A stretch of 64,000 nt of DNA from Rubellimicrobium aerolatum (GTDB lineage: Bacteria > Pseudomonadota > Alphaproteobacteria > Rhodobacterales > Rhodobacteraceae): contig NZ_JAGGJP010000003.1 in the NCBI RefSeq assembly GCF_017872975.1, positions 186,001 to 250,000 on the forward strand, in the 5' to 3' direction. Positions 1 to 64,000 of this stretch are shown here, piece by piece. The notes beneath the pieces were generated by a model, which saw only the letters and a program-made list of their open reading frames with translations, had not been told where the DNA came from and made no database searches. Numbering within the stretch: position 1 is the stretch's first letter; each line of letters begins with the position of its first letter. Made by a program: the position numbers and the translations under genes.

Positions 1-760
1 CGCCCTCGCGGCGGGCGAGGCCATCATGGAGATCTACGAGGCCCCGGACCTGGGCGTGACGCTCAAGGCCGACGCCTCGCCGGTCACCGCCGCCGACCTC
101 GCCGCCGACCGGATCATCTCGGAGGGGCTGCGCGCCGCCTTCCCCGACGTGCCGCTGGTGACCGAGGAGCAGGCGGACACCCACACGGCGCTAGCCGGCG
201 ACTTCCTGATCGTGGACCCGCTCGACGGCACCAAGGAGTTCGTGCAGCGGCGCGGCGACTTCACGGTCAACATCGCCTTCGTCCGCGACGGCATCCCCGT
301 GCGCGGCGTCGTCTACGCGCCCGCGCAGGGGCGGATGTTCTACACCAACGCCGTCGGTGATTCGGTCGAGGAGGACGGCACACGCGACCCTACCCGCGTC
401 GGCGTCTCGCTCCCCATCCGGGTCTCCGAGCCCGACAACCGCGCCCTCCGCGTCGTCGCCTCGAAAAGCCACCGCGACGCCGCGACCGACGCCTACATCG
501 CCCGCTACGAGGTCGCCGACTTCCGCAGCGCCGGAAGCTCGCTGAAGTTCTGCCTCGTGGCCTCCGGCGAGGCCGACCTGTATCCGCGCCTTGGCCGCAC
601 GATGGAGTGGGACACGGCAGCGGGCCACGCCGTGCTCCTGGGCGCGGGGGGGCGCGTCGTGCGCTTCGACACCCACGCGCCGCTCGGCTACGGCAAGCCC
701 GGCTACGAGAACCCCTTCTTCATCGCCCATGCGCCGGGCGTCGCACTGAAGCACCCCTGA
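1..760 (+). CDS. cysQ: 3'(2'),5'-bisphosphate nucleotidase CysQ, 5' partial
   Basis: Inositol-monophosphatase-fold enzyme that removes the 3' phosphate of PAP/PAPS, a by-product of sulfate activation. The metal-binding motif DPLDGTKEF lies about 70 residues after the first in-window Met, and the second motif EWDTAAGHAV is present near the C terminus, so the catalytic core is complete. The reading frame is open to the left edge (ALAAGEAI precedes the Met at 26). Family members begin some 15-20 residues further upstream, so the true start lies outside the window and Met26 is internal. The stop overlaps the start of kdsB (ATGA), indicating co-translation. The right-hand neighbour is a Kdo-activation gene, so the pair is a housekeeping operon. 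Confidence 0.92.
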   Translation, partial: ALAAGEAIMEIYEAPDLGVTLKADASPVTAADLAADRIISEGLRAAFPDVPLVTEEQADTHTALAGDFLIVDPLDGTKEFVQRRGDFTVNIAFVRDGIPVRGVVYAPAQGRMFYTNAVGDSVEEDGTRDPTRVGVSLPIRVSEPDNRALRVVASKSHRDAATDAYIARYEVADFRSAGSSLKFCLVASGEADLYPRLGRTMEWDTAAGHAVLLGAGGRVVRFDTHAPLGYGKPGYENPFFIAHAPGVALKHP

Positions 761-1560
761 TGTCCACGCTCCTCGTCATCCCCGCCCGCCACGCCTCCTC
801 CCGCTACCCCGGCAAGCCGCTCGTCCCCCTGCGGGGCGCCACCGGCGAGGCAAAGAGCCTCCTGCGCCGTTCCTGGGAGGCCGCCCGGGCCGTGCGCGGC
901 ATCGATCGCGTGGTGGTCGCCACCGACGACGAGCGCATCCGCGCCCATGCCCTGTCCTTCGGGGCCGAGGTCGCCATGACCTCCGACCGCCACCTCAACG
1001 GCACCGAACGCTGCGCCGAGGCGCTGGCCCAGGCCGGAGCGGGCTTCGACCTCGTGGTGAACCTCCAGGGCGACGCGCCGCTCACGCCGCCCTGGTTCGT
1101 CGAGGCGCTGGTCGAGGGGCTGCGCACCCGGCCCGAGATGCAGGTCGCCACCCCCGTCCTGCGGATGGAAGGGGCGGCGCTCGCGGGGTTCCTGGAGGAC
1201 CGGCGCGCGGGCCGCGTCGGCGGCACCACGGCGGTCTTCGGAGCGGAGGGCCGGGCGCTCTACTTCTCCAAGGAGGTGATTCCCTACACCGGCCGTCCCT
1301 ACGCCGGGCACGAGGCCACGCCCGTCTTCCACCACGTCGGCGTCTACGCCTACCGGCCCGACGCACTCGCAGCCTACGGGGCCTGGGAGCCGGGGCCGCT
1401 GGAGATTTTGGAGGGATTGGAACAACTTCGTTTCCTGGAACGCGACTGGCCGGTGCTTTGCGTCGAGGTGGAGGCGAGAGGGCGGCAGTTTTGGGAGCTC
1501 AACAACCCGTCCGACGTGCCACGTCTCGAAGGGATGATGGCCGAAATGGGGCTTCCCTGA
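760..1560 (+). CDS. kdsB: 3-deoxy-manno-octulosonate cytidylyltransferase KdsB
   Basis: CMP-Kdo synthetase: transfers CMP from CTP to Kdo so that Kdo can be added to lipid A, in the cytoplasm. The 266-residue length fits the family. The N-terminal nucleotide-binding stretch VIPARHASSRYPGKPL and the later motif VVNLQGDAP are typical. The start at 760 overlaps the cysQ stop. An upstream in-frame start would run through cysQ and is a shadow. kdsD, which makes the Kdo precursor arabinose-5-phosphate, lies about 20 kb away in the same window. Confidence 0.95.
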   Translation: MSTLLVIPARHASSRYPGKPLVPLRGATGEAKSLLRRSWEAARAVRGIDRVVVATDDERIRAHALSFGAEVAMTSDRHLNGTERCAEALAQAGAGFDLVVNLQGDAPLTPPWFVEALVEGLRTRPEMQVATPVLRMEGAALAGFLEDRRAGRVGGTTAVFGAEGRALYFSKEVIPYTGRPYAGHEATPVFHHVGVYAYRPDALAAYGAWEPGPLEILEGLEQLRFLERDWPVLCVEVEARGRQFWELNNPSDVPRLEGMMAEMGLP

Positions 1561-1617
1561 CCGAAGGTCGCAGGCAGGGATAAGCCGCCCTGCATCTCGC
1601 GCCGCGATGCGGCGTAT

Positions 1618-1645
1618 TTGCCTCGTCTAGGAGGCGTGCTAAGTT
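1618..1645 (+). promoter_or_regulatory. possible sigma-70 promoter of galU
   Basis: TTGCCT (1618-1623) and TAAGTT (1640-1645) are separated by 16 bp, about 35 bp before the galU start. This lies in the only gap between kdsB and galU and is slightly less GC-rich than its surroundings. It was matched by eye only. Confidence 0.3.
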
Positions 1646-1679
1646 CAGGCAGCAACCAAGGCGAGCAAAAGGGATCGTG

Positions 1680-2573
1680 ATGCAGCGCAAGGTGACCAAG
1701 GCGGTCTTCCCGGTCGCGGGAATGGGAACCCGGTTCCTGCCCGCCACCAAGTCCGTCCCCAAGGAGATCATGACGCTGGTCGATCGGCCGCTGATCCAAT
1801 ACGCGATCGACGAGGCGCGGGCTGCCGGCATCACCGAGTTCATCTTCGTCACCGCCCGTGGCAAGAACGCGCTCGAAGACTACTTCGACTGCGCCCCCGA
1901 GCTGGAGTCGAAGCTGGAGCGTGACGGCAAGCACGAGCTTCTGGAGGTCCTGCGGTCCACCTACATGGACTCCGGCGCCATCGCCTACATCCGTCAGCAC
2001 AAGGCGCTGGGCCTGGGCCACGCCGTGAACTGCGCCAAGCGCCTCATCGGCGACGAGCCCTTCGCGGTCATCCTCCCCGACGACGTGATCGCGGCGGAAA
2101 AGCCCTGCCTCCAGCAGATGGTCGAGGCCCACGCCGAGACCGGCGGCTCGGTCGTCGCCGCCATGGAGGTGGCCCCGTCGCGCGCCTCCTCCTACGGCGT
2201 GCTCGACATCCGCGAGGACATGGGCTCGATGGTCTCGGTCAAGGGCATGGTCGAGAAGCCCAAGGCCGGCACCGCGCCGTCGAACCTCGCCGTGATCGGC
2301 CGCTACATCCTGGCGCCCGAGGTGATGGCCAACCTCGATCGCATCACGCCGTCGGCGGGCGGGGAGCTTCAGCTCACCGACGCCATCGCCATGGAGATCA
2401 CCGAGGGGCGGCCCGTCTATGGCTACCGCTTCCGGGGCGAGCGCTTCGATTGCGGCTCCAAGGCCGGGTTCCTCCAGGCGACCGTGGCCTTCGGCCTGGC
2501 GCGCGAGGATCTCTGCGACGAGTTCTCGAGCTACCTCCAGCAGATCGTCTCCATGCGCGAGGCCGCGCAGTAA
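1680..2573 (+). CDS. galU: UTP-glucose-1-phosphate uridylyltransferase GalU
   Basis: Makes UDP-glucose from UTP and glucose-1-phosphate for envelope polysaccharide synthesis. The nucleotidyltransferase signature GMGTRFLPATKSVPKE is at the N terminus, and the rest is colinear with bacterial GalU (297 residues, normal length). A GTG at 1677 precedes the ATG at 1680. The ATG is preferred because AAGGGA sits about 6 bases before it. A good intrinsic terminator follows the stop, so the gene is probably monocistronic. Confidence 0.95.
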   Translation: MQRKVTKAVFPVAGMGTRFLPATKSVPKEIMTLVDRPLIQYAIDEARAAGITEFIFVTARGKNALEDYFDCAPELESKLERDGKHELLEVLRSTYMDSGAIAYIRQHKALGLGHAVNCAKRLIGDEPFAVILPDDVIAAEKPCLQQMVEAHAETGGSVVAAMEVAPSRASSYGVLDIREDMGSMVSVKGMVEKPKAGTAPSNLAVIGRYILAPEVMANLDRITPSAGGELQLTDAIAMEITEGRPVYGYRFRGERFDCGSKAGFLQATVAFGLAREDLCDEFSSYLQQIVSMREAAQ

Positions 2574-2597
2574 GCTGCAGGCCCTGACGACCCGATC

Positions 2598-2636
2598 ACG
2601 GCCGCGTCCCGACCCGGGGCGCGGCCGTTTCCTTGT
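2598..2636 (+). terminator. intrinsic terminator after galU
   Basis: A perfect 9-bp inverted repeat, ACGGCCGCG / CGCGGCCGT, with further C/G pairing inside it, is followed by TTTCCTT. It lies about 25 bp after the galU stop. Confidence 0.7.
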
Positions 2637-2644
2637 GGCCGCCG

Positions 2645-2712
2645 TCACCGGGGGCTCCGCCCCCCGCGCCTCCGGCGCTCCCCCCGGGATATTTGGAGCC
2701 AAAGAAGGGCCG
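2645..2712. repeat. REP-like palindromic intergenic element
   Basis: Two short GC hairpins (GGGGGCTCCGCCCCC and CGCCTCCGGCG) are followed by CCCCGGGATATTTGGAGCC. This resembles the GC-hairpin plus GATATTTGG element that recurs between genes in Rhodobacteraceae genomes; the resemblance is from memory. No second copy was noticed in this window. Confidence 0.5.
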
Positions 2713-2867
2713 TCGCCTTTCGGCAACCCGCTCCCCGATCTGGAACGGGCCGAGGTCGCATCCCGCCGCTGCCCGGTCGTGTTCGCGGGCGCGGCGTCTG
2801 GTTCCCTGCGGTCTTCTCGCCTAGCAATGCGGGCGCGTTCCGACCCGTTTCCCTTCCCGAGGCCCGA

Positions 2868-3752
2868 ATGAACCGATACGTCCTGACCGTCCAATGCGTC
2901 TCGCGGCGCGGCATCGTCGCCGCCGTCTCGTCCTTCCTCGCCGAACAGGGATGCAACATCACCGACGCCTCGCAGTTCGACGACGAGGTGACGGGCCAGT
3001 TCTTCGCCCGCATCACCTTCCGCGCCGAGACGGGGGCACCGCTCGACGCGCTGCGGACGGGCTTCGGCCCGGTGGGCGAGGCCTTCGGCATGACCTGGGC
3101 CATCCACGACGGCGCGCATCGGATGAAGACGCTGCTGATGGTGTCGAACTTCGGCCATTGCCTCAACGACTTGCTGTATCGCTGGCGCATCGGCGCGCTG
3201 CCGGTGGACATCGTGGGCGTCGTCTCGAACCACCTCACCTATCAGAAGGTCGTCGTGAACCACGACCTGCCCTTCCACCACATCCGCGTCACCAGGGAGA
3301 ACAAGCCCGAGGCCGAGGCGCGGCTCCTCTCCCTCGTGGAGGAGACCGGGGCCGAGCTGGTGGTGCTGGCCCGCTACATGCAGGTGCTGTCGGATGCCTT
3401 CTGCCAGCGCATGTCGGGGCGGATCATCAACATCCACCATTCCTTCCTGCCTTCCTTCAAGGGCGCGAACCCCTACAAGCAGGCCTACGAACGCGGCGTG
3501 AAGCTGATCGGCGCAACGGCGCACTACGTCACCGCCGACCTCGACGAAGGCCCGATCATCGAGCAGGACACCGTGCGGATCACTCACGCGCAATCGTCCG
3601 AGGACTATGTCTCGCTCGGCCGCGACGTGGAGGCGCAGGTCCTGTCCCGGGCGGTCCACGCCCATATCCACAACCGCGTGTTCCTGAACGGCAACAAGAC
3701 CGTGGTCTTCCCCGCGAGCCCCGGCAGCTACGCGTCCGAGCGGATGGGCTGA
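2868..3752 (+). CDS. purU: formyltetrahydrofolate deformylase PurU
   Basis: Hydrolyses 10-formyl-THF to formate and THF, balancing one-carbon pools. It has an N-terminal ACT domain (residues 1-85; YVLTVQCVSRRGIVAAVSSF) and a C-terminal formyltransferase domain from about residue 90. The catalytic Asn-His pair is in NIHHSFLPSFKGANPY and the Asp in TADLDEGPIIEQD. At 294 residues it is full length. The start is the first ATG after the galU terminator region. PurU occurs in methylotroph and one-carbon contexts, but here it stands alone. Confidence 0.95.
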   Translation: MNRYVLTVQCVSRRGIVAAVSSFLAEQGCNITDASQFDDEVTGQFFARITFRAETGAPLDALRTGFGPVGEAFGMTWAIHDGAHRMKTLLMVSNFGHCLNDLLYRWRIGALPVDIVGVVSNHLTYQKVVVNHDLPFHHIRVTRENKPEAEARLLSLVEETGAELVVLARYMQVLSDAFCQRMSGRIINIHHSFLPSFKGANPYKQAYERGVKLIGATAHYVTADLDEGPIIEQDTVRITHAQSSEDYVSLGRDVEAQVLSRAVHAHIHNRVFLNGNKTVVFPASPGSYASERMG

Positions 3753-3875
3753 GCATCGGCCATTTCGCGCCCAGGGATCGGTGGGCCGCAACTCCCGATT
3801 GACAGGCGAGCCCTCGCGGGTGCTGCCTTCCCGGCAAGGGTGACGCTAGGTCACCGAGCTGGGAGGAGGACCGCG

Positions 3876-5051
3876 ATGCGCCGGATATCCACGTGGCGGA
3901 CGAGCGGCCTTGCCCTGCTCCTTGCGGGCGGGCTTCTGCCCGCCGTCGCCCAGGCTACGACGCTGCGGATCGAGTCCACGGTGATGACCGGCCTCGCCAA
4001 TCCGCGCGGCCTCGCTCTCGGCCCCGACGGCGCTCTCTACGTGGCCGAGGCGGGCACGGGCGGCGACCTCGGGACCGTCGTCGTCTCCAGCGGCACGACG
4101 GCGGGCTACGGCCTGTCCGGCGGGATCAGCCGCTTCAGCGGCGGCGTGCAGGAGAGGGTGGCCTCGGGCCTGCCCTCGCTTGCCGGCGAGGGCGGGGTAG
4201 AGGGCGTCGGGCCGCAGGACATCGCCTTCGACGCGGCGGGCACGCTCCATGCGGTGGTCGGTCTCGGCGCCGACCCAGCGGTGCGGTCCGGCGCTCTCGG
4301 AGGCCTGCCAGGGGCCGACCTCCTGGGCACGCTGGTCGCCATCGAGGGCGGGACGCCCCAACTGGTCGCCGACCTCGCGGGCTTCGAGGCCGCCGAGGAC
4401 CCCGACGGCGCGGGGCCGGACAGCAACCCCTTTGGCCTCGTGGCGCAGGGGGGCGGCTTCCTCGTCACCGACGCCGGCGGCAACAGCGTGCTGACCGTGG
4501 ACGGCACCGACGCGATCACCGACCTCGTCGTGCTGCCGCCCGCGCCCAACCCCTTGCCCTTTGGGCCGCCCGTCTACCAGGCGGTGCCTACCGGCGCGGC
4601 GCTGACCCCGGCGGGCGATCTCGTGTTCGGCCAGCTCACCGGCTTTCCGTTCCCACCGGGCGCGGCGCAGGTCTTCGGGCTCTCGGGCGGGACGCTCTCG
4701 GTTCTGGCGACCGGCTTCACCAACCTGATCGACGTGGCCGCTGGGGAGGACGGGACGCTGTATGCGCTGGAACTCGACAGCGACAGCCTGCTCGGGCCGG
4801 GGACCACCGGCTCGCTCTACGCCATCGACGCGGACGGGGCGGCGTCGCTGCTCCTCGCCGGACTCTCCAGCCCGACCGGCCTCGCGGTGGGCACGGCCGG
4901 CGACATCTTCGTGACGGTGGACGGCTTCTCGGCCACGGCGGGCCGCGTGGTGCGGCTCGCCCCGGTGCCGCTGCCCGCCGCGTTGCCGCTCCTTTTGGGC
5001 GCGCTGGGGCTGCTGGCCGCCCTGCGCCTTCGCCCGGGGGCCGCCGTCTAG
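3876..5051 (+). CDS. secreted ScyD/ScyE-like protein with VPLPA-CTERM anchor
   Basis: 391 residues. A cleavable signal peptide (MRRISTWRTSGLALLLAGG, then an AQA cleavage region) precedes beta-propeller-like repeats of the ScyD/ScyE type (GLANPRGLALGPDGALYVAEAGTGGD; FDAAGTLHAVVGLG; GLAVGTAGDIFVTVDG). The C terminus reads VPLPAALPLLLGALGLLAALRLRPG: the VPLPA motif, a membrane segment and a basic tail, which is a VPLPA-CTERM exosortase sorting signal. The start at 3876 is chosen over an upstream in-frame GTG because GGGAGGAGG lies directly before it and the signal peptide begins there. No exosortase gene is visible nearby. Catalytic function and ligand are unknown. Confidence 0.8.
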   Translation: MRRISTWRTSGLALLLAGGLLPAVAQATTLRIESTVMTGLANPRGLALGPDGALYVAEAGTGGDLGTVVVSSGTTAGYGLSGGISRFSGGVQERVASGLPSLAGEGGVEGVGPQDIAFDAAGTLHAVVGLGADPAVRSGALGGLPGADLLGTLVAIEGGTPQLVADLAGFEAAEDPDGAGPDSNPFGLVAQGGGFLVTDAGGNSVLTVDGTDAITDLVVLPPAPNPLPFGPPVYQAVPTGAALTPAGDLVFGQLTGFPFPPGAAQVFGLSGGTLSVLATGFTNLIDVAAGEDGTLYALELDSDSLLGPGTTGSLYAIDADGAASLLLAGLSSPTGLAVGTAGDIFVTVDGFSATAGRVVRLAPVPLPAALPLLLGALGLLAALRLRPGAAV

Positions 5052-5213
5052 CGTCGGCCTGTTTTTGCGGCGAACCGTTCGCCTGTCGCCCGTTCGTTGT
5101 GCGCCACGGAACTCCGCGCCGCCCTGGGTGTCGCCGGGCTTCCCCTTCGCCCGACTGGCGCGGCAGGAACCGACAGCACCGGCGAGACAGCCGGCAGGGC
5201 AGGGGAGTCCGCC

Positions 5214-6218
5214 ATGTTCCACCGCATCGCCGCCGTCGCGGCCACCATCGTCCTGGGCCAGGGGGTCGCGGCGCAGACCGCGCTGCCCTTTGCGCTCGAC
5301 TGGAAGTTCGAGGGGCCCGCCGCGCCCTACTTCCTCGCCATCGACAATGGCCACTTCGCCGAGGCCGGGCTGGACGTGGAGATCACCGAGGGCAACGGCT
5401 CGCTCGACGCGATTCCCAAGATCGCGACCGGGGCCTATCCGGTGGGCTTCGCCGACATCAACTCGCTGATGCGCTTCCTCGACCAGAACCCCGGCGCGCC
5501 GGTGACCGCCGTGATGATGATCTACGACAAGCCCGCCTTTGCCGTGGTGGGCCGCAAGTCGCTGGGCGTCTCGGAACCCGCCGACCTGATCGGCAAGACC
5601 CTCGGCGCGCCGCCGCCCGACGGGGCCTGGGCGCAGTTCCCCATCTTCGCCGCCGCCAACGGCCTCGACATGAGCCAGATCACCGTCGAGCCCGTGGGCT
5701 TCCCCGTGCGCGAGCCGATGCTGGCCGATGGGCAGGTGCAGGCGATCACCGGCTTCTCCTTCACTTCCTCCCTCAACGCGCAGCGGCTGGGCGTGCCGGC
5801 CGACGACCTGTCGGTGATGCTCATGGCCGATCATGGCGTGGCGCTTTACGGCAACGCGATCCTCGTCAACACCGACTGGGCCGAGGCCAACCCCGCGCTG
5901 CTGACCGGCTTCCTGGGCGCGGTGGCCGAAGGGTGGCGCGATGCCATCGCCGACCCCGCTGCCGCCACGCAGGCGCTCCTCGTCCGCAACCCGGCCGCCG
6001 ACCCGGCGCTGGAGCAGCAGCGGCTGCAACTCGCCATCGACGCCAACGTCCTCACCCCTTGGGTGCAGGAGAACGGCCTCGGCAACGTCGATCCCGCCCG
6101 CATGGCCGAGGCGATCGAGCAGACGAAATCGGTCTACACCTTCACGACCGAGCCCGAGGCGGCGACCTTCTTCGATCCCGCCTACCTGCCCACCGACGGC
6201 AGCCTGATGCTGCAATGA
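5214..6218 (+). CDS. ABC importer substrate-binding protein, NMT1/SsuA/TauA type
   Basis: 334-residue periplasmic binding protein. A Sec signal peptide (MFHRIAAVAATIVLGQGVAAQ) leads into the NMT1-like fold: LDWKFEGPAAPYFLAIDNGHFAEAG, then the ligand-loop region ATGAYPVGFADINSL. This class binds sulfonates, taurine, nitrate, pyrimidine precursors or riboflavin-like compounds, and the sequence does not identify the ligand. The start at 5214 is preceded by GGGGAG and begins the signal peptide; the longer in-frame ORF has no such support. ATPase and permease genes follow in the same direction. No TPP riboswitch motif was found upstream. Confidence 0.88.
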   Translation: MFHRIAAVAATIVLGQGVAAQTALPFALDWKFEGPAAPYFLAIDNGHFAEAGLDVEITEGNGSLDAIPKIATGAYPVGFADINSLMRFLDQNPGAPVTAVMMIYDKPAFAVVGRKSLGVSEPADLIGKTLGAPPPDGAWAQFPIFAAANGLDMSQITVEPVGFPVREPMLADGQVQAITGFSFTSSLNAQRLGVPADDLSVMLMADHGVALYGNAILVNTDWAEANPALLTGFLGAVAEGWRDAIADPAAATQALLVRNPAADPALEQQRLQLAIDANVLTPWVQENGLGNVDPARMAEAIEQTKSVYTFTTEPEAATFFDPAYLPTDGSLMLQ

Positions 6219-6267
6219 CCCGGACGCGGGGTCGCCCGTCGCGACCCCGCCTCCCCTGGGGGCGACC

Positions 6268-7050
6268 ATGAACCTGATCGACATCAAGGGCGTCAGCCAC
6301 GCCTACCGCACGCCCTCGGGCCCCCTCCCGGTCCTCGCCGGGCTCGACCTCGGCGTGCCCGCCGGCACTTTCGCCGCCGTGGTGGGGCCCTCGGGTTGCG
6401 GCAAGTCCACGCTGACGCGCCTCGTCGCCGGCCTGATGATCCCCGACACGGGCGAGGTGCGCCTCCACGGCGAACGGGTTCGCTCGCCGCGCAAGACGGT
6501 GGGCATGGCCTTCCAGAACCCCGTCCTCCTCGAATGGCGCACGATCCTCGACAACGTCATCCTGCCGCTGGAGATCGTCGCCCCCCGCACCTCGCGCGCC
6601 AGCCGCGTCGCCCGCGCCGAGGAGCTGCTGGCCCTCGTTGGCCTCTCCGGCTTCGAGGGCAAGAAGCCCTCCGAACTCTCCGGCGGGATGCGCCAGCGCG
6701 CTTCGCTCTGCCGCTCCATCGTCCACAAGCCCGAGGTGCTCATCATGGACGAGCCCTTCGGCGCGCTCGACAACTTCACGCGCGAGGACCTCTGGCAGAC
6801 CATGCGCGACCTGCGCGCCAAGGAGCCCTTCACCTGCGTCCTCATCACCCACGACCTGCGCGAATCGGTGTTCCTGGGCGATCAGGTCATCGTCCTGTCG
6901 GGCCGCCCGGCGCGGACGCAGCGGGTCATGCCGGTGGACCTGCCCGCCGACCGCACCATCGACATCCTCTATGAGCCCAGGGCCGTCGCCATGCTCCACG
7001 ACCTGCGCGACGAGATCCGCATCGCCCAGGGACGGGAGGGCGCCCACTGA
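6268..7050 (+). CDS. ABC importer ATP-binding protein, SsuB/TauB type
   Basis: 260-residue ATPase that powers the importer. It has Walker A GPSGCGKS, a Q-loop in AFQNPVLLEWRT, signature LSGGMRQR, Walker B VLIMDEP and an H-loop in LITHDLRE. Its closest class is the SsuB/TauB/ThiZ group, consistent with the NMT1-type binding protein upstream. The stop overlaps the start of the permease gene (TGATG), which points to translational coupling. Confidence 0.93.
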   Translation: MNLIDIKGVSHAYRTPSGPLPVLAGLDLGVPAGTFAAVVGPSGCGKSTLTRLVAGLMIPDTGEVRLHGERVRSPRKTVGMAFQNPVLLEWRTILDNVILPLEIVAPRTSRASRVARAEELLALVGLSGFEGKKPSELSGGMRQRASLCRSIVHKPEVLIMDEPFGALDNFTREDLWQTMRDLRAKEPFTCVLITHDLRESVFLGDQVIVLSGRPARTQRVMPVDLPADRTIDILYEPRAVAMLHDLRDEIRIAQGREGAH

Positions 7051-7808
7051 TGCTCCGCCGCATCGGCGTTCCCGTCGCCGCGATCCTCGCCTTCCTCCTG
7101 CTGTGGGAGGCCATCGTCCGCCTCAACGGCTGGCCCAACTACGTCATGGCCTCGCCCTCGGACCTGCCGGCGGCCTATGCCCGCTTCTGGAGCCTGTTCC
7201 TGCTCGGCGGCTGGCAGACGCTCTGGCGCACGGTGGCGGGGCTCGGCCTTGCCGTGGCCTTCGGCACGCTGCTCGGCATGGCGATGGGCTTCTCCCGGCT
7301 CGCCCGCGACGCGCTCTATCCGCTGCTGGTGGGCTTCAACGCGATCCCCAAGGCGACGCTGGTCCCGGTGCTGTCGCTGCTGTTCATCGGCCAGCACGAC
7401 TTCAACACCGTGATGATGGCCTTCCTCATCTCCTTCTTCCCGATCGCCGTCTCGGTCGGCATCGGCCTCTCGACGCTCGAGCCCGAATACCGCGACATCC
7501 TCCGCGCGCTCGGCGCCTCGCGCGTCACGATCTTCCGCAAGATCGCGCTCCCCAAGACGCTGCCCGAGTTCTTCGGGGCGCTGAAGGTCGCGGTCACGCT
7601 GGCCTTCATCGGCACCAACCTCGTGGAGATCGTCTCTCCGCACGGACGGGGCCTCGGCGCGCTGTTCCAGTCGGGGGCGACGAACGGCGACTATCCCCTC
7701 ATGTTCGCCGTCCTCATCGCCCTCGCCGCTCTGGGCATCCTGCTCTACTACGCGGTCGTGTTCCTCGAACGGACCTTCGCCGGCTGGGCCGAGCGCGAGG
7801 CGACCTGA
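7050..7808 (+). CDS. ABC importer permease, SsuC/TauC type
   Basis: 252-residue inner-membrane permease with about six transmembrane segments. The BPD_transp EAA loop is in DILRALGASRVTIFRKIALPK. It completes the binding protein, ATPase and permease operon. The next gene is convergent and ends only 7 bp away. Confidence 0.93.
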   Translation: MLRRIGVPVAAILAFLLLWEAIVRLNGWPNYVMASPSDLPAAYARFWSLFLLGGWQTLWRTVAGLGLAVAFGTLLGMAMGFSRLARDALYPLLVGFNAIPKATLVPVLSLLFIGQHDFNTVMMAFLISFFPIAVSVGIGLSTLEPEYRDILRALGASRVTIFRKIALPKTLPEFFGALKVAVTLAFIGTNLVEIVSPHGRGLGALFQSGATNGDYPLMFAVLIALAALGILLYYAVVFLERTFAGWAEREAT

Positions 7809-7815
7809 GCGGCCG

Positions 7816-8019
7816 CTACCAGAGCCGTGGTCGCGACACCCCGGCGCGCTCCTTGCCGCCGCTGCGGCGGGCGAGCGCGTCCAGAAGCACCTGGAACCGA
7901 TCCTCGTCCGGGCCGCCCGCCTCGGGCAGGGGATAGGCGCGGCGCAGGCCCGGCCGGATCAGCGCGTCCAGCCCGGCGGCCGGGTGAAGGTCGGGGTCGG
8001 GGATCTCGTGGCGGGCCAT
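7816..8019 (-). CDS. hypothetical 67-residue protein
   Basis: A small protein (MARHEIPDPDLHPAAGLDAL, later EDRFQVLLDALARRSG) that I do not recognise. The start at 8019 has GGAGGAG 6 bases upstream and typical codon use downstream. An in-frame ATG at 8229, also with GGAGG before it, would add 70 Pro/Ser-rich residues. That stretch has many A/T-ending codons and is probably not coding. The gene is on the same strand as, and downstream of, the protease pair, so it could be the third member of that group. Confidence 0.5.
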   Translation of the reverse strand: MARHEIPDPDLHPAAGLDALIRPGLRRAYPLPEAGGPDEDRFQVLLDALARRSGGKERAGVSRPRLW

Positions 8020-8425
8020 GGGGCTCCTCCGGTGGGCTGCGGCGGCCTCGTCCCCCGGAGATCGGGGAAACCCAAGCGGCCCGGTGTCGTGGAAAGAACC
8101 CCCGAGACCCCGGTTCGGTTCGCCCGAATCCGGTTCGACCAAGGTCGGGCGCGACGAATCCGCCACAGGGCCGGCGGCCGGGGTGGCGAGGAGGGCCGGA
8201 GGGGACGATGATTCGGGCAGATGCGACATATCGGAACCTCCGGGGCTGATGGCTGGCGGGATGGGTCCACCTTCGCAGCAGGAGGTGAAGGAACAGTTAC
8301 CGGCGCGAAGGGCGCGGTTGCCTGTTGCCGAAACGCCACAAGCGGCGAGCCGGGGGAACCCAACTACCGGAGCAGGGCGGGCGGACGGCCCGCCGTGCGG
8401 CCGATCCCGCGCCGGAGGAGGACGC
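8020..8425. other. 406-bp gap without a supported gene
   Basis: Only weakly coding frames are seen here. The one candidate is the possible N-terminal extension of the 67-residue protein up to 8229. No terminator or RNA was recognised. Confidence 0.4.
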
Positions 8426-8842
8426 CTAGCTCCCCGGCGTGGCCTCGGCCACCGCCGCGCGGCGGGCGTTGGGCCAGATGGCCCGCACCGCCGGAACCTC
8501 GGCGAGCCGGCGCAGCTCGGGCCCGCTCGCGCGGACCACGAAGGCGCGGGCGGAGCGGAGGTAACGCTCGGCCGCGTGGCCCAGGGCGGCCTCGACGGCC
8601 TCGCGGATGGGGTGCAGGTCGGCGGCGGGCAAGCCCCCAGTCTCGGGCCCTGTCCCGAATCCGGCCTCGGGCGCGACGCGCAGGGCGGGGCGGCCGGGGG
8701 CGGACGGCCGGGCGACCTCCAGCCGGGCGGGGGGCAGGGCGATCTCGACCAGCACGACATGGATGGCGGGGTCGGCGGCGGCGGCGTCGCGGCGCAGCGC
8801 CTCGGATCGGATCTTGTCCAGGGTCCCGTTCGGATCGGCCAT
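8426..8842 (-). CDS. stand-alone protein resembling the prodomain of the adjacent S8 protease
   Basis: 138 residues, no signal peptide, no known catalytic motif. Its layout parallels residues 1-170 of the neighbouring protease: an N-terminal helix, a VLVEIALPP segment (protease: VILQAAPPP), a basic Pro-rich middle, then an alpha-beta unit ending PAVRAIWPNARR (protease: LEGVFPNRRLPLP). In S8 proteases this is where the I9-like propeptide ends. The inference is a trans-acting prodomain, that is an inhibitor, chaperone or substrate of the protease. It lies just downstream of the protease on the same strand, separated by a G-rich repeat. No experimentally named family was recognised. Confidence 0.65.
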   Translation of the reverse strand: MADPNGTLDKIRSEALRRDAAAADPAIHVVLVEIALPPARLEVARPSAPGRPALRVAPEAGFGTGPETGGLPAADLHPIREAVEAALGHAAERYLRSARAFVVRASGPELRRLAEVPAVRAIWPNARRAAVAEATPGS

Positions 8843-8907
8843 CGGGTCGCGCGACTCCCTTGCCTCCTGCCGATATAGGGCAGGCGGCGGGACAAGTCCC
8901 GCGTCCC

Positions 8908-8977
8908 GTGCGGGGCGGGGCGGGGCAGGACGGGGCAGGACGGGGCGGGGCAGGGCGGGGCAGGACGGGGCGTCCCG
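8908..8977. repeat. G-rich GGGGC/GGGGCAGGAC tandem repeat
   Basis: About 70 bp built from repeated GGGGC and GGGGCAGGAC units on the plus strand (C-rich in the local minus-strand transcript). It lies between the S8 protease and the prodomain-like gene. Runs of four G at regular spacing could form G-quadruplexes. Confidence 0.7.
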
Positions 8978-8990
8978 TCCGGCCGGATCG

Positions 8991-10499
8991 CTACAGCCCC
9001 AGCCCGCGCGCCGCGCCGATGGCGCGCAGCACGTCGAGCCGGCCGAAGCCGAAGCGGTGGTCCTGCCCGGCCTCGCCGCCCTCCTCGGCCGAGCCGGTCA
9101 GGAGATCCTGGAGCAGGAAGGCCCGTTCGGCCGGCTCCACGCGGTCGCGGATGCCGGTCGCCGACAGGAGCAGCGCCACGGCGCCCGCGACGTGCGGCGC
9201 CGCCATGGAGGTGCCGTTGAGCCGCTCCCACCCGCCGCCCGGCACCGCCGACCGGACCGCCACGCCCGGCGCGGACAGGTCGGGCTTGGAATAGGCGAGC
9301 GGCAGCATCTCGGGCGGGAGATGCGGCGAGGCGCGGATCACCTGCGTCCGCCCGCCCGAGAAGCCGGCGGGCCGCCCGTCGCGTCCGAAGGCCCCCACGG
9401 CGAAGGCGAGGTAGTCGTTCCCCGGCGAGCCGGTGGTCTGGTGCCCCTCGTTGCCGATGGCCGTCACCACGGGGACGCCCAGGCGCAGGGCGGCCAGGAG
9501 CGCGCTCGTGTAGGTCGAGGGCGTCTCGGGGCCCCAGGTCGGCCCGCCCAGCGACAGGTTGAGCACGTCCACCCCCTGGTCGAGCGCCCAGTCGATCCCC
9601 GCGAGCACCTGCGCGTCGGTGCCGCCCCGCGCGCCGTCCAGCACCAGCGCCGCCGCGATCTCGGCCTCGGGGGCGACGCCGATCCAGCCGCCGCCGGCGT
9701 CGCCGCCGACCATGATCCCGGCGCAATGCGTCCCGTGCCGGTCGCTGTCGTGCGGGCGCGAGCCGGGGACGGGCGCCCCCTCGGCGTCGAACTCGGCCCA
9801 GGCGGCGATCTTGCCGCGCAGGTCGGGGTGGTCGGGATCGACGCCGGTGTCGAGAAGGCCGATGCGGACGCCTTTTCCGCGCGCCCCGAAGGCCCCCCAG
9901 GCCCCCAGCGCACCCACGGCGCGCAGGCCCCAGGCGCCGATCCCGTCGTCGTCCCCGCCCGGGGCGGGGCGGGCGGCGACATGGGGCGGCAGGGGCAGGC
10001 GGCGGTTGGGGAACACGCCCTCCAGCCGGTCGGCGAGGTCGTCGCGGGGCAGGGCCATGAGGTCCGCCTCCGCCAGCCGCAGGAGCAGGGCGTCGGCGGC
10101 CCAGAAGGCGCGGGGCTTCCCGGCGGCGTGGCGCACGAGGTCCGAGCGCAGGACGGGGCCGAGCGCGGCGAGGCGGGCGGCGCGCAGCGCAGGGAGCGGC
10201 GGCCGGGCGGGGTCGGGGAGGCGGTCGGGGCGCGGGCCGGCGAGGGCGGGCTGGAGCGCCCGCGCCGGTTCGCGGACGGGGATCGCGACGGGCGGGGCTA
10301 TGGGCAGGAGGTCGCGCGGCGAGGCGGCCAGCGCCCGCAGCCGCAGCGATTCGGCGGCGCGGCGATGCAGCGCGCCCTCGGCCCCCGGCGGCGGCGCGGC
10401 CTGGAGGATCACCTCGCGCAGCGGCCCGTGCCCCCGATCGAGGATCGCCTCGACTTGGTGGCGCAGCGTCCGGCGCCGATCCTCGCGCGATGTTGCCAT
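8991..10499 (-). CDS. subtilisin-like serine protease (S8 family), no signal peptide
   Basis: 502 residues. The catalytic triad is Asp217 (GLLDTGVDPDHPDL), His255 (DRHGTHCAG) and Ser431 (NGTSMAAPH), with oxyanion Asn350 (TAIGNEG). Residues 1-170 form a prodomain-like region ending LEGVFPNRRLPLP. The N terminus (MATSREDRRRTLRHQ) is charged, with no Sec or Tat signal, so the enzyme is cytosolic or leaves by a leaderless route. GGGAGAAC lies before the ATG, and a good promoter sits about 55-80 bp upstream. The small gene downstream encodes a protein like this prodomain. Confidence 0.92.
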   Translation of the reverse strand: MATSREDRRRTLRHQVEAILDRGHGPLREVILQAAPPPGAEGALHRRAAESLRLRALAASPRDLLPIAPPVAIPVREPARALQPALAGPRPDRLPDPARPPLPALRAARLAALGPVLRSDLVRHAAGKPRAFWAADALLLRLAEADLMALPRDDLADRLEGVFPNRRLPLPPHVAARPAPGGDDDGIGAWGLRAVGALGAWGAFGARGKGVRIGLLDTGVDPDHPDLRGKIAAWAEFDAEGAPVPGSRPHDSDRHGTHCAGIMVGGDAGGGWIGVAPEAEIAAALVLDGARGGTDAQVLAGIDWALDQGVDVLNLSLGGPTWGPETPSTYTSALLAALRLGVPVVTAIGNEGHQTTGSPGNDYLAFAVGAFGRDGRPAGFSGGRTQVIRASPHLPPEMLPLAYSKPDLSAPGVAVRSAVPGGGWERLNGTSMAAPHVAGAVALLLSATGIRDRVEPAERAFLLQDLLTGSAEEGGEAGQDHRFGFGRLDVLRAIGAARGLGL

Positions 10500-10551
10500 T
10501 TTGTTCTCCCGATCGGATCGCGCCGTTCCCCGAGGGGCCGGCGCGTGTTCC

Positions 10552-10579
10552 AGTTTAGTTCACCTTACGGCGAGATCAA
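10552..10579 (-). promoter_or_regulatory. putative promoter of the S8 protease gene
   Basis: On the minus strand TTGATC (10579-10574) and TAAACT (10557-10552) are separated by 16 bp. They end about 50 bp before the protease start, in a patch less GC-rich than its surroundings. Confidence 0.45.
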
Positions 10580-10649
10580 AGGAGAACGATGCCCGTGGAG
10601 CGCGAATGGCGGCGGCCCTGCGGGGCACGCCGCCGAGGCGGTTCGTCGC

Positions 10650-10868
10650 TTAGGCGAGGCGGGCGGCCTCGCGCGCGATCTCGGGGATCCGGCTGCGGTG
10701 CAGGTCGAGGTCGGCGAGCTCGCGGTCGGACAGCGCCTCAAGCTCGGCCAGCGTCTCGCGGTAGGCGCGGCGGCGGGCGCGATGCTCGGTCCAGGCGGCG
10801 CGGAGGTCGGTCAGGCGCTGGGCCAGCGAGGGGGCGGCGGAGGTCGGGTGGAAGGTCGCGAAGGCCAT
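10650..10868 (-). CDS. DUF1127 (YjiS-like) small protein
   Basis: 72 residues. The C-terminal half (RRRAYRETLAELEALSDREL, then LHRSRIPEIAREAA) is the DUF1127 motif found in many small alphaproteobacterial proteins. Some members bind RNA or influence phosphate and carbon metabolism; no role can be assigned here. The start at 10868 is chosen because GGGAGAG is 5 bases upstream. An in-frame ATG at 10886 would add six residues. Confidence 0.85.
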   Translation of the reverse strand: MAFATFHPTSAAPSLAQRLTDLRAAWTEHRARRRAYRETLAELEALSDRELADLDLHRSRIPEIAREAARLA

Positions 10869-11130
10869 GGGTCTCTCCCGGTTCATCTGGCGCCTCGCGG
10901 ATCGAGGTGCCTTGCGGATCGTCGTGGGCGCGACTGTTTGCGCTCACGGGATGCATATCGGGCCGGAGGGGCCTTGGCGCAACCGGGGGTTCAGAAGGGC
11001 CGCCATGCGCGGGACGCATCGGTCGGCGCGGCCTCGCCGGAGCGTGGCTGCGGGCTATGTGAGGGGGAAGCGCCCGGTGGCCGAGCCTTCGGGGCCGACC
11101 GGCGTCCGCATTCCCAGAAAAGGACCTCCC

Positions 11131-11457
11131 ATGGCTCGCCGCACGTCCGACCTCATCGATTCGACCCTCGACGCGCTGTTCCGCCACGAGGCCTCCCAGG
11201 CGCGGCCGGCGGCGGCGAGCCAGGGGGCCGAGCCGGGGTTCCGCCCGCCGCCGAGCCGCTCGGAGGCCAAGGCCGACGAGACCACGCGCGCGGTGCGGGC
11301 GATGACCGAGGCGGCGGCCGAGACGCGGGCGGTGGCGACGGCGCGGCTGCGCGAGGCGCGCAAGGCCAAGGAGGCCCAGGCCCGCGCCGAGGCCGAGGCG
11401 GCGGCCGCGCTGGCCCCGGCCAAGGCCCCGCGCAAGCGCAAGGCCAAGGCGACCTGA
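11131..11457 (+). CDS. hypothetical Ala/Lys/Arg-rich protein
   Basis: 108 residues: MARRTSDLIDSTLDALFRHE, a Pro/Ser linker, then a long Ala/Glu/Arg helix predicted to be coiled-coil (REARKAKEAQARAEAEAAAA), ending in the basic tail PRKRKAKAT. AAGGA lies just before the ATG. It is convergent with tex, whose stop is 10 bp away. I do not recognise the family. The basic tail suggests nucleic-acid contact, but that is inference. Confidence 0.6.
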   Translation: MARRTSDLIDSTLDALFRHEASQARPAAASQGAEPGFRPPPSRSEAKADETTRAVRAMTEAAAETRAVATARLREARKAKEAQARAEAEAAAALAPAKAPRKRKAKAT

Positions 11458-11467
11458 GCGGGGGCGC

Positions 11468-13780
11468 TCAGCGCCCGAACTTGCCCCGCAGCGCGTCCGC
11501 GAAGGCGTTGCCGGCCTTGGCGTCCTTGGGCCCCGCCTGCGACGGCCCGCGCGACGGCGTCCGGTCCTTGGCCGGGCCGCGCTCGCGCGCCTGGTCGCGG
11601 GCGTCGGCGCTGTCCTTCCGCATGGTGAGGCCGATGCGCTTCCGCGCCACGTCCACCTCGACCACGCGGACCTGCACCACGTCGCCGGCCTTCACCACCT
11701 CGTGCGGGTCCTTCACGAAGCGGTCGGCGAGCTGGCTCACGTGCACGAGCCCGTCCTGGTGCACGCCCACGTCCACGAAGGCCCCGAAGGCCGCGACGTT
11801 GGTGACGGTCCCTTCCAGCAGCATCCCCGGCTTCAGGTCGCCGATGTCACGGACGCCCTCCGCGAAGGTCGCGGTGCGGAAGGACGGGCGGGGGTCGCGG
11901 CCCGGCTTCTCCAGCTCGGCCAGGATGTCCCTGACGGTCGGCAGGCCGAACCTCTCGTCCGCGAAGGCGCGGGGGTCGAGCCCCCGCAGCGGCGCGGGGT
12001 CGGCCATCAGCGCGCGGATGTCGCGGCCGCAGGCCTTCACGATCCGGCGGACCACGTCGTAGGCCTCGGGGTGGACGGCGGAGGCGTCCAGCGGCTCGGC
12101 CCCGTCGGGGATGCGAAGGAACCCCGCCGCCTGCTCGAAGGCCTTGGGGCCGAGGCGGGACACCTTCAGCAGCTCGCGCCGGCTGCGGAACGGCCCGTTG
12201 GCGTCGCGGTGGGCGACGATGGCGGCGGCCAGCGACGGCCCCAGGCCCGACACGCGCGCCAGCAGCGGCGCGGAGGCGGTGTTGAGGTCCACCCCCACCG
12301 CGTTCACCGCGTCCTCGACCACGCCATCCAGCGAGCGGCCCAGTCGTCCCTGGTCCACGTCGTGCTGGTATTGGCCCACGCCGATGGACTTGGGCTCGAT
12401 CTTCACGAGTTCCGCCAGCGGGTCCTGCAACCGCCGCGCGATGGACACCGCCCCGCGCAGCGACACGTCGAGGCCCGGGAATTCCCGCGCCGCCAGCTCC
12501 GAGGCCGAGTAGACCGAGGCCCCGGCCTCGCTCACGATGGCCTTCACCGGCTTTTCCGGGCCGGGCAGCAGCGCCAGGAGGTCCGCGACCATCCGCTCCG
12601 TCTCGCGGCTGGCGGTGCCGTTGCCGATGGCGATCAGCTCCACCCGGTGCGCGACGAGGAGCTGCGCGATCCGCGCCTGCGCCCCGCGCAGGTCGTTCCT
12701 GGGCTGGAAGGGATACACGGTGTCCGTCGCCAGCACCTTGCCCGTCCCGTCCACCACCGCGACCTTGACCCCCGTGCGGATGCCGGGGTCGAGCCCCATG
12801 GTCGCCCGTCCCCCCGCCGGCGCGGCGAGCAGCAGGTCCTTGAGGTTGCGGGCGAAGACGCGGATCGCCTCCTCCTCGGCCTTTTCCCGCAACTCCACCA
12901 TCAGGTCGAGCGTGAGGGAGCCGCGCAGCTTGATGCGCCAGGCCCAGGCCGCCGCCTCGCGCAGCCAGCGGTCGCCGGGGCCGGGGCCTGCCGCCTCCAG
13001 GGCGCGGGCGCACATCCGCTCGGAGGGGCTGTCGCCGCGCGGCGCCTCCTCGTCCACCTCCAGGTCGAGCGCCAGCACCCCCTCGTTGCGCCCCCGCAGC
13101 ATGGCGAGGACGCGGTGCGAGGGCGCGGCGCCCAGCGGCTCGGAATGGGCGAAGTAGTCCGAGAACTTGGCCCCCTCGGCCTCCTTGCCCGCCACCACCC
13201 GGGCCGCCAGCCGCCCCACCTGCTTCATGTGCGCCCGCAGCCGCCCCAGCAGCTCGGCGTTCTCGGCCAGCCCCTCGGCCAGGATGTCCCGCGCGCCCTC
13301 CAGCGCGGCCTTGGTGTCCGGCACGGCCTCCGACCGGAAGCCCCCGGCCAGCCCCGCCGGATCGGCGCGGCGGTCGGCGAGGATCGCCTCCAGCAGCGGC
13401 CCGAGCCCGTTCTCCCGCGCGATCATCGCCTTGGTGCGCCGCTTGGGCTTGAAGGGGAGATAGATGTCCTCCAGCTCGGCCTTGGTCGCCGCCTGCCCCA
13501 GCGCGCGGGCGAGGTCGTCGGTCATCTTCCCCTGCTCGGTGATCGACCCCACGATGGCCGCCCGCCGCGATTCCAGCTCGCGCAGGTAGCCCAGCCGCTC
13601 GGCCAGGGTCCGAAGCTGGGTGTCGTCCAGGCCGCCCGTCGCCTCCTTGCGGTAGCGGGCGACGAAGGGCACCGTCGCGCCCCCGTCCAGGAGCGCGATG
13701 GCCGCCGCCACCTGCGGGGCCCCCGCGCCGATCTCGGCGGCGATGAGGTGCGGGATGCGGCGGGCGGCGTCGGGGGTCAT
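11468..13780 (-). CDS. tex: Tex family transcription accessory/RNA-binding protein
   Basis: 770 residues. Tex N-terminal helical region ([30 protein letters not shown]), a YqgF-like nuclease-fold domain ([20 protein letters not shown]), helix-hairpin-helix repeats ([20 protein letters not shown]), and an S1 RNA-binding domain ([30 protein letters not shown]). A basic, disordered tail follows. The start [18 protein letters not shown] at 13780 matches family N termini. The in-frame extension to 13888 is Pro-rich and unlikely. Confidence 0.95.
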
Positions 13781-13895
13781 GGGGCGTCCTGCGGGCTGGA
13801 ACGGTTGGGCGCGGCATAGCCCCCGGCGGGCGTTTGGCCAAGGGCCGGGGGCGGCGACCCCCCCGGCCGGCCAAGGCTGGCCGATCAAGCCCGCG

Positions 13896-14378
13896 TCACC
13901 AGGGCGTCCCGTCCTTGCGCGTGAAGCCCCAGCGCCCGTCCGGCCCCAGCACGGCCCGCAGGTCGTCGCGCGGGTAGCTTCCCTCGTCGCCGGGGCTGCG
14001 GTCGCCCACCTCCAGATACAGCACGTCCCGTTCGGTCCGGTTGACGAGCTGGTGCGCCACGCCCCCGGCCGGGAACCCCGCGCACATCCCCGGCCCGAGC
14101 GCGACCTCGCCCTTGTCGGTGACGAGCGTGGGCGCGCCGTCGAGGATGTAGACGAACTCGTCCTGCCGGCTGTGGCGGTGCAGCAGCGCCGATTCGCCGC
14201 CGGGCGACAGCCGTGTGAGGTTCACGCCGAAGTTGGTCAGCCCGAACAGGTCGCCCAGCGGGCGCTTCTCGCGGCCCGCCATGCGGCTCGCGAAGGGCTC
14301 GGGGTAGTTGGAGCGCCGGGCGCGCGGGGCGGCCTCGGCGGCGCGGAGGGCGAGGGGGCGGGACGGGGGCTGGTCCAT
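13896..14378 (-). CDS. cupin-domain protein
   Basis: 160 residues with one cupin barrel. Motif 1 is in [20 protein letters not shown] (His, His and Glu metal ligands) and motif 2 in [20 protein letters not shown] (His). Such stand-alone cupins are often sugar-binding or metal-dependent enzymes, or uncharacterised; the substrate cannot be inferred. The start has GGAG 7 bases upstream. Confidence 0.85.
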
Positions 14379-14453
14379 GGCGAATCTCCGGGGGCGGCCC
14401 CGGCCGGGCGGGGCCCGCGCCGAGCCTACACGCGATGGGCCTGCACGCGACGG

Positions 14454-14500
14454 GCCCGGATCGTGGCCCGGATCGTGGCCCGGACCGTGGCCCGGAACGG
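14454..14500. repeat. 12-bp tandem repeat, about 4 copies
   Basis: The unit CGGATCGTGGCC is repeated about four times, the last copies degenerate, upstream of both the cupin gene and the 94-residue gene. It is one of several 12-bp triplications in the window. Confidence 0.8.
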
Positions 14501-14601
14501 GGCACGGCCCCGCCGGCCCGGAGCCTTGGCAGATCTTGGCCGAAGGGTGGCGAAATCGGGGCGTTGCGTCACAATGTCAGATGAACCCGCCGCCCGCCAA
14601 G

Positions 14602-14620
14602 CTATAGACTAAAGTATAGG
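14602..14620 (+). promoter_or_regulatory. promoter-like AT-rich patch before the 94-residue gene
   Basis: CTATA and TATAG flank GACTAAAG, giving two -10-like hexamers (TATAGA, TATAGG) 26-44 bp before the start at 14646. No convincing -35 element was seen. Confidence 0.3.
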
Positions 14621-14645
14621 CTTTTTCGGTCCGGGTCCGGTTCCC

Positions 14646-14930
14646 ATGCTGCTCCATCTCCACAATCCCACCTCCGAGGCGCATCTCGAGGATCTCCGCG
14701 ACCGGATCGCCGGCGCGCTGCCGCCGCTGGCGTCCGACCGCGACCGGTTGCGGGTCGAGCGGCTGGTCGAGGTGGTGCGGGCGATGGACGAGGGCCACCT
14801 CACCCCCCGTCAGGCCGCCGAGGCCTTCGCGCGCGACCGCCTGCCGGGCTTCTGCCTCGATCGCTGGCTGGCCGACATGGTGGACGAGGGCGTCTACGTG
14901 GAGCGGTCGCCCGCCCGGCGCGCGGCCTGA
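14646..14930 (+). CDS. hypothetical 94-residue protein
   Basis: MLLHLHNPTSEAHLEDLRDRI, then RLVEVVRAMDEGHLTPRQAAEAF; mostly helical, soluble, with no cysteine cluster or signal. The family is not recognised. Codon use is typical of the genome and an AT-rich promoter-like patch lies upstream. Its stop is 3 bp from the stop of the convergent hybrid kinase. Confidence 0.6.
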   Translation: MLLHLHNPTSEAHLEDLRDRIAGALPPLASDRDRLRVERLVEVVRAMDEGHLTPRQAAEAFARDRLPGFCLDRWLADMVDEGVYVERSPARRAA

Positions 14931-14933
14931 GCC

Positions 14934-17900
14934 CTAGCGCCGCGCCAGGAGGTCCGCGACCGCCGTCCCCAGGTCGGCGCGGCGGAAGGGCTTGGCGAGG
15001 CGCGGCAGGTCGGGCGCGATGCCGTCCACGCCGGCATAGCCGCTGATGACCAGCACCGGCAGGCCGGGACGCCGCGCCCGCAGCAGCCGCGCGAGGTCCG
15101 TGCCGTGCATCCCCGGCATCAGGTGGTCGGTGATGACCAGATCGGGCGCGAGCCCCCCGTCCAGCCGGTCCAGCGCCTCCCCCGCCGAGGCCGCCTCCAC
15201 CACGCCGAAGCCCAGCTCGGCCAGCAGGGCCGCCGTGCTCGCGCGCACGAGGTCCTCGTCGTCCACGAGCAGGACCGTGCCGCCGGCGGGCGCCCGCTCC
15301 CCCTCGGGCGGCGGGCCGGGACGGTCGGCCGCGCCCTGCTCGGTCGCGGGCAGCCACAGCTCGGCGGTGGTGCCCCGGCCCGGCGCGCTGAGGATGCGGA
15401 GCGCCCCGCCGAGCTGCGCCGCGAGGCCGTGCACCATCGACAGCCCCAGCCCCGTGCCCTGGCCCAGCGCCTTGGTCGAGAAGAACGGCTCCACCGCCCG
15501 CGCCAGCGTCGCCTCGTCCATGCCGGTGCCGGTGTCGGCCACCGACAGCCGGAGGTAGCGGCCCGGCGGCAGGCCCGTGGCGTGCCCGGGCCCCACCGCC
15601 TCGCCGTCCGCCGACAGCCGCAGCGTGCCGCCCTCGGGCATGGCGTCGCGGGCGTTCACCGCGAGGTTGAGGATCGCCATCTCCACCTGGTTGGCGTCGG
15701 CCAGCGCCGGGGGCAGGCCGGGGGCGACCGCGACCTCGACCTCGACGCGGGGGCCGGTCGTGCTCCGCACCAGGTCGGCCATCCCCTCGACCAGCGCGCC
15801 CAGGTCCACCGCCGTCGGCTGGAGCGGCTGGCGGCGCGCGAAGGCCAGGAGGCGCTGCACCAGCGTCCGCGCCCGCTCGGCCGACTGCGCCGCCCCGGCG
15901 ATCAGCCGCCGCTCGCGCGGCTCGCCCAGCCCCTGGCGCTGGAGGCGGTCCAGCACCGCCAGGATCGGCGTCAGCAGGTTGTTGAAGTCGTGCGCGACCC
16001 CGCCGGTGAGCTGGCCCATCGCGTCCATCTTCTGCGCCTGCCGGAGCTGCTCCTCGGCCTCGACCTGGGCGGTGATGTCGCGGGCGCTGCCGATCAGGCG
16101 CGTGACCCGGCCGGCCCGGTCCCGGACCGGGACCAGCACCGTGTCCCAGTGCCGCCGCCCCGCCGGCAGGGCCAGCACCTCGCGGTAGCTGGTGGGCCGG
16201 CCCAGCGCGACGGCGCGGCGGTAGTTCGCGGCGACCGCCCGCGCGACCTCCGGGGGGAGCTGCTCCTCGACCCGCCGGCCGCGCAGAGGCCGCACGTCGA
16301 GCCCCGTGGCGGCCTGGTGCGCCGGGTTCAGCTCCTCGATGGTGAAGCCGCCGTCGGGCTGCGCGCCGATCACGAACAGCGCCTCGGCGGTGTTCTCGAA
16401 GTAGGCGCGATACAGCGCGTCCGCCTCGCGCCGGGCCGCCTCGGCCGCGTCGAGCCGCGCCTGCCGCTCCCGCTCGGCGGTGATGTCGCGGCCCGTGGCG
16501 TAGGTCGCGTCGCCGCCCTGGGCCGCCGTCCACGAGATCCAGCGGAGCGAGCCGTCCTTGTGGCGGTAGCGGTTCACGACCCGGGGCTGGCCGCCATGGG
16601 CCGCGAGGCCGGCGGCCGCGGCCGTCGCCGCGTGGTCCTCGGGGACGACGAACTCGGTGACGTGGCGGCCGACCATCTCCTCGGGCGCGTAGCCCAGGAT
16701 CGTCGTCCAGGCCGGGTTCACCCGCCGCAGCACGCCGTCGAAGCCGATCACCAGCATCAGGTCGGGCGAGGTCGCCCACATCCGGTCCCGCTCGGCGACC
16801 GCCTGAGCGACGCGCGCCTCCAGCGTCTCGTTGGCCTGCCGCAGCGCCGCCACCGCCCGCGCCCGCTCCACGGCCGTCCGGGTGCGCCCGGCCACCTCAC
16901 GGATCAGATCCAGGTCCTCGGGCGACCAGTCGCGCGGGCGGGCGTCGTTGGCGAACAGGAGCGCCACGAGCCGGCCCCGCTCCAGGACGGGGACGTTGAC
17001 GACGGCGCGCACGTCCACCGCCGCCAGCGCGGCCGTGGCCTCCGGCCCGCCGGTGCGGGGGTCATGGCCTGTGTCGGGGATGACCGTGGGCTCGCCCCGC
17101 TTGAGATCCTCGACGATGGACCCGTAGTCCCGCAGGCGATGGACGCCCGCCAGCGTCGCCACCCCCGGCGCCGTCCAGTCGCGCTCGACCCGCAGCGTCT
17201 CGGCCTCGTGGTCCATCGTGCCGTAGCCCACCCGGCCCACGCCCAGCGCGCGCCCCAGCTCCTCGGCGGCGGCGAAGGCGATGGCGGCCGGCTCCTCCAG
17301 GTCGCGCAGCCGGTCGGCGATGCGCGCCAGCGCCGCGCGCCGCGCCTCGGCCGCCTTGCGCGCGGTGATGTCGAGCACGACCTCGAAGGCCGTGCCGTCG
17401 GGCAGCAGCTTCGCCGCGAACAGCGCCCACCAGCGGCTCCCGTCCGGGCGCAGGTATTCCTTCTCGTAGGGCGTGGTCCGCCCGGTGGCCGTCAGCTCGG
17501 CCCAGGCGCGCTCCGAATCGGCCATCCACTCGGGCGGGGTGAGCTCCTGCCACCTCAGCCGCCCCGCCTCCAGATCCGCGCGCCCGTGGCCGGCCATCCG
17601 CAGGAAGGCGTCGTTGGCATCGACCAGCCGCCCCTCCGCGTCGATGTAGATCGCGCCCACCGTCTCGATGTCGAGCGCGGCGCGCAGCCGCGCCTCGCTC
17701 GCCCGGAGCCGCGCCTCTCCCTCGTGCTCGGCCGTGCGGTCGCGGAACATCTTGATGTAGCCGCGGCCCGGCCCGTCCGCGCGCATCATCAGCCCCGAGC
17801 CCCAGAAGCGGGTGCCGTCCTTGCGGAGATGCCAGCGCTCGTTGACGGCCCGGCCTTCGCTCAGGGCGCGCGCCATCTCGCGGTCGGGGTCGCCCTTGGC

Positions 17901-18503
17901 GCGGTCCTCGGGCGTGAAGAACATCGCGCCCGGCCGGCCCAGCGCCTCGGCCTCCGTGTAGCCCATCAGCCGCTCGGCCCCGGTGTTCCAGCTCGTGATG
18001 AGGCCCTTCTCGTCCTGCGTGATGATGGCGAAGTCGTCCGCCCCCTCGACGATCCGGCGGTAGCGCTCCTCGCTGGCCTCCAGCGCGGCCTTGGCGCGGG
18101 CCTGCTCGGTCACGTCGTGCCCCTGCACGAGGATGCCCTCCACGGTCCCGTCGGCCGCGCGGACGGGCTCGTAGATGAAGTCCAGCACCCGCTCCCCCTC
18201 GGGGGCGTCGGCGCTCGGGCGGAGGCGGATCGCGCGGCTCCGCGCCACGTGCCGCTCGCCCGTGGCATAGACCCGGTCGAGCAGCTCGTAGAAGCCCTGG
18301 TCCACGATGTCGGGCAGCGCCTCGCGCACCGGCTTGCCCAGGATGTCCGCGCGCTCGACCAGCCGCAGATAGGCCTCGTTCGCCACCTCGAAGACGTGCC
18401 GGGGGCCCCGCAGCACGCACATGAAGGTCGGCGACTTGTCGAAGAGGGCGGCGAAGTCCAGGTCGGGGCGGTTCAAGGGACGGCTTTCGTTCGGGGTCGG
18501 CAC
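14934..18503 (-). CDS. multi-PAS/GAF hybrid histidine kinase with receiver domain
   Basis: 1,189 residues, no membrane segment: a soluble sensor. Domain order: PAS (about 15-135), PAS/PAC (145-265), PAS/PAC (275-395), GAF (400-545), a short coiled coil, PAS (570-690), PAS (705-830), HisKA with phospho-acceptor His838 (TGGVAHDFNNLL), HATPase_c (N box NLAVNARDAMPEGG; G boxes GTGMD and GQGTGLGLS), then a receiver with Asp1126 (LVITDHLMPG). The GTG start fits the first PAS domain. The isolated receiver suggests phosphorelay or self-regulation, but no HPt or partner regulator is adjacent. Neither signal nor target is known. Confidence 0.93.
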   Translation of the reverse strand: MPTPNESRPLNRPDLDFAALFDKSPTFMCVLRGPRHVFEVANEAYLRLVERADILGKPVREALPDIVDQGFYELLDRVYATGERHVARSRAIRLRPSADAPEGERVLDFIYEPVRAADGTVEGILVQGHDVTEQARAKAALEASEERYRRIVEGADDFAIITQDEKGLITSWNTGAERLMGYTEAEALGRPGAMFFTPEDRAKGDPDREMARALSEGRAVNERWHLRKDGTRFWGSGLMMRADGPGRGYIKMFRDRTAEHEGEARLRASEARLRAALDIETVGAIYIDAEGRLVDANDAFLRMAGHGRADLEAGRLRWQELTPPEWMADSERAWAELTATGRTTPYEKEYLRPDGSRWWALFAAKLLPDGTAFEVVLDITARKAAEARRAALARIADRLRDLEEPAAIAFAAAEELGRALGVGRVGYGTMDHEAETLRVERDWTAPGVATLAGVHRLRDYGSIVEDLKRGEPTVIPDTGHDPRTGGPEATAALAAVDVRAVVNVPVLERGRLVALLFANDARPRDWSPEDLDLIREVAGRTRTAVERARAVAALRQANETLEARVAQAVAERDRMWATSPDLMLVIGFDGVLRRVNPAWTTILGYAPEEMVGRHVTEFVVPEDHAATAAAAGLAAHGGQPRVVNRYRHKDGSLRWISWTAAQGGDATYATGRDITAERERQARLDAAEAARREADALYRAYFENTAEALFVIGAQPDGGFTIEELNPAHQAATGLDVRPLRGRRVEEQLPPEVARAVAANYRRAVALGRPTSYREVLALPAGRRHWDTVLVPVRDRAGRVTRLIGSARDITAQVEAEEQLRQAQKMDAMGQLTGGVAHDFNNLLTPILAVLDRLQRQGLGEPRERRLIAGAAQSAERARTLVQRLLAFARRQPLQPTAVDLGALVEGMADLVRSTTGPRVEVEVAVAPGLPPALADANQVEMAILNLAVNARDAMPEGGTLRLSADGEAVGPGHATGLPPGRYLRLSVADTGTGMDEATLARAVEPFFSTKALGQGTGLGLSMVHGLAAQLGGALRILSAPGRGTTAELWLPATEQGAADRPGPPPEGERAPAGGTVLLVDDEDLVRASTAALLAELGFGVVEAASAGEALDRLDGGLAPDLVITDHLMPGMHGTDLARLLRARRPGLPVLVISGYAGVDGIAPDLPRLAKPFRRADLGTAVADLLARR

Positions 18504-18578
18504 GGTCGGCTTGAGGAAGCCTAGCCGGGCCGGGCGGAAGGCGACCCCGCGCGCCCGGCCCGCCTTCGGTCAGGCTCG

Positions 18579-18648
18579 GGCCGCGAGGTTGCGCGGCCCG
18601 CCCTCGGTCGGGTGTCAGGCCGCGAGGTTGCGCGGCCCGCCCTCGGTC
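18579..18648. repeat. 31-bp direct repeat duplicating the 3' end of ptsN
   Basis: Two identical 31-bp copies (18579-18609 and 18618-18648) start 39 bp apart. The right copy encodes the last ptsN residues (TEGGPRNLAA); the left copy lies just downstream of the stop. Confidence 0.9.
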
Positions 18649-19082
18649 AGGATCGTGTGCAGCGTCGCCGGGTCGCTGTTGGCGCGCAGCTTGGAGCAGA
18701 TCGCCGCGTCCCGCAGGGTCCGCGACACCAGCGCCAGGGCCTTGAGGTGCTCCACCCCCGAGCCCGAGGGCGCGAGGAGGCAGAACACCAGGTCCACCGG
18801 CTGGCGGTCCACGGCGTCGAAGTCGAGCGGCCGTTCGAGCCGCAGGAACAGCCCGCGCACCCGGTCCACCCCCGGCAGACGCGCGTGCGGCAGGGCCACG
18901 CCACGCCCCACGCCGGTCGGCCCCAGCGCCTCGCGGTCGAGAAGCGACTCGTTCACCCGCGCCGGATCGAGCCCCCAGCAGCCGTGCGCCATCTCCGCGA
19001 GGTCCTGGAGGAGGCGTCGCTTGCTGGGCGAGGTGGCCATGACCTTCACGCCGTCGGGCCGGAGGATTTCCGCCAGTTGCAT
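18615..19082 (-). CDS. ptsN: PTS IIA-like nitrogen-regulatory protein PtsN
   Basis: 155-residue EIIA-Ntr, the phosphoryl acceptor of the nitrogen PTS, which adjusts metabolism and transport rather than sugar uptake. The phospho-accepting His66 is in GVGRGVALPHARL, with the usual fold around it (PVDLVFCLLAPSGSGVEHL). It follows hpf by 10 bp, the usual alphaproteobacterial arrangement. The last ten codons are duplicated just past the stop. Confidence 0.93.
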   Translation of the reverse strand: MQLAEILRPDGVKVMATSPSKRRLLQDLAEMAHGCWGLDPARVNESLLDREALGPTGVGRGVALPHARLPGVDRVRGLFLRLERPLDFDAVDRQPVDLVFCLLAPSGSGVEHLKALALVSRTLRDAAICSKLRANSDPATLHTILTEGGPRNLAA

Positions 19083-19092
19083 CGCTCGTCCG

Positions 19093-19713
19093 TCAGCCCT
19101 GGGCAGAGGAGCCGCCGGATTCGACGCGGGGGTCGATCCAGCCGATGTTGCCGTCCTCGCGCCGGTAGACGACGTTGATCGCGCCGCCCTTCTCGTTGCG
19201 GAACACGAGCACCGGGGCGTGCTGGAGGTCCATCTGGAGGACCGCCTCGGCCACCGACAGCGACGGCACGCGCAGCTCGGTCTCGGCGATGATGGTCGGC
19301 CCGGCGTCGCCGTTGACCGACTCGTCGTGGTGGTCCTCGTCGTCCTCCACGTCCTCGTCGAAGGGTGCCAGCACGAACGATCCGGCGGGCACGGTGTCCA
19401 CCGGGTTCGGCCGCTCCTTGTGGTGGTCCTTCAGCCGGCGCTTGTGGCGGCGGAGCTGCTTGGCCATCCGCTCGCGCGCGGCCTCGAAGGCGGCATAGCA
19501 GTCGGCGCCCATGCCGTTCGCCTGCGCCACGAGCCCGGTGGACAGGTGGACGAAGACCTCGCAGGCCAGCCCGAAGCCATCGCGCGAGAAGGTCACGGTC
19601 GCGTCCGTGGGCCGCCCGGCGTACTTGGCCGTGGACTCGGTCAGCGCCTGGTTCACGTGCGCCTGGAGCGACTCCCCGATATCGATGTCCTTGCCGCTGA
19701 CTCGGATGCGCAT
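19093..19713 (-). CDS. hpf: ribosome hibernation promoting factor, long form
   Basis: 206 residues: N-terminal HPF/YfiA ribosome-binding domain (MRIRVSGKDIDIGESLQAHV; FEAARERMAKQLRRHKRRLKDHH), an acidic His-containing linker (DEDVEDDEDHHDESVNGD) and the C-terminal dimerisation domain of long HPF (APVLVFRNEKGGAINVVYRREDGNIGWIDP). It promotes 100S ribosome dimers in resting cells. The start has AGGAG upstream. In many alphaproteobacteria rpoN lies between lptB and hpf; here it does not. Confidence 0.95.
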   Translation of the reverse strand: MRIRVSGKDIDIGESLQAHVNQALTESTAKYAGRPTDATVTFSRDGFGLACEVFVHLSTGLVAQANGMGADCYAAFEAARERMAKQLRRHKRRLKDHHKERPNPVDTVPAGSFVLAPFDEDVEDDEDHHDESVNGDAGPTIIAETELRVPSLSVAEAVLQMDLQHAPVLVFRNEKGGAINVVYRREDGNIGWIDPRVESGGSSAQG

Positions 19714-19848
19714 GTCATCTCCTCGGTTCTGCCCGGCGGCCCTGGGGGGCGGCCGGTGGGTGGTGCCCGGCGGGACGCGGGCCATGGCCGCCCCCGCCCG
19801 CCGGGCCGTCGATGCGGGCCTTCGCCCCTCCGGGCGCTGGCGTCAAGG

Positions 19849-20670
19849 TCATGGCGGGCGCCGCCCGCCGACGAGGCCGAGCCCCGCCGGCCGGCCGGCC
19901 TCCGGCGAGGCCCCGAAGCCCTGCCCGAAGCCCTGCCCGAAGCTCTGGCCCAGGTAGACGCGGCGCACGGCCTCGTCGCGGACCACCTCGGCGGCGGTGC
20001 CGGACATCAGGACGCGCCCGTCGTGCAGGATGTAGGCCCGATCCACCAGGCCCAGGGTCTCGCGCACGTTGTGATCGGTGATGAGCACGCCGATGCCACG
20101 CCCCTTCAGCCCCTCGACCAGGCCCCGGATGTCGCCCACGGCGATCGGGTCCACGCCCGCGAAGGGCTCGTCCAGAAGCACATAGGAAGGCCGCGCCGCG
20201 AGGCAACGCGCGATCTCCACCCGCCGCCGCTCCCCTCCCGACAGCGCGAGCGCGGGCGCGCGCCGCAGATGGGCGATGCCGAACTCGGACAGCAGCTCCT
20301 CCAGCCGCCCGCGCCGCGCCTCGCGCCGCTCGGCCAACTCCAGGATGGCGAGGATGTTGTCCTCGACCGTCAGGCCGCGGAAGATCGACATCTCCTGCGG
20401 GAGGTAGCCCAGCCCCAGCCGCGCGCGGCGATACATCGGCAGGCCGGTCACGTCCTGCCCGTCGATGACCACCTGCCCGCCCTCGGGCGCGACCAGCCCG
20501 GCGATGGCATAGAAGCAGGTCGTCTTGCCCGACCCGTTCGGCCCCAGCAGCGCCACCACCTCGCCCGGCGCGAGGTCCAGGCTCACGTCGCGGATCACCG
20601 GCCGGCGGCGATAGCTCTTGCGGAGGGAGCGCACCGACAGGCCGGTGCGGGCGGCGGGCTCGGGACTCAT
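19849..20670 (-). CDS. lptB: LPS export ABC transporter ATP-binding protein LptB
   Basis: ATPase that drives LPS extraction from the inner membrane with LptFG and LptC. Walker A GPNGSGKT, Q-loop (YLPQEMSIF), signature LSGGERRR, Walker B YVLLDEPFAG, H-loop (LITDHNV). 273 residues. The end is unusual: a 12-bp triplication gives SFGQGFGQGFG, followed by a Gly/Arg/Pro-rich tail beyond the normal LptB end. The start overlaps the lptA stop (ATGA). Confidence 0.95.
   Translation of the reverse strand: MSPEPAARTGLSVRSLRKSYRRRPVIRDVSLDLAPGEVVALLGPNGSGKTTCFYAIAGLVAPEGGQVVIDGQDVTGLPMYRRARLGLGYLPQEMSIFRGLTVEDNILAILELAERREARRGRLEELLSEFGIAHLRRAPALALSGGERRRVEIARCLAARPSYVLLDEPFAGVDPIAVGDIRGLVEGLKGRGIGVLITDHNVRETLGLVDRAYILHDGRVLMSGTAAEVVRDEAVRRVYLGQSFGQGFGQGFGASPEAGRPAGLGLVGGRRPP
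19912..19947. repeat. 12-bp triplication inside lptB
   Basis: Three consecutive copies of CCCGAAGCCCTG (the third with one change) encode the GQGF repeats near the LptB C terminus. Confidence 0.85.
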
Positions 20671-21146
20671 GGCGGGGGCCCCCCCAGCACGGTCCGCACC
20701 CGCCCCTCCATCCGCGCCGTCCCGGCGTCGAGGTCCACCACCAGCCGCTCCCCCGACACCGCGCTTTGCCCCTGCGTCAGCAGCACGTCCCCCGTCAGGA
20801 TCAGCGTCCGCGCCGTCAGGTCGTAGTCCGCCCCCTCGGCCTCGGCGGCCTCGTCCGGCGTGGCCAGCGTCACCCCGCCGGACGCGAGCAGCCGCGCGAT
20901 GGCCCCCGTCGCCGCGTCGTAGAACACCTCGACCGTTCCCGCCGACAGCCGCAGCCCGCCCTGCCCGATCACCACGTCGCCGGTGAAGGTCGCCGCCCCC
21001 GTCGCCTGGTCCACGCTCAGGCTGTCCGCCGTCACCTCGACCGGCGCGGCGGGGTCGGTGGCGAAGCTGCCGCCCAGCGACACCCCCTGCGCGACGGCCC
21101 CCCCGGGGATCAGGAGCGCGAGGACAAGGACGCGCAAGCGGAACAT
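20667..21146 (-). CDS. lptA: LPS transport periplasmic protein LptA
   Basis: 159 residues with a Sec signal peptide (MFRLRVLVLALLIPGGAVAQ) and an OstA/LptA beta-jellyroll (VEVTADSLSVDQATGAATFTGDVVI). It bridges LPS across the periplasm between LptC and LptD. The start at 21146 overlaps the lptC stop and its own stop overlaps the lptB start, so the three genes are translationally coupled. Confidence 0.93.
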   Translation of the reverse strand: MFRLRVLVLALLIPGGAVAQGVSLGGSFATDPAAPVEVTADSLSVDQATGAATFTGDVVIGQGGLRLSAGTVEVFYDAATGAIARLLASGGVTLATPDEAAEAEGADYDLTARTLILTGDVLLTQGQSAVSGERLVVDLDAGTARMEGRVRTVLGGPPP

Positions 21147-21772
21147 CAGGGACCCTCGGCAGTGACCTGGGGATGATATAGCAGCCGCACGCCGCCGTCG
21201 AACAGCAGCCGCGCGGCCCCCGCGCCGTCGCCCGCCTCCAGCGCCAGCCACCCCGCCTCGATCGCGCCGAAGGGCGCGGTCCCCGTCACCGGCCCGGTGA
21301 TGGCGGTCCCGGTGGACAGGTCCGCCGTCACCTCCGGCGTCTCGACCGCCGTGGCCGGGCTCGCCTCCACCCGCACGCCGCCCGCCAGCCGCAGCCGCCG
21401 CGCCGGCCCGTCCACCTCGCCCGTCCCGGCGGTCAGCGTCGCGGTCCCGCCCCCCGGCGTCCGGGTCTCCAGCCGGGGCGCGGCGACGGCGTACACGTCC
21501 TCCCGCCCCGGCAGCGGCGTCAGCCGGTCGGCCGAGAGCGTCACGGTCGTCCCGTCCGGCGCGACCCCCGACAGGCGCGGCCGGTCGATGCGCGGCTCGC
21601 GCGCGATCTCCTCCAGCCGGGCGAAGGGGATGCTGTCCGGCCCCGCCGGCGCGCGCGCCAGCAGGAACATCGTGGACAGGAGCGCCAGCGCCGCCAGCGG
21701 CAGCAGCACCTTGGCCCAGGCGATGGCGCGGCTGCGGCGGCGGAAGGGGATGCGGAAGCCGGGCTCGGCCAT
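21146..21772 (-). CDS. lptC: LPS export protein LptC
   Basis: 208 residues: one N-terminal membrane anchor (AKVLLPLAALALLSTMFLLA) and a periplasmic LptC jellyroll with weakly conserved sequence (DGTTVTLSADRLTPLPG). The identification rests on the anchor, size and position between kdsD and lptA. ATG 21772 is preferred; a GTG at 21781 overlapping the kdsD stop is also possible. Confidence 0.9.
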   Translation of the reverse strand: MAEPGFRIPFRRRSRAIAWAKVLLPLAALALLSTMFLLARAPAGPDSIPFARLEEIAREPRIDRPRLSGVAPDGTTVTLSADRLTPLPGREDVYAVAAPRLETRTPGGGTATLTAGTGEVDGPARRLRLAGGVRVEASPATAVETPEVTADLSTGTAITGPVTGTAPFGAIEAGWLALEAGDGAGAARLLFDGGVRLLYHPQVTAEGP

Positions 21773-21777
21773 CGCCG

Positions 21778-22749
21778 TCACCCCAGCCCCGCCCGCAGGC
21801 AGTCGTGGACATGGAGCACCCCCGCCACCCGCCCCGGCTCGGCCGGGTCCACCACGAACAGGCAGGTGACGCGGCGGGCGTTCATCAGCGCCACCGCCTC
21901 CTCGGCCAGCGCGTCCGGCGCGACGGTCAAGGGCCTGCGCGTCATCACCTCGCCCGCCGTCCGGTCCAGCAGCCCCGCCATGTGCCGCCGCAGGTCGCCG
22001 TCCGTGACGATCCCGACCAGCCGCCCGCCCGCGTCCGTCACGCCCACCACGCCGAACCCCTTGCGGCTCATCTCCAGCAACGCCTCGCCCATCGGGGCGC
22101 CCTCCGCCACCAGCGGCACGGCCGCGCCTCCGTGCATCAGCGCCGCCACCCGCGTCAGCCGCGCCCCCAGCCGCCCGCCGGGGTGGAAGCCGCGGAAGTC
22201 CTCGGGCGTGAAGGCCCGCGCCTCCATCAGCGCGATGGCCAGCGCGTCCCCCAGCGCCAGCATCATCGCCGTCGATGTCGTGGGCACCACCCCGATCCCG
22301 CAGGCCTCCGGCACCGCCGGCAGCAGCAGCGCCACGTCCGACCGCCGCAGCAGCGACGACCCGGCCCGCCCCGCCACCCCGATCAGCGGAATCCCGAACC
22401 GCCGCGTGTGCGCCACGAGGTCCGCCAGCTCCGGCGTCTCCCCCGAATTGGACAGCACCAGCACCACGTCGCCGCGCATCATCATGCCGAGGTCGCCGTG
22501 CGAGGCCTCCGCCGGATGCACGAACTGCGCCGGCGTGCCCGTCGAGGCCAGCGTCGCGGCGATCTTGCGCCCGACGTGCCCCGACTTGCCCATGCCCGAC
22601 ACGACGACCCGGCCCCGCGCGCCCAGGATCGTCTCGACCGCCGTCTCGAACCCGTCCCCCAGCCCCTCGGCCAGCGCGTCCAGCGCCCGCGCCTCCTCGC
22701 GGATCACGCGAAGGGCGGTGGCGCGGGCGCGGGGCGGGTCAATGGGCAA
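21778..22749 (-). CDS. kdsD: D-arabinose-5-phosphate isomerase (KpsF/GutQ family)
   Basis: Converts ribulose-5-phosphate to arabinose-5-phosphate, the first step to Kdo. An N-terminal SIS domain (residues 30-170; VVVSGMGKSGHVGRKIAATLASTGTP; LSNSGETPEL) is followed by two CBS domains (205-320). There is no ATG near the expected N terminus. The TTG at 22749 (LPIDPPRARATALRVIREE), which lies inside the end of rnd, gives a normal length of 323 residues. Two genes later comes LPS export, so Kdo synthesis and LPS transport are clustered. Confidence 0.92.
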   Translation of the reverse strand: MPIDPPRARATALRVIREEARALDALAEGLGDGFETAVETILGARGRVVVSGMGKSGHVGRKIAATLASTGTPAQFVHPAEASHGDLGMMMRGDVVLVLSNSGETPELADLVAHTRRFGIPLIGVAGRAGSSLLRRSDVALLLPAVPEACGIGVVPTTSTAMMLALGDALAIALMEARAFTPEDFRGFHPGGRLGARLTRVAALMHGGAAVPLVAEGAPMGEALLEMSRKGFGVVGVTDAGGRLVGIVTDGDLRRHMAGLLDRTAGEVMTRRPLTVAPDALAEEAVALMNARRVTCLFVVDPAEPGRVAGVLHVHDCLRAGLG

Positions 22750-23350
22750 AGATGTCCACCTCGGGCCACCCGGCCAGGTCGAGCCGCGCCCGCGTCGGCA
22801 GGAACTCGAAGCAGGCCCGCGCGATCTCCGTCCGCCCCTCGCGCGCCAGCAGCACGTCGAGAGCGTCCCGCAGCCGGTGCAGGTGCAGCACGTCCGACGC
22901 GGCATAGTCGAGCTGCGCCGGCGACAGCGCCTCCGCGCCCCAGTCCGACTGCTGCTGCTGCTTGGAGATGTCCACGCCCAGCAGGTCCTGGAGCAGGTAT
23001 TTCAGCCCGTGCCGGTCGGTGAAGGTCCGCACCAGCTTGGACGCGATCTTGGTGCAATAGACCGGCCGCGTCTGCGTCCCGAACGTGTGCTCCAGCACGG
23101 CGATGTCGAACCGCCCGAAATGGAACAGCTTCAGCACCTCCGGGTCGGCCAGCATCCGGCACAGGTTCGGCGCCTCCGTCTGCCCCGGCGCGACCTGCAC
23201 GAGGTGGCAGTTCCCGTCGCCCCCCGACATCTGCACGAGGCAGAGCCGGTCGCGGCCGGGGATCAGGCCCATCGTCTCGCAGTCGATGGCGACCACGGGG
23301 CCGAGATCGAGTCCGTCGGGCAGGTCGCCCTGGTAGAGGTGGTTCGCCAT
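22739..23350 (-). CDS. rnd: ribonuclease D, short form
   Basis: 203 residues: only the DEDD 3'-5' exonuclease domain, with no HRDC domains, as in alphaproteobacterial short RNase D. Motifs: Exo I VVAIDCETMGLIP, Exo II FHFGRFDIAVL, Exo III YAASDVLHLHRL. It matures structured RNAs. It overlaps the kdsD start and is probably the first gene of the kdsD-lpt-hpf-ptsN group. Confidence 0.92.
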   Translation of the reverse strand: MANHLYQGDLPDGLDLGPVVAIDCETMGLIPGRDRLCLVQMSGGDGNCHLVQVAPGQTEAPNLCRMLADPEVLKLFHFGRFDIAVLEHTFGTQTRPVYCTKIASKLVRTFTDRHGLKYLLQDLLGVDISKQQQQSDWGAEALSPAQLDYAASDVLHLHRLRDALDVLLAREGRTEIARACFEFLPTRARLDLAGWPEVDIFAH

Positions 23351-23657
23351 GGCCGTCTCGCGTCTGGGGCAGGGTGGCCTCCAGCTATGCGGGCGAAGGG
23401 CGCGGGTCAATGCGGGGGCCACGCGGGGCCCGGGGGCGAACGGCCCTCGTCCGAGACCCCGTCCAGGGCCCTGCCGCCACGCCCGTTGGCCGAACCGCCG
23501 CCGCCCTCGCCGGACTCCCCCGCCGATTGAATCGAATTGAGCGGAGACGCCATGGACTCGCAAAGGTTGCGCCACGTTTTCGCCGCGATCCGGCCGGATA
23601 TTCACCACGAGCCGGACAGGACGCCGGCCTGACATATTCGGAGTTGGAACAGACCAG
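23351..23657. other. 307-bp divergent intergenic region
   Basis: Separates rnd (minus) from the giant DUF11 gene (plus) and must hold both promoters. A slightly AT-richer patch near 23625-23645 (TGACATATTCGGAG) is the best place for the rightward promoter, but no clear hexamer pair was found. Confidence 0.35.
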
Positions 23658-26600
23658 ATGGACCATGATGCTCGTGCGGACAGCAGGGCGGCGGCCCTGC
23701 ATCCGCCGGCATCCCGACGCCTCGCGCGCCGGCTCTCCCCGCGCGCGCCCACCTTCCGGGCGCCCGCCTTCCGCGCGCCCGTGTTGCGCGTCCCCGGGGC
23801 GGCGCGCGCCCTCGCTCGCGCCCTCGCTCGCGCCCTCGCGCTGGCGCTTCCCCTCGCCGGGCTCCTCGCGGCCCGGCCCGCCCCGGCGCAGGCGCAGAAC
23901 GTCAACTGGGTCGTCAACCTCGACGACACCGGCTCGGACCCGATGCCCGCCGGCGGCACCGTCGCCTACGCCCTGCGGGTGGAGAACGGGGGCTTCGATC
24001 CCGCCCCCGCGACCACCGTCACCCTCGCCGTGCCTTCCGGCGCGACGCTGACCGCCGCCTCCGGCGCGATCGCCGGCTGCGCGCCGCGTCCCGCCACCGG
24101 CCCGGCGCAGGTCACCTGCACCGTCCCCGCGCTTCCCGCCGGCGGCGCGGCCTCCGCCGCCCTCTCCGTGCGGGCGACGGCCTCGGGCATGATCGTCCTC
24201 GGCGCCTCCGTGCCCGCGACCGGCGACATCGACCCCGCCGACAACACGGAAAGCGAGGGAACCACCATCACCCCGGGCGCGGACCTCGCGCTCGCGCTCG
24301 CCGCGCCCGCCTCCGTGCGCGCCGGCGGCCGGGCCGCCATCGTGCTGACCGCCACCAACGCCGGTCCCGGCGCGGCGACCGCGCCCCGCATCGCCTTCAC
24401 CGTCCCCACGGGCCTCGTCCGCCTGGGCCTGCCCACCGGCTGCGCGCTGTCGGGGACCACCGTCACCTGCTCCGCCGCCAGCCTCGCCCCCGGCGCGCAG
24501 ATGGCCTTCACCGTCACCGGGCAGGCGGCGGTGGCCGGCGGCTCGACCCTCGCCCTCGCCGCCGCGACGGCGCTGGCCTCGCCCACCGACCCCGTGCCGG
24601 GCAACGACACCGCGACGCGGACCCTTTCCGTCACCGCCGGCAGCGACCTCGCCCTGACCAAGGCGCGGACCCCGGCCTCGCGCATCTACGTGGACGACGC
24701 CGCGACCTTCACGCTGACGCCCACCTACACGGGCGACGCGCCCCAGGCCGTGACCGTCACCGACACCGTCCCCGCGAGCTACCGGATCGATTCGGTCACC
24801 GCGCCCGGCTGGACCTGCGCCACCCAGGGCCAGGCCGTGACCTGCGCGCGCGCGGCCGTCACCGGCGCGGGGCAGGACCGCCCGCTCGGCCCCATCGTCC
24901 TCGGCGTCACCGCGCTGGCGGCGGGCTCGCCCGTCAACGCCGCCTCCATCGCCGCCCAGGCCCCCGCCGACCCGGACGCCACCAACAACGCGGCCAGCGA
25001 CGGCGGTCCCGCCATCGCCGCCCGCTACATCGACCTCGTGGCCCGCAAGTCGGGGCCGAGCCCCGCCCTCGTGGTCGTCGGCAACCGCTACGACTTCCGC
25101 CTCGGCGCCTCCAACGCCGGCAACATGGGCCTCGTCGGCACCGTCGAGGTCGCGGACGACCTCCCCGCCGGCATGACCGCCACCGGCTACGCCGGCGCCG
25201 GCTGGACCTGCCTCCCCGCCGCCCCCGTCGCCGGCCCCGCCCGGATCACCTGCGCGCGCGCCTACGCCTCGGCGGGTCCGCTCGCCGCCGGGGCCGCCAC
25301 CCCCGACGCCACCATCCGGGTCGAGATCACGGGCACCGGCCCCCTGACCAACGCGGCGACCGTCCACAGCCCCGACGCGGCCCCGCCCGACCTCCTCCCC
25401 GGCAACGACGCGGCGGCGGCGACCGTGACCGGCAGCCTCGTCCCGGCCACCGCCGACCTGCGGGTGATCAAGACCGCCCGCGCCGCCAGCGTCGCCGCCG
25501 GCGACCCGCTGGCCTTCGACATCGAGATCGTCAACGACGGCCCGCAGCCCGCCACGGCGGTCACCCTGACGGACCAGCTCGACGGCCTGATGAACGGCGG
25601 CACGGGGGCGACCGGCGCGGGCCTCGTGTCCATCGACACGAGCCGGGCCCCCGGCCTGTCCTGCGGCTCCGCCGCGACCTCGCCCACCGGGCGGCGGCTG
25701 ACCTGCACGGCGGCCAGCCTCCCCGCCTGCCAGCCGGGCGTCGATTGCCCCGTCGTCGCCGTGACCGTCCGGCCCGGCGGCAACGCCTCCGCGCGGACCA
25801 ACGCGGCCTCCGTCCTCTCGGACCAGGTGGCCGACCCCGACCTCGCCAACAACGAGGGGCAGGCCGCCCACGCGGTGACCGCCCGCGCCGACGTGACCGT
25901 GACCCTGGCCGCCGCGCCCGCCTCGGCCACCGCCGGGCAGGGCCTCGCCTACACCCTGACCGCCATCAACCAGCCCAACGGCCTCAGCGACGCGCAGGCC
26001 GTGTCGGTCACGCAAAGCCTGCCGCCCGGCGTCGTGCTGCTGTCGGTCACCCCGTCCTGCGCCTCGGGCCCCGCCGTGGGAGAGCTGATCTCCCCTGCCT
26101 CCGCGCCCCTCGCCTGCGACCTCGGCCCCCTCGCCAACGGCGCGCAGCGGGCGGTGACCGTGGTCGTCCGGCCCACCGACGCCACCGCCTCCACCACCCT
26201 GACGAGCGTGGCCACCGTCGCCACCTCCACGCCCGAGACGGACACCGGCAACAACGCCGCCACCCGCGCCACCCCGGTCGCGCCGCCGGTCGTCGATCTC
26301 CAGGTCAACCAGTCCGACACCGTCGATCCCGTCACCATGGACGACGCCACCACCTACACCGTCATCCTCCGCAACAACGGCCCCTCCGCCGCCGAGGACG
26401 CGCGCCTGACCGACCAGCTCCCCGCGACGCGGCTTGCCTTCCAGTCCGTCGCCGCCCCCGGCGACGCCACCTGCACCGCGCCCGCCGTGGGCGCCCTCGG
26501 CGGGGTCCTGACCTGCGCCGTCCCCCTCCTCCCCGCCGGGGAAAGCCGCACGGTCGCCGTGACCCTCCGCGCCGTCGCCAAGGGCGTCGCCGCCAATACC

Positions 26601-29600
26601 GCCACCGCCTCCTCCTTCGAGACGCGGACCTGGGCCGACGCCAACCCCGCCAACAACCAGGCGGTCGAGAACACCACCATCCGCACCCGCGCCGACATCC
26701 GCGTGACGGAGAAGCGGGCCTCGCCCGCCACCGTCAGCCTCCGCGACGACTTCGACTGGCTGGTGACGCTCGACAACCGCCAGGCCCCCGGCCTGAGCGA
26801 GGCCGACAACGTCACCCTGACCGACACCCTGCCCGCCGGGATGCGCCTCACCGGGCCGCCGGTCGTGCAGTCCTCCTCCGACCCCGCCCTCGCGGCGGGG
26901 ACCACCTGCACCGGCGCGGCCGGGGCCACCGCCTTCACGTGCAGCCTCGGCACGGTCCCGCCCGGGGCCAGCCTCGTGCTGCGCGTCCCCGCCGAGGTCG
27001 TGGAGGTCGCCGCCCGGCCGCAGGCCTTCGCCAACACGGCATCGGCCACCACCTCCTCCTACGACGCGGACGGGACGAACAACGCCGCCACCGGCACGGT
27101 GACGGTCGGCTCCTCGTCGCTCGCCGGGACGGCCTTCCGCGACTTCGACCGCCAGGGCGACCTCGACGCCGGCACCGACACCGGCCTCGCCGGCCTGACC
27201 ATCACCCTGGAGGGGCAGAGCCACGACGGCCAGCCTATCTCCCGCGCGACGACCACCGCCGCCGACGGCGGCTACGCCTTCCCCTTCCTGCCCGCCGGAA
27301 CCTACGCCATCGCGGGCGGCCCGTCCGGCGAGGCCCATCTCGCCCCCGGCGCGGCGATCCCCGGCTCGACCGGCGGCACCCCGGCCCCGGGCGGCGCGCG
27401 GCTGGAGGGGATCCAGCTCCCCGCCAGCGCCGTCTCGACCGGCAACGACTTCACGCGCCACCCGCAGCCGCGCCTCGGCCTTGCCAAGGCGGTGCAGGCC
27501 GGTCCCGCGCCGAACGGCGACGGCTCCTACGACGTGACCTTCCGCCTCCAGCTCCGCAACCTCGGGGCCGAGCCGCTGCGGAACGTCGCCGTCACCGACG
27601 CCCTCGCCGGGCCCGCCCCCGCCTTCGGGGGCCTCGCGCCCGGATCGGGCCCCCTGCCGGCGGGCGGCTACCGCCTCCTCGCGGCCCCCGGCGGGACCTG
27701 CGCGGGTCTGAACCCCGGCTTCGACGGCCAGGGCGACGCGACGCTCGCGGCGGGGCTGGCCCTCGCGCCCGGCGCGGCCTGCGCCATCGACCTCGCGATC
27801 CGGGTGCAGCCCGCCGCGCCCCTGCCCGCCGCGCTCCTGTCCGGCTACCGCAACCAGGCCCAGGCCACGGGCGAGGGGGCGCTCTCCGCCGCCACCCCGA
27901 CGACCGAGCCCTTGCTTCAGGACCTGTCCGACGACGGGACCGCGCCCGACCCCAACGGCAACGGCCGCGCCGACGACGCGGGCGAGGACGACCCCACGCC
28001 CGTCCTCCTGCCCGCCGCCGCGCCCGCCATCGCCCTCGTCAAGACGATCGACCCCGTCCCCCCCGCGCCTCTGGCGGTCGGCGACACCCTCGCCTACGCC
28101 CTGACGGTCACCAACACCGGCAACGTCGCCCTGACCGGGATCGCCGTCGCCGACCCCAACGCCACCGTGACCGGCGGCCCCGTCCCGCTCCTGCGGCCTG
28201 GCGAGGCATCGACCGCCTTCGTCGCCACCCATGTCGTGACCGAGCAGGACCTCGCCCTCGGCGCGATCGTCAACCAGGCCACCGCCACCGGCACCTGGGC
28301 CGCCTCGGGCGGCGCGCCGGCGGTCGCCGACCCGTCCGGCGCGACCGTGGCCGACGATGTGCCGACGGTCTGGACGCTCGGCCCGGCCCTGGGCCTCGTC
28401 GCCGTCAAGTCGGTGCTGGCCCTGGAGGACGCGACGGGCGACGGCATGATCGGGGCGGGCGACCGGGTGCGCTACCGTCTCGCGCTGACCAACGCCGGCC
28501 GGCTGACGCTGGGCGGCTTCGTGGTGACCGACCCGAACGCCGCCCTGGTCGGGACGCCGCCCGCCGCGCTCGCCCCCGGCGCGACCGACACGAGCCTCGA
28601 GGCGCTGCACGTCCTCACGCAGGCCGAGGTGGACCGGGGCTGGCTCGACGCCCAGGCCGAGGTTCACGCCCGCGCCGTCGCGGCCGGCACCGGGGCGATC
28701 CTCCTCGACGCCAACGGGTTACCGCTGGAAGTGGCGGACCTGTCCGACGCCGGCACCGACCCCCTGCGCGCAGCCGTCGCCGCCCCCGCCACCACGGAGA
28801 CCGAGGGCGGCGCGGGCGGCCCCGGCAACGGCGACCCGGGCGACGACCCGACGCCCCTGCGGCTGGGCCAGGTGGCCGAGCTGGAGCTGGTGAAGTCCTT
28901 CACCGGCTTCCGGGACATCAACGGCAGCGGCGTCACCGACGCGGGCGACCGTGCGGGCTATGCCTTCGCGCTGCGGAACCGGGGCAATGTCGCGCTCCGG
29001 GTCACGCTGGCCGATCCGGGCGCGGACGAGGTGGCGGCGCCCCCCCTGCTGCTCGCCCCCGGCGAGATCGTCCCGCAGGCGGGCACCGCCTGGCGGGCGC
29101 TGGGCCCGCGCGACATCGCCCGCGCCTGGGTCGAGAACCGGGCCACCGCCACCGCCGAGGCCCTGGACGACGCCGGCGCGCCGCTCCTGGCCGGCGGCGC
29201 GGCGCTGGTGGTCGAGGACCTGTCCGACACCGGCACCGACCCCGAGGGCGCGACCCTGCCGGACCCGGCGGCCCTGGACTCCCCCGACGCCTCGGGCGCC
29301 ACCGACGGCGATCCCGGCAGCGACCCGACCGTCGTCCGGGTGCCGCGCGACGTGGCGCTGTCCCTCGTCAAGTCGGTGACGGGGGTGGAGGACCTGAACG
29401 GCAACGGCCGGACCGACCCGGGCGACCGCGTGACCTACGGCTTTCACGTCGCCAACCCCGGCAACCTGCGGGTGGCCGGGATCACCCTGGCCGACCCGGG
29501 GGCCGAGGTCGCGGGCGGCCCCCTGGATCTCGACCCGGGCATGGGCGACGCGACCGCCTTCACCGCGACCCGGCTCCTCACGCAGGAGGACATGGATCGC

Positions 29601-31184
29601 GGCTGGCTCGCCAACAGCGCCACCGTCACCGGCACGGCGCAGGGCCCCGACGGCCCCGCCCTGGGCCCCGATGGCGCGCCGCTTTCCGTCAGCGACCAGT
29701 CCGACGCGGGCACCGGCCCCGACCTCGCCCCCGTGCCCGAGCCCGAGGGGCGGGAGACTCCCGACGGCGCGGGCGCGACCGACGGCGACCCCGCGAACGA
29801 CCCGACCGTGCTCGCGCTCGCGCGGCATCCGGCGGTGACGCTCGTCAAGACGGCGGACGTCTCGGCCTTGGGCGATCCGGCGCGGGCGGGCGACCCGATC
29901 CGCTACGCCTTCACCGTCACCAACACGGGCGACGTGACGCTCCGGGACGTGACCCTGACCGACCGCCTCGTGGGGGTGGACCTGCGCGGCGGCCCCATCC
30001 CGGCCCTCGCCCCGGGGGAGAGCGACTCCACCACCTTCACCGCCACCTACCGCCTGACCGAGGCCGACCTCGACGCCGGCCGGGTGGAGAACCAGGCCCT
30101 CGTCGTCGCCCTCTTCGGCCCCGACGCCGAAGAGGTCGTGCAGGACGAATCCGGCCAAGGCCCCGACGACGACGAGGCGACGCGCGTGACCTTCGCCACC
30201 GGCACGCCGGGCGGGCTCACCCTCGCCAAGACGGCCGACCGGGAGGAGGCGCGCGTCGGCGACCTCGTGGGCTACGCGATCACCCTCGCCAATCCCCGGC
30301 GCGGCCTCGCCGCCACCGCCGCCATCGTGGACGACCTGCCCGAGGGGTTCCTCCCCCAGCGGGACTCGGTCGAGATCGGGGGGCGGGCCGCCGCCGCCCG
30401 GATCGACGGCCGGCGCGTCGTCGTGCCCGGCCTCGACGTCCCGCCCGGCGAAAGCGTGACGATCACCCTGCGCGCGCTCGTCACCGCCGAGGCGCGCCCG
30501 GGCGGGCACGTCAACCGCGCCCAGGCCGTCGCCGCCGACGGCGAGCCCCTGACCGCCGTGGCGGAAGCCACCGTCCGCGTCGTGGCCGAGGCGGTGTTCG
30601 ACTGCGCCACCGTGATCGGGCACGTCTTCGACGACCGCGACCAGGACGGCCACATGCGCGGCGTGGACGAGGGGGGCCTGCCCGGCGTCCGCCTCGTGGC
30701 CCCGGACGGGCTGGCGGTGAACGCCGACGCCCAGGGCCGCTTCAGCCTGCCCTGCGCCGCGCTCCCGCCCCAGCGCGGCGCCAACGTCCAGCTCCGCCTC
30801 GATGAACGGACGCTGCCCACCGGCTACCGCGTCACCACCGAGAACCCGCGCGTCGTGCGCGTCACGCCCGGCATGGTGACGCGGATGAACTTCGGGGCCG
30901 CCCTGCCGCGACTGGTGCGGATCGACGTCGCCGCGCGCGCCTTCCACGGCCTCGATCCCCGGCCCGAGCTGCTGCGGGCGCTCGACGCCCTGGTGGCCCG
31001 GATCGCCGACCAGCCCTCGGTGCTGCGGATCGCCTACCGGGCCGAGGGCGAGGACTCCGCCCTCGTGCGCGGGCGGATCGCCGCCGTCGCGGCCGCGCTG
31101 CGCGCCCGCTGGCCCGTGAACGGTCGCCACGATCCGGTCATCGAGGCGACGGCGCTGGGCTCCGCCCGCGTCGGCGGGCGGTGA
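23658..31184 (+). CDS. giant DUF11-repeat exported protein with C-terminal OmpA-like region
   Basis: 2,508 residues. A long N terminus carries a hydrophobic signal (ALARALALALPLAGLLAARP, then AQAQ). About 14 DUF11-type Ig-like repeats of roughly 110-150 residues follow; most start with a motif like ADLRVIKTA or ALVKTIDPV and contain VTNTGNV and NNAA. An SdrD-B-like domain lies near residue 1155 (LAGTAFRDFDRQGDLDAGTD) and a second near 2315 (VIGHVFDDRDQDGHMRGVDE). The last 80 residues resemble an OmpA-type peptidoglycan-binding region (LRIAYRAEGEDSALVRGRIA). Later repeats carry Asp-rich, possibly Ca-binding loops (DLNGNGRTDPGDR). The likely role is a surface or periplasm-spanning filament or adhesin working with the barrel protein encoded next, whose start overlaps its stop. 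Confidence 0.85.
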   Translation: MDHDARADSRAAALHPPASRRLARRLSPRAPTFRAPAFRAPVLRVPGAARALARALARALALALPLAGLLAARPAPAQAQNVNWVVNLDDTGSDPMPAGGTVAYALRVENGGFDPAPATTVTLAVPSGATLTAASGAIAGCAPRPATGPAQVTCTVPALPAGGAASAALSVRATASGMIVLGASVPATGDIDPADNTESEGTTITPGADLALALAAPASVRAGGRAAIVLTATNAGPGAATAPRIAFTVPTGLVRLGLPTGCALSGTTVTCSAASLAPGAQMAFTVTGQAAVAGGSTLALAAATALASPTDPVPGNDTATRTLSVTAGSDLALTKARTPASRIYVDDAATFTLTPTYTGDAPQAVTVTDTVPASYRIDSVTAPGWTCATQGQAVTCARAAVTGAGQDRPLGPIVLGVTALAAGSPVNAASIAAQAPADPDATNNAASDGGPAIAARYIDLVARKSGPSPALVVVGNRYDFRLGASNAGNMGLVGTVEVADDLPAGMTATGYAGAGWTCLPAAPVAGPARITCARAYASAGPLAAGAATPDATIRVEITGTGPLTNAATVHSPDAAPPDLLPGNDAAAATVTGSLVPATADLRVIKTARAASVAAGDPLAFDIEIVNDGPQPATAVTLTDQLDGLMNGGTGATGAGLVSIDTSRAPGLSCGSAATSPTGRRLTCTAASLPACQPGVDCPVVAVTVRPGGNASARTNAASVLSDQVADPDLANNEGQAAHAVTARADVTVTLAAAPASATAGQGLAYTLTAINQPNGLSDAQAVSVTQSLPPGVVLLSVTPSCASGPAVGELISPASAPLACDLGPLANGAQRAVTVVVRPTDATASTTLTSVATVATSTPETDTGNNAATRATPVAPPVVDLQVNQSDTVDPVTMDDATTYTVILRNNGPSAAEDARLTDQLPATRLAFQSVAAPGDATCTAPAVGALGGVLTCAVPLLPAGESRTVAVTLRAVAKGVAANTATASSFETRTWADANPANNQAVENTTIRTRADIRVTEKRASPATVSLRDDFDWLVTLDNRQAPGLSEADNVTLTDTLPAGMRLTGPPVVQSSSDPALAAGTTCTGAAGATAFTCSLGTVPPGASLVLRVPAEVVEVAARPQAFANTASATTSSYDADGTNNAATGTVTVGSSSLAGTAFRDFDRQGDLDAGTDTGLAGLTITLEGQSHDGQPISRATTTAADGGYAFPFLPAGTYAIAGGPSGEAHLAPGAAIPGSTGGTPAPGGARLEGIQLPASAVSTGNDFTRHPQPRLGLAKAVQAGPAPNGDGSYDVTFRLQLRNLGAEPLRNVAVTDALAGPAPAFGGLAPGSGPLPAGGYRLLAAPGGTCAGLNPGFDGQGDATLAAGLALAPGAACAIDLAIRVQPAAPLPAALLSGYRNQAQATGEGALSAATPTTEPLLQDLSDDGTAPDPNGNGRADDAGEDDPTPVLLPAAAPAIALVKTIDPVPPAPLAVGDTLAYALTVTNTGNVALTGIAVADPNATVTGGPVPLLRPGEASTAFVATHVVTEQDLALGAIVNQATATGTWAASGGAPAVADPSGATVADDVPTVWTLGPALGLVAVKSVLALEDATGDGMIGAGDRVRYRLALTNAGRLTLGGFVVTDPNAALVGTPPAALAPGATDTSLEALHVLTQAEVDRGWLDAQAEVHARAVAAGTGAILLDANGLPLEVADLSDAGTDPLRAAVAAPATTETEGGAGGPGNGDPGDDPTPLRLGQVAELELVKSFTGFRDINGSGVTDAGDRAGYAFALRNRGNVALRVTLADPGADEVAAPPLLLAPGEIVPQAGTAWRALGPRDIARAWVENRATATAEALDDAGAPLLAGGAALVVEDLSDTGTDPEGATLPDPAALDSPDASGATDGDPGSDPTVVRVPRDVALSLVKSVTGVEDLNGNGRTDPGDRVTYGFHVANPGNLRVAGITLADPGAEVAGGPLDLDPGMGDATAFTATRLLTQEDMDRGWLANSATVTGTAQGPDGPALGPDGAPLSVSDQSDAGTGPDLAPVPEPEGRETPDGAGATDGDPANDPTVLALARHPAVTLVKTADVSALGDPARAGDPIRYAFTVTNTGDVTLRDVTLTDRLVGVDLRGGPIPALAPGESDSTTFTATYRLTEADLDAGRVENQALVVALFGPDAEEVVQDESGQGPDDDEATRVTFATGTPGGLTLAKTADREEARVGDLVGYAITLANPRRGLAATAAIVDDLPEGFLPQRDSVEIGGRAAAARIDGRRVVVPGLDVPPGESVTITLRALVTAEARPGGHVNRAQAVAADGEPLTAVAEATVRVVAEAVFDCATVIGHVFDDRDQDGHMRGVDEGGLPGVRLVAPDGLAVNADAQGRFSLPCAALPPQRGANVQLRLDERTLPTGYRVTTENPRVVRVTPGMVTRMNFGAALPRLVRIDVAARAFHGLDPRPELLRALDALVARIADQPSVLRIAYRAEGEDSALVRGRIAAVAAALRARWPVNGRHDPVIEATALGSARVGGR
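23806..23841. repeat. 12-bp near-triplication in the DUF11 signal-peptide region
   Basis: GCGCCCTCGCTC is repeated nearly three times and encodes the ALAR repeats just before the hydrophobic core. Confidence 0.8.
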
Positions 31185-34100
31185 GCGTCGCCATGGCCCC
31201 CTTCCGCTCCCCTTCGACGATCGGCCGCCCCGCGGGCCTTGCCGCCATGGCCGCGCTCTGCGGCCTGCTGCCCGCGCTCGCGCTGGCCGATCCGTCCGGC
31301 GGGTCCTGCGCCCCTGCCGGACCCTGCGCGGCCTCTGCGTCGCCGGATCCCGCCCCCGAGGTGGGCCTCGGCTTCTCCATCTCCATCGAGGGCGCGACCC
31401 CGGAGGGGGAGCCGGTGCGGCAGGTCATCGCCGGCGACCCGGCCCCTCCGGTTCCGCCCGAACCGGCCGGACCCGACCCGCTCCCGCCCGATCTGACAGC
31501 GGACCTCGGCCTGTCCGAGCCGGCCACTCCCGACGACCTCGCGCGGGCGGCGGATCGGCGGCTCGCGGCGGCGGATGTCCAGCTCCGCTTCGACGGTCTG
31601 GGCGTGCGGCCCCGGCTCGACGTCGCCGCCGCCGGGTCGGCCGACGGGACGGTGACCTTCCGGGCCTCCTCCAACTACCCCGCCTGGATCAAGCGGGCCG
31701 AGATCCTCATCCGCCAGAGGGGCCGGCCCGGCCGGGTGATCGCCGAAATTCCCATTGCCCCCAACGGCGAGGCGACCTGGACCATGCCCCCGGCCGGGCC
31801 CGCGCGCCTCGACTACGTGCTGCGCGTCTACGACGGCGCGGGCCGCCATGACGAGACGGTCGTGCGTCCCCTGGAACCGGGAGTCGCCGGGACCGACCCT
31901 TCCCTCCCCGGCGAGGGGGAGGGCCGCATCGCCCGGCGCGGCATCCCCCTCCGGGGCGGCGCCGTCACCCTGAGCGGCGAGGGCCTGCCCCCCGGCACGA
32001 CCGTCACCGCCCTGGGCGGGCCCGTGCCGGTGGACCCCTCGGGCCGCTTCGTCGTGCAGCGCGTCCTTCCGCCGGGCGACCACGAGATCGCCGTGACCCT
32101 GGCCTCGCCCGGCCGGCCGGCCCGCACCATCGCCCGCACGGTGACCATCCCCCGGGCCGAGTGGTTCGCGACCGGCATCGCCGACGTGACCCTGGGCCGC
32201 GGCGTGGCCGAGGGCGGCGGGCCGGGCACCGGGCGGCTCGCCGCCTTCGCGGACGGCTGGCTGGCGGACGGCACCCGCGTCACCGCCTCGGCGGACACGG
32301 GCGAGGGCGACCTCGACGGCCTGCTGCGCCGCGTCGGCCGCAAGGACCCCGACGCCATCCTGCGCGGGATCGAGCCCGACGAGGTCTTCGCCGTCACCGG
32401 CGACGACTCCGCGACCGAAGAGCTCGCCCCCAGCCGCGACGGGCTGTATCTCCGGGTCGAGAACGGGCCGAGCCATCTGATGCATGGCGATTTCCAGCCG
32501 CTCTCGGACCCGGGCCTCTCGGCGCGGACCGACCGGACGCTGACGGGGATCGAGGGGAGCCACGGCTCGCGCGCCGTCACCCGCCACGGGGAGGAGCGGC
32601 TCCGCCTGTCCGCCTTCGCCGCCCGGCCCGACACCCTGAGCCAGCGCGACGTGCTGCGCGGCACCGGCGGCAGCGCCTATGTCCTGGGCCGGCAGGACAT
32701 CGAGGACGGGACCGAGGTCCTGACGGTGGAGCTGCGCGATCCCGTCTCGGGCCGGCTGGTCGAATCGCGCCGCCTCGTGGCCGGGACCGACTACCGCATC
32801 GAATACCTTCAGGGCGTGGTCCTCCTGGCCGAGCCGCTGGCCCCCTCCGCGTCCCGGCCGGGGCTGGTGTCGGACGCACCGGGGGGCGATCTCGTGGTGA
32901 ACCTCGTCGCGCGATACGAATACGTCCCCACGAACGGGGAGGTCGGCGGGCTGGCCGCCGGGGCGCGCGCCGAGGCCTGGGTCACCGACGGCCTGCGCTT
33001 GGGCGCCTCGGCGCTCTCCGACGACAGCGGGCTCGCGGCGCAACGCCTGCTCGGGCTCGACCTCCTCCTCCGGCGCAGCGACGAGACCTGGGCCGCCCTC
33101 GACTGGGCGCGGAGCGAGGGGCCGGGCTTCGGCTCCACCCTGTCGGTGAACGGCGGCCTGCGGAGCGAGGAGATGCCCTCGGCAGGGCGGGTGGGACTAG
33201 GGGCGCAATCCATCCGCCTGGAGGGTCGCGCCGACCTCGCGGAGATCGGGCTGACCGGGCACGTCGAGGGGTTCCTGGACCGCAAGGAGGCCGGGTTCTC
33301 CTCGCCCGACCAGGAGGTCGCGGCGGATCAGGTCGCCGCCGGGATCGGCGGAACAATCGCGTTGCGCGACGGACTGGGCGTCACCTTCGGGGCGGAGCGC
33401 TTCGATGCCGCCACGGGCGAGGCGCGACGCGACGTCCGGCTGGGGCTTGCGGCGGAGATGCGGCCCCGCCTCGCCCTCGACGCCGAGGTGCTCCGCACCG
33501 AGCGGGCGGACCCCGACGACGCCGACGGCACCGGCCGCCGCACCGACATCGCCGCGCGCCTGACCTGGATCCCCGACGCAGCCACGAGCTACGCCCTCTT
33601 CGCGCAGGCCACATTGGGTCGGCGGGGGCTGCCGTCCAACGACCGGCTGGGCCTGGGCCTGACGCGCCGCCTGACCGACGCCCTCGCGGTCGAGGGCGAG
33701 GTGTCGGGCGGCTCGGCCGGTCCCGCCGCCGCCGCGCGGATCGCCTACGAGCCGAGCCCGGGAACCCGCTACAGCCTGGGCTACAGGACCGACCCGGCGC
33801 AGGCCGACGGGACCGGCCTCGTGCTCGGAATGGAACGCCCGCTGGGCCCCCGCCTGACCGCCCGCGCCGAGACGGCCTGGGGCGTCCGAGGCGACGATCC
33901 CTCCGTCCTGCAGAGCTACGGCGTGACCTTCGCCCCCGACGAGACCTGGGCGATCGAGGGGGGCCTGCTCCGGGGCCGGTCGGTGGAGGCCGGCGGGACC
34001 GAGCTGCGGCGGACGGGCGTCTCCCTGAGCCTCCGCCGCACCCTTGGGGAGGAGCTGCGCGCCTCCCTGCGGGCCGAGCTGCGCCGCGAGACCTCGGACG

Positions 34101-34753
34101 GGCCGATGGCCGATGACCGGACCACATGGTTGCTCGCGGGGTCCTACGACCGCCGGACCAGCCCGGACTGGCGGCTGCTCGCCGACCTCGACCTGCTGTT
34201 CTCCGACGCCGACGAAGGCTCGTTCCTCGACGGCCGATACGCGGAGGCGCGGCTGGGCTACGCCTTTCGCCCGGCCGACCACGACCGGATCAACGCACTG
34301 TTCAGCTACACCTTCCTGTATGACATGCCCGGCCCCGATCAGGTCAACGTGGACGGCGACGCCGAGGGCGACCGGCAGCGCAGCCACATCCTGAATGCCA
34401 TCGTCACCTGCGAACTGGGCCCGCGCTGGACGCTTTCGGCCAAATACGGCTTCCGCCGCCGCGAGCAGGCGTCGCGCGCGGGCGGCGGTTACGACCTCTC
34501 GACCGCGCATCTGGCCGCCGTCCGGCTCGACTACCATCTGGTGCACGACTGGGACCTGATGGCCGAGATGCGCGCCATGATCCTGCCGGGAGCCCGCGCC
34601 ACCGACCGGGGCGCGGTGCTGGGCCTCTACCGGCATGTCGGCCGCAACATCCGCCTGGGAGTGGGCTATGAATGGGGCCGGGTGTCGGACGACCTGCGCC
34701 GCATCGAGGGCGACCGCGAGGGGTTCTTCGTCAACATCACCGCGTCGTTCTGA
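31181..34753 (+). CDS. outer-membrane beta-barrel partner of the DUF11 protein
   Basis: 1,190 residues. A signal peptide (GLAAMAALCGLLPALALA) is followed by a periplasmic beta region (residues 120-300, including VTFRASSNYPAWIKRAEILI and an Ig-like segment VTLSGEGLPPGTTVTALGG). From about residue 325 comes a long barrel-like region rich in alternating aromatic/polar strands, ending VNITASF with a terminal Phe, the BAM signal. Segments such as RKDPDAILRGIEPDEVF and VTGDDSATEELAPSRDGLYL match the barrel proteins encoded beside DUF11 proteins in sphingomonads (from memory). The GTG at 31181 overlaps the upstream stop; ATG 31193 is an alternative. Confidence 0.8.
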   Translation: MSVAMAPFRSPSTIGRPAGLAAMAALCGLLPALALADPSGGSCAPAGPCAASASPDPAPEVGLGFSISIEGATPEGEPVRQVIAGDPAPPVPPEPAGPDPLPPDLTADLGLSEPATPDDLARAADRRLAAADVQLRFDGLGVRPRLDVAAAGSADGTVTFRASSNYPAWIKRAEILIRQRGRPGRVIAEIPIAPNGEATWTMPPAGPARLDYVLRVYDGAGRHDETVVRPLEPGVAGTDPSLPGEGEGRIARRGIPLRGGAVTLSGEGLPPGTTVTALGGPVPVDPSGRFVVQRVLPPGDHEIAVTLASPGRPARTIARTVTIPRAEWFATGIADVTLGRGVAEGGGPGTGRLAAFADGWLADGTRVTASADTGEGDLDGLLRRVGRKDPDAILRGIEPDEVFAVTGDDSATEELAPSRDGLYLRVENGPSHLMHGDFQPLSDPGLSARTDRTLTGIEGSHGSRAVTRHGEERLRLSAFAARPDTLSQRDVLRGTGGSAYVLGRQDIEDGTEVLTVELRDPVSGRLVESRRLVAGTDYRIEYLQGVVLLAEPLAPSASRPGLVSDAPGGDLVVNLVARYEYVPTNGEVGGLAAGARAEAWVTDGLRLGASALSDDSGLAAQRLLGLDLLLRRSDETWAALDWARSEGPGFGSTLSVNGGLRSEEMPSAGRVGLGAQSIRLEGRADLAEIGLTGHVEGFLDRKEAGFSSPDQEVAADQVAAGIGGTIALRDGLGVTFGAERFDAATGEARRDVRLGLAAEMRPRLALDAEVLRTERADPDDADGTGRRTDIAARLTWIPDAATSYALFAQATLGRRGLPSNDRLGLGLTRRLTDALAVEGEVSGGSAGPAAAARIAYEPSPGTRYSLGYRTDPAQADGTGLVLGMERPLGPRLTARAETAWGVRGDDPSVLQSYGVTFAPDETWAIEGGLLRGRSVEAGGTELRRTGVSLSLRRTLGEELRASLRAELRRETSDGPMADDRTTWLLAGSYDRRTSPDWRLLADLDLLFSDADEGSFLDGRYAEARLGYAFRPADHDRINALFSYTFLYDMPGPDQVNVDGDAEGDRQRSHILNAIVTCELGPRWTLSAKYGFRRREQASRAGGGYDLSTAHLAAVRLDYHLVHDWDLMAEMRAMILPGARATDRGAVLGLYRHVGRNIRLGVGYEWGRVSDDLRRIEGDREGFFVNITASF

Positions 34754-34834
34754 CCTTCGGCGGTCCGCGCACGGGCCAAGAATCAGGCCGATGCTCGCCC
34801 GGATCGCCCACGGCCGAGAGGCGCGAGCGGGCCT

Positions 34835-35614
34835 TCAGGCGGCGGCGCGCAGGCCTTCGCGCGCTGGGCGGAGCCAGCTCGGGTCGTCCGCCGTCGCGGG
34901 GGGATAGGCGATCCAGAGGGGCGAGCTCGTCCGGCGGCCGGGAACCAGGCGCGCGATCTGCGGGCGCCGGCCCGTCTCCTCCACGGCCTGACGGTAGGCG
35001 GGCAGGACCGTGCTCTCGAAGAAGGCGGCGGTCTGGCTGTCCGCCACGAAATCCTCGAGCAGCACGAGGCCGCCCGTGAGCATCTTGAAGAACTCGCGAT
35101 AATAGGCCGCCGGGCCGGCGGCCTGGGTCGCGACGACCTGGCCCATGTCGATCACGCGCGGTGCCTCGGGCCCCAGGACCTGCAGGAGCTTGCGGTGGTG
35201 ATAGGCGATCAGCCCCTCGCCGGTGGCGGTCTCGATCTCCTCCAGGCGGCGGCCCTCGCAGGCGGCGGGGTCCAGGATCTTCTGGCGGCGCAGGATCGGC
35301 TGGCCGTTGCGGCTCCGCCCCAGGACGATGGGCAGGGTCGCCAAGGCGCGCTTGGTCGGGTTGTGCACGGTGAAGCGGTCGGCCCGATGCTCGATCACCA
35401 GGGGATGGAAGCCGTTGCGGCGGGCCAGCCGGACGAAGCGGAGCATCTCGTAGTTCGGCGTGGCGACCTGCCGGGCCAGCACGGCGATGGGCCGGGCCAG
35501 CGCGCTGCCGAGGGCCTGAGCGCAGACGCCCTTGGGGGCCCGCGCCACGGGACGGGGCCTGACCTCGTCCAGCCCGACATAGATGTCCCTGTCCAGTTCC
35601 GTGCACCAAGACAT
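34835..35614 (-). CDS. hypothetical 259-residue protein, family not recognised
   Basis: MSWCTELDRDIYVGLDEV, then PNYEMLRFVRLARRNGFHPL, RFTVHNPTKRALATLPIVLG and AAYYREFFKMLTGGLVLLED. Soluble, mixed alpha/beta, no signal peptide. It starts at 35614 with GGAGGT 9 bases upstream; the in-frame extension to 35734 is low-complexity. Codon use is normal and the frame is fully open, so it is a real gene. It is convergent with the DUF11/barrel operon. I cannot assign a function. Confidence 0.7.
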   Translation of the reverse strand: MSWCTELDRDIYVGLDEVRPRPVARAPKGVCAQALGSALARPIAVLARQVATPNYEMLRFVRLARRNGFHPLVIEHRADRFTVHNPTKRALATLPIVLGRSRNGQPILRRQKILDPAACEGRRLEEIETATGEGLIAYHHRKLLQVLGPEAPRVIDMGQVVATQAAGPAAYYREFFKMLTGGLVLLEDFVADSQTAAFFESTVLPAYRQAVEETGRRPQIARLVPGRRTSSPLWIAYPPATADDPSWLRPAREGLRAAA

Positions 35615-36397
35615 GTCTGCTCGACCTCCTTGCTTCTGGCTGCGCGCGGCCCGCGCGGCCACGATCGCCCGGCCGGAAGCCGGCGCGGGCGCGATTGGGG
35701 GAAGGCGACGGGACCCGGTAGGACCCCGCGCCATGCGACGCGTTGGAAGCCGCGGACGCCCCTGTCGGAGGCGAAGCCGGGCCTTAAGCTGCGCCCGCCG
35801 TCAGGAAAGCGACAGGCGGGCGGAGCCGGGGCCGAGACCCCGATCCGCCGACGCGCGGCGGGTCGGGGGCGAATCCCGGCTCATGGACGATCTGAAGACA
35901 GATTACAGGAAAGTAGTTAACGCTGAGTAAAGCACGACCCCGGGAAGGCCGGACTTGCCCGGCTTGATCGTAGCATTCGATTAAAATGCCAGGATTCGCG
36001 ACGGAGGCATTCGCCCGGCTTGATCGTCGGACCTGCCGGGAGTGGCGTCTTCGGCGAAGGGCGAAGGGCGAAGGGCGAAGGGCGAAGGGCGAAGGGCGAA
36101 GGGCGAAGGGCGAAGGGCGAAGGGCGAAGGGCGAAGGGCGAAGGGCGGGTCGCGGGAGGGCGGACCGGCCGGGAAGCGTCAGGCGGCATGGTCGCCGGCG
36201 GCCGGCCGGAGCGCCGACGATTCGGCAGTGGGCGGTGGGCGATGACCGTGCCGGGTCGCGGGCGGGCGAGCGGGCGGACAGGCCACAACGGCGGCGGCAG
36301 TCACGGTCGGCCAACCGGAGCGCCGACAGATCGGCGAGGGGCGAAGGTAGGAGCGACGGCCGCTCCGGGTGCGGGAGGCCGGATCGTTCGGGTCGCG
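35615..36397. other. 783-bp repeat-rich gap
   Basis: No gene is supported. It holds a less GC-rich patch (35890-35995; two copies of CCCGGCTTGATCGT near 35957 and 36013), a 7-bp tandem repeat, and two degenerate copies of the 3' end of the downstream EAL gene. The patch at 35895-35935 is a plausible promoter area for the 259-residue gene. Confidence 0.6.
36053..36147. repeat. 7-bp tandem repeat (GGGCGAA), about 13.5 copies
   Basis: An uninterrupted GGCGAAG/GGGCGAA array of 95 bp. The unit is not a multiple of three, so length changes would shift any reading frame passing through. It is a typical replication-slippage substrate. Confidence 0.97.
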
Positions 36398-36447
36398 TCA
36401 GGCGGCGGCGCGGTCGCTGGCGGTGAGCCGGAGCGCCGACAGCTCGG
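36176..36447. repeat. three degenerate copies of the 3' end of the GGDEF-EAL gene
   Basis: Copies at about 36176-36225, 36280-36334 and 36395-36447 share CCGGAGCGCCGAC and flanking GCGTCAGGCGGC / GGTCG blocks. The third is the true 3' end of the gene (LSALRLTASDRAAA); the first two lie beyond the stop. Confidence 0.75.
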
Positions 36448-38542
36448 AGACGGGCATCGGGCGGCCGAGGTGGAAGCCCTGGACGAGGTCGCAGCCGAGC
36501 TCGGCCAGCAGGCGCAGGTCGTCCTCGGACTCCACGCCCTCGCAGACCACCTCCAGGTCGAGGCCATGGGCCATCTGGATCATGGTCCGCAGGAGGGCAT
36601 GCCGCTTGGGCGAGTGCCGCACCTCCGAGACGAAGGAGCGGTCGATCTTGAGGGTGTCGAAGCTGAGCTGGTCGAGATAGGCGACGGAGGAGTAGCCCGT
36701 CCCGAAATCGTCGAGCGCGACGCCGAACCCAGCGGCCCGCAGTTCGTGGAGGTGGCGGGCCGCCTGGGCGGGATCGCGGACGAGGACCGATTCGGTCAGC
36801 TCCACCTGGATGCGGGCGGGATCGATGGACCGCGCCCGCAGGTCGGCCACGAGGTCGGCGATGAAGTCGGGCGCGAGGAGCTGAAGCGACGAGATGTTGA
36901 CGCTGACCCGCAGGCCGGCATCCGCCGCGAGGTCGTCGCGGACCCGGCCCAGGATGATCCGGCCGAGGTCGATCACGAGGCCCGCCTTCTCGGCCAGGGC
37001 GATGAAGCGATCGGGCGGAACCTCGCCATGCTCGGCCGAGGTCCAGCGCGCCAAGGCCTCGGCGCGGCGGAACCGGCCGTCGATGCCCAGGATCGGCTGG
37101 TAGGCAACCGAGAACTCCTCGGGGCGGGCGGCCAGCGCGGTCCGCAGCGCCCGCTCCAGCACGAGGGCGTTGCGGACCCCTTCCTCGATCAGGGCGCCGA
37201 AGGCCACGGGCGCCCGCCCGCCCAGGCGCTTGCCCTCGTACATGGCGAGGTCGGCCTGCCGGACCAGATCCGCGCCGCGCATGGCGTCGCCGTCCTGGAC
37301 GGCGTAGCCGATCGCGGCGCTCACGCGCAGTTGGTGGCCCAGCACCTCGAAGGGGTCGTCGAAGCTTCGGGCGATGGCCTCGGCCAGCGCGGCGATCCGC
37401 TCCCTGGCCTCGGGGCCCGTCACCATCAGCACGAACTCGTCGCCCGAGATCCGCGCGAGCAGGGCGCCCGGCCCCAGGAGGAGGGCGATGCGACGGGCCA
37501 GGGAGACGATCACCGCGTCGCCCGCCGCGTGGCCCAGGCTGTCGTTGACCCCCTTGAAGCCGTTGAGATCGAGGAACAGGATCGCCCGTTCGCCCGTGCG
37601 GGCGGGGAGGGCCAGCGCCTCCTGGAAGGCGGCCCGGTTGGGCAGGCCCGTCAGGGGGTCGCGCCGCGCCGCGGTCGAGGCCCGCTGCTCGGCCGCCACG
37701 AGGTCCGACGCGCTCCTCCGCAGCAGGCGCATGGCGAGGATCGCGAGCAGGGCGGTCGCCACCGCCACGAGCGAGAGCGGGACGAGCAGCCGGTCCAGCA
37801 TGGCCGTCCCGGGGCGCGGCACGTCCCAGGTGATGTGGCCGACGGGCGTCCCATCGACCCCGGGCAGGGTCACGGAGGGCCGATCCGGGGCGGGCCGGCG
37901 GACCACCTCCAGCCCGGTGAGGGCGATGGCGTCGGCGATGCCGGCGACCAGGCCCCTGTCGATGCGGATGCCCATGACGAGCTGGCCGACCTGACGCTTC
38001 GCCTCGGGGAAGAGGGGGGCGTTCTCCACCGGCTCGAAGTGCGAGGCGCCGAGCACGAACAGCCCGCCGTTGCGCCACGCGAAGAACTCCGTGCCGCCGA
38101 AGGTGCCGGGCCGGGCGCCGGCCAGTTGCCGGTCCACCGCCGCCCGCGTCGCGGGGGGCAGGATGCCGGGCTGCCCGGACTTGTCGCCGCCGGTCTCCCA
38201 GCCGATGTCGATGTCGGAGGGCCCGCCCCAGATGGCGGCGAGCTGCACCGCCTCGCCCATGAGGGCCGAGGAGCCGATGTTGTCGAAGAGCCAGGCCGCG
38301 TCGCCGTCGAGGATCGCCCGGTGGGCCGCGTCCCACTTGGCGTAGTCGATGGTGATGACCCGGGCCTGGGAGAGGAGGTGGTCCCGGGCGACGCGGGCCT
38401 GCGTCTCGGATTGGGTGAGCGCCTGCCGGTCGAGCGCCTGCGCCATCCAGAGGATCGAGGCGACCGTCGTCGTCGCGAAGATCAACATCGCGACGCCGGT
38501 CACGCTGGCGATCAAACTGGGCAGCCTGTGCATCGTCGCCAT
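36398..38542 (-). CDS. membrane CHASE4-GGDEF-EAL c-di-GMP protein, probably a phosphodiesterase
   Basis: 714 residues. TM1 (about 8-30), a periplasmic CHASE4-type sensor (DYAKWDAAHRAILDGDAAW), TM2 (about 240-262; LLVPLSLVAVATALLAILAM), GGDEF, then EAL. The GGDEF signature is SGDEF (about residue 365) with no RxxD inhibitory site before it, so cyclase activity is doubtful. The EAL domain keeps its catalytic set: EALARW, NISSLQ, VELTES, LDDFGTGYSS, LKIDRSF, CEGVES and VQGFHLGRP. ATG 38542 is chosen; ATG 38533 is possible. It lies 132 bp downstream of mrpG on the same strand. Confidence 0.92.
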   Translation of the reverse strand: MATMHRLPSLIASVTGVAMLIFATTTVASILWMAQALDRQALTQSETQARVARDHLLSQARVITIDYAKWDAAHRAILDGDAAWLFDNIGSSALMGEAVQLAAIWGGPSDIDIGWETGGDKSGQPGILPPATRAAVDRQLAGARPGTFGGTEFFAWRNGGLFVLGASHFEPVENAPLFPEAKRQVGQLVMGIRIDRGLVAGIADAIALTGLEVVRRPAPDRPSVTLPGVDGTPVGHITWDVPRPGTAMLDRLLVPLSLVAVATALLAILAMRLLRRSASDLVAAEQRASTAARRDPLTGLPNRAAFQEALALPARTGERAILFLDLNGFKGVNDSLGHAAGDAVIVSLARRIALLLGPGALLARISGDEFVLMVTGPEARERIAALAEAIARSFDDPFEVLGHQLRVSAAIGYAVQDGDAMRGADLVRQADLAMYEGKRLGGRAPVAFGALIEEGVRNALVLERALRTALAARPEEFSVAYQPILGIDGRFRRAEALARWTSAEHGEVPPDRFIALAEKAGLVIDLGRIILGRVRDDLAADAGLRVSVNISSLQLLAPDFIADLVADLRARSIDPARIQVELTESVLVRDPAQAARHLHELRAAGFGVALDDFGTGYSSVAYLDQLSFDTLKIDRSFVSEVRHSPKRHALLRTMIQMAHGLDLEVVCEGVESEDDLRLLAELGCDLVQGFHLGRPMPVSELSALRLTASDRAAA

Positions 38543-38674
38543 CTTCCCCAGCCGCCATGCGCGCCGCCCCGGCCGGGGTGGGCCGGGAGGATGTCCATGA
38601 ATCGCCCGGCCCGCCAAGACGCGGACCATCGTCCCTGTCGATCATGGCAGGGATTCGTCAATAAATCGTTAACG

Positions 38675-39094
38675 TCAGGGCCATGCCGGCGGGGTCGCCG
38701 CGCCGCGCGCCCCGTCGGCTCCGGCCGTGCCCCGGTCCGCCGGCCTTGCGTTCCCGGCCGGGGGCACGGCGGCGGAGCCCTCGGCCCGGTCGCGATGCAG
38801 GGACGCGCGCCCCAGGAGCATCAGCGTCACCGGCGTGGTGAGCATGACGAAGACGCCGATCAGCAGCTCCTGGAGCACGGGCCGGCCTTCGAGCCAGGAG
38901 AAGAGCAGGACCGAGGCCAGCACGATCCCCGCCGTCCCCCAGCTCGTGCCCAGGGTCGGGGCGTGGAGCCGGTCGTAGAAGCTCTGGAGCCGCGCGAGGC
39001 CGAATGCGCCCAGCAGGGTCAGGCCGCTGCCCAGCACGAGCAGGAGCGCCGCCGGGAGGGCCACCCAGAGCGGCACGGCGTCGAGATGGGTCAT
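38675..39094 (-). CDS. mrpG: Mrp Na+/H+ antiporter subunit G
   Basis: 139 residues with three membrane segments ([58 protein letters not shown]), the PhaG/MnhG pattern, plus a Pro/Ala-rich hydrophilic tail of about 35 residues that is longer than usual. Last gene of the mrp operon; its start overlaps the mrpF stop. Confidence 0.93.
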
Positions 39095-39372
39095 TCGATC
39101 ACCTCGCCCCGCAGCAGGAACTTGGCCAGGGCCACGGTGGCGACGAAGCCGGTGACGCCGATGACGCAGGCGGCCTCGAAGAAGAACAAGCTGCCCGAGC
39201 GCAGGCCCGTCACGAGGAACAGGAGCATCCCCGTGACGTAGAAGGTGTCGAGCCCGAGGACGCGGTCCTGCGCGCGGGGGCCGCGCAGGATGGTGAGGAC
39301 GGCGAGCCCGCCGGCGAGGCCGAGGGCGACCTGCGCGAAGCCGAGGGCGAGGGCGAGGATCGTCCCGCTCAT
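39091..39372 (-). CDS. mrpF: Mrp Na+/H+ antiporter subunit F
   Basis: 93 residues, three membrane segments. [17 protein letters not shown] is the conserved MrpF loop. Start and stop both overlap neighbouring genes by 4 bp. Confidence 0.93.
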
Positions 39373-39857
39373 TCGAAGATCTCCATGAGCAGCGATTCGT
39401 AGCGGGTCTGGATGAGGTCGCGCCACTGCGATTCGTCCACGAGGTCGAAGACGTGGAGGAGCAGCACCCCGGTTTCGGCGTCGTATTCGAGCCAGGCGGT
39501 GCCCGGGGTCGCGGTGACGATGATCGCGAGGACGGCCAGGGCCGAGGGGTCGCGCAGCCGCAGGGGCACCCGCAGGAAGCCCGAGCGCCGCCGGCCGTGG
39601 CGGCCGTCGGTGAGGATCAGCCAGGCGACCGCCGCGTTCGACCGCAGGATGTCCCAGGCGACGAGGCCGAGGAGCCGGGGGATCGCGGAGGCCCGGCGCA
39701 GGCGCGGCCGGGCCGGGCGGAGCCGGGCCATCGCCCAGCCGGCGACGAGGGCGACGAGCGCCCCGAGCACGAGCTGGCCCAGGGAGACGCGGGTCAGCGC
39801 CAGCCACATGAGGAGGAGCAGGGCCGACAGGAGCGGATGCGGGACGAGGCGGCTCAT
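39369..39857 (-). CDS. mrpE: Mrp Na+/H+ antiporter subunit E
   Basis: 162 residues: two N-terminal membrane segments, then the soluble MnhE part ([40 protein letters not shown]). The conserved TPGT motif is present. Overlaps mrpD and mrpF by 4 bp. Confidence 0.93.
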
Positions 39858-41464
39858 GGCTGGTCCTCGGCGCGGGGGGCGAGGAGGATCTCCTCGGTCT
39901 GCTGCGGCATCGCGAGGAGGGCGGCGGCGGTCGCCTGCATGTGGCGCTGGACGGGTTCGGCCCCCATCGTCAGCAGGACGAGGACGGCGAGCAGGCCCGC
40001 CACCGGGCCGACCTCGAGCAGCCAGGCGCGGGGCGGCGGCTCCTCGGAGGTCCAGAAGACGCGGATGCCGACGCGCATCAGACCGATCAGGGCGGCGAGC
40101 CCGGACAGCAGCAGGAGGATCATGAAGGCCCAGGCGAGGCTGGGGGGCAGCCGCAGCCCCTCCGCGTCGAGGAGCGCCGACAGGATGGCGAGCTTGCCCA
40201 GGAAGCCCGGCAGCGGCGGCAGCCCGGCGAGGACCAGCGCGGACCCCGCGAAGCAGAGGCCGAGGGCGGCCAGCGCGCCGGGCATGGGCGGGCCCTGGGG
40301 CTCGGCCGCCTCGTCCTCGGTGTCGGTGGGGTCGTCGTCGGAGGTGGGGAGCGGGGCCACGGCGACGCCGTCCTGGTCGCGGCCGAGCGGCCCGACGAGG
40401 AGGAACAGCGCGCTGCAGGCGAGCGTGGAGGCCACGAGGTAGTGCAGCCCTCCGGCGAGGACGCCTCCCCCCGCCCCGGCCAGCGCGAAGCCGGTGACCG
40501 CGAGGCTGGTGCCCGAGGAGACCAGCACGAGGTTCCCGGCCATGTGCGCCAGGGTCCGCGACCCCAGGACCCCCAGAGCGCCCATGCCGATGGTCGCCAG
40601 GCCGCCCATGGCCAGCACCTCGGAGCCGAAGCCGGCCGAGGCGCCCGCCCCCGTCCCGAAGAGCAGCGTGGACAGGCGAAGCACCGCGTAGACCCCGACC
40701 TTGGTCAGGATGGCGAACATCGCCGCCACCGGCGGGGCGGCCGCCGCGTAGGCGGCGGGGAGCCAGAACGACAGCGGCCAAGCGCCCGCCTTGACGAGGA
40801 AGGCCAGCGCCAGGAAGGCCGCGCCGAGGTGGAGGAGGAGGCGGTCGGCCTCGGCCAGCCCGGGGACCAGCCGGGACAGGTGGGCCATGTTCAGCGTCCC
40901 GGTCACGCCGTAGACTAGGCTGATCCCGATCAGGAACATCAGCGACGCCGTGAGGTTGACCGCGATGTAGCGCAGCCCGGCGCGCACGCGCGGCAGCCCC
41001 GAGCCGTGCAGGAGCAGGCCGTAGGAGGCCGCGAGCAGCACCTCGAAGAAGACGAAGAGGTTGAACAGGTCGCCCGTCAGGAAGGCCCCGTTCAGCCCCA
41101 TCAGCAGGAACTGGAAAAGCGGCTGGAAGAACTGGCCCTGCCGCTGCCAGCCGGCGGCGGCCTGGATCAGCGCCGGGATCGCGAGCACCGCCACCAGCGC
41201 CAGCATCGCGGCCGACAGCCGGTCGTGGACGAGCAGGATGCCGAAGGGCGCGGGCCAGTCGCCGAGGAGGTAGGTGCCCGGCTCTCCCCGCGCGGCCCGT
41301 CCCAGGAGCGCGACCGCCACGGCGAGAAGGGCCAGCGCCGAGGCGAGGCCCAGCGCCGTCCGCGTCCCCCGCCGCCGGTCGCCGCCGAGGAGGAGCATCA
41401 GCGCCCCCGCGAAGAACGGGATCAGGATGGGCGCAACGAGGAGGTGGTCCGCCGCCGACGTCAT
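39854..41464 (-). CDS. mrpD: Mrp Na+/H+ antiporter subunit D
   Basis: 536 residues, about 14 membrane segments; a proton-conducting subunit related to NuoN/NuoL. Key Glu in [20 protein letters not shown] and Lys in [20 protein letters not shown]. An acidic hydrophilic insert ([17 protein letters not shown]) lies near residue 380. Overlapping 4-bp junctions on both sides show a single operon. Confidence 0.95.
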
Positions 41465-41805
41465 GGGGACCGCTCCCGGCCGTCCACGTGGTCGGTCCCC
41501 GTGAGCCCGCGCGACGCGATCATCACCACGAGGAACAGCGCCGTCGTGGCGAAGCCGATGACGATGGCGGTGAGGACCAGCGCCTGCGGCACCGGGTCGG
41601 CGTAGGCGTCGGGGTTCACGAAGCCGCCCCGGGGCATGATCGCCGGGGCGCCCACGCTCAGGCCGCCCATCGAGAAGATGAACAGGTTCACCGCGTAGGA
41701 CAGCAGGCACAGGCCCACGATCACCTGGAAGCTGCGCGGCCTCAGCAGGAGCCACACGCCCGAGGCCGCCAGGAGGCCGATCGCCGCCGAGAGCACCGCC
41801 TCCAT
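41461..41805 (-). CDS. mrpC: Mrp Na+/H+ antiporter subunit C
   Basis: 114 residues, three membrane segments, NuoK-like (LRPRSFQVIVGLCLLSYAVN; VPQALVLTAIVIGFATTALF). Its start overlaps the mrpA stop. Confidence 0.95.
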   Translation of the reverse strand: MEAVLSAAIGLLAASGVWLLLRPRSFQVIVGLCLLSYAVNLFIFSMGGLSVGAPAIMPRGGFVNPDAYADPVPQALVLTAIVIGFATTALFLVVMIASRGLTGTDHVDGRERSP

Positions 41806-44696
41806 CAGGTTCCTCCCGGCGGGGGCGGGGCCTCGCCGTCGCGGGGCCGGGCGCGGCCGGCCCGCAGCGACTGGTGCGCGATGGCGACGAGCATGAGCAG
41901 CGTGGCCCCCAGCACCAGGGCGAAGACCCCGAAGTCGAAGATCAGCGCCGTGGCGGCCGGCACCTGCCCGATCAGGGGCAGGGTGACGTATTGGGCATGG
42001 GCCGTCAGGAACGGGTAGCCGAACAGCCAGGAGCCCACCCCGGTCCCCCCGGCGATCAGCAGGCCCGCCCCCATCCAGCGCACCGGCAGCACGGTCAGGC
42101 GCCCCTCGACCCAGCGGACGTCATGGCCGAGATACTGGAGCAGGAAGGCGATGGCGAGCGTGACCCCCGCCGCGAAGCCGCCGCCGGGCAGGTCGTGGCC
42201 GCGCAGGAACAGGTAGGCCGCGAAGACGATGGTCACAGGGAACATCCATCGCATGATGACCGAGGGCACGAGCATGGTGTCCGCCAGCGGCCGGGCGGTG
42301 GGCGCGAGCTGCTCGGCCGGGCGGTCGGCGCTCTCGGCGGCGGGGCGGAAGCGGCGGAGGAGGGCGAAGACCGACAGGCCGACGATGGCGAGGACGGTGA
42401 TCTCGCCGAAGGTGTCGAAGGCGCGGAAGTCCACGAGTATGACGTTGACGACGTTGGTGCCCCCGCCTTCCTCGTAGGCGTTGCGGAGGAACCAGTCGCC
42501 CACGGTGGGTCCGCCCGGCGGCCGTGTCATCACCAGGAACGAGGTGGCGGCGAGGCCCGACCCGAAGGCCACGGCGATCACGAGGTCGCGGGCGCGGCGG
42601 ACCCGCGCCGCCCGGAGCCGGTCGCCGGGGATCTCGGCCAGCCGCCTGGGCAGCCAGCGCAGGCCGAGGAGGAGGAGGACGGTGGTGACGACCTCCACGA
42701 GGAGCTGCGTCACCGCGAGGTCGGGGGCCGAGAACCAGGCGAAGGTCAGGCAGGTGACGAGGCCCGTCCCGCCCAGGAGCACCAGGGCCGCGAAGCGATG
42801 ATACTTGGCCAGGAGCGCCGCGCCCACGGCGCAGGCCCCTCCGGCCGTCCACATCAGGGCGAAGCCCGCGTTGACCCGCGCCGGATCGGCCGGCGCCGCC
42901 ACGCGGGCCGCCGCCCAGAGGATCGGCGCCATGGCGACGATGGCCAGGAGCACGATCAGCACGAGCTGGGGCTGGAGGCGGCTCGACGAGAGCAGGGCCC
43001 GCGCCGCGCGCGGCCCGTCCCAGGCGAGCCCCAGGAGCAGCCGGTCGAAGACGCGCCGCGCCTGGATGCGGTGGAGGAGGGGCGGCCCCTCGGGGCCCGC
43101 CGCGATGGGGCGCGCGAAGGCGAAGAACAGCAGCGTGCCCAAGGCCATGGCGAGCAGGCTCATCGCCAGGGGCGCGTTCCAGCCGTGCCAGACGGCGATG
43201 CTGTAGTATGGGGTCTCCGGCCCCAGGACCGCCCGCGCCGCCATGTTCAGGGCCGGCCCCAGCGTCGCCCCCGGCAGCACCCCCACCACGAGGCAGAGGA
43301 GCACCAGCAGCTCCACCGGGCGGCGCATCCAGCGCACCGGCTCGTGCGGCTGCCGGGGCAGGTCCTGGGCGGGCGGGCCGAAGAACACGCTGACGATGAA
43401 TCGCAGCGAATAGGCCACCGACAGGACGCCGGCCAGGGTGGCGAAGTAGGGCAGGGAGTCGTCCAGCCACGTCCCGTTGTGCCAGTCCACCGCCTCGGCG
43501 AAGAACATCTCCTTCGAGATGAAGCCGTTGAGGAGCGGCACCCCCGCCATGGCGGCGGCGGCGACGATGGCCAGCGTCCCCGTCACCGGCATGAGCCGCA
43601 TGAGCCCGCTCAGCCGCCGCATGTCGCGGGTGCCGGTCTCGTGGTCGATGATGCCGGCGGCCATGAACAGGGACGCCTTGAACACCGCGTGGTTGCAGAT
43701 GTGGAAGATCGCGGCGAGGATCGCCCCGTCGCTCCCGATGCCCGCCAGCGCGGTGATGAGGCCCAGGTGGCTGATGGTCGAATAGGCCAGGAGCCCCTTC
43801 AGGTCGTGCCGGAACAGCGCGATGAGCGAACCCAGGACCAGCGTCGCCATCCCCGTGCCGGTGACGAGAAAGAACCAGGCCTGCGTCTCGCCCAGCGCGG
43901 GCGAGAAGCGCACGAGCAGGTAGACCCCCGCCTTGACCATGGTGGCCGAGTGCAGGAAGGCCGAGACCGGCGTCGGCGCGGCCATGGCGTTGGGCAGCCA
44001 GAAGTGGAAGGGCACCTGCGCCGACTTGGTGAAGGCCCCGATCAGGAACAGCGTCAGCGCCGGGCCGTAGAGCGGATGCGCCCGGATCGCGGGGCCCGAG
44101 GCGAGGATGCGGTCGAGATCGTGGCTCCCCGCGATATGGCCGAGGAGGAGCATCGCGAGCAGGAGGCACAACCCCCCGCCAGCGGTGACGATGAGCGACA
44201 CGCGCGCGCCGTCGCGGGCGGCAGGGCTGCCGTGCCAGTAGCCGATCAGCAGGAAGGAGGCGAGGCTGGTCAGCTCCCAGAACACGACGAGGATCAGGAC
44301 GTTGCCCGCCGTCAGCACCCCCAGCATCGCCCCCGTGAAGGCGAGGAGCAGCGCGTAGAGGCGCGGCACCGGGTCGGCGCGGTCCATGTAGTAGCGCGCG
44401 TAGACCGCCACGAGGAGGCCGATCCCCAGCACCAGAGTCGCGAAGAGCCACGAGAAGCCGTCGATCCGCAGCGAGAGGTCGAGCCCGAGCGAGGGCACCC
44501 AGGGCACGACCGCGCGCGCCGGCTCCCCCGCCATGACGCCGGGGAGCATCGCCCCCAGCAGCCCGAGCCCCGCCAGCATCGTCCCGCCCGCGAGCCACGC
44601 CGCCGCGCCACGCGCCGCGACCGGCAGCGCCGCCGCGACGAGCGCGCCCGCGAAGGGCAGGAGGACGAGGAGAAGGGCCAGCGTCGGTTCTGTCAT
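41805..44696 (-). CDS. mrpA: Mrp Na+/H+ antiporter subunit A fused to subunit B
   Basis: 963 residues. The NuoL-like N-terminal domain has the key Glu in ILVVFWELTSLASFLLIGYW and Lys in LFLIGAFTKSAQVPFHFWLP. A DUF4040 region follows (SAPDLAVTQLLVEVVTTVLL). The C terminus is an MnhB domain (HDLPGGGFAAGVTLAIAFLL), so A and B are one protein as in six-gene proteobacterial mrp/pha operons. GGGGGAG precedes the ATG. First gene of the operon; exports Na+ or K+ using the proton gradient. Divergent from the DUF2955-like gene. Confidence 0.95.
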   Translation of the reverse strand: MTEPTLALLLVLLPFAGALVAAALPVAARGAAAWLAGGTMLAGLGLLGAMLPGVMAGEPARAVVPWVPSLGLDLSLRIDGFSWLFATLVLGIGLLVAVYARYYMDRADPVPRLYALLLAFTGAMLGVLTAGNVLILVVFWELTSLASFLLIGYWHGSPAARDGARVSLIVTAGGGLCLLLAMLLLGHIAGSHDLDRILASGPAIRAHPLYGPALTLFLIGAFTKSAQVPFHFWLPNAMAAPTPVSAFLHSATMVKAGVYLLVRFSPALGETQAWFFLVTGTGMATLVLGSLIALFRHDLKGLLAYSTISHLGLITALAGIGSDGAILAAIFHICNHAVFKASLFMAAGIIDHETGTRDMRRLSGLMRLMPVTGTLAIVAAAAMAGVPLLNGFISKEMFFAEAVDWHNGTWLDDSLPYFATLAGVLSVAYSLRFIVSVFFGPPAQDLPRQPHEPVRWMRRPVELLVLLCLVVGVLPGATLGPALNMAARAVLGPETPYYSIAVWHGWNAPLAMSLLAMALGTLLFFAFARPIAAGPEGPPLLHRIQARRVFDRLLLGLAWDGPRAARALLSSSRLQPQLVLIVLLAIVAMAPILWAAARVAAPADPARVNAGFALMWTAGGACAVGAALLAKYHRFAALVLLGGTGLVTCLTFAWFSAPDLAVTQLLVEVVTTVLLLLGLRWLPRRLAEIPGDRLRAARVRRARDLVIAVAFGSGLAATSFLVMTRPPGGPTVGDWFLRNAYEEGGGTNVVNVILVDFRAFDTFGEITVLAIVGLSVFALLRRFRPAAESADRPAEQLAPTARPLADTMLVPSVIMRWMFPVTIVFAAYLFLRGHDLPGGGFAAGVTLAIAFLLQYLGHDVRWVEGRLTVLPVRWMGAGLLIAGGTGVGSWLFGYPFLTAHAQYVTLPLIGQVPAATALIFDFGVFALVLGATLLMLVAIAHQSLRAGRARPRDGEAPPPPGGT

Positions 44697-45017
44697 GCGA
44701 GGAACTCCCCCTGTCCTAGCGCGCGTCAGCCCGGCTCGCCAGTCTCCGGCGACCGATGGGCGCGCTTTCCCGAGGGAAGGCCACTCGAAGCGGAACGCGT
44801 GACGATCCTCACGCGACGGCGGGCGTCGCCAGCGTCCTGCCCTTTCTGCGATCGCCCCTCCGGGCGGCCGCACAGCCGCTCCTGGCGTACCTTGGCCGGC
44901 TTGCCCTGCCATAGGACGACGTGTTGTGATACTGCCCGAAGCCCGCCGCTGGCGCTGTGCGACGCGGGGCTGGCCTTGTTGCGTCCCGCCCTGGGCACGC
45001 TTTGCGCGGTCATCCCG
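44697..45017. other. divergent gap before the DUF2955-like gene
   Basis: Contains the mrp operon upstream region and a GTG at 44926 that opens VILPEARR in a different frame from the membrane protein. No clear promoter hexamers. Confidence 0.3.
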
Positions 45018-45950
45018 ATGGCGCTCCTGGCGGGGCAGCGCAAGGCCTTCAACCCTGCGCGCGCCATCGGCGGGCCCGTGGCCCTTGCCGTGATGGTCTG
45101 GGTCATGGCCGCCATCGTGGCGCTTACCCGGCCCATCCCGGCGCTCCTCCTGATCATGGGCCTGCTGTTCTTCGGGGCTTTCTACGTCACCCGGCGCACC
45201 GGCAGCGCTGTCGGTATGCTGATCCTGATCGCCGGCGTGATGATGCCGATCGTGGGCATGAAGGATCCCTCGCTGCTCATGGTCTTGCGCGACGGCTTTC
45301 TGCTGGCCTGCCTCGTGGCGGGCATCGCCATCCCGCTGCTCTACCTGCTCCTCCCAGCCGCCACGCGCGAGCGGCACGAGGACGCACCCCGTCCCGCCCC
45401 CGGACACCATGGGGCGGGATCGCTGATCCGGGCCGTGGTGCTGCTGGCCCTGTGCTTCTGGCTCTACGCGGTGCTGCCCGTGTCCGACCTCATCCTGGCC
45501 ATCGCCGCGGTCTTTCCGCTGATCTTCCCGACCCGGGACGAGGCCTTCGCCAAGGCCGCCGAGCGCAGCCTCGCCACGCTCTACGGGGCGGCTGCCGCGC
45601 TGGCCGTGCTGGCGGCGCTGAGCCTGTCGGCGCACTTCGCCACGCTGCTGTGCCTGGTGTTCCTCACGACCTACCTCTTCGGCGAGGCCATGATCTCCGG
45701 CCGGCGCTCGGCTTCCGTCTATCCGTTCGCCGCGTCGAGCGCGCTGGGACTGGTCGCGACGGCGCTGACCACCGGCTCGCCCGGCGCGGCCCTCGTGGGC
45801 CGGATCGTGCTGACGCTCGCGGGGGCGCTGGGAGCGGCCCTTCTCGTGGCGCACCTCGACTGGCTGTTCCTGACGCCGGTCCGGCACGCGGACGATCACA
45901 GCCCGCACCCGGCGATCCAGCGTCGCCGAAGAGGGCAGGAGATCGTTTGA
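45018..45950 (+). CDS. DUF2955-like inner-membrane protein, N terminus uncertain
   Basis: About 310 residues with nine or ten membrane segments (ARAIGGPVALAVMVWVMAAI; LLIMGLLFFGAFYVTRRTGS; VLPVSDLILAIAAVFPLIFP). It resembles DUF2955 (FusC-like) proteins, usually encoded beside an HlyD-type adaptor in efflux systems; no adaptor is present. ATG 45018 is the first ATG, but homology-like sequence (LLRPALGTLCAVIP) continues upstream in the same frame without a good start. VILPEARR, a typical family N terminus, starts at 44926 in another frame. The 5' end may therefore be frameshifted or truncated. Confidence 0.6.
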   Translation: MALLAGQRKAFNPARAIGGPVALAVMVWVMAAIVALTRPIPALLLIMGLLFFGAFYVTRRTGSAVGMLILIAGVMMPIVGMKDPSLLMVLRDGFLLACLVAGIAIPLLYLLLPAATRERHEDAPRPAPGHHGAGSLIRAVVLLALCFWLYAVLPVSDLILAIAAVFPLIFPTRDEAFAKAAERSLATLYGAAAALAVLAALSLSAHFATLLCLVFLTTYLFGEAMISGRRSASVYPFAASSALGLVATALTTGSPGAALVGRIVLTLAGALGAALLVAHLDWLFLTPVRHADDHSPHPAIQRRRRGQEIV

Positions 45951-46070
45951 GCGCCGCTGGGCCGCTGGGTCGGCCGATGCACGAGCGGCTTTCCTGGAAC
46001 GCGGCAGGCGTCTCCTGGGACTGGGCGAAGGCCGCCCCAGGCGACCCTTTGCGGGTTTGAGGCTACATGC

Positions 46071-46492
46071 TCAGGGCCCGGTCGCCCCTTCGGTGGGCAA
46101 GGCCGCCAGGAAGCGGGTCACGCTCTCGGCCACCCGCGCTGTGGCCTCTGGATCGAAGCCGAGGTGCTGAGCACGGCGTGGATGCGCTGGTCGAAGCCGT
46201 GGTCGGCCCCCGGCAGGATGCGGACCCGGACCGGGGTGCCCGTGCTCACGATGGTGTCCGCGCCCGCGAGCACCTTGAGAACCGGAAGCATGGGGTCCAT
46301 CGCAGCCCTCCGTGTCGCGGGGTTGAGCGGCCCGCAGCAGGGGTACAGAAGGATGGTGCCGGACAGGCGGCCGACGGCGGTTTGGCGCGGCTCGGACCAG
46401 GCGGTCAGCCCGGGCGGCGGCGTCTCCCGGCTCAGGCGGTCGACGAGCTCCATTGCCGTCCAAGCTCCGTGCGACGCGCCGAGCCGCACCAC
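46071..46492 (-). pseudogene. dienelactone hydrolase-family remnant, truncated and frameshifted
   Basis: Reading leftward: VVRLGASHGAWTAMELVDRL (nucleophile-elbow region), LYPCCG, then DTIVSTGTPVRVRILPGADHGFD (catalytic His region). Near 46160 the frame changes and the expected end continues as LGFDPEATARVAESVTRFLA to a stop at 46071. The first hundred or so residues of the family are missing upstream of the elbow. The remnant sits in a low-coding-density stretch. Confidence 0.7.
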
Positions 46493-46520
46493 GCGCCCGC
46501 CGTCCAGCCCTTACATGCCG

Positions 46521-47476
46521 TCACCTCACTCCCCGCCTTCCCTCCATGCAGCCCGTGTCGAGCGTCGGTCCGCAGCGCTCCATGAGCCGGTCGAGCGCCG
46601 CCTCGTCCCAGCCGTCGGGCTCACTGATCGCGACCCATCCCCGGACGTGCTCGTCGGCCGTGGCGAGGTAGGAGTGCTGCACGGCCACGGTGGCCACGTC
46701 GCCGCCGTGGAGGAACTCATGACGTCGTGGGAGCCTGGATCGAGCCAGCCCGTGCCCGTGGGGATGGCGAGCACCAGCAGCGCACGGTCCCAGGCGCGCA
46801 CACGGTCCATCTCGGCCAGTGCCGCCGCCGTGCGGCCCTCGGCGGTGTCGGCCTGCTCGCGGCCGACATGGATGCGGAGCAGCTGGAGCGCCTCGCGCCC
46901 GGTGAAGGCCGCGATGCCGGCAGCATCGGGCCTTGAGGCCTCGTCGGCCAGACCGAAGAGCACGCGCACGACCCCGTGCTCGGTCACGACACAAAGGAGG
47001 AGTGCGGCGACCACGAGGCCCAGGAGGTTGGCCGCGCGCGGCGACAGGACGTGCCCCAACGTCTGCGCGGTCCTGCGCGCGAGGCTTCGGACCAGCCGGG
47101 CGAGCAGCAGCACAGATCCGAACACGACGCTCGCGATGCCGAGGCTCAAGGGCAGGTGGCCCTGCGTGACCTCCTCCATGCCCACCGTGCTCCGGACCGA
47201 GGTCTGCCAACGCACGACGTTGGCGGCGCACCAGACCAGGAGCGCAAGCGCGACGACCGCGATCACGGCGTGGACGGCCCGAGCCGCCGCGCCGCGCCGC
47301 ATCGGCAGATCGAAGGCGCGCCAGAACCCATGGACCAAGCGCCGAGCCCGTGGCCTGCGAGGAGCGACAGCCCGCCTGGAACGCCTTGCAGCACCGGCGG
47401 GCGGGGCACCAGCGAAGGGGTCAGGGAGGAGGCCAGGAACGTGAGGCCTAGGCACAAGGGCCAGAGTTGTGCTGGG
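46521..47476 (-). pseudogene. Abhydrolase_9 membrane alpha/beta-hydrolase, broken in three frames
   Basis: Reading leftward: N-terminal LTFLASSLTPSLVPRPPVLQ in one frame (about 47430-47360); then a second frame with membrane segments and SLGIASVVFGSVLLLARLVR, IAAFTGREALQLLRIHVGRE and AIPTGTGWLDPGSH; then a third from about 46720, EFLHGGDVATVAVQHSYL. These are successive blocks of the Abhydrolase_9 (formerly DUF2319) family. At least two frameshifts are needed, a loop before IAAFTG appears deleted, and the GxSxG part is absent, so the gene is dead. Confidence 0.7.
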
Positions 47477-47819
47477 CCAAGGAAGTGACGGCCGTCACGT
47501 TCTCTGGTCGCATGCCCCCGCCCATTGCTTGCGCCAGAAGTTGGCCCGAGGCGGCGCGATCGCTCGGGGCCCCATGAGCGGGCAGGGGACCACAGCCGAG
47601 ATGACGAGATGGAGGGCGCCGTGGAGCGACGCTGCACCTCGCGACCCAGATGCGGCGGCTGGATAGAAAACAAAACCAGCAGCGCGCCATTCGTGACCTG
47701 TCGACCGCTCGCTCGCCGCAGTCCGATCAGCGGCTTGGGCCTCCAGCTTGGCCCAGGTCCCAGGGACAAGAAGACGCATCCGGGGTTCACTGGCCTGGGC
47801 CTCCCGGCCTCCAGGCCTC

Positions 47820-47990
47820 GCCCGTCACGCTGAGTCGCGCCCTCCTCGTCCGTCAGGTGCCGCCGCCACTCCGAGCCTTGCCAGAACCGGTCGTCGATCC
47901 CGTGCAGAAGCTCGCCCGTCCAGGTTACGGCCGCGTCGCGGGCCTGCTCGGGTTCCTTCAGGTCGCGTCGGGCCTCGTCGCGCTTGGCTC
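47820..47990 (-). pseudogene. DUF6894-family fragment
   Basis: Minus-strand translation gives LKEPEQARDAAVTWTGELL, then DDRFWQGSEWRRHLTDEEGA, matching the C-terminal half of DUF6894 proteins and the copy near 57.9 kb (ALLRDLGARFWADADWRMHV). The N-terminal MPRxFFH block is missing, and after DEEGA the frame is disturbed (ARLSVTGEA continues in another frame). Confidence 0.6.
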
Positions 47991-48150
47991 AACGAGGCTG
48001 GTGGACGAGTTCAGCCTTGAGCTTGTGGCTCGTGACTGTCCTGCCGCTTGCGCGATAGGCGCCCCGCACCGCTCGTAACCGGCCCCCTGAGCCCCCATAT
48101 GTGTCCTACCCCTGGAGTAATCCTTCGGGGGAACATGGAAGGCTCCTCGC
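47991..48150. other. short gap, no feature seen
   Basis: The stretch before the next small gene has mixed codon bias and no recognisable protein or RNA. Confidence 0.3.
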
Positions 48151-48411
48151 ATGGACGCCAACAAGCTCGGACTCAGCGTCATCCTCGCTCAGGACGAACT
48201 CGACCAAGTTCGGGCCGGATATGCTGCGGATTACGACATGGCGCGCGCGCGTCAGGTTGCGGCCACGGCTCGCAGGACTGCCGAAAGCGAGAGCCTGAAC
48301 AGGATCCAGCCCGGCACCAGCGAACGGACTCAGGCCCGGTGGCACGACGAAGGGGGCGGGCCCGCGGACGAGCAGGTCAGCCCGTTGGCGTGCAATTCAG
48401 CACGCTCCTGA
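48151..48411 (+). CDS. hypothetical 86-residue protein
   Basis: MDANKLGLSVILAQDELDQV, then YDMARARQVAATARRTAESE; soluble and helical, Gly/Asp-rich toward the end. GGAAGG lies 9 bases before the ATG. GC at third codon positions is high but less strict than in core genes. The family is not recognised. Only moderately likely to be real. Confidence 0.4.
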   Translation: MDANKLGLSVILAQDELDQVRAGYAADYDMARARQVAATARRTAESESLNRIQPGTSERTQARWHDEGGGPADEQVSPLACNSARS

Positions 48412-48678
48412 GCGGCCGTTGCGCAGGGGCGTCCCACGGTGGTTCCCGAGCACGGGTGAGGGAGGCCCCCGGTGGAGACCCGCGCGTCGAGCGGGTTCAG
48501 CTTTTTCCGTCGGCTCCGCGTCAAGCACGCGACGCAGTCCAAGCGAAGCACGGCCACCCCTCGAAGATCGTCCGCAAGGCCCTCCTCCTTGGGTGCATGG
48601 AGGGCCCTTTGGCGCAGCCACAAGACCAGACGAAGCAGATCCCCGCTAAATCGACTTTCATCAACAGGAGAACAACCC

Positions 48679-48816
48679 ATGGCCAAGGGTCAGAAGCGCT
48701 CGAACAAGGAAGTCAAGAAGCCCAAGCAGAAGAAGGTCGCCCCGGCCGCGCCTGCCACGTTCGAGAAAGGCTTGTCGGGCGCAGGTGCCCCGCCGAAGAA
48801 GAGCGACCGCCAGTGA
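48679..48816 (+). CDS. small Lys-rich conserved protein (MAKGQKRSNKE family)
   Basis: 45 residues: MAKGQKRSNKEVKKPKQKK, then a Pro/Ala linker and GAGAPPKKSDRQ. AGGAGAAC lies just before the ATG. Short proteins beginning MAKGQxRSNxExKKPK are widespread in alphaproteobacteria (from memory) with no known function; the basic composition suggests nucleic-acid or ribosome contact. A longer in-frame ORF from 48472 is low-complexity and not supported. Confidence 0.75.
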   Translation: MAKGQKRSNKEVKKPKQKKVAPAAPATFEKGLSGAGAPPKKSDRQ

Positions 48817-49257
48817 TGGCTCTGGGCGCGGTACATCCGTAAGGCGATCAACCGTGACGACGTTCGTGCCATGTCGGGGCCAACTGGCCTTGTAGTCGGA
48901 AACGGGCGGGGAGGCTGCCGGATCCGTCAAGGGGCTCCTTGCATGGTTTCGGCGTCGCCGACGGGCCGGTGCAGGCATCGCGTCGACACCCGAGTCGACC
49001 TGCCATGGAGCTTGGCCGGCGTGACGGACGACCCCATGATTCCGACGGATACGTCATCACGGTCGAGAGACTCTTTTCCGATCGTTCCGGGCTGCTTGCT
49101 TGAGCCCAGAAGGAGTGAAACAGGAACAACCGTCGCCGCGAGGTGCGCCGTCCCATCCCGTGCAGGCCTCCGCGCCCGGCGCAACTGGTCGGGCGCGCTT
49201 CATCTCGGGTGCCCGCGGGTCTGGGTCGAGCATCAGCCGTGCCCCTGACCCGTCCAG
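48817..49257. other. 441-bp gap, nothing recognised
   Basis: Open frames exist on both strands, but none has genome-like codon bias, a good ribosome-binding site or a recognisable motif. Confidence 0.4.
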
Positions 49258-49551
49258 CTAGACGTCGTAACCGCTGGTTCCCCGCCGGACTGCCTGCATC
49301 AGGGTGAACACCGCGCCAGAGAAGTTGGCCGGCTGCTTCGCCCCGTCTCGATGGGCGCGCGCCGCCTCCAGCACGAGGGCCTTCACCCGTGCCAGGGACT
49401 GTCTTTCCGACTTCGACCGATGGGAGGCGGACGCTGACAGCGCCTCCACGGTGCGCAGGCGCAACTCGAGCGCATCGAAGGCGTCCTGCGTCGTGGCCCT
49501 GCGATGAGCGTCCCGCAGGCCCTCAAGCTCCTCAAGCAAGCGCTGCTTCAT
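49258..49551 (-). CDS. hypothetical helical protein
   Basis: 97 residues from Met at 49551: MKQRLLEELEGLRDAHRRAT, QDAFDALELRLRTVEALSAS, then a basic helix and NFSGAVFTLMQAVRRGTSGY. The AAGGAACGG before this Met supports it; an upstream Met at 49623 in the same frame is possible. Coiled-coil-like and soluble. Family not recognised. Confidence 0.55.
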   Translation of the reverse strand: MKQRLLEELEGLRDAHRRATTQDAFDALELRLRTVEALSASASHRSKSERQSLARVKALVLEAARAHRDGAKQPANFSGAVFTLMQAVRRGTSGYDV

Positions 49552-49704
49552 CCGTTCCTTCCTTGCATCGGCCCAGTTCGCCTTGATGAGCCGCCCAGGC
49601 TCGGGCGGCCCTGACCAACGCACGCCTCCAGTGGCCGCAACGAGCCGGCAGGTACCCGAACGATCGCGACCACGGCGAACCTCCGACTCTTCGCCCCTGC
49701 CATG

Positions 49705-50058
49705 TCAAGCGGCGTCGAGATCCAGACCTTGGATGCAGGCCTGCGCGAGATCGCGGTTGGGCGCGTCCGCGCCAGGCACCGTGGCCCAGCCGGCAGCCTT
49801 GACGGCGTCCCGGCGCTGGTAGGTGGTGGCCTCCGTGCTGGTCGCCAGCTTGGTCGTCCTCTCCGGATCGTCCTGCGGGATCTGCAGGCAGATGGGCACC
49901 AGGGCCGAGATGACCGCGTCGTGCGCCAGATCGGCCGCCATCCCGTCGGCGCCTCCACCCGTCATCCAGCCGCCCCAGGAAAATCCCAGCGCCATCACCG
50001 CGACCGCGCCGATCGCCGCGCCGAAGACTCCAGGCTTGAGCCATTCAGAAGTCGTCAT
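49705..50058 (-). CDS. conserved hypothetical membrane-anchored protein
   Basis: 117 residues: MTTSEWLKPGVFGAAIGAVA, one membrane segment (AAIGAVAVMALGFSWGGWMT), then a periplasmic part with YQRRDAVKAAGWATVPGAD and two Cys (ICLQ, ACIQ). Proteins starting SEWLKPGxxGAxxGAxAxxxxGFSWGGW are common in Rhizobiales-type genomes (from memory), function unknown. Its start overlaps the stop of the upstream gene by 4 bp, so the two form an operon. Confidence 0.8.
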   Translation of the reverse strand: MTTSEWLKPGVFGAAIGAVAVMALGFSWGGWMTGGGADGMAADLAHDAVISALVPICLQIPQDDPERTTKLATSTEATTYQRRDAVKAAGWATVPGADAPNRDLAQACIQGLDLDAA

Positions 50059-50369
50059 GACCTTTCCTCCAGGGGAGAAAGCGCCGCTTCGCTCGGCTCC
50101 GCCTTGTCGGCTGGAGCGCGGTCGCGAACCAAAGCCGCTTCCAGGTCCCTGGGGTCGATGGGGCGCATCTCGGCGGAGCCCCTGCCGCTCGCCTCCCTGC
50201 CGATCAGCAGAAAGGTTCCAGTCCGGCGGTACGCCTCGAAGCTGAGCCCTTGCAGGAGCTCCTCGTCCAATTCGACCTGGTACTCACCGGCCGGAAGTTC
50301 GTCCTCATAGCCCGCGATGCGGAACGGATGGACGAAGGTGACCGGTCGTCGTGTCGTGCGCGAGCTCAT
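50055..50369 (-). CDS. conserved hypothetical protein, small beta-rich
   Basis: 104 residues: MSSRTTRRPVTFVHPFRIAG, then DELPAGEYQVELDEELLQGL and FEAYRRTGTFLLI. The pattern VTFxxPFxLxGxxxxxPAGxYxVExDEE recurs in small rhizobial proteins of unknown function (from memory). GGAGGTAGGGCG precedes the ATG at 50369. First gene of a two-gene operon with the membrane-anchored protein; a promoter lies about 180 bp upstream. Confidence 0.8.
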   Translation of the reverse strand: MSSRTTRRPVTFVHPFRIAGYEDELPAGEYQVELDEELLQGLSFEAYRRTGTFLLIGREASGRGSAEMRPIDPRDLEAALVRDRAPADKAEPSEAALSPLEERS

Positions 50370-50549
50370 CGCCCTACCTCCAGAACGCCGACACCCGGAA
50401 CAGGCGCGACGGTTCAGAACGGACTTCTTGAGGGGAACCTTCCACCGGATCGGTCCGACAGGATTCGGTCCGATGCTGCGGTTGTCCAAAAAGAGATGGT
50501 GATTGGGGTGACCATTTTCAATCGCCCGATTAGGAAAACTTTCCCAATA

Positions 50550-50578
50550 TATTCTAATTATCATGCCTTCTGTTTCAA
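50550..50578 (-). promoter_or_regulatory. putative promoter reading toward 50369
   Basis: On the minus strand TTGAAA (50578-50573) and AGAATA (50555-50550) have a 17-bp spacer, within the most AT-rich stretch of the window. It would leave a leader of about 175 bases before the gene at 50369. Confidence 0.4.
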
Positions 50579-50663
50579 AGACCGATTGGTCTGGTTTTGG
50601 CTCGGAGGCGTGCTGCTCGGGTCGTTGACGCCAGCCGGGGTCCGCGCGGCCGGCTTGCCCCCT

Positions 50664-50815
50664 TCAGGCCCGGCTTCCATGGGTCTCGGCCTGGGCCTTG
50701 GTGAACTCGGCCCCGAAGAGCAGGATGAGCGACGAACAGCAGATCCACAGCATGATGCTGATGATCGGCGCGGCCGCCCCGTGGGCCGAGGTCACGTCGT
50801 TGATCGAGGGCTGGC
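50664..50815 (-). pseudogene. C-terminal fragment of a YihY/BrkB-family membrane protein
   Basis: SINDVTSAHGAAAPIISIML, then WICCSSLILLFGAEFTKAQA and ETHGSRA at a stop. This is the last membrane segment and tail of YihY/BrkB proteins (consensus GAAGSLxxxLLWVYYSxxILLFGAEFT). Nothing of the preceding 250 residues is found upstream in any frame. Confidence 0.7.
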
Positions 50816-51863
50816 TGGCACCTGGGACTCGCATGATGGCACGCACCCTGGATACGGGTGGGTTGGCCCTGGCGCCGGTCCACCAACAGGCCACCTCCAG
50901 CGCGCGCCGACTGGGGGGGCGGCAGAGCCTACTCCTGAAGCCCCTGAAGGGTTCTTGAACCCAGTCATCGGGGGGCTCAAGTCCGTCCGCTGCGGGTCCG
51001 ACCGATCAGACGGCGTGACGGCCTTGGCGCCGCAACTTGCCATCCCCTCACTCGGATGCTCCAGCGCGGCAGTTGCCGCGACATCCGCGTTCCATCCAAG
51101 CCGAGCGGCCGCATCGAAGAATTCAGGCTGCGACTTGCCTTGCAGGATGGTTGGTCCCACGACCTCGTAATAGAGCCTGCGAACTCCATCTACATAGGTG
51201 CCCGCGCGGTAGTCCCGCACGAGGAATGGGGAACCCTTCCATGGGTGCCAGCACACCGTCCATCAGCCTCGGTATCGCCTGCTCCGAGATCGACAGGGCT
51301 CGCGCCCGCTGGGCGCATCAGGCGGCTCGAAGATGCGTCGCGAACCTTGATTGGGAGCCGGGGCCTCCCCATGCGCCCGAGGCCAGTCCTGTGGAAGCCC
51401 AAGCCCGCCGGCTCGGCTGAAGACGCGGACCAGGAACGTCCTTCTCTGAACCTCCCGGTCTGCGCGGCGCCATCCGGTGCAGTGGTCCTAGACATTCGCC
51501 ACGGCGACGAGGTGATTCCCCCGGCAGCCGACGCCCTGCAGCCAAGAAGTAGACCGGACATGACCCATGTGTTGCCACACTGGATGCGGAGCGGAGCCCA
51601 CAAGGTGAGGACTGCGACCAAGCCGGGTTTGGCTCCCTATCCGCTCCTGATCCTCGTCGTGCTCTTGGTCCTGGGTGGTCCTTGGTAAGAGGCTCTCGAA
51701 GAAGCTCAGGGCCGGGTCGTTCCATGAACAACGGATGCGAGTCCAGGGGCTCTCACCCGATCACCAACATCCGTCTTCCTCAAGGCCCGCTCGCAGTGCC
51801 ATACAGGCGTATGCGCGGATCAGCGACCCTGCGGGCCATGTCGAGATCGGACCGGTCGGCACA

Positions 51864-52994
51864 ATGAGCACCGGAGCCTCGCCTCCGATTGAGGCAGCCT
51901 CCAACGGGACACGCCTCACGGTGACCCTGACGGGGGACGCCACCGTGCTCGGGGCGACAGCCCTGCACGCGGCGCTCGCTTCGGTGCCGCTGGATCGTGA
52001 CGTCCAGGTCGACCTTGCGGCGGCGGCGCGGATCGACACGGCCGGGGCCTGGGCGCTGGCCATGCTGCGCCGCCGGCTCGAGCAGGCGGGACGCGGGATG
52101 ACGGTCACGGGCGCCGGAGAGACGACGCTGGCCTTCCTCGGCACGGTCGATGCCGCCATCCCCGAAGGCGAGCGCCCGCCAGAGCCGCGCCTTGGGCTGG
52201 CAGATCGGCTGGAACATCTGGGGCGGGCCGTCGCGGGTAGCGTGGGGTTCCTGCTGGCGCTGACCGGGTATCTGGGGCTGTTCCTCGCACGGCTGGCCCG
52301 CTCGGCGCTGCACCCGCGCCAGTTCCGTCTGACCTCCCTGGTCCACCACTGCCAGGAGGTGGGGCTGAAGGCGGTGCCGATCGTCGCGGTCATGGCCTTC
52401 CTGATCGGGGTGGTGCTTGCCTTCCAAGGAGCGGCGCAGCTTCGGCAGTTCGGCGCGGAAATCTTCGTGGTCGACCTGATCGCGATCTCGATCCTGCGGG
52501 AGCTGGGCATCCTGCTCACCGCGATCATCGTCGCGGGCCGGACCGCCTCGGCCTACACCGCGGCCATCGGCTCCATGAGGATGCGCGAGGAGCTCGACGC
52601 CATGCGGACGCTCGGGCTCGATCCGGCCGACGTGCTCTTCGTGCCGAGGATCCTCGCCCTGCTGCTGATGCTCCCGATCCTGGGGCTGGTGGCGAACGTG
52701 GCGGGCCTTCTGGGCGGCGCGCTGATGGCCTGGACCCAGCTCGGCATCTCGCCTGCCATGTTCCAGACCCGGCTCGTGGAGGGCACGGGCATGAGCCATG
52801 TGCTCGTCGGCATGATCAAGGCGCCGGTCTTTGCCCTGATCATCGGGGTGGTGGGCTGCCACGCCGGCATGCAGGTGGAGCGCGACACCGAGTCGCTCGG
52901 GCGGATGACTTCGAACGCCGTCGTCACGGCGATCTTCGCCGTGATCCTGACGGACGCGGTGTTCTCCATCTTCTTCGCGCAGGTGGGCCTGTGA
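51864..52994 (+). CDS. MlaE-type permease with N-terminal STAS domain
   Basis: 376 residues. An N-terminal STAS-like domain (about 10-105; VQVDLAAAARIDTAGAWALA) is followed by an MlaE/YrbE permease (HHCQEVGLKAVPIVAVMAFL; AFQGAAQLRQFGAEIFVVDL; GRTASAYTAAIGSMRMREEL). The fusion puts in one chain what E. coli Mla splits into MlaE and MlaB. It is the inner-membrane part of an MCE lipid transporter. ATG 51864 is chosen; the in-frame extension lacks coding character. The stop overlaps the next start (GTGA). Confidence 0.92.
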   Translation: MSTGASPPIEAASNGTRLTVTLTGDATVLGATALHAALASVPLDRDVQVDLAAAARIDTAGAWALAMLRRRLEQAGRGMTVTGAGETTLAFLGTVDAAIPEGERPPEPRLGLADRLEHLGRAVAGSVGFLLALTGYLGLFLARLARSALHPRQFRLTSLVHHCQEVGLKAVPIVAVMAFLIGVVLAFQGAAQLRQFGAEIFVVDLIAISILRELGILLTAIIVAGRTASAYTAAIGSMRMREELDAMRTLGLDPADVLFVPRILALLLMLPILGLVANVAGLLGGALMAWTQLGISPAMFQTRLVEGTGMSHVLVGMIKAPVFALIIGVVGCHAGMQVERDTESLGRMTSNAVVTAIFAVILTDAVFSIFFAQVGL

Positions 52995-53797
52995 CGCAGG
53001 TCGCTCCCGCCAGCCTCCAGCCCGAGCTGGTGATCGGCTTGCGCGGCCTGCGCAACCAGTTCGGCAGCCATGTCGTTCACGACAACCTCGACCTCGATGT
53101 GCGCCGGGGCGAGATCCTGGGGGTGGTCGGCGGGTCGGGCACGGGCAAGTCGGTCCTGCTGCGCTCCATCGTCGGCCTCCAGCGCCCCGCGGCCGGGACG
53201 GTCACGGTGCTGGGCACCGACGTGCTCTCGGCCAGCGAGGAGGAGCGCAAGGCCCTGGAGGCGCGCTGGGGCGTGATGTTCCAGGACGGCGCGCTGTTCT
53301 CGTCGCTCACCGTGCGGGAGAACGTCGAGGTGCCGCTGAGAGCGGTCCCGGGCCTCGACCCTGCGGTCAGGGTCGCCCTGGCGGACCTCAAGGTCGCGAT
53401 GGCGGGGCTGCCTCCCCTGGCGGGGGACAAGTATCCTTCCGAGCTCTCGGGCGGAATGCGCAAGCGGGCCGGGCTCGCGCGGGCCCTCGCGCTCGACCCG
53501 GAGATCGTGTTCCTCGACGAACCCACGGCCGGGCTCGACCCGATCGGCGCCTCGGCCTTCGACGCGCTGATCCTCCGCCTCAGCCGCTCCATGGGGCTGA
53601 CGGTGTTCCTGGTGACGCACGACCTCGACACGCTTCATGCCGTCTGCGACAGGGTGGCGGTCCTCGCGGAGAAGAAGGTGCTGGTCACCGGCACCATGCG
53701 TGAGATGCTGGACGTCGATCACCCCTGGGTCCGCGAGTACTTCCACGGCCCCCGCGCGCGGGCGGCCTTGGGCGCCGCCCCCATTGCACAGGACTGA
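52991..53797 (+). CDS. MlaF-type ABC ATPase of the MCE transporter
   Basis: 268 residues, GTG start overlapping the permease stop. Walker A GGSGTGKS, Q-loop (VMFQDGALFSSLTV), signature LSGGMRKR, Walker B EIVFLDEPTAGLDP, H-loop VTHDLDT. Supplies energy for phospholipid movement between the membranes. Confidence 0.94.
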   Translation: MTQVAPASLQPELVIGLRGLRNQFGSHVVHDNLDLDVRRGEILGVVGGSGTGKSVLLRSIVGLQRPAAGTVTVLGTDVLSASEEERKALEARWGVMFQDGALFSSLTVRENVEVPLRAVPGLDPAVRVALADLKVAMAGLPPLAGDKYPSELSGGMRKRAGLARALALDPEIVFLDEPTAGLDPIGASAFDALILRLSRSMGLTVFLVTHDLDTLHAVCDRVAVLAEKKVLVTGTMREMLDVDHPWVREYFHGPRARAALGAAPIAQD

Positions 53798-53803
53798 GCC
53801 GCC

Positions 53804-55543
53804 ATGGAGACCCGCGCCAACTACGTCCTGATCGGCGCCTTCACCTTGGCCGGGATCCTGGGACTGCTGGGCTTCCTGCTGTGGTTCGCACGGGTCGAGC
53901 TCGACCGGCAGTTCGCCTATTACGACATCTCCTTCCCCTCCGTGTCGGGGCTCGGCACCGCCTCGGACGTGCGCTTCAGCGGGCTGCCAGTGGGACAGGT
54001 CGTCGACGTGCGACTGTCGCCCGAGGGCGACGGCACCGTGCGTGTCCGCATCGAGGTCGGGGCCGACACGCCCGTGCGGACCGACAGCATCGCCACCATC
54101 GAATCGCAGGGCGTCACCGGCGTCTCCTTCGTGGGCCTCAGCGCCGGGACGCCCGGGGCCGCGCGGCTGGAGCCCGGACCCGACGGCGAGATCCCCAGGA
54201 TCCAGGCCGGGCAGTCGGTCCTTCAGACGCTGTCGGAGGACGCACCCGCGCTCCTCAAGGAGTCCCTCGACGTGGTTCGGGAGCTCAACGCCGTCCTTGG
54301 CGGAGAGAACCGCGGCCGCGTGGACCGCATCCTGATGAACATCGAGGGCGCCTCGAGCGACTTCGCGCAGTCGCTCGCGGACTTCTCGGCCGTCGCAGGC
54401 TCCGTCTCCGAGTTCGCGGTGCAGATCGACAGCTTCAATGCCACCCTCGCCGACCTGACCGACGCAATGACGGGCGTTCTGGCGACGGCGGATGGAACGC
54501 TGGAGTCCATCGGGACTCTGGCGGAGGAGGCGCAGACCATCCTGTCGGCTGGCAACGTCGCCCTGGCCGAGATCCAGGGCACGGCGGCCGAGGCCAGGCG
54601 CTATGTCGCGGAGGACCTGACAGGAGCGACCGCCGATGTGCGGCTCGCGGTTGGGGACCTGCGTCGCGAGATGGCAGGGCTGAGCCAGGAGGCGTCGACC
54701 ATGATCGACGGCTTCGGCGCCACGGGAGCCGCCGCCACCGCGCGGCTGAACGAGGCGCAAGGGACCATCGAGGCGGCCAACGCCGCGATCGGCCGTCTGG
54801 ATGCGACGCTGACTGCGGTGGAGCGCGCCGCCACGAGCGTCGATGCCCTGGTGACCGGCGAGGGCACCAGCCTCGTGGTCGAGGCCCGGACGGCGCTGGC
54901 CTCGGCCCGAGTGACCCTGGATGCCGTGGGCGCGGTGGCGCGGACGGACCTGCCGGCCGTCGTGGCCGACATCCGAAGCGCGACCGCAACCGTCGCTGCG
55001 GTCGCGGGAGAGGTCGGGGCCGACCTTCGCAGCGCCGGCGACCGGATCGAGGGCCTGGGCGCCGGAGCGGAGACGGCGTTGGCGCAAGTCACCCAGACCT
55101 TCGCCAACGCCAACGCGACGCTGACCGCCATCGACACCGCGCTGGCGACGGGGAACCGGGCCCTGGCTGCGGCCGAGCGCGCCTTCACCGGCGCCGACCG
55201 GGTCATGAACGAGGACGTGGCGGGCATTGCCCAGGAGCTTCGGGCATCCCTGGCAGGTCTCAACGCGGCCATCGCGCAGGTCTCGGCGGACCTGCCGGGG
55301 GTCACCGCCGATCTTCGAGCGGCAAGCACGGCCGCCCAGTCGTCCTTCGAGGAGCTTGAGCGTGTCGTGGGCGCGTCGGGGGGGTCCGTCGAGAGGTTCA
55401 CGGCCACAGCGCTGCCCGCCTACGCCAGCCTGGCCGCGGAGACACGGGCGCTGATCGACAATCTCGACGGTCTCGTCACCCAGATCGGCCGCGATCCGGC
55501 ACGGTTCCTCCTCAACCAGCAATCCCCGGAGTTCCAACGATGA
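53804..55543 (+). CDS. MCE-domain substrate-binding protein (MlaD/PqiB type)
   Basis: 579 residues. One N-terminal membrane anchor (ETRANYVLIGAFTLAGILGL), one MCE domain (about 40-115; VSGLGTASDVRFSGLPVGQV), then about 400 residues of long helices rich in Ala, Thr and Asp. By analogy with other single-MCE proteins these may form a helical tube or needle for lipids across the periplasm. Six bases after the ATPase stop; overlaps the lipoprotein gene by 4 bp. Confidence 0.92.
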   Translation: METRANYVLIGAFTLAGILGLLGFLLWFARVELDRQFAYYDISFPSVSGLGTASDVRFSGLPVGQVVDVRLSPEGDGTVRVRIEVGADTPVRTDSIATIESQGVTGVSFVGLSAGTPGAARLEPGPDGEIPRIQAGQSVLQTLSEDAPALLKESLDVVRELNAVLGGENRGRVDRILMNIEGASSDFAQSLADFSAVAGSVSEFAVQIDSFNATLADLTDAMTGVLATADGTLESIGTLAEEAQTILSAGNVALAEIQGTAAEARRYVAEDLTGATADVRLAVGDLRREMAGLSQEASTMIDGFGATGAAATARLNEAQGTIEAANAAIGRLDATLTAVERAATSVDALVTGEGTSLVVEARTALASARVTLDAVGAVARTDLPAVVADIRSATATVAAVAGEVGADLRSAGDRIEGLGAGAETALAQVTQTFANANATLTAIDTALATGNRALAAAERAFTGADRVMNEDVAGIAQELRASLAGLNAAIAQVSADLPGVTADLRAASTAAQSSFEELERVVGASGGSVERFTATALPAYASLAAETRALIDNLDGLVTQIGRDPARFLLNQQSPEFQR

Positions 55544-56238
55544 GGCCTATGTCGCTGACCTTGACCGCCCGCCTGGCTCGGTGGGGCGCCGCACTGATGG
55601 TGGCCGGCCTCATGGCGGGGTGCTCGGCGCTCTCCGCTGTCCAGAATGCGACAACGACGCTCGAAGTCTACGAGCTCCGCGCTGCCGCAGGAGGCCCGGT
55701 GGCCCGCGGCGCCCCTCGGCCCGTGGCCCTGATCGTGGAGCTGCCGACCACCAGCGGGGCGCTGGACACCGACCGCATCATGATCCGCCCCGGCCCGCTT
55801 CAGGCCCAGTATCTGCCGGACGTGCGCTGGAGCGAGACCGCGCCCGTGATGGTGCAGCGGCTCATGCTGCGCAGCATCGAGGACACGCAGGGCTTCCGCT
55901 ATGTCGGGCGCCGGCCAATCGGTCCCGGCGGGGACTACGCGCTCATCAGCGAGCTCACGGACTTCCAGGCGGAAGCCTTGGCTCCCGGGGGCGCGGTGGT
56001 CACCTTGCGCCTGACCGCCCGCCTCGTCCGCGAGGAGGATGTGGAGATCGTTGCAAGCCGCACCTTCACAGCCACCGCGGCCGTGGCCTCGACCGGGACG
56101 CCGGCCCTGGTGGACGGGTTCGACCGCGCCTCGCGGCTGCTGATGAACGAGATCGCGGAATGGACGCTCGACGCACTCGACGTGGGCTTCGCCCGGACAA
56201 GCGTGGCCGGGGATGCAGAGCTGGCTCGGGAGATCTGA
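55540..56238 (+). CDS. ABC-type transport auxiliary lipoprotein (PqiC-like)
   Basis: 232 residues. Signal peptide with lipobox LMAGC (lipidated Cys near residue 28), then an ABC_trans_aux/PqiC domain (YELRAAAGGPVARGAPRPVA; RIMIRPGPLQAQYLPDVRWS). Completes a four-gene MCE operon and probably acts at the outer membrane. Two alternative Met residues (1 and 4) are both before the signal core. Confidence 0.9.
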   Translation: MRPMSLTLTARLARWGAALMVAGLMAGCSALSAVQNATTTLEVYELRAAAGGPVARGAPRPVALIVELPTTSGALDTDRIMIRPGPLQAQYLPDVRWSETAPVMVQRLMLRSIEDTQGFRYVGRRPIGPGGDYALISELTDFQAEALAPGGAVVTLRLTARLVREEDVEIVASRTFTATAAVASTGTPALVDGFDRASRLLMNEIAEWTLDALDVGFARTSVAGDAELAREI

Positions 56239-56301
56239 ACAGGGGCGTTGAGTGGATCATCCGCGCGGCCTCGGCGTGAGGACCGGGGGCGAGGAGAGAC
56301 C

Positions 56302-56709
56302 ATGACGGGACGGCCGCGCCGGAACCGTGGTCCGGCCTTCGAGGCGAAGGTGGCGCTTCCGGCCGTCACGGGCGAGGGGGCGCTGGCCGAACTGGCCCGG
56401 CAGCCCGACGTTCGTCCCAACCAGATCACGCAGCGTCGGGAGGGCGCTCCGGCCGTGGACGTGACGACGCTGCACGCGAAGCTCGGTGAGCGGACGCGCG
56501 ACACCGATTCCCTGGCCGGCGCGCTTGGGCCAAGGCGGGTCCGTTGCCGAGCGCAAGCGACGATCGACCGGGACCGGGGGCTGGGCGTCAGCGGACAGGC
56601 GAAGGCGCTCGGGATCGGCTGGGGCAGCGTCCACCGCGTTCTTCGCTGGGCGGGCGGACGCCCGACCGGCCCCATCTCAACCAGCCGACGCCCATCCCGG
56701 CAGCGGTAG
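56302..56709 (+). pseudogene. IS3-family transposase relic
   Basis: OrfA-like: RRNRGPAFEAKVALPAVTGE, ELARQPDVRPNQITQRREGA, VDVTTLHAKLGERTRDTDSL. This runs directly, without the normal frameshift signal, into a decayed start of OrfB (TIDRDRGLGVSGQAKALGIG) and ends after RVLRWAGGRP. There is no DDE catalytic domain and no terminal inverted repeats were found. Confidence 0.75.
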
Positions 56710-57027
56710 GACCAGGCCGGAGATCCACTCGGAAACAGCCCGGAAGCCGTTCAGGCAGACCGACCCACCTCAGGTGACGAAGCAGCGCGGCACGGGGCGT
56801 CCGTCCTGCCCCCGAACCCTTGGCGGAAGAGGGCAGTTCCTCCCGCTCTTCCGAGCGCGGGGCCATCCGTCGGCCAGCCAAGCGGCCGAATGACACGATG
56901 TGAACATCTTGCGTTAAAGACAGCTTCGCCATCCGGCTTAGGTGTGCAACATCGCCGGCTCAGTTCTGGCCCCTCGGCGACTGAGAGACGCGCCCGCGCT
57001 CCCGCCCCAACCGCGTGGAGACGCCGA
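56710..57027. other. 318-bp gap before the Crp-type gene
   Basis: Contains the end of the IS relic and the upstream region of the regulator. A less GC-rich patch (GTGAACATCTTGCGTTAAAG, near 56898) may hold its promoter or operator; no firm call. Confidence 0.35.
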
Positions 57028-57783
57028 ATGAACACGTCCCATCCCCTGTTGGCGAAGTTCGAGCGCTCGCTCACCCTCACCGGGGCCGAGCGGGACGCGA
57101 TCAACGTCCTTCCGGTCCGGCTGGAGGTGGTCAAGGCCGATCAGGCCATCCTGCGCGAGGGCGACCGGCCCAAGCGCTCCTTCCTGCTGGTGGAGGGGCT
57201 CGCCTGCAACTCGAAGGTGGGCCCCAACGGCAAGCGCCAGATCCTGGCGTTCCACCTGCCCGAGGACATGCCGGATCTGGCCAGCCTGTATCTGGACCTG
57301 CGGGACAGCGACACCTGGGCCATGACCAACTGCACGCTGGCCTTCGTGAGCCACCGCGACCTCGACCGCTTCTGCGACGAGCAGCGCCGGCTTTCCAAGT
57401 TCCTCTGGCGTGACACCCTGATCAATGCCTCCGTGCATCGCGAGTGGACGGTGAACGTGGGGCTGCGCGAGGGCCTCGCCCGCATGGCGCACCTCTTCTG
57501 CGAGCTCATGCTGCGGATGCGGGCCCTCGGCCGCGCCAAGGACGGAACCTGCGACCTGGCCCTCACGCAAGCGGACCTGGCCGAGGCCACGGGCCTGTCG
57601 CAGGTCCACACCAACCGGGTGATCCAGGAGCTGCGGCGGCTGGAGCTGATCTCGTTCGCACGTGGCCAGCTCACCGTCCACGACTGGGACGGGCTCGTGG
57701 AGACCGCGGACTTCCGGGCCGACTATCTCCACCTGCCGCCCGTCGACCGGCCCGAGAGCGCGCCGGGAGCGCGGCGCGCCTGA
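57028..57783 (+). CDS. Crp/Fnr-family transcription regulator
   Basis: 251 residues. Cyclic-nucleotide-binding-like domain (about 25-140; AILREGDRPKRSFLLVEGLA) and a C-terminal HTH_CRP (about 155-225; TQADLAEATGLSQVHTNRVI). It lacks the N-terminal cysteine cluster of FNR, so it is not an Fe-S oxygen sensor. The class HxLxxKFERxxxLTxxER is abundant in alphaproteobacteria and often linked to stress responses. The start at 57028 has GTGGAG upstream. It is convergent with a DUF6894 remnant. Confidence 0.9.
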   Translation: MNTSHPLLAKFERSLTLTGAERDAINVLPVRLEVVKADQAILREGDRPKRSFLLVEGLACNSKVGPNGKRQILAFHLPEDMPDLASLYLDLRDSDTWAMTNCTLAFVSHRDLDRFCDEQRRLSKFLWRDTLINASVHREWTVNVGLREGLARMAHLFCELMLRMRALGRAKDGTCDLALTQADLAEATGLSQVHTNRVIQELRRLELISFARGQLTVHDWDGLVETADFRADYLHLPPVDRPESAPGARRA

Positions 57784-58038
57784 GGCTCGGGGGCCGCTCC
57801 GCCGCCTGGAGGGCGCCTGCGGTGCCGCTGACGCGGAGATCGCAGACGAGCCCGCCCTGCTCGTCGGTCACGTGCATCCGCCAGTCCGCGTCGGCCCAGA
57901 ACCGGGCGCCCAGGTCCCGCAGCAGCGCGCCCGAGGCGCTCACCGCCTCGGCGCGCGCCTCGGCCGGGCCGGCGCAGACGGTCCCGTGTCGTCGGGCCAG
58001 TCCTGGCCATCCTGAACATGGAAGAAGCAACGGGGCAT
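57671..58038 (-). pseudogene. DUF6894-family gene with a single-base frameshift
   Basis: Starts MPRCFFHVQDGQDWPDDTG, the DUF6894 N terminus, at 58038. After DDTG the frame must shift by one base at a run of three G (near 57985) to continue GTVCAGPAEARAEAVSASGA, LLRDLGARFWADADWRMHV and TDEQGGLVCDLRVSG. One extra G would restore it, so this is a recent mutation or a sequencing error. The 3' end overlaps the convergent regulator gene by about 110 bp. Confidence 0.65.
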
Positions 58039-58164
58039 GGCTGGTCCTTCACCGCGGATCGGTGAACATCAGGGACGCCCTGCCATTGGCCGAAGCCACC
58101 CAAAGGTAGCCCGTGCCGGGTTCCGGGTCCACGAACGTTCCCGTGCGACGGCCTGATGGCCAAG

Positions 58165-58200
58165 GCTTGGGCCAGGGGTTGGGCCAGGGCTTGGGCCAGG
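58165..58200. repeat. 12-bp tandem triplication
   Basis: Three copies of GCTTGGGCCAGG (the middle one with one change), between the response regulator stop and the DUF6894 remnant. Confidence 0.85.
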
Positions 58201-58239
58201 GTCCGGGCTCGGCCCCAGGGACGCCGCAGGCTGCCCGGC

Positions 58240-58641
58240 TCACCACCCTGCGGCAGCCGGATCGCCCGCCAGCGCCAGCGGCTTCTCGGCCCGGGGCACG
58301 TCGGCGAAGGCCTTGGGGACCATGCAGGCGTCGTAGCCCGTGGCGAAGACGAAGGGCACGCCCCGGGCCCGCAGGACATCGGCCACGGGGTAGACCGTCT
58401 CAGGCCCCAGCCCGATGTCGAGAACGGCCATGTGCGGGTCGAGGCCGGACTCCAGCAGGGCGAGCGCCCCGGCCACGCAGGCCACCGGCCCCAGCACCTC
58501 CACCCCGCAGGACAGGAGTTGCTCGCACAGGTCCTGGGCCACGACATAGTCGTCCTCCACGACCAGGACGCGACGGCCCCGGAGGGAGGCATTGCGGGAC
58601 ATTCCGGTCAGCAGGTCGTGCAGCGACATCCGGGCCTCCAT
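58240..58641 (-). CDS. single-domain response regulator
   Basis: 133 residues, receiver only. VLVVEDDYVVAQDL holds the acidic pair, Asp75 (MAVLDIGLG) the phosphorylation site, Thr/Ala in FATGYDA and Lys in AEKPL complete the active site. The C terminus after the Lys is short and atypical (LALAGDPAAAGW), so the last helix may be altered. Met at 58641 or 58629. No histidine kinase is adjacent. Such proteins often feed general-stress or motility phosphorelays. Confidence 0.8.
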   Translation of the reverse strand: MEARMSLHDLLTGMSRNASLRGRRVLVVEDDYVVAQDLCEQLLSCGVEVLGPVACVAGALALLESGLDPHMAVLDIGLGPETVYPVADVLRARGVPFVFATGYDACMVPKAFADVPRAEKPLALAGDPAAAGW

Positions 58642-59219
58642 CGTGCAGCGGATGCCGCTTCATGCGCGGCGCGGGCGCGCGAAGATATAACACGTGATGG
58701 TTGAGATCGGGACCGGCACGAGCGGGAACAGGGGGCCTCCCACGACGCGAGGTTCGGACGAGGATCGCGGGCTTGAACCCGTCGGCCCGGGGCAGTCTGG
58801 ACAAGGTCTCGTGCCGTGCGAAAGTCAGGTGCGTCGGTTGGGGGATCTTGGTGAGCAACGAACGCGCCTTGGGGCAGCGCGGTCGTGATTGACGGGTGTG
58901 GCGCGGGATCGGCTTCGGGACAGTCCGGGGCCCCCTTCCGGGCGAGAGCCCTGGCCGCTTGATCCCCGGGCGGCTGGGCCCCCCGCGCCCGGCCGAGCAG
59001 GGCGCGGGCCGCTCCCCCCGGGCCATCCGTCCGAGGACGATCCCAGGGTCCGGGACCGCCGGTCGCGTTCGGCGAAAGGTCAGATCCTGATCGTTCCTCG
59101 GGTCAAGGCCGTCGATTTTCTGGGCTTTCGTACAAACGGGCCGCCGGAAACGCCGCCTCCCGTGGAGGCCGCCCCGCTCATCTGGAAGCGTCGAATCGTC
59201 TCACAGCAGGAGGGAGTCG
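58642..59219. other. 578-bp upstream region of the amine dehydrogenase operon
   Basis: No gene is supported. It must hold the promoter of the response regulator (TTATATC-like patch near 58684-58692, minus strand) and that of the amine dehydrogenase operon. A possible -10 (TACAAA) lies near 59131. There is no mauR- or mauF-like gene here. Confidence 0.4.
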
Positions 59220-60362
59220 ATGCGACTTCAGGCATTCATCGGCGCGGCGTCGCTCGCGCTGGCCGCCCCGGCCATGGCGCAGGACGCGGAGTTCGTCCCC
59301 GAAACCGTCAGCGTCCAGGAGCGGATCGCGCCCGGCGCGAACGTCTTCGTCATGGACCAGAACTGGAGCGGGGCCTCCAAGATCAACGTCCTGGGCGCCG
59401 ACGACCTGAGCATGAAGGGCAACCTGAGCGTGGGCCGCGAAGGGCAGATGCTGCTCTCGGCCGACGGGGCCACGCTCTACACGACCTCGGGCTACGCCAG
59501 GCGCATCACCTACGGCGAGATGGAGGCCGTGGTGCACGAGTTCGACGTGGCGACCCTGACGCACCGGCGCGAGTTCACGATCTCCAACAAGCGCGCCATG
59601 GTGGAATCGCAGCCCGCGCTCCTCGGCTTCGCCGACGGCGAGCGGTTCCTGCTCGTGCAGAACGCCACGCCGGCCACCTCGATCGCCGTGGTGGACCTCG
59701 CCCGGGGCGAGCAGATCGCCGAGATCCCGACCCCCGGCTGCTGGGGCGCCCTGGCGACCCAGGGGCGCGGCTTCCTGACGCTCTGCGGCGACGGCACGGT
59801 CCAGGCCTTCGCCTTCGAGCCCGACGGCAGCTTCGGCGAGCCCGTGAGGTCGGCCGCGCCGATCTTCGACCCCGACGCCGACGCGCTCTTCACCAACCCG
59901 GCCCGCGTGGGCGCCGACTTCGTGTTCGCCTCCTTCGGCGGGAACCTCCTGCGGGTCGCGATGGTGGACGGCGTGCCGACGCTGGTGGACAGCTTCTCGA
60001 TCACCGAGGGCGTGGAGGGCGACTGGGCCCCCGGCGGCTCGGAGGTCATCGCCTACCACGCGCCCAGCGGCACCGCCTTCGTCCTGATGCACTCCGGGGC
60101 CGAGGAGGGCAGCCACAAGGACGGGGCCGAGGAGATCTGGGCCGTGGACCTCGACGCCAAGGCGGTGCTCTACCGCTCGCCCGCGCATCACGAGAACTCC
60201 ATCGCGGCGGGGCAGGGCGAGACGCCCGTCCTCTTCGCCGTGGGCGAATCCAGCACGCTGACCCGCTACGAGGTGGACCCCGAGGCCCGCTTCGCCGCCA
60301 AGCCCGCCGGCGAGGCCGAGAAGATGGGCGGCTTCCCCGCGCTCGTCCTGACGAGCCAGTGA
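59220..60362 (+). CDS. aauB: TTQ amine dehydrogenase heavy chain, aromatic-amine type
   Basis: 380 residues: a Sec signal (MRLQAFIGAASLALAAPAMA) and a seven-bladed propeller. Blocks such as YARRITYGEMEAVVHEFDVA, LVQNATPATSIAVVDLARGE, GCWGALATQGRGFLTLCGDG and VFMHSGAEEGSHKDGAEEIW match the aromatic amine dehydrogenase heavy chain closely (compared from memory), more than methylamine dehydrogenase. It forms a periplasmic heterotetramer with the light chain encoded three genes later. AGGAGGGAG precedes the ATG. First gene of a six-gene operon. Confidence 0.88.
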   Translation: MRLQAFIGAASLALAAPAMAQDAEFVPETVSVQERIAPGANVFVMDQNWSGASKINVLGADDLSMKGNLSVGREGQMLLSADGATLYTTSGYARRITYGEMEAVVHEFDVATLTHRREFTISNKRAMVESQPALLGFADGERFLLVQNATPATSIAVVDLARGEQIAEIPTPGCWGALATQGRGFLTLCGDGTVQAFAFEPDGSFGEPVRSAAPIFDPDADALFTNPARVGADFVFASFGGNLLRVAMVDGVPTLVDSFSITEGVEGDWAPGGSEVIAYHAPSGTAFVLMHSGAEEGSHKDGAEEIWAVDLDAKAVLYRSPAHHENSIAAGQGETPVLFAVGESSTLTRYEVDPEARFAAKPAGEAEKMGGFPALVLTSQ

Positions 60363-60904
60363 TGGCGGCCGGGATGTCCGCCCTGATCGGGGGGGCGCTG
60401 ACCGTGGCGCTGTCGCTCCTGTTCCTGCGCGCGGCCTGGCACAAGGCGCAGGCCTTCGCCGAGACCACGGGCTTCGTCGCGGGCTACGGCCTCGTGCCGC
60501 CCGGGCGCGAGGCCCCGGTCCTGCGCGCCCTGATCGCCGCCGAGGGGGCCACGGTCCTCCTCCTGGCGCTGCCGGCCACCCGCCCGCTGGGCGGGCTCGG
60601 GGCGGCGGCGCTCCTGCTGGGCTACGCGGCCGCCATGGCGCTGGCCCTGCGCGCCGGCCGCGCCCGGATCGAATGCGGCTGCGGGGGCGCCCCGCAGGTC
60701 GTCTCGCCCGCGCTGGTCGGGCGCAACCTCCTGCTGGCCGCCGCCGGGGTCGCGGTCGCGCTCCTGCCCGGCCAGCCCATGGGCGGGGCGCCCGGCGCCG
60801 CCGCCGCCATCGCCGCCGGGGTCACCCTCTGGTGCCTCCACGGCACGGCCGAGCGGCTCTTCGCCAACGCCGGCCACATCCGACTCGCCCAGGACCAAAG
60901 GTGA
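60362..60904 (+). CDS. mauE: MauE-type membrane protein for light-chain maturation
   Basis: 180 residues, four or five membrane segments, DoxX/MauE family. The motif IECGCGGAPQVVSPALVGRN carries the two conserved Cys near the membrane face. With MauD it helps form the many disulfides of the light chain. ATG overlaps the heavy-chain stop (TGATG). Confidence 0.88.
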   Translation: MAAGMSALIGGALTVALSLLFLRAAWHKAQAFAETTGFVAGYGLVPPGREAPVLRALIAAEGATVLLLALPATRPLGGLGAAALLLGYAAAMALALRAGRARIECGCGGAPQVVSPALVGRNLLLAAAGVAVALLPGQPMGGAPGAAAAIAAGVTLWCLHGTAERLFANAGHIRLAQDQR

Positions 60905-60908
60905 CCCC

Positions 60909-61508
60909 ATGCAAGCCCTGACCTTCGCCGTCGTCGCCCTCTGGGCCGTCGTCCTCCTGCTCGTCGCGGCGATCTTCGCGCTGGCCCGGCAGGTCGGCGT
61001 CCTGCTCGAACGGGTGCAGCCCGTCGGCGCCATGATCGCCGACAAGGGGCCCGAGATCGGCACGCAGGTGCCCGCGCTCGCCCTCCCCAACCTGAACGGC
61101 CCCGGCCTCGTGCTGGGCCGGGCCGGCGGGCGCAGCCAGCTCGTATTCTTCCTGTCCACCTCCTGCCCGATCTGCAAGGCGCTGGTGCCGGCGCTGCGCT
61201 CGGCCGCGCGGGCCGAGGGCGACTGGCTCGACGTGGTGCTGGCCTCGGACGGCAAGCCCGAGCCGCACCGGGAGATGATCCGCCGCGAGCGGCTTCAGGA
61301 CTTCCCCTACACGCTCTCGGCCGAGCTGGGGATGACCTTCAAGGTGGCCAAGCTTCCCTTCGCCATCCTGATCGACGGCGCCGGGCGCGTCCGCGCCAAG
61401 GGCCTCGTCAACACCCGCGAGCAGCTCGAAAGCCTGTTCCACGCCGCCGAGCTGGGCCGCCCCTCCATCCAGAGCCTCGCGGCGGACCCGCCGGGCCTGC
61501 CGGCCTGA
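60909..61508 (+). CDS. mauD: MauD-type thioredoxin-like disulfide protein
   Basis: 199 residues: an N-terminal membrane anchor (VVALWAVVLLLVAAIFALAR) and a periplasmic thioredoxin fold with active site CPIC (FFLSTSCPICKALVPALR) and cis-Pro in VAKLPFAILID. It forms or proofreads the light-chain disulfides. It starts 4 bp after mauE. Confidence 0.92.
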   Translation: MQALTFAVVALWAVVLLLVAAIFALARQVGVLLERVQPVGAMIADKGPEIGTQVPALALPNLNGPGLVLGRAGGRSQLVFFLSTSCPICKALVPALRSAARAEGDWLDVVLASDGKPEPHREMIRRERLQDFPYTLSAELGMTFKVAKLPFAILIDGAGRVRAKGLVNTREQLESLFHAAELGRPSIQSLAADPPGLPA

Positions 61509-61531
61509 TCCCCCTCACGAAAGGAGCCAAC

Positions 61532-62053
61532 ATGACCGAACTGATCGACCGCCTGCTCAAGCGCCTGGACCGCACCGTCGAGACGAGAGCCCGCCGCTCG
61601 GCCCGGACGCACGGCCGACGCAGCTTCATGGCCAGGGCCGGCGCGGCGCTGGTGGGCGTCGCCATCTCGCCGGTGCTGCCCTTCGACCGCCGCGCCCGCG
61701 CCCAGGAGGCCGGCGAGGACGCCTGCGAGTACTGGAAGCACTGCGCGCTCGACGGCAACCTCTGCTCCACCTCGGGCGGCTCGCTGACCTCCTGCCCGCC
61801 GGGCTCCGAGGCCTCGGCGGTGTCCTGGGTGGGGACGTGCCGCAACCCGGAGGACGACAAGGACTACCTCGTCTCCTACAACGACTGCTGCGGCAAGGCC
61901 GGGGTCTCCAGCGCCACGTTCTGCTACACCAGCCAGGGCGAAAGGCCCGGCTACCGCATGGGCCTCTACAACGACATCAACTGGTGCATGGCGAACGCGA
62001 ACACCGGCTACCACTGCACGGTGTCGGTCGTGGTCGGGCTGGCCGATGCCTAG
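61532..62053 (+). CDS. aauA: TTQ amine dehydrogenase light chain with altered cysteine pattern
   Basis: 173 residues. A long leader with a twin-arginine motif (RRSFMARAGAALVG) ends near residue 58. The TTQ tryptophans are Trp99 (SWVGTC) and Trp151 (NDINWCMAN); the catalytic Asp118 precedes Cys119-Cys120. Mature-part cysteines are 65, 71, 78, 88, 103, 119, 120, 131, 152 and 162. At the places equivalent to Paracoccus MADH Cys38 and Cys86 it has Thr80 and Thr129. GKDYLISYHDCCGK-like and ERPGY blocks place it with aromatic amine dehydrogenase. It ends inside the start of the first cytochrome gene. Confidence 0.9.
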   Translation: MTELIDRLLKRLDRTVETRARRSARTHGRRSFMARAGAALVGVAISPVLPFDRRARAQEAGEDACEYWKHCALDGNLCSTSGGSLTSCPPGSEASAVSWVGTCRNPEDDKDYLVSYNDCCGKAGVSSATFCYTSQGERPGYRMGLYNDINWCMANANTGYHCTVSVVVGLADA

Positions 62054-62474
62054 GGCCCTGCTCCTGGGCCTCGTGGCCATGGCGGGATCTCCCGCCCTGG
62101 CCGACGGCGCGTCGCTCTTCGCCGGGACCTGCGGGGCCTGCCATGGCGAGGCCGGGGTCGGCATCCCCGGCCTCGCGCCGCCGCTCCACAACGCCGAGCT
62201 CTGGGCGGCCCTGGGCGAGAGGGCGCCCGCCTACATCGCCGGCGTGGTGGCGAACGGGCTCTCGGGCCGGCTGACGGTGGCGGGGCAGGACTACGTGGGC
62301 CTCGTCATGCCGCCGCAGGCCCACCTGGGCGCGGAGGAGCTGGCCGAGATGGCGACCTATGTGCTGGCCGACCTGAACGGCACCGGGCAGGCGGTCACGC
62401 CCGCCCAGATCGAGGCCGCGCGGGCCGAGCGCTCCAGCCACGCCGACCTCCGCGCGCTGCGGGAGGCCCGGTGA
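62046..62474 (+). CDS. periplasmic monohaem cytochrome c
   Basis: 142 residues. Signal peptide (MPRALLLGLVAMAGSPALA), haem motif CGACH near residue 29, probable Met ligand in VGLVMPPQAHL. It overlaps the light-chain gene by 8 bp, so it is very likely the electron acceptor of the dehydrogenase or a link to the oxidase. No azurin or amicyanin gene is in the window. Confidence 0.9.
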   Translation: MPRALLLGLVAMAGSPALADGASLFAGTCGACHGEAGVGIPGLAPPLHNAELWAALGERAPAYIAGVVANGLSGRLTVAGQDYVGLVMPPQAHLGAEELAEMATYVLADLNGTGQAVTPAQIEAARAERSSHADLRALREAR

Positions 62475-62944
62475 TGCGGCGGCCGCGGTTCGCGACCCCC
62501 CTCTCCGCCGTCGCGCTGGCGGCGGCCGTGGCCGGCGCGCAGGCCAGGGCGGAGGAGGGGGCTCCGCCCGAGCGCACGGCCGCCGCCAACTACATCCTGC
62601 GCTGCGCCGGGTGCCACGGCCTGAGCGGCGAGGGCACGGTTGTCGGCGGCGTGCCGACCTTCCTCGGATCGGTCTCGGCCCTCGCCGCCGACGACCGGGG
62701 ACGGACCTACATGGCGAACGTGCCCGGCGTGCTCTCGGCCAGCCTCGGCGACGCCGAGATCGCCGCCGTCTTCAACTACGTGCTGGAGCGATGGGGCGAC
62801 GGGGGTCCGGTCCCCCCCTTCACCGCCGGCGAGGTGGCGGCGCGGCAGGCCGAGGCGGTCGGCGACATCGTGGCCTTCCGCCGCGACCTGGCGGAACGCC
62901 TCCGCCACGCCGGCGTGACCCTCGCCGACTATCCCTGGCCCTGA
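62471..62944 (+). CDS. second periplasmic monohaem cytochrome c
   Basis: 157 residues. Signal peptide (TPLSAVALAAAVAGAQARA), haem motif CAGCH (YILRCAGCHGLSGEG), likely Met ligand in GRTYMANVPG. Overlaps the first cytochrome by 4 bp. The second redox carrier of the operon; it is far too small to be MauG (a dihaem protein of about 370 residues). Confidence 0.9.
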   Translation: MMRRPRFATPLSAVALAAAVAGAQARAEEGAPPERTAAANYILRCAGCHGLSGEGTVVGGVPTFLGSVSALAADDRGRTYMANVPGVLSASLGDAEIAAVFNYVLERWGDGGPVPPFTAGEVAARQAEAVGDIVAFRRDLAERLRHAGVTLADYPWP

Positions 62945-62967
62945 TGGCCTCCGGTCGGGCGGCGGCA

Positions 62968-63034
62968 GGGGTTAACGCCGCGGTCACGAATCGCGCAACA
63001 CCACCGTTCGTTGCTGTCGGAGACCGTTAACCCC
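62968..63034. promoter_or_regulatory. 10-bp inverted repeat between convergent genes
   Basis: GGGGTTAACG (62968-62977) and CGTTAACCCC (63025-63034) are perfect inverted copies 47 bp apart. A direct repeat CACGAATCGCGC also occurs at about 62985 and 63060. It lies between the cytochrome and ABC-ATPase genes; it could be a bidirectional transcription stop or a binding site. Confidence 0.45.
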
Positions 63035-63261
63035 GCTCTGGCATCCTTCTCGCGACGCCCACGAATCGCGCCGCCCAGGAAAGGAGGACCGCCATGCCCA
63101 CCACCGCCCACGCCCACGCCGCCGACCATGCCGCCGACCATGCCGCCCCCAACCCGGCCTCCCGCCCCGAGGCCCCGGGCGGCCCGGCCCGGCCCGCCGA
63201 GGGCTTCGCCGTCCCGCGCCGCGACCCGGCGGACGCGCCCCCCCGCGAGGCCCGCGCCCCG

Positions 63262-64000
63262 TCAGGCCGGGAAACGGTGCTCCGTGCCGTCCTGCGGGCT
63301 GGCCCAGACCTCCGAGCCGGGGGCGAGCGTGGTCTCGCCGGCGGCGCGGGCCACCAGATCGCCCAGTTGCGGCACGTCGAGGTGAATGATCGCGTCCGCC
63401 CCCAGCCTCTCGACATGGCGCACCCGGCCATGCCAGCGGCCCCGCTCGGGCGAGAGCAGGACGTGCTCGGGCCGGATCCCGTAGACGCGGGCGCCCATGG
63501 CCCGGGCCGCCTCGCCCTCGTAGAGGTTCATCCTCGGGCTCCCCAGGAAGCCCGCGACGAAGGGCGTCGCCGGATGGCGGTACAGGTCCATCGGCGCGCC
63601 GGTCTGCTCGATCCGCCCGCCGTTCAGCACGACGATCCGGTCGGCCATGGTCATGGCCTCCACCTGGTCGTGCGTCACGTAGATCATGGTGGCGTCGAGC
63701 CGCCCGTGCAGCTCGGCCAACTCCAGCCGCATCTCGGCGCGCAAGCTGGCGTCGAGGTTCGACAGGGGCTCGTCGAACAGGAACACCTTGGGGTCGCGCA
63801 CGATGGCCCGCCCGATCGCCACCCGCTGCCGCTGGCCGCCCGACAGCGCCTTGGGCTTGCGGTCGAGCAGGTGCGAGAGCTGGAGGATGTCGGCGGCGTG
63901 GCGGACCCTGTCCTCGATCTCGGCCTTGGGACGCTTGGCGAGGCTGAGGCCGAAGCCGATGTTCTGCGCCACCGTCATGTGCGGATAGAGCGCGTAGTTC
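63262..64000 (-). CDS. MalK/UgpC-type sugar ABC transporter ATPase, 5' partial
   Basis: The start lies beyond the window; the frame is open at the edge ([20 protein letters not shown]). Signature LSGGQRQR, Walker [15 protein letters not shown]-loop [14 protein letters not shown], then a C-terminal TOBE/regulatory domain ([18 protein letters not shown]). This is the carbohydrate (CUT1) class; substrate unknown without the rest of the operon. Confidence 0.93.

Follow-up and report, generated by a model that had tools for sequence, protein, structure and literature searches.

A giant DUF11-repeat protein and its predicted barrel partner as a probable two-gene cell-envelope device of Pseudomonadota

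In two-partner secretion, a giant exported protein (TpsA) is encoded beside the gene for its dedicated barrel (TpsB). Type Ve inverse autotransporters, including intimin, invasin and YeeJ, consist of a barrel and an Ig-like rod, and some carry a peptidoglycan-interacting periplasmic domain (accessible part of PMC6555100). In Myxococcus, TraA is a surface receptor whose partner TraB joins a barrel to an OmpA domain, and the genes of the two overlap within a single operon (accessible part of PMC6372800), and SprA, from the type 9 secretion system, forms a single-chain barrel of 36 strands (accessible part of PMC9581022). Here, we describe a gene pair located in the window, the 64,000-nucleotide stretch of Rubellimicrobium aerolatum DNA under analysis, which encodes an exported DUF11-repeat protein (p1) and a predicted barrel protein (p2). 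The two are co-inherited across many Pseudomonadota and fused in some species, from which we judge it very probable that they make up a single device of the cell envelope; an anchored surface fibre is its likeliest form. Literature searches found no description of the pair; in their accessible parts, PMC6304850 treats the domain families DUF1176 and DUF1849, and PMC12282271 mostly DUF1194.

Both open reading frames are present with the coordinates and lengths that had been read from the sequence alone (Table 1). The reported overlap of p1 with the start of p2 amounts to four bases if p2 starts at GTG, while a start at the in-frame ATG would leave a gap of 8 bases; an overlap of exactly 4 bases is found in 15 of the 53 rows in which p1 lies upstream of p2. 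Large minus-strand frames in this region were judged to be shadow ORFs. Among the 25 largest clusters of neighbouring ORFs listed (at least 150 aa), no gene is general to the p1/p2 neighbourhood, and the neighbour clusters spanning two-gene loci and present in at least four loci are an ABC-transporter ATPase, an acyl-CoA-ligase-like protein and, in the Vibrio-like group, its third OmpA gene, seen at 9, 5 and 4 loci respectively.

Table 1. Features of the p1/p2 locus, in nucleotide positions of the window and residues of each protein
Feature	Protein positions	Window positions	Strand	Basis and remarks
p1, exported DUF11-repeat protein		23658..31184	+	2508 aa; ORF; DUF11 4e-112; signal-peptide-like N-terminus by eye
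Eight Ig-like DUF11 repeats containing one short-range Cys pair apiece	p1 83-1142	23904..27083	+	own profile, Cys list
First SdrD_B-like domain	p1 1158-1219	27129..27314	+	Pfam SdrD_B 27.3 bits, under cut-off of 29.7
Second Ig-like repeat block (DUF11/DUF7507)	p1 1273-2296	27474..30545	+	six matches, two short and weak
Conserved SdrB-like base domain, invariant Cys 2316 and 2366	p1 2305-2412	30570..30893	+	alignment, 31 rows
Degenerate OmpA-like C-terminal domain	p1 2412-2508	30891..31181	+	hhalign; Asp of GHTD absent, Arg kept
GTGA, p2 start codon overlapping p1 stop codon		31181..31184	+	alternative p2 start ATG 31193
p2, predicted outer-membrane barrel protein		31181..34753	+	1190 aa; ORF; family alignment of 28 rows
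Beta-rich conserved N-terminal domain (P2N), presumed periplasmic	p2 120-330	31538..32170	+	alignment; location inferred
Core GDDS ... GTGGS.Y.L ... GxDYxIxYxQGV, common to fused proteins	p2 335-600	32183..32980	+	alignment
Barrel region, Phe at end	p2 605-1190	32993..34750	+	alignment, Pfam, strand count, structure comparison

Across 198 genomes of the same family as the source, both genes occur in 23, p1 alone in none, p2 alone in 4 and neither in 171, and three of the p2-only cases are cut at contig ends and the fourth is a remnant. Frequent occurrence of either gene alone, which the sequence-only reading had named as evidence against itself, was thus not found, and the pairing stands. Linkage could be assessed at 75 p2 loci: p1 immediately precedes p2 in 52 and follows it in 2 (L021; L119/L155), the two form one fused ORF in 19 and are unlinked in 2. 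The unlinked cases are two genomes of one genus (G418 and G314), with two unlinked p1 genes and a single complete stand-alone p2. Fused ORFs run from DUF11 through, in most, SdrB to the p2 core, and the barrel profile is matched in only 9 of the 19. On the tree, the p1/p2 boundary has moved at least twice and probably three times, the count of fusion changes being 4 if L135, a protein truncated by a contig end, is included, 3 without it and 2 if the long-branched L113 is also left out. Co-occurrence, linkage and natural fusions together give strong support to the earlier proposal of a two-component unit. The p2 profile matches 60 of 398 sampled Pseudomonadota genomes, 22 of them at 200 bits or more; matches below that score are mostly fused relatives aligning in the core. 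Plasmids carry p2 relatives in 21 records, commonly labelled TonB-dependent receptor or hypothetical protein, and further scans of viral contigs, meant to enlarge the alignment, brought up one contig again, a single distant fused relative or no match at all.

The first protein is a DUF11 repeat protein above the cut-offs of both relevant families, with 11 stretches matching Pfam DUF11 (369 bits, cut-off 24.6) and a match to NCBIfam B_ant_repeat (E 1e-63, 211 bits, cut-off 24). Purpose-built profiles recognize 14 repeats, of which two are short, weak matches, in agreement with the roughly 14 Ig-like repeats first counted; we take the DUF11 domain to have an Ig-like fold. The Cys pairs in repeats one to eight are what an oxidising compartment would allow. 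Two SdrD-B-like domains had also been proposed, of which the first scores under the Pfam threshold and the second, unmatched by SdrD_B in the window's own p1, is recognized through 21 of 31 homologous ends. The C-terminal base of p1 is conserved, with a mean column identity of 43% over the alignment of 31 rows, and the protein as a whole varies in length: open frames of the source's family span 2004 to 4810 aa (frames cut by contig ends excluded), and a Sulfitobacter plasmid encodes one that, judged from the coordinates of its record, reaches 6195 aa.

The OmpA-like end ascribed to p1 stands in part. A distant relation holds, since the end aligns with the OmpA domains of relatives at an hhalign probability of 84% (E 7.5e-6), but Pfam OmpA is unmatched at E<=1 in all 31 homologous p1 ends and the conserved Asp is missing. 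In a profile search against PDB sequences the best match, PomB, is not significant (E 0.21). A single-sequence model of the C-terminus (pLDDT 44.4, pTM 0.30) gives a low-confidence beta-alpha-beta-alpha-beta arrangement, which places no OmpA domain among the best 50 of 531 PDB matches and has a DUF3823 protein as its best match (E 0.049). Judged by sequence, the kinship of the window's p1 end with OmpA goes no further than this remote one. The Asp and Arg of OmpA domains bind diaminopimelate. Both residues are invariant in the 10 aligned OmpA domains of relatives. A peptidoglycan-binding domain would be expected to combine them with a Pfam OmpA match; the window's p1 C-terminus lacks this combination, and wall binding is doubtful in the source species because the Asp is absent. 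The place of the genuine domain differs among relatives: it closes p1, opens p2 (in one to three copies), lies within a fused protein or is encoded by a third gene. Pfam confirms it among relatives L057, L139 and L058, with E-values of 1.2e-9 for the fused protein of L139, 5.8e-35 for the Vibrio third gene and 1.1e-10 for one p2, and the calls in the remaining relatives rest on a purpose-built profile.

The second protein belongs to an unnamed barrel family, whose ORFs measure 1048 to 1432 aa where no OmpA domain is added. No Pfam family exceeds its cut-off in the window's p2 and no solved structure matches it by sequence in PDB searches. Among 28 family members, OMP_b-brl is matched in 12 (best 1.8e-9), the porin-like family BBP2 weakly in 8 and YadA_anchor in 4 (best 4.6e-5), the window's p2 not being among these last. 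YadA_anchor, the C-terminal family of the trimeric adhesins known as type Vc autotransporters, is a short trimeric anchor, which the long single-chain barrel region fits poorly. Residues 573-1190 contain 27 amphipathic strands, compared with a mean of 10.4 and a maximum of 19 in 500 shuffles. The N-terminal domain also just exceeds its shuffles (9 strands against a maximum of 8), and the densities are alike, at 4.3 per 100 residues there and 4.4 in the barrel region, so the strand count speaks for beta structure rather than specifically for a barrel. An AlphaFold model of residues 111-1190, built from three sequences, is of low confidence (pLDDT 44.4, pTM 0.34); in Foldseek, the best 50 of its 916 PDB matches are all outer-membrane barrels by title, led by LptD (E 7e-6), with TM-scores of about 0.1-0.4 among the matches listed. 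Coming from low-confidence models, the structure comparisons of p2 and of the p1 end serve as a hint at most.

We favour, by a modest degree of belief, a single p1/p2 device in which a large barrel fastens a long Ig-like stalk to the outer membrane. The p2 protein would close into a large outer-membrane beta-barrel, at which the p1 base, formed by the SdrB-like and degenerate OmpA-like domains, may dock beside the N-terminal periplasmic domain. The DUF11/Ig-like rod would then jut from the cell as a stalk of variable length or an adhesin, p1 being exported probably through or along p2, and the genuine OmpA domain that many relatives carry at the hinge would tether their assembly to the wall. 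More tentatively, the pair may represent an unnamed display system of Pseudomonadota that combines a giant length-variable Ig-like stalk ending in a C-terminal base, a barrel of at least 30 strands dedicated to its export and anchoring, and a wall-binding OmpA hinge hopping between genes; it would act like an autotransporter in trans, and one barrel may serve more than one stalk. A surface or envelope-spanning topology is what we infer for p1/p2. The present data fit surface exposure and a periplasmic scaffold alike.

Such a scaffold, with p1 staying in the periplasm, stretched along it or across it, and tying the outer membrane to the wall together with p2 and OmpA, without any display, is the rival that we regard as unlikely yet worth weighing. 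It would account for the recurrence of OmpA domains at the p1/p2 hinge and for the presumed periplasmic location of the p2 N-terminal domain, and DUF11 domains by themselves are no proof of a surface location. The periplasm, however, is far narrower than a repeat rod of 2000 to over 6000 aa, so that p1, which is mostly repeats, would far exceed its width; the wide variation of p1 length over a constant base and barrel also speaks against a scaffold.

A release mechanism, in which p2 exports p1 in the manner of two-partner secretion and p1 is then set free or assembles into a layer, leaving no permanent stalk on p2, seems to us improbable. A dedicated large barrel does adjoin a giant exported repeat protein, and the two unlinked p1 genes with one p2 in G418 and G314 suit a barrel acting in trans. 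Against it, Pfam finds no TpsB/ShlB, POTRA or TPS family in 28 p2 members or in the window's p1, the natural one-chain fusion speaks for lasting attachment, and the conserved base with its OmpA hinge resembles an anchor. There is very little to be said for p2 as an ordinary TonB-dependent receptor or porin beside an unrelated surface protein. The label 'TonB-dependent receptor' on 7 of the 21 plasmid records and the weak BBP2 matches would agree with it, but no TonB receptor or plug family (Plug, TonB_dep_Rec) is matched at E<=0.1 in the 28 p2 members, and chance neighbourhood is already contradicted by co-inheritance, as it is by coupling and fusion.

If the anchored stalk is the right reading, the pair would offer a context in which to read many giant DUF11 proteins and a further way of building an anchored surface fibre, and the natural fusions make the docking and topology of p1 and p2 testable.

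Several known families can be set apart from the pair by their domain matches. The TonB-dependent receptors are excluded by the lack of the matches named above, despite the record names, and two-partner secretion likewise; p1 differs from TpsA in having a conserved C-terminal base rather than an N-terminal secretion domain. The usher family is unmatched in the 28 p2 members (Pfam), and so is the type Va Autotransporter barrel in the p2 family, the one-chain, rod-first order occurring only in fused relatives. SprA is what p2 is predicted to be, a very large single-chain barrel, and a GxDYxxDYxxG-like motif may be common to both; a T9SS translocon was rejected on a sequence criterion, as Pfam SprA_N is unmatched in the 28 p2 members and SprA does not appear in the PDB profile search. 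TraB begins with its barrel, followed by thrombospondin repeats and OmpA, and TraA carries a PA14-like domain and MYXO-CTERM, whereas in p1/p2 any OmpA domain comes ahead of the barrel or is encoded by a gene of its own; PA14-like, MYXO-CTERM and thrombospondin type 3 domains are unmatched in p1/p2 (Pfam, NCBIfam). With the type Ve proteins, p1/p2 shares a long rod that is Ig-like, as their passengers are, and would share an outer-membrane barrel. A type Ve protein is a single chain that opens with a 12-stranded barrel and closes with the rod, whereas in p1/p2 the rod comes first and the barrel region, larger and usually encoded by a separate gene, comes last; with its barrel C-terminal in a second gene and no such Pfam family in the 28 p2 members, p2 is not an inverse autotransporter. 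By analogy, the pair would work like the inverse autotransporters or TraA/TraB while belonging to neither.

The giant exported DUF11-repeat protein p1 and the putative outer-membrane barrel protein p2 are encoded head to tail on the same strand in the ORF listing, and both carry, by eye, a signal-peptide-like N-terminus. Two candidate starts are present for p2, a GTG at 31181, which creates a 4-base overlap with p1, and an ATG at 31193. The open frames antisense to p1 are judged to be shadow ORFs of GC-rich coding sequence. Near the pair and downstream of p2, the listing includes further ORFs whose resemblances were assigned by eye.

Features of the window around the p1-p2 gene pair
Feature	Position	Strand	Description
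p1	23658-31184	+	ORF, 2508 aa
p2	31181-34753	+	ORF, 1190 aa
Antisense frame	23385-28667	-	Open frame, 1760 aa
Antisense frame	28719-31130	-	Open frame, 803 aa
LPS-transport-like cluster	19849-22905	-	ORFs resembling an ABC ATPase, an OstA/LptA-like protein and a KpsF-like isomerase with CBS domains
Putative cyclic-di-GMP protein	36398-38629	-	GGDEF-EAL type

The body of p1 is repetitive, with Pfam DUF11 matching 11 stretches (369 bits), NCBIfam B_ant_repeat scoring 211 bits and custom profiles finding 14 matches to the repeat, including two short, weak ones. A close Cys pair occurs in each of repeats 1-8, a wider pair in the ninth and none in the other five. The custom profiles also place an SdrB-like domain at residues 2305-2412, followed by a C-terminal domain that starts at 2412 and takes up the remainder of the protein; the two Cys of the last SdrB-like domain are invariant across the 31 rows of an alignment of p1 ends. 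The sequence-only reading had called this end OmpA-like, which holds as a statement of ancestry: hhalign aligns it with the OmpA domains of relatives at 84% probability (E 7.5e-6), and a smaller profile comparison gives 35% (E 4e-4). Six of seven controls reached at most 1.8%, and the seventh, against the neighbouring SdrB-like domain, reached 65% but across 8 columns of shared flank. However, OmpA is absent from the Pfam matches of 31 homologous p1 ends at E ≤ 1, and the p1 end lacks the GHTD Asp, which is invariant in 10 of 10 aligned OmpA domains, with the Arg retained. Because the profile match comes without this Asp, wall binding by the p1 end in Rubellimicrobium aerolatum is doubtful.

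Window p2 matches no Pfam family above cut-off; among 28 members of its family, OMP_b-brl is matched by 12, BBP2 by 8 and YadA_anchor by 4. Residues 573-1190 contain 27 amphipathic strands against a mean of 10.4 and a maximum of 19 in 500 shuffles, residues 335-572 contain 7, within the shuffles (maximum 9), and the N-terminal domain (120-330) contains 9, barely above the shuffle maximum of 8, so that strand count indicates beta structure rather than a barrel as such. A low-confidence model predicts 32 strands of at least 8 residues from residue 574 onward, and Phe is the final residue in at least 90% of family alignment rows. Judging by the long meander and the Pfam matches of the family, a beta-barrel is likely. 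The label 'TonB-dependent receptor', attached to p2 in 7 of 21 plasmid records, is unsupported by the Pfam search of the family.

Relatives of the pair were tabulated in 84 rows representing 81 loci, some sharing a genome, three rows being second pieces of broken p2 genes; p1 was recognised by its SdrB-like base and may therefore be cut short. Six loci (five contig ends, one remnant) are left out; in the 75 judged, p1 sits immediately upstream of p2 in 52, counting the window's, lies downstream of it in 2, is fused to it in 19 and is non-adjacent in the remaining 2 (L109, L110). Loci L115 and L136, entered as 'none' in the tabulation, count as fused, DUF11 and the p2 core lying within one ORF. 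An overlap of exactly 4 bases occurs in 15 of 53 upstream rows, with ORF starts set at the first possible codon. The reversed order is found in L021 (Pararhizobium) and L119 (completed as L155); in L021, p1 runs off one end of the record and a p1 end sits at the opposite one, which suggests a circular replicon. Plasmid-borne p2 occurs in 21 records, with hosts including Paracoccus, Sulfitobacter, Roseovarius, Loktanella, Sinorhizobium, Devosia, Eleftheria and Vibrio campbellii. On a Paracoccus alcaliphilus plasmid (L056, 11121-15659), p1 is reduced to pieces of 238 and 203 aa separated by two annotated transposase genes (IS110, IS5), alongside a long p2 ORF. A pair whose p1 ends in OmpA lies on IMGVR_UViG_2684623061_000001 (L060), a contig filed as viral that may instead be host sequence flanking a prophage.

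Among 198 same-family genomes, p2 (E 5e-25 or better) is present in 27 and the p1 end (at least 200 bits) in 23, all within the 27; one of the 23, G120, retains both just as fragments at the ends of contigs. The other four genomes with p2 yielded no p1 end; in three of them (G021, G155, G166) p2 reaches a contig end, and in one (G115) it is a 273-aa remnant. G054 has an additional orphan p1-end piece of 247 aa, and the 171 genomes scored as having neither include at least two with a fused relative (G067, G177). In a phylum sample of 398 genomes, all 17 with a p1 end of at least 200 bits have a p2 match, strong in 16 and of 197 bits in G120; conversely, all 22 with p2 of at least 200 bits have a p1-end match, weaker (91-104 bits) in six. 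Counting fused relatives and the window's own genome, p2 profile matches occur in 60 of 398 phylum-sample and 11 of 289 class-sample genomes.

In G418 and G314, which belong to the same genus, the two p1-like genes of each genome (2951 and 1068 aa; 3336 and 1114 aa) occupy separate loci, with no p2 within the examined stretches, and a single complete p2 is located elsewhere. Their p1-like proteins extend about 110-125 aa past the OmpA-like domain; a fusion of 4545 aa is also encoded in G418, and a fragment of p2 in G314. This separation suggests that p2 is able to act in trans, one p2 perhaps serving more than one stalk.

In the fused proteins, DUF11 precedes the core in 19 of 19, with SdrB in 17 and a barrel profile match in 9. 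A p2-core tree of 78 rows gathers 17 of them in one large clade, with split pairs L134 and L142 nested inside, and places L113 and L125 within the split clade or at its base, implying a minimum of three fusion/split changes without the truncated L135, or two if the long-branched L113 is also dropped. Recurring smaller exported proteins of about 170-980 aa adjoin the giant gene at fused loci L050-L054, L114 and L138-L140; of the six tested, five match DUF11, one of these below cut-off. These proteins may represent additional components of the same structure, or its cargo.

Custom profiles (Pfam-confirmed for L057, L139 and L058) locate one to three OmpA domains at the p2 start (L057, L107, L111, L112, L120-L122, L124), and others at the p1 end (L060, L126-L128, L131, L146), within fused proteins (L137-L141, L141 also having one before the SdrB-like domain) and in a third gene, which holds either two copies (L058, L130, L132, L133) or one (L134, L143). 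The two-copy gene comes after p2 in Vibrio campbellii (L058, 17331-18236) and three other genomes. The stalk-barrel hinge thus repeatedly carries a predicted wall-binding module, which would place it in the periplasm.

What varies is the rod: p1 open frames free of contig-end truncation span 2004-4810 aa in same-family genomes, and the record coordinates for Sulfitobacter guttiformis give 6195 aa. Base and barrel stay constant. The simplest reading would be a length-adjustable stalk that its base and a barrel hold at the outer membrane, and that is tied to the wall wherever a genuine OmpA domain occurs; we infer its surface exposure and function. As described in PMC6555100, inverse autotransporters combine a barrel, an Ig-like rod and a peptidoglycan-interacting domain, the same ingredients in another order. 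TraA/TraB, described in PMC6372800, are likewise similar in ingredients, their genes overlapping within an operon and TraB combining a barrel with an OmpA domain. By domain order and family matches, p1-p2 belongs to neither system.
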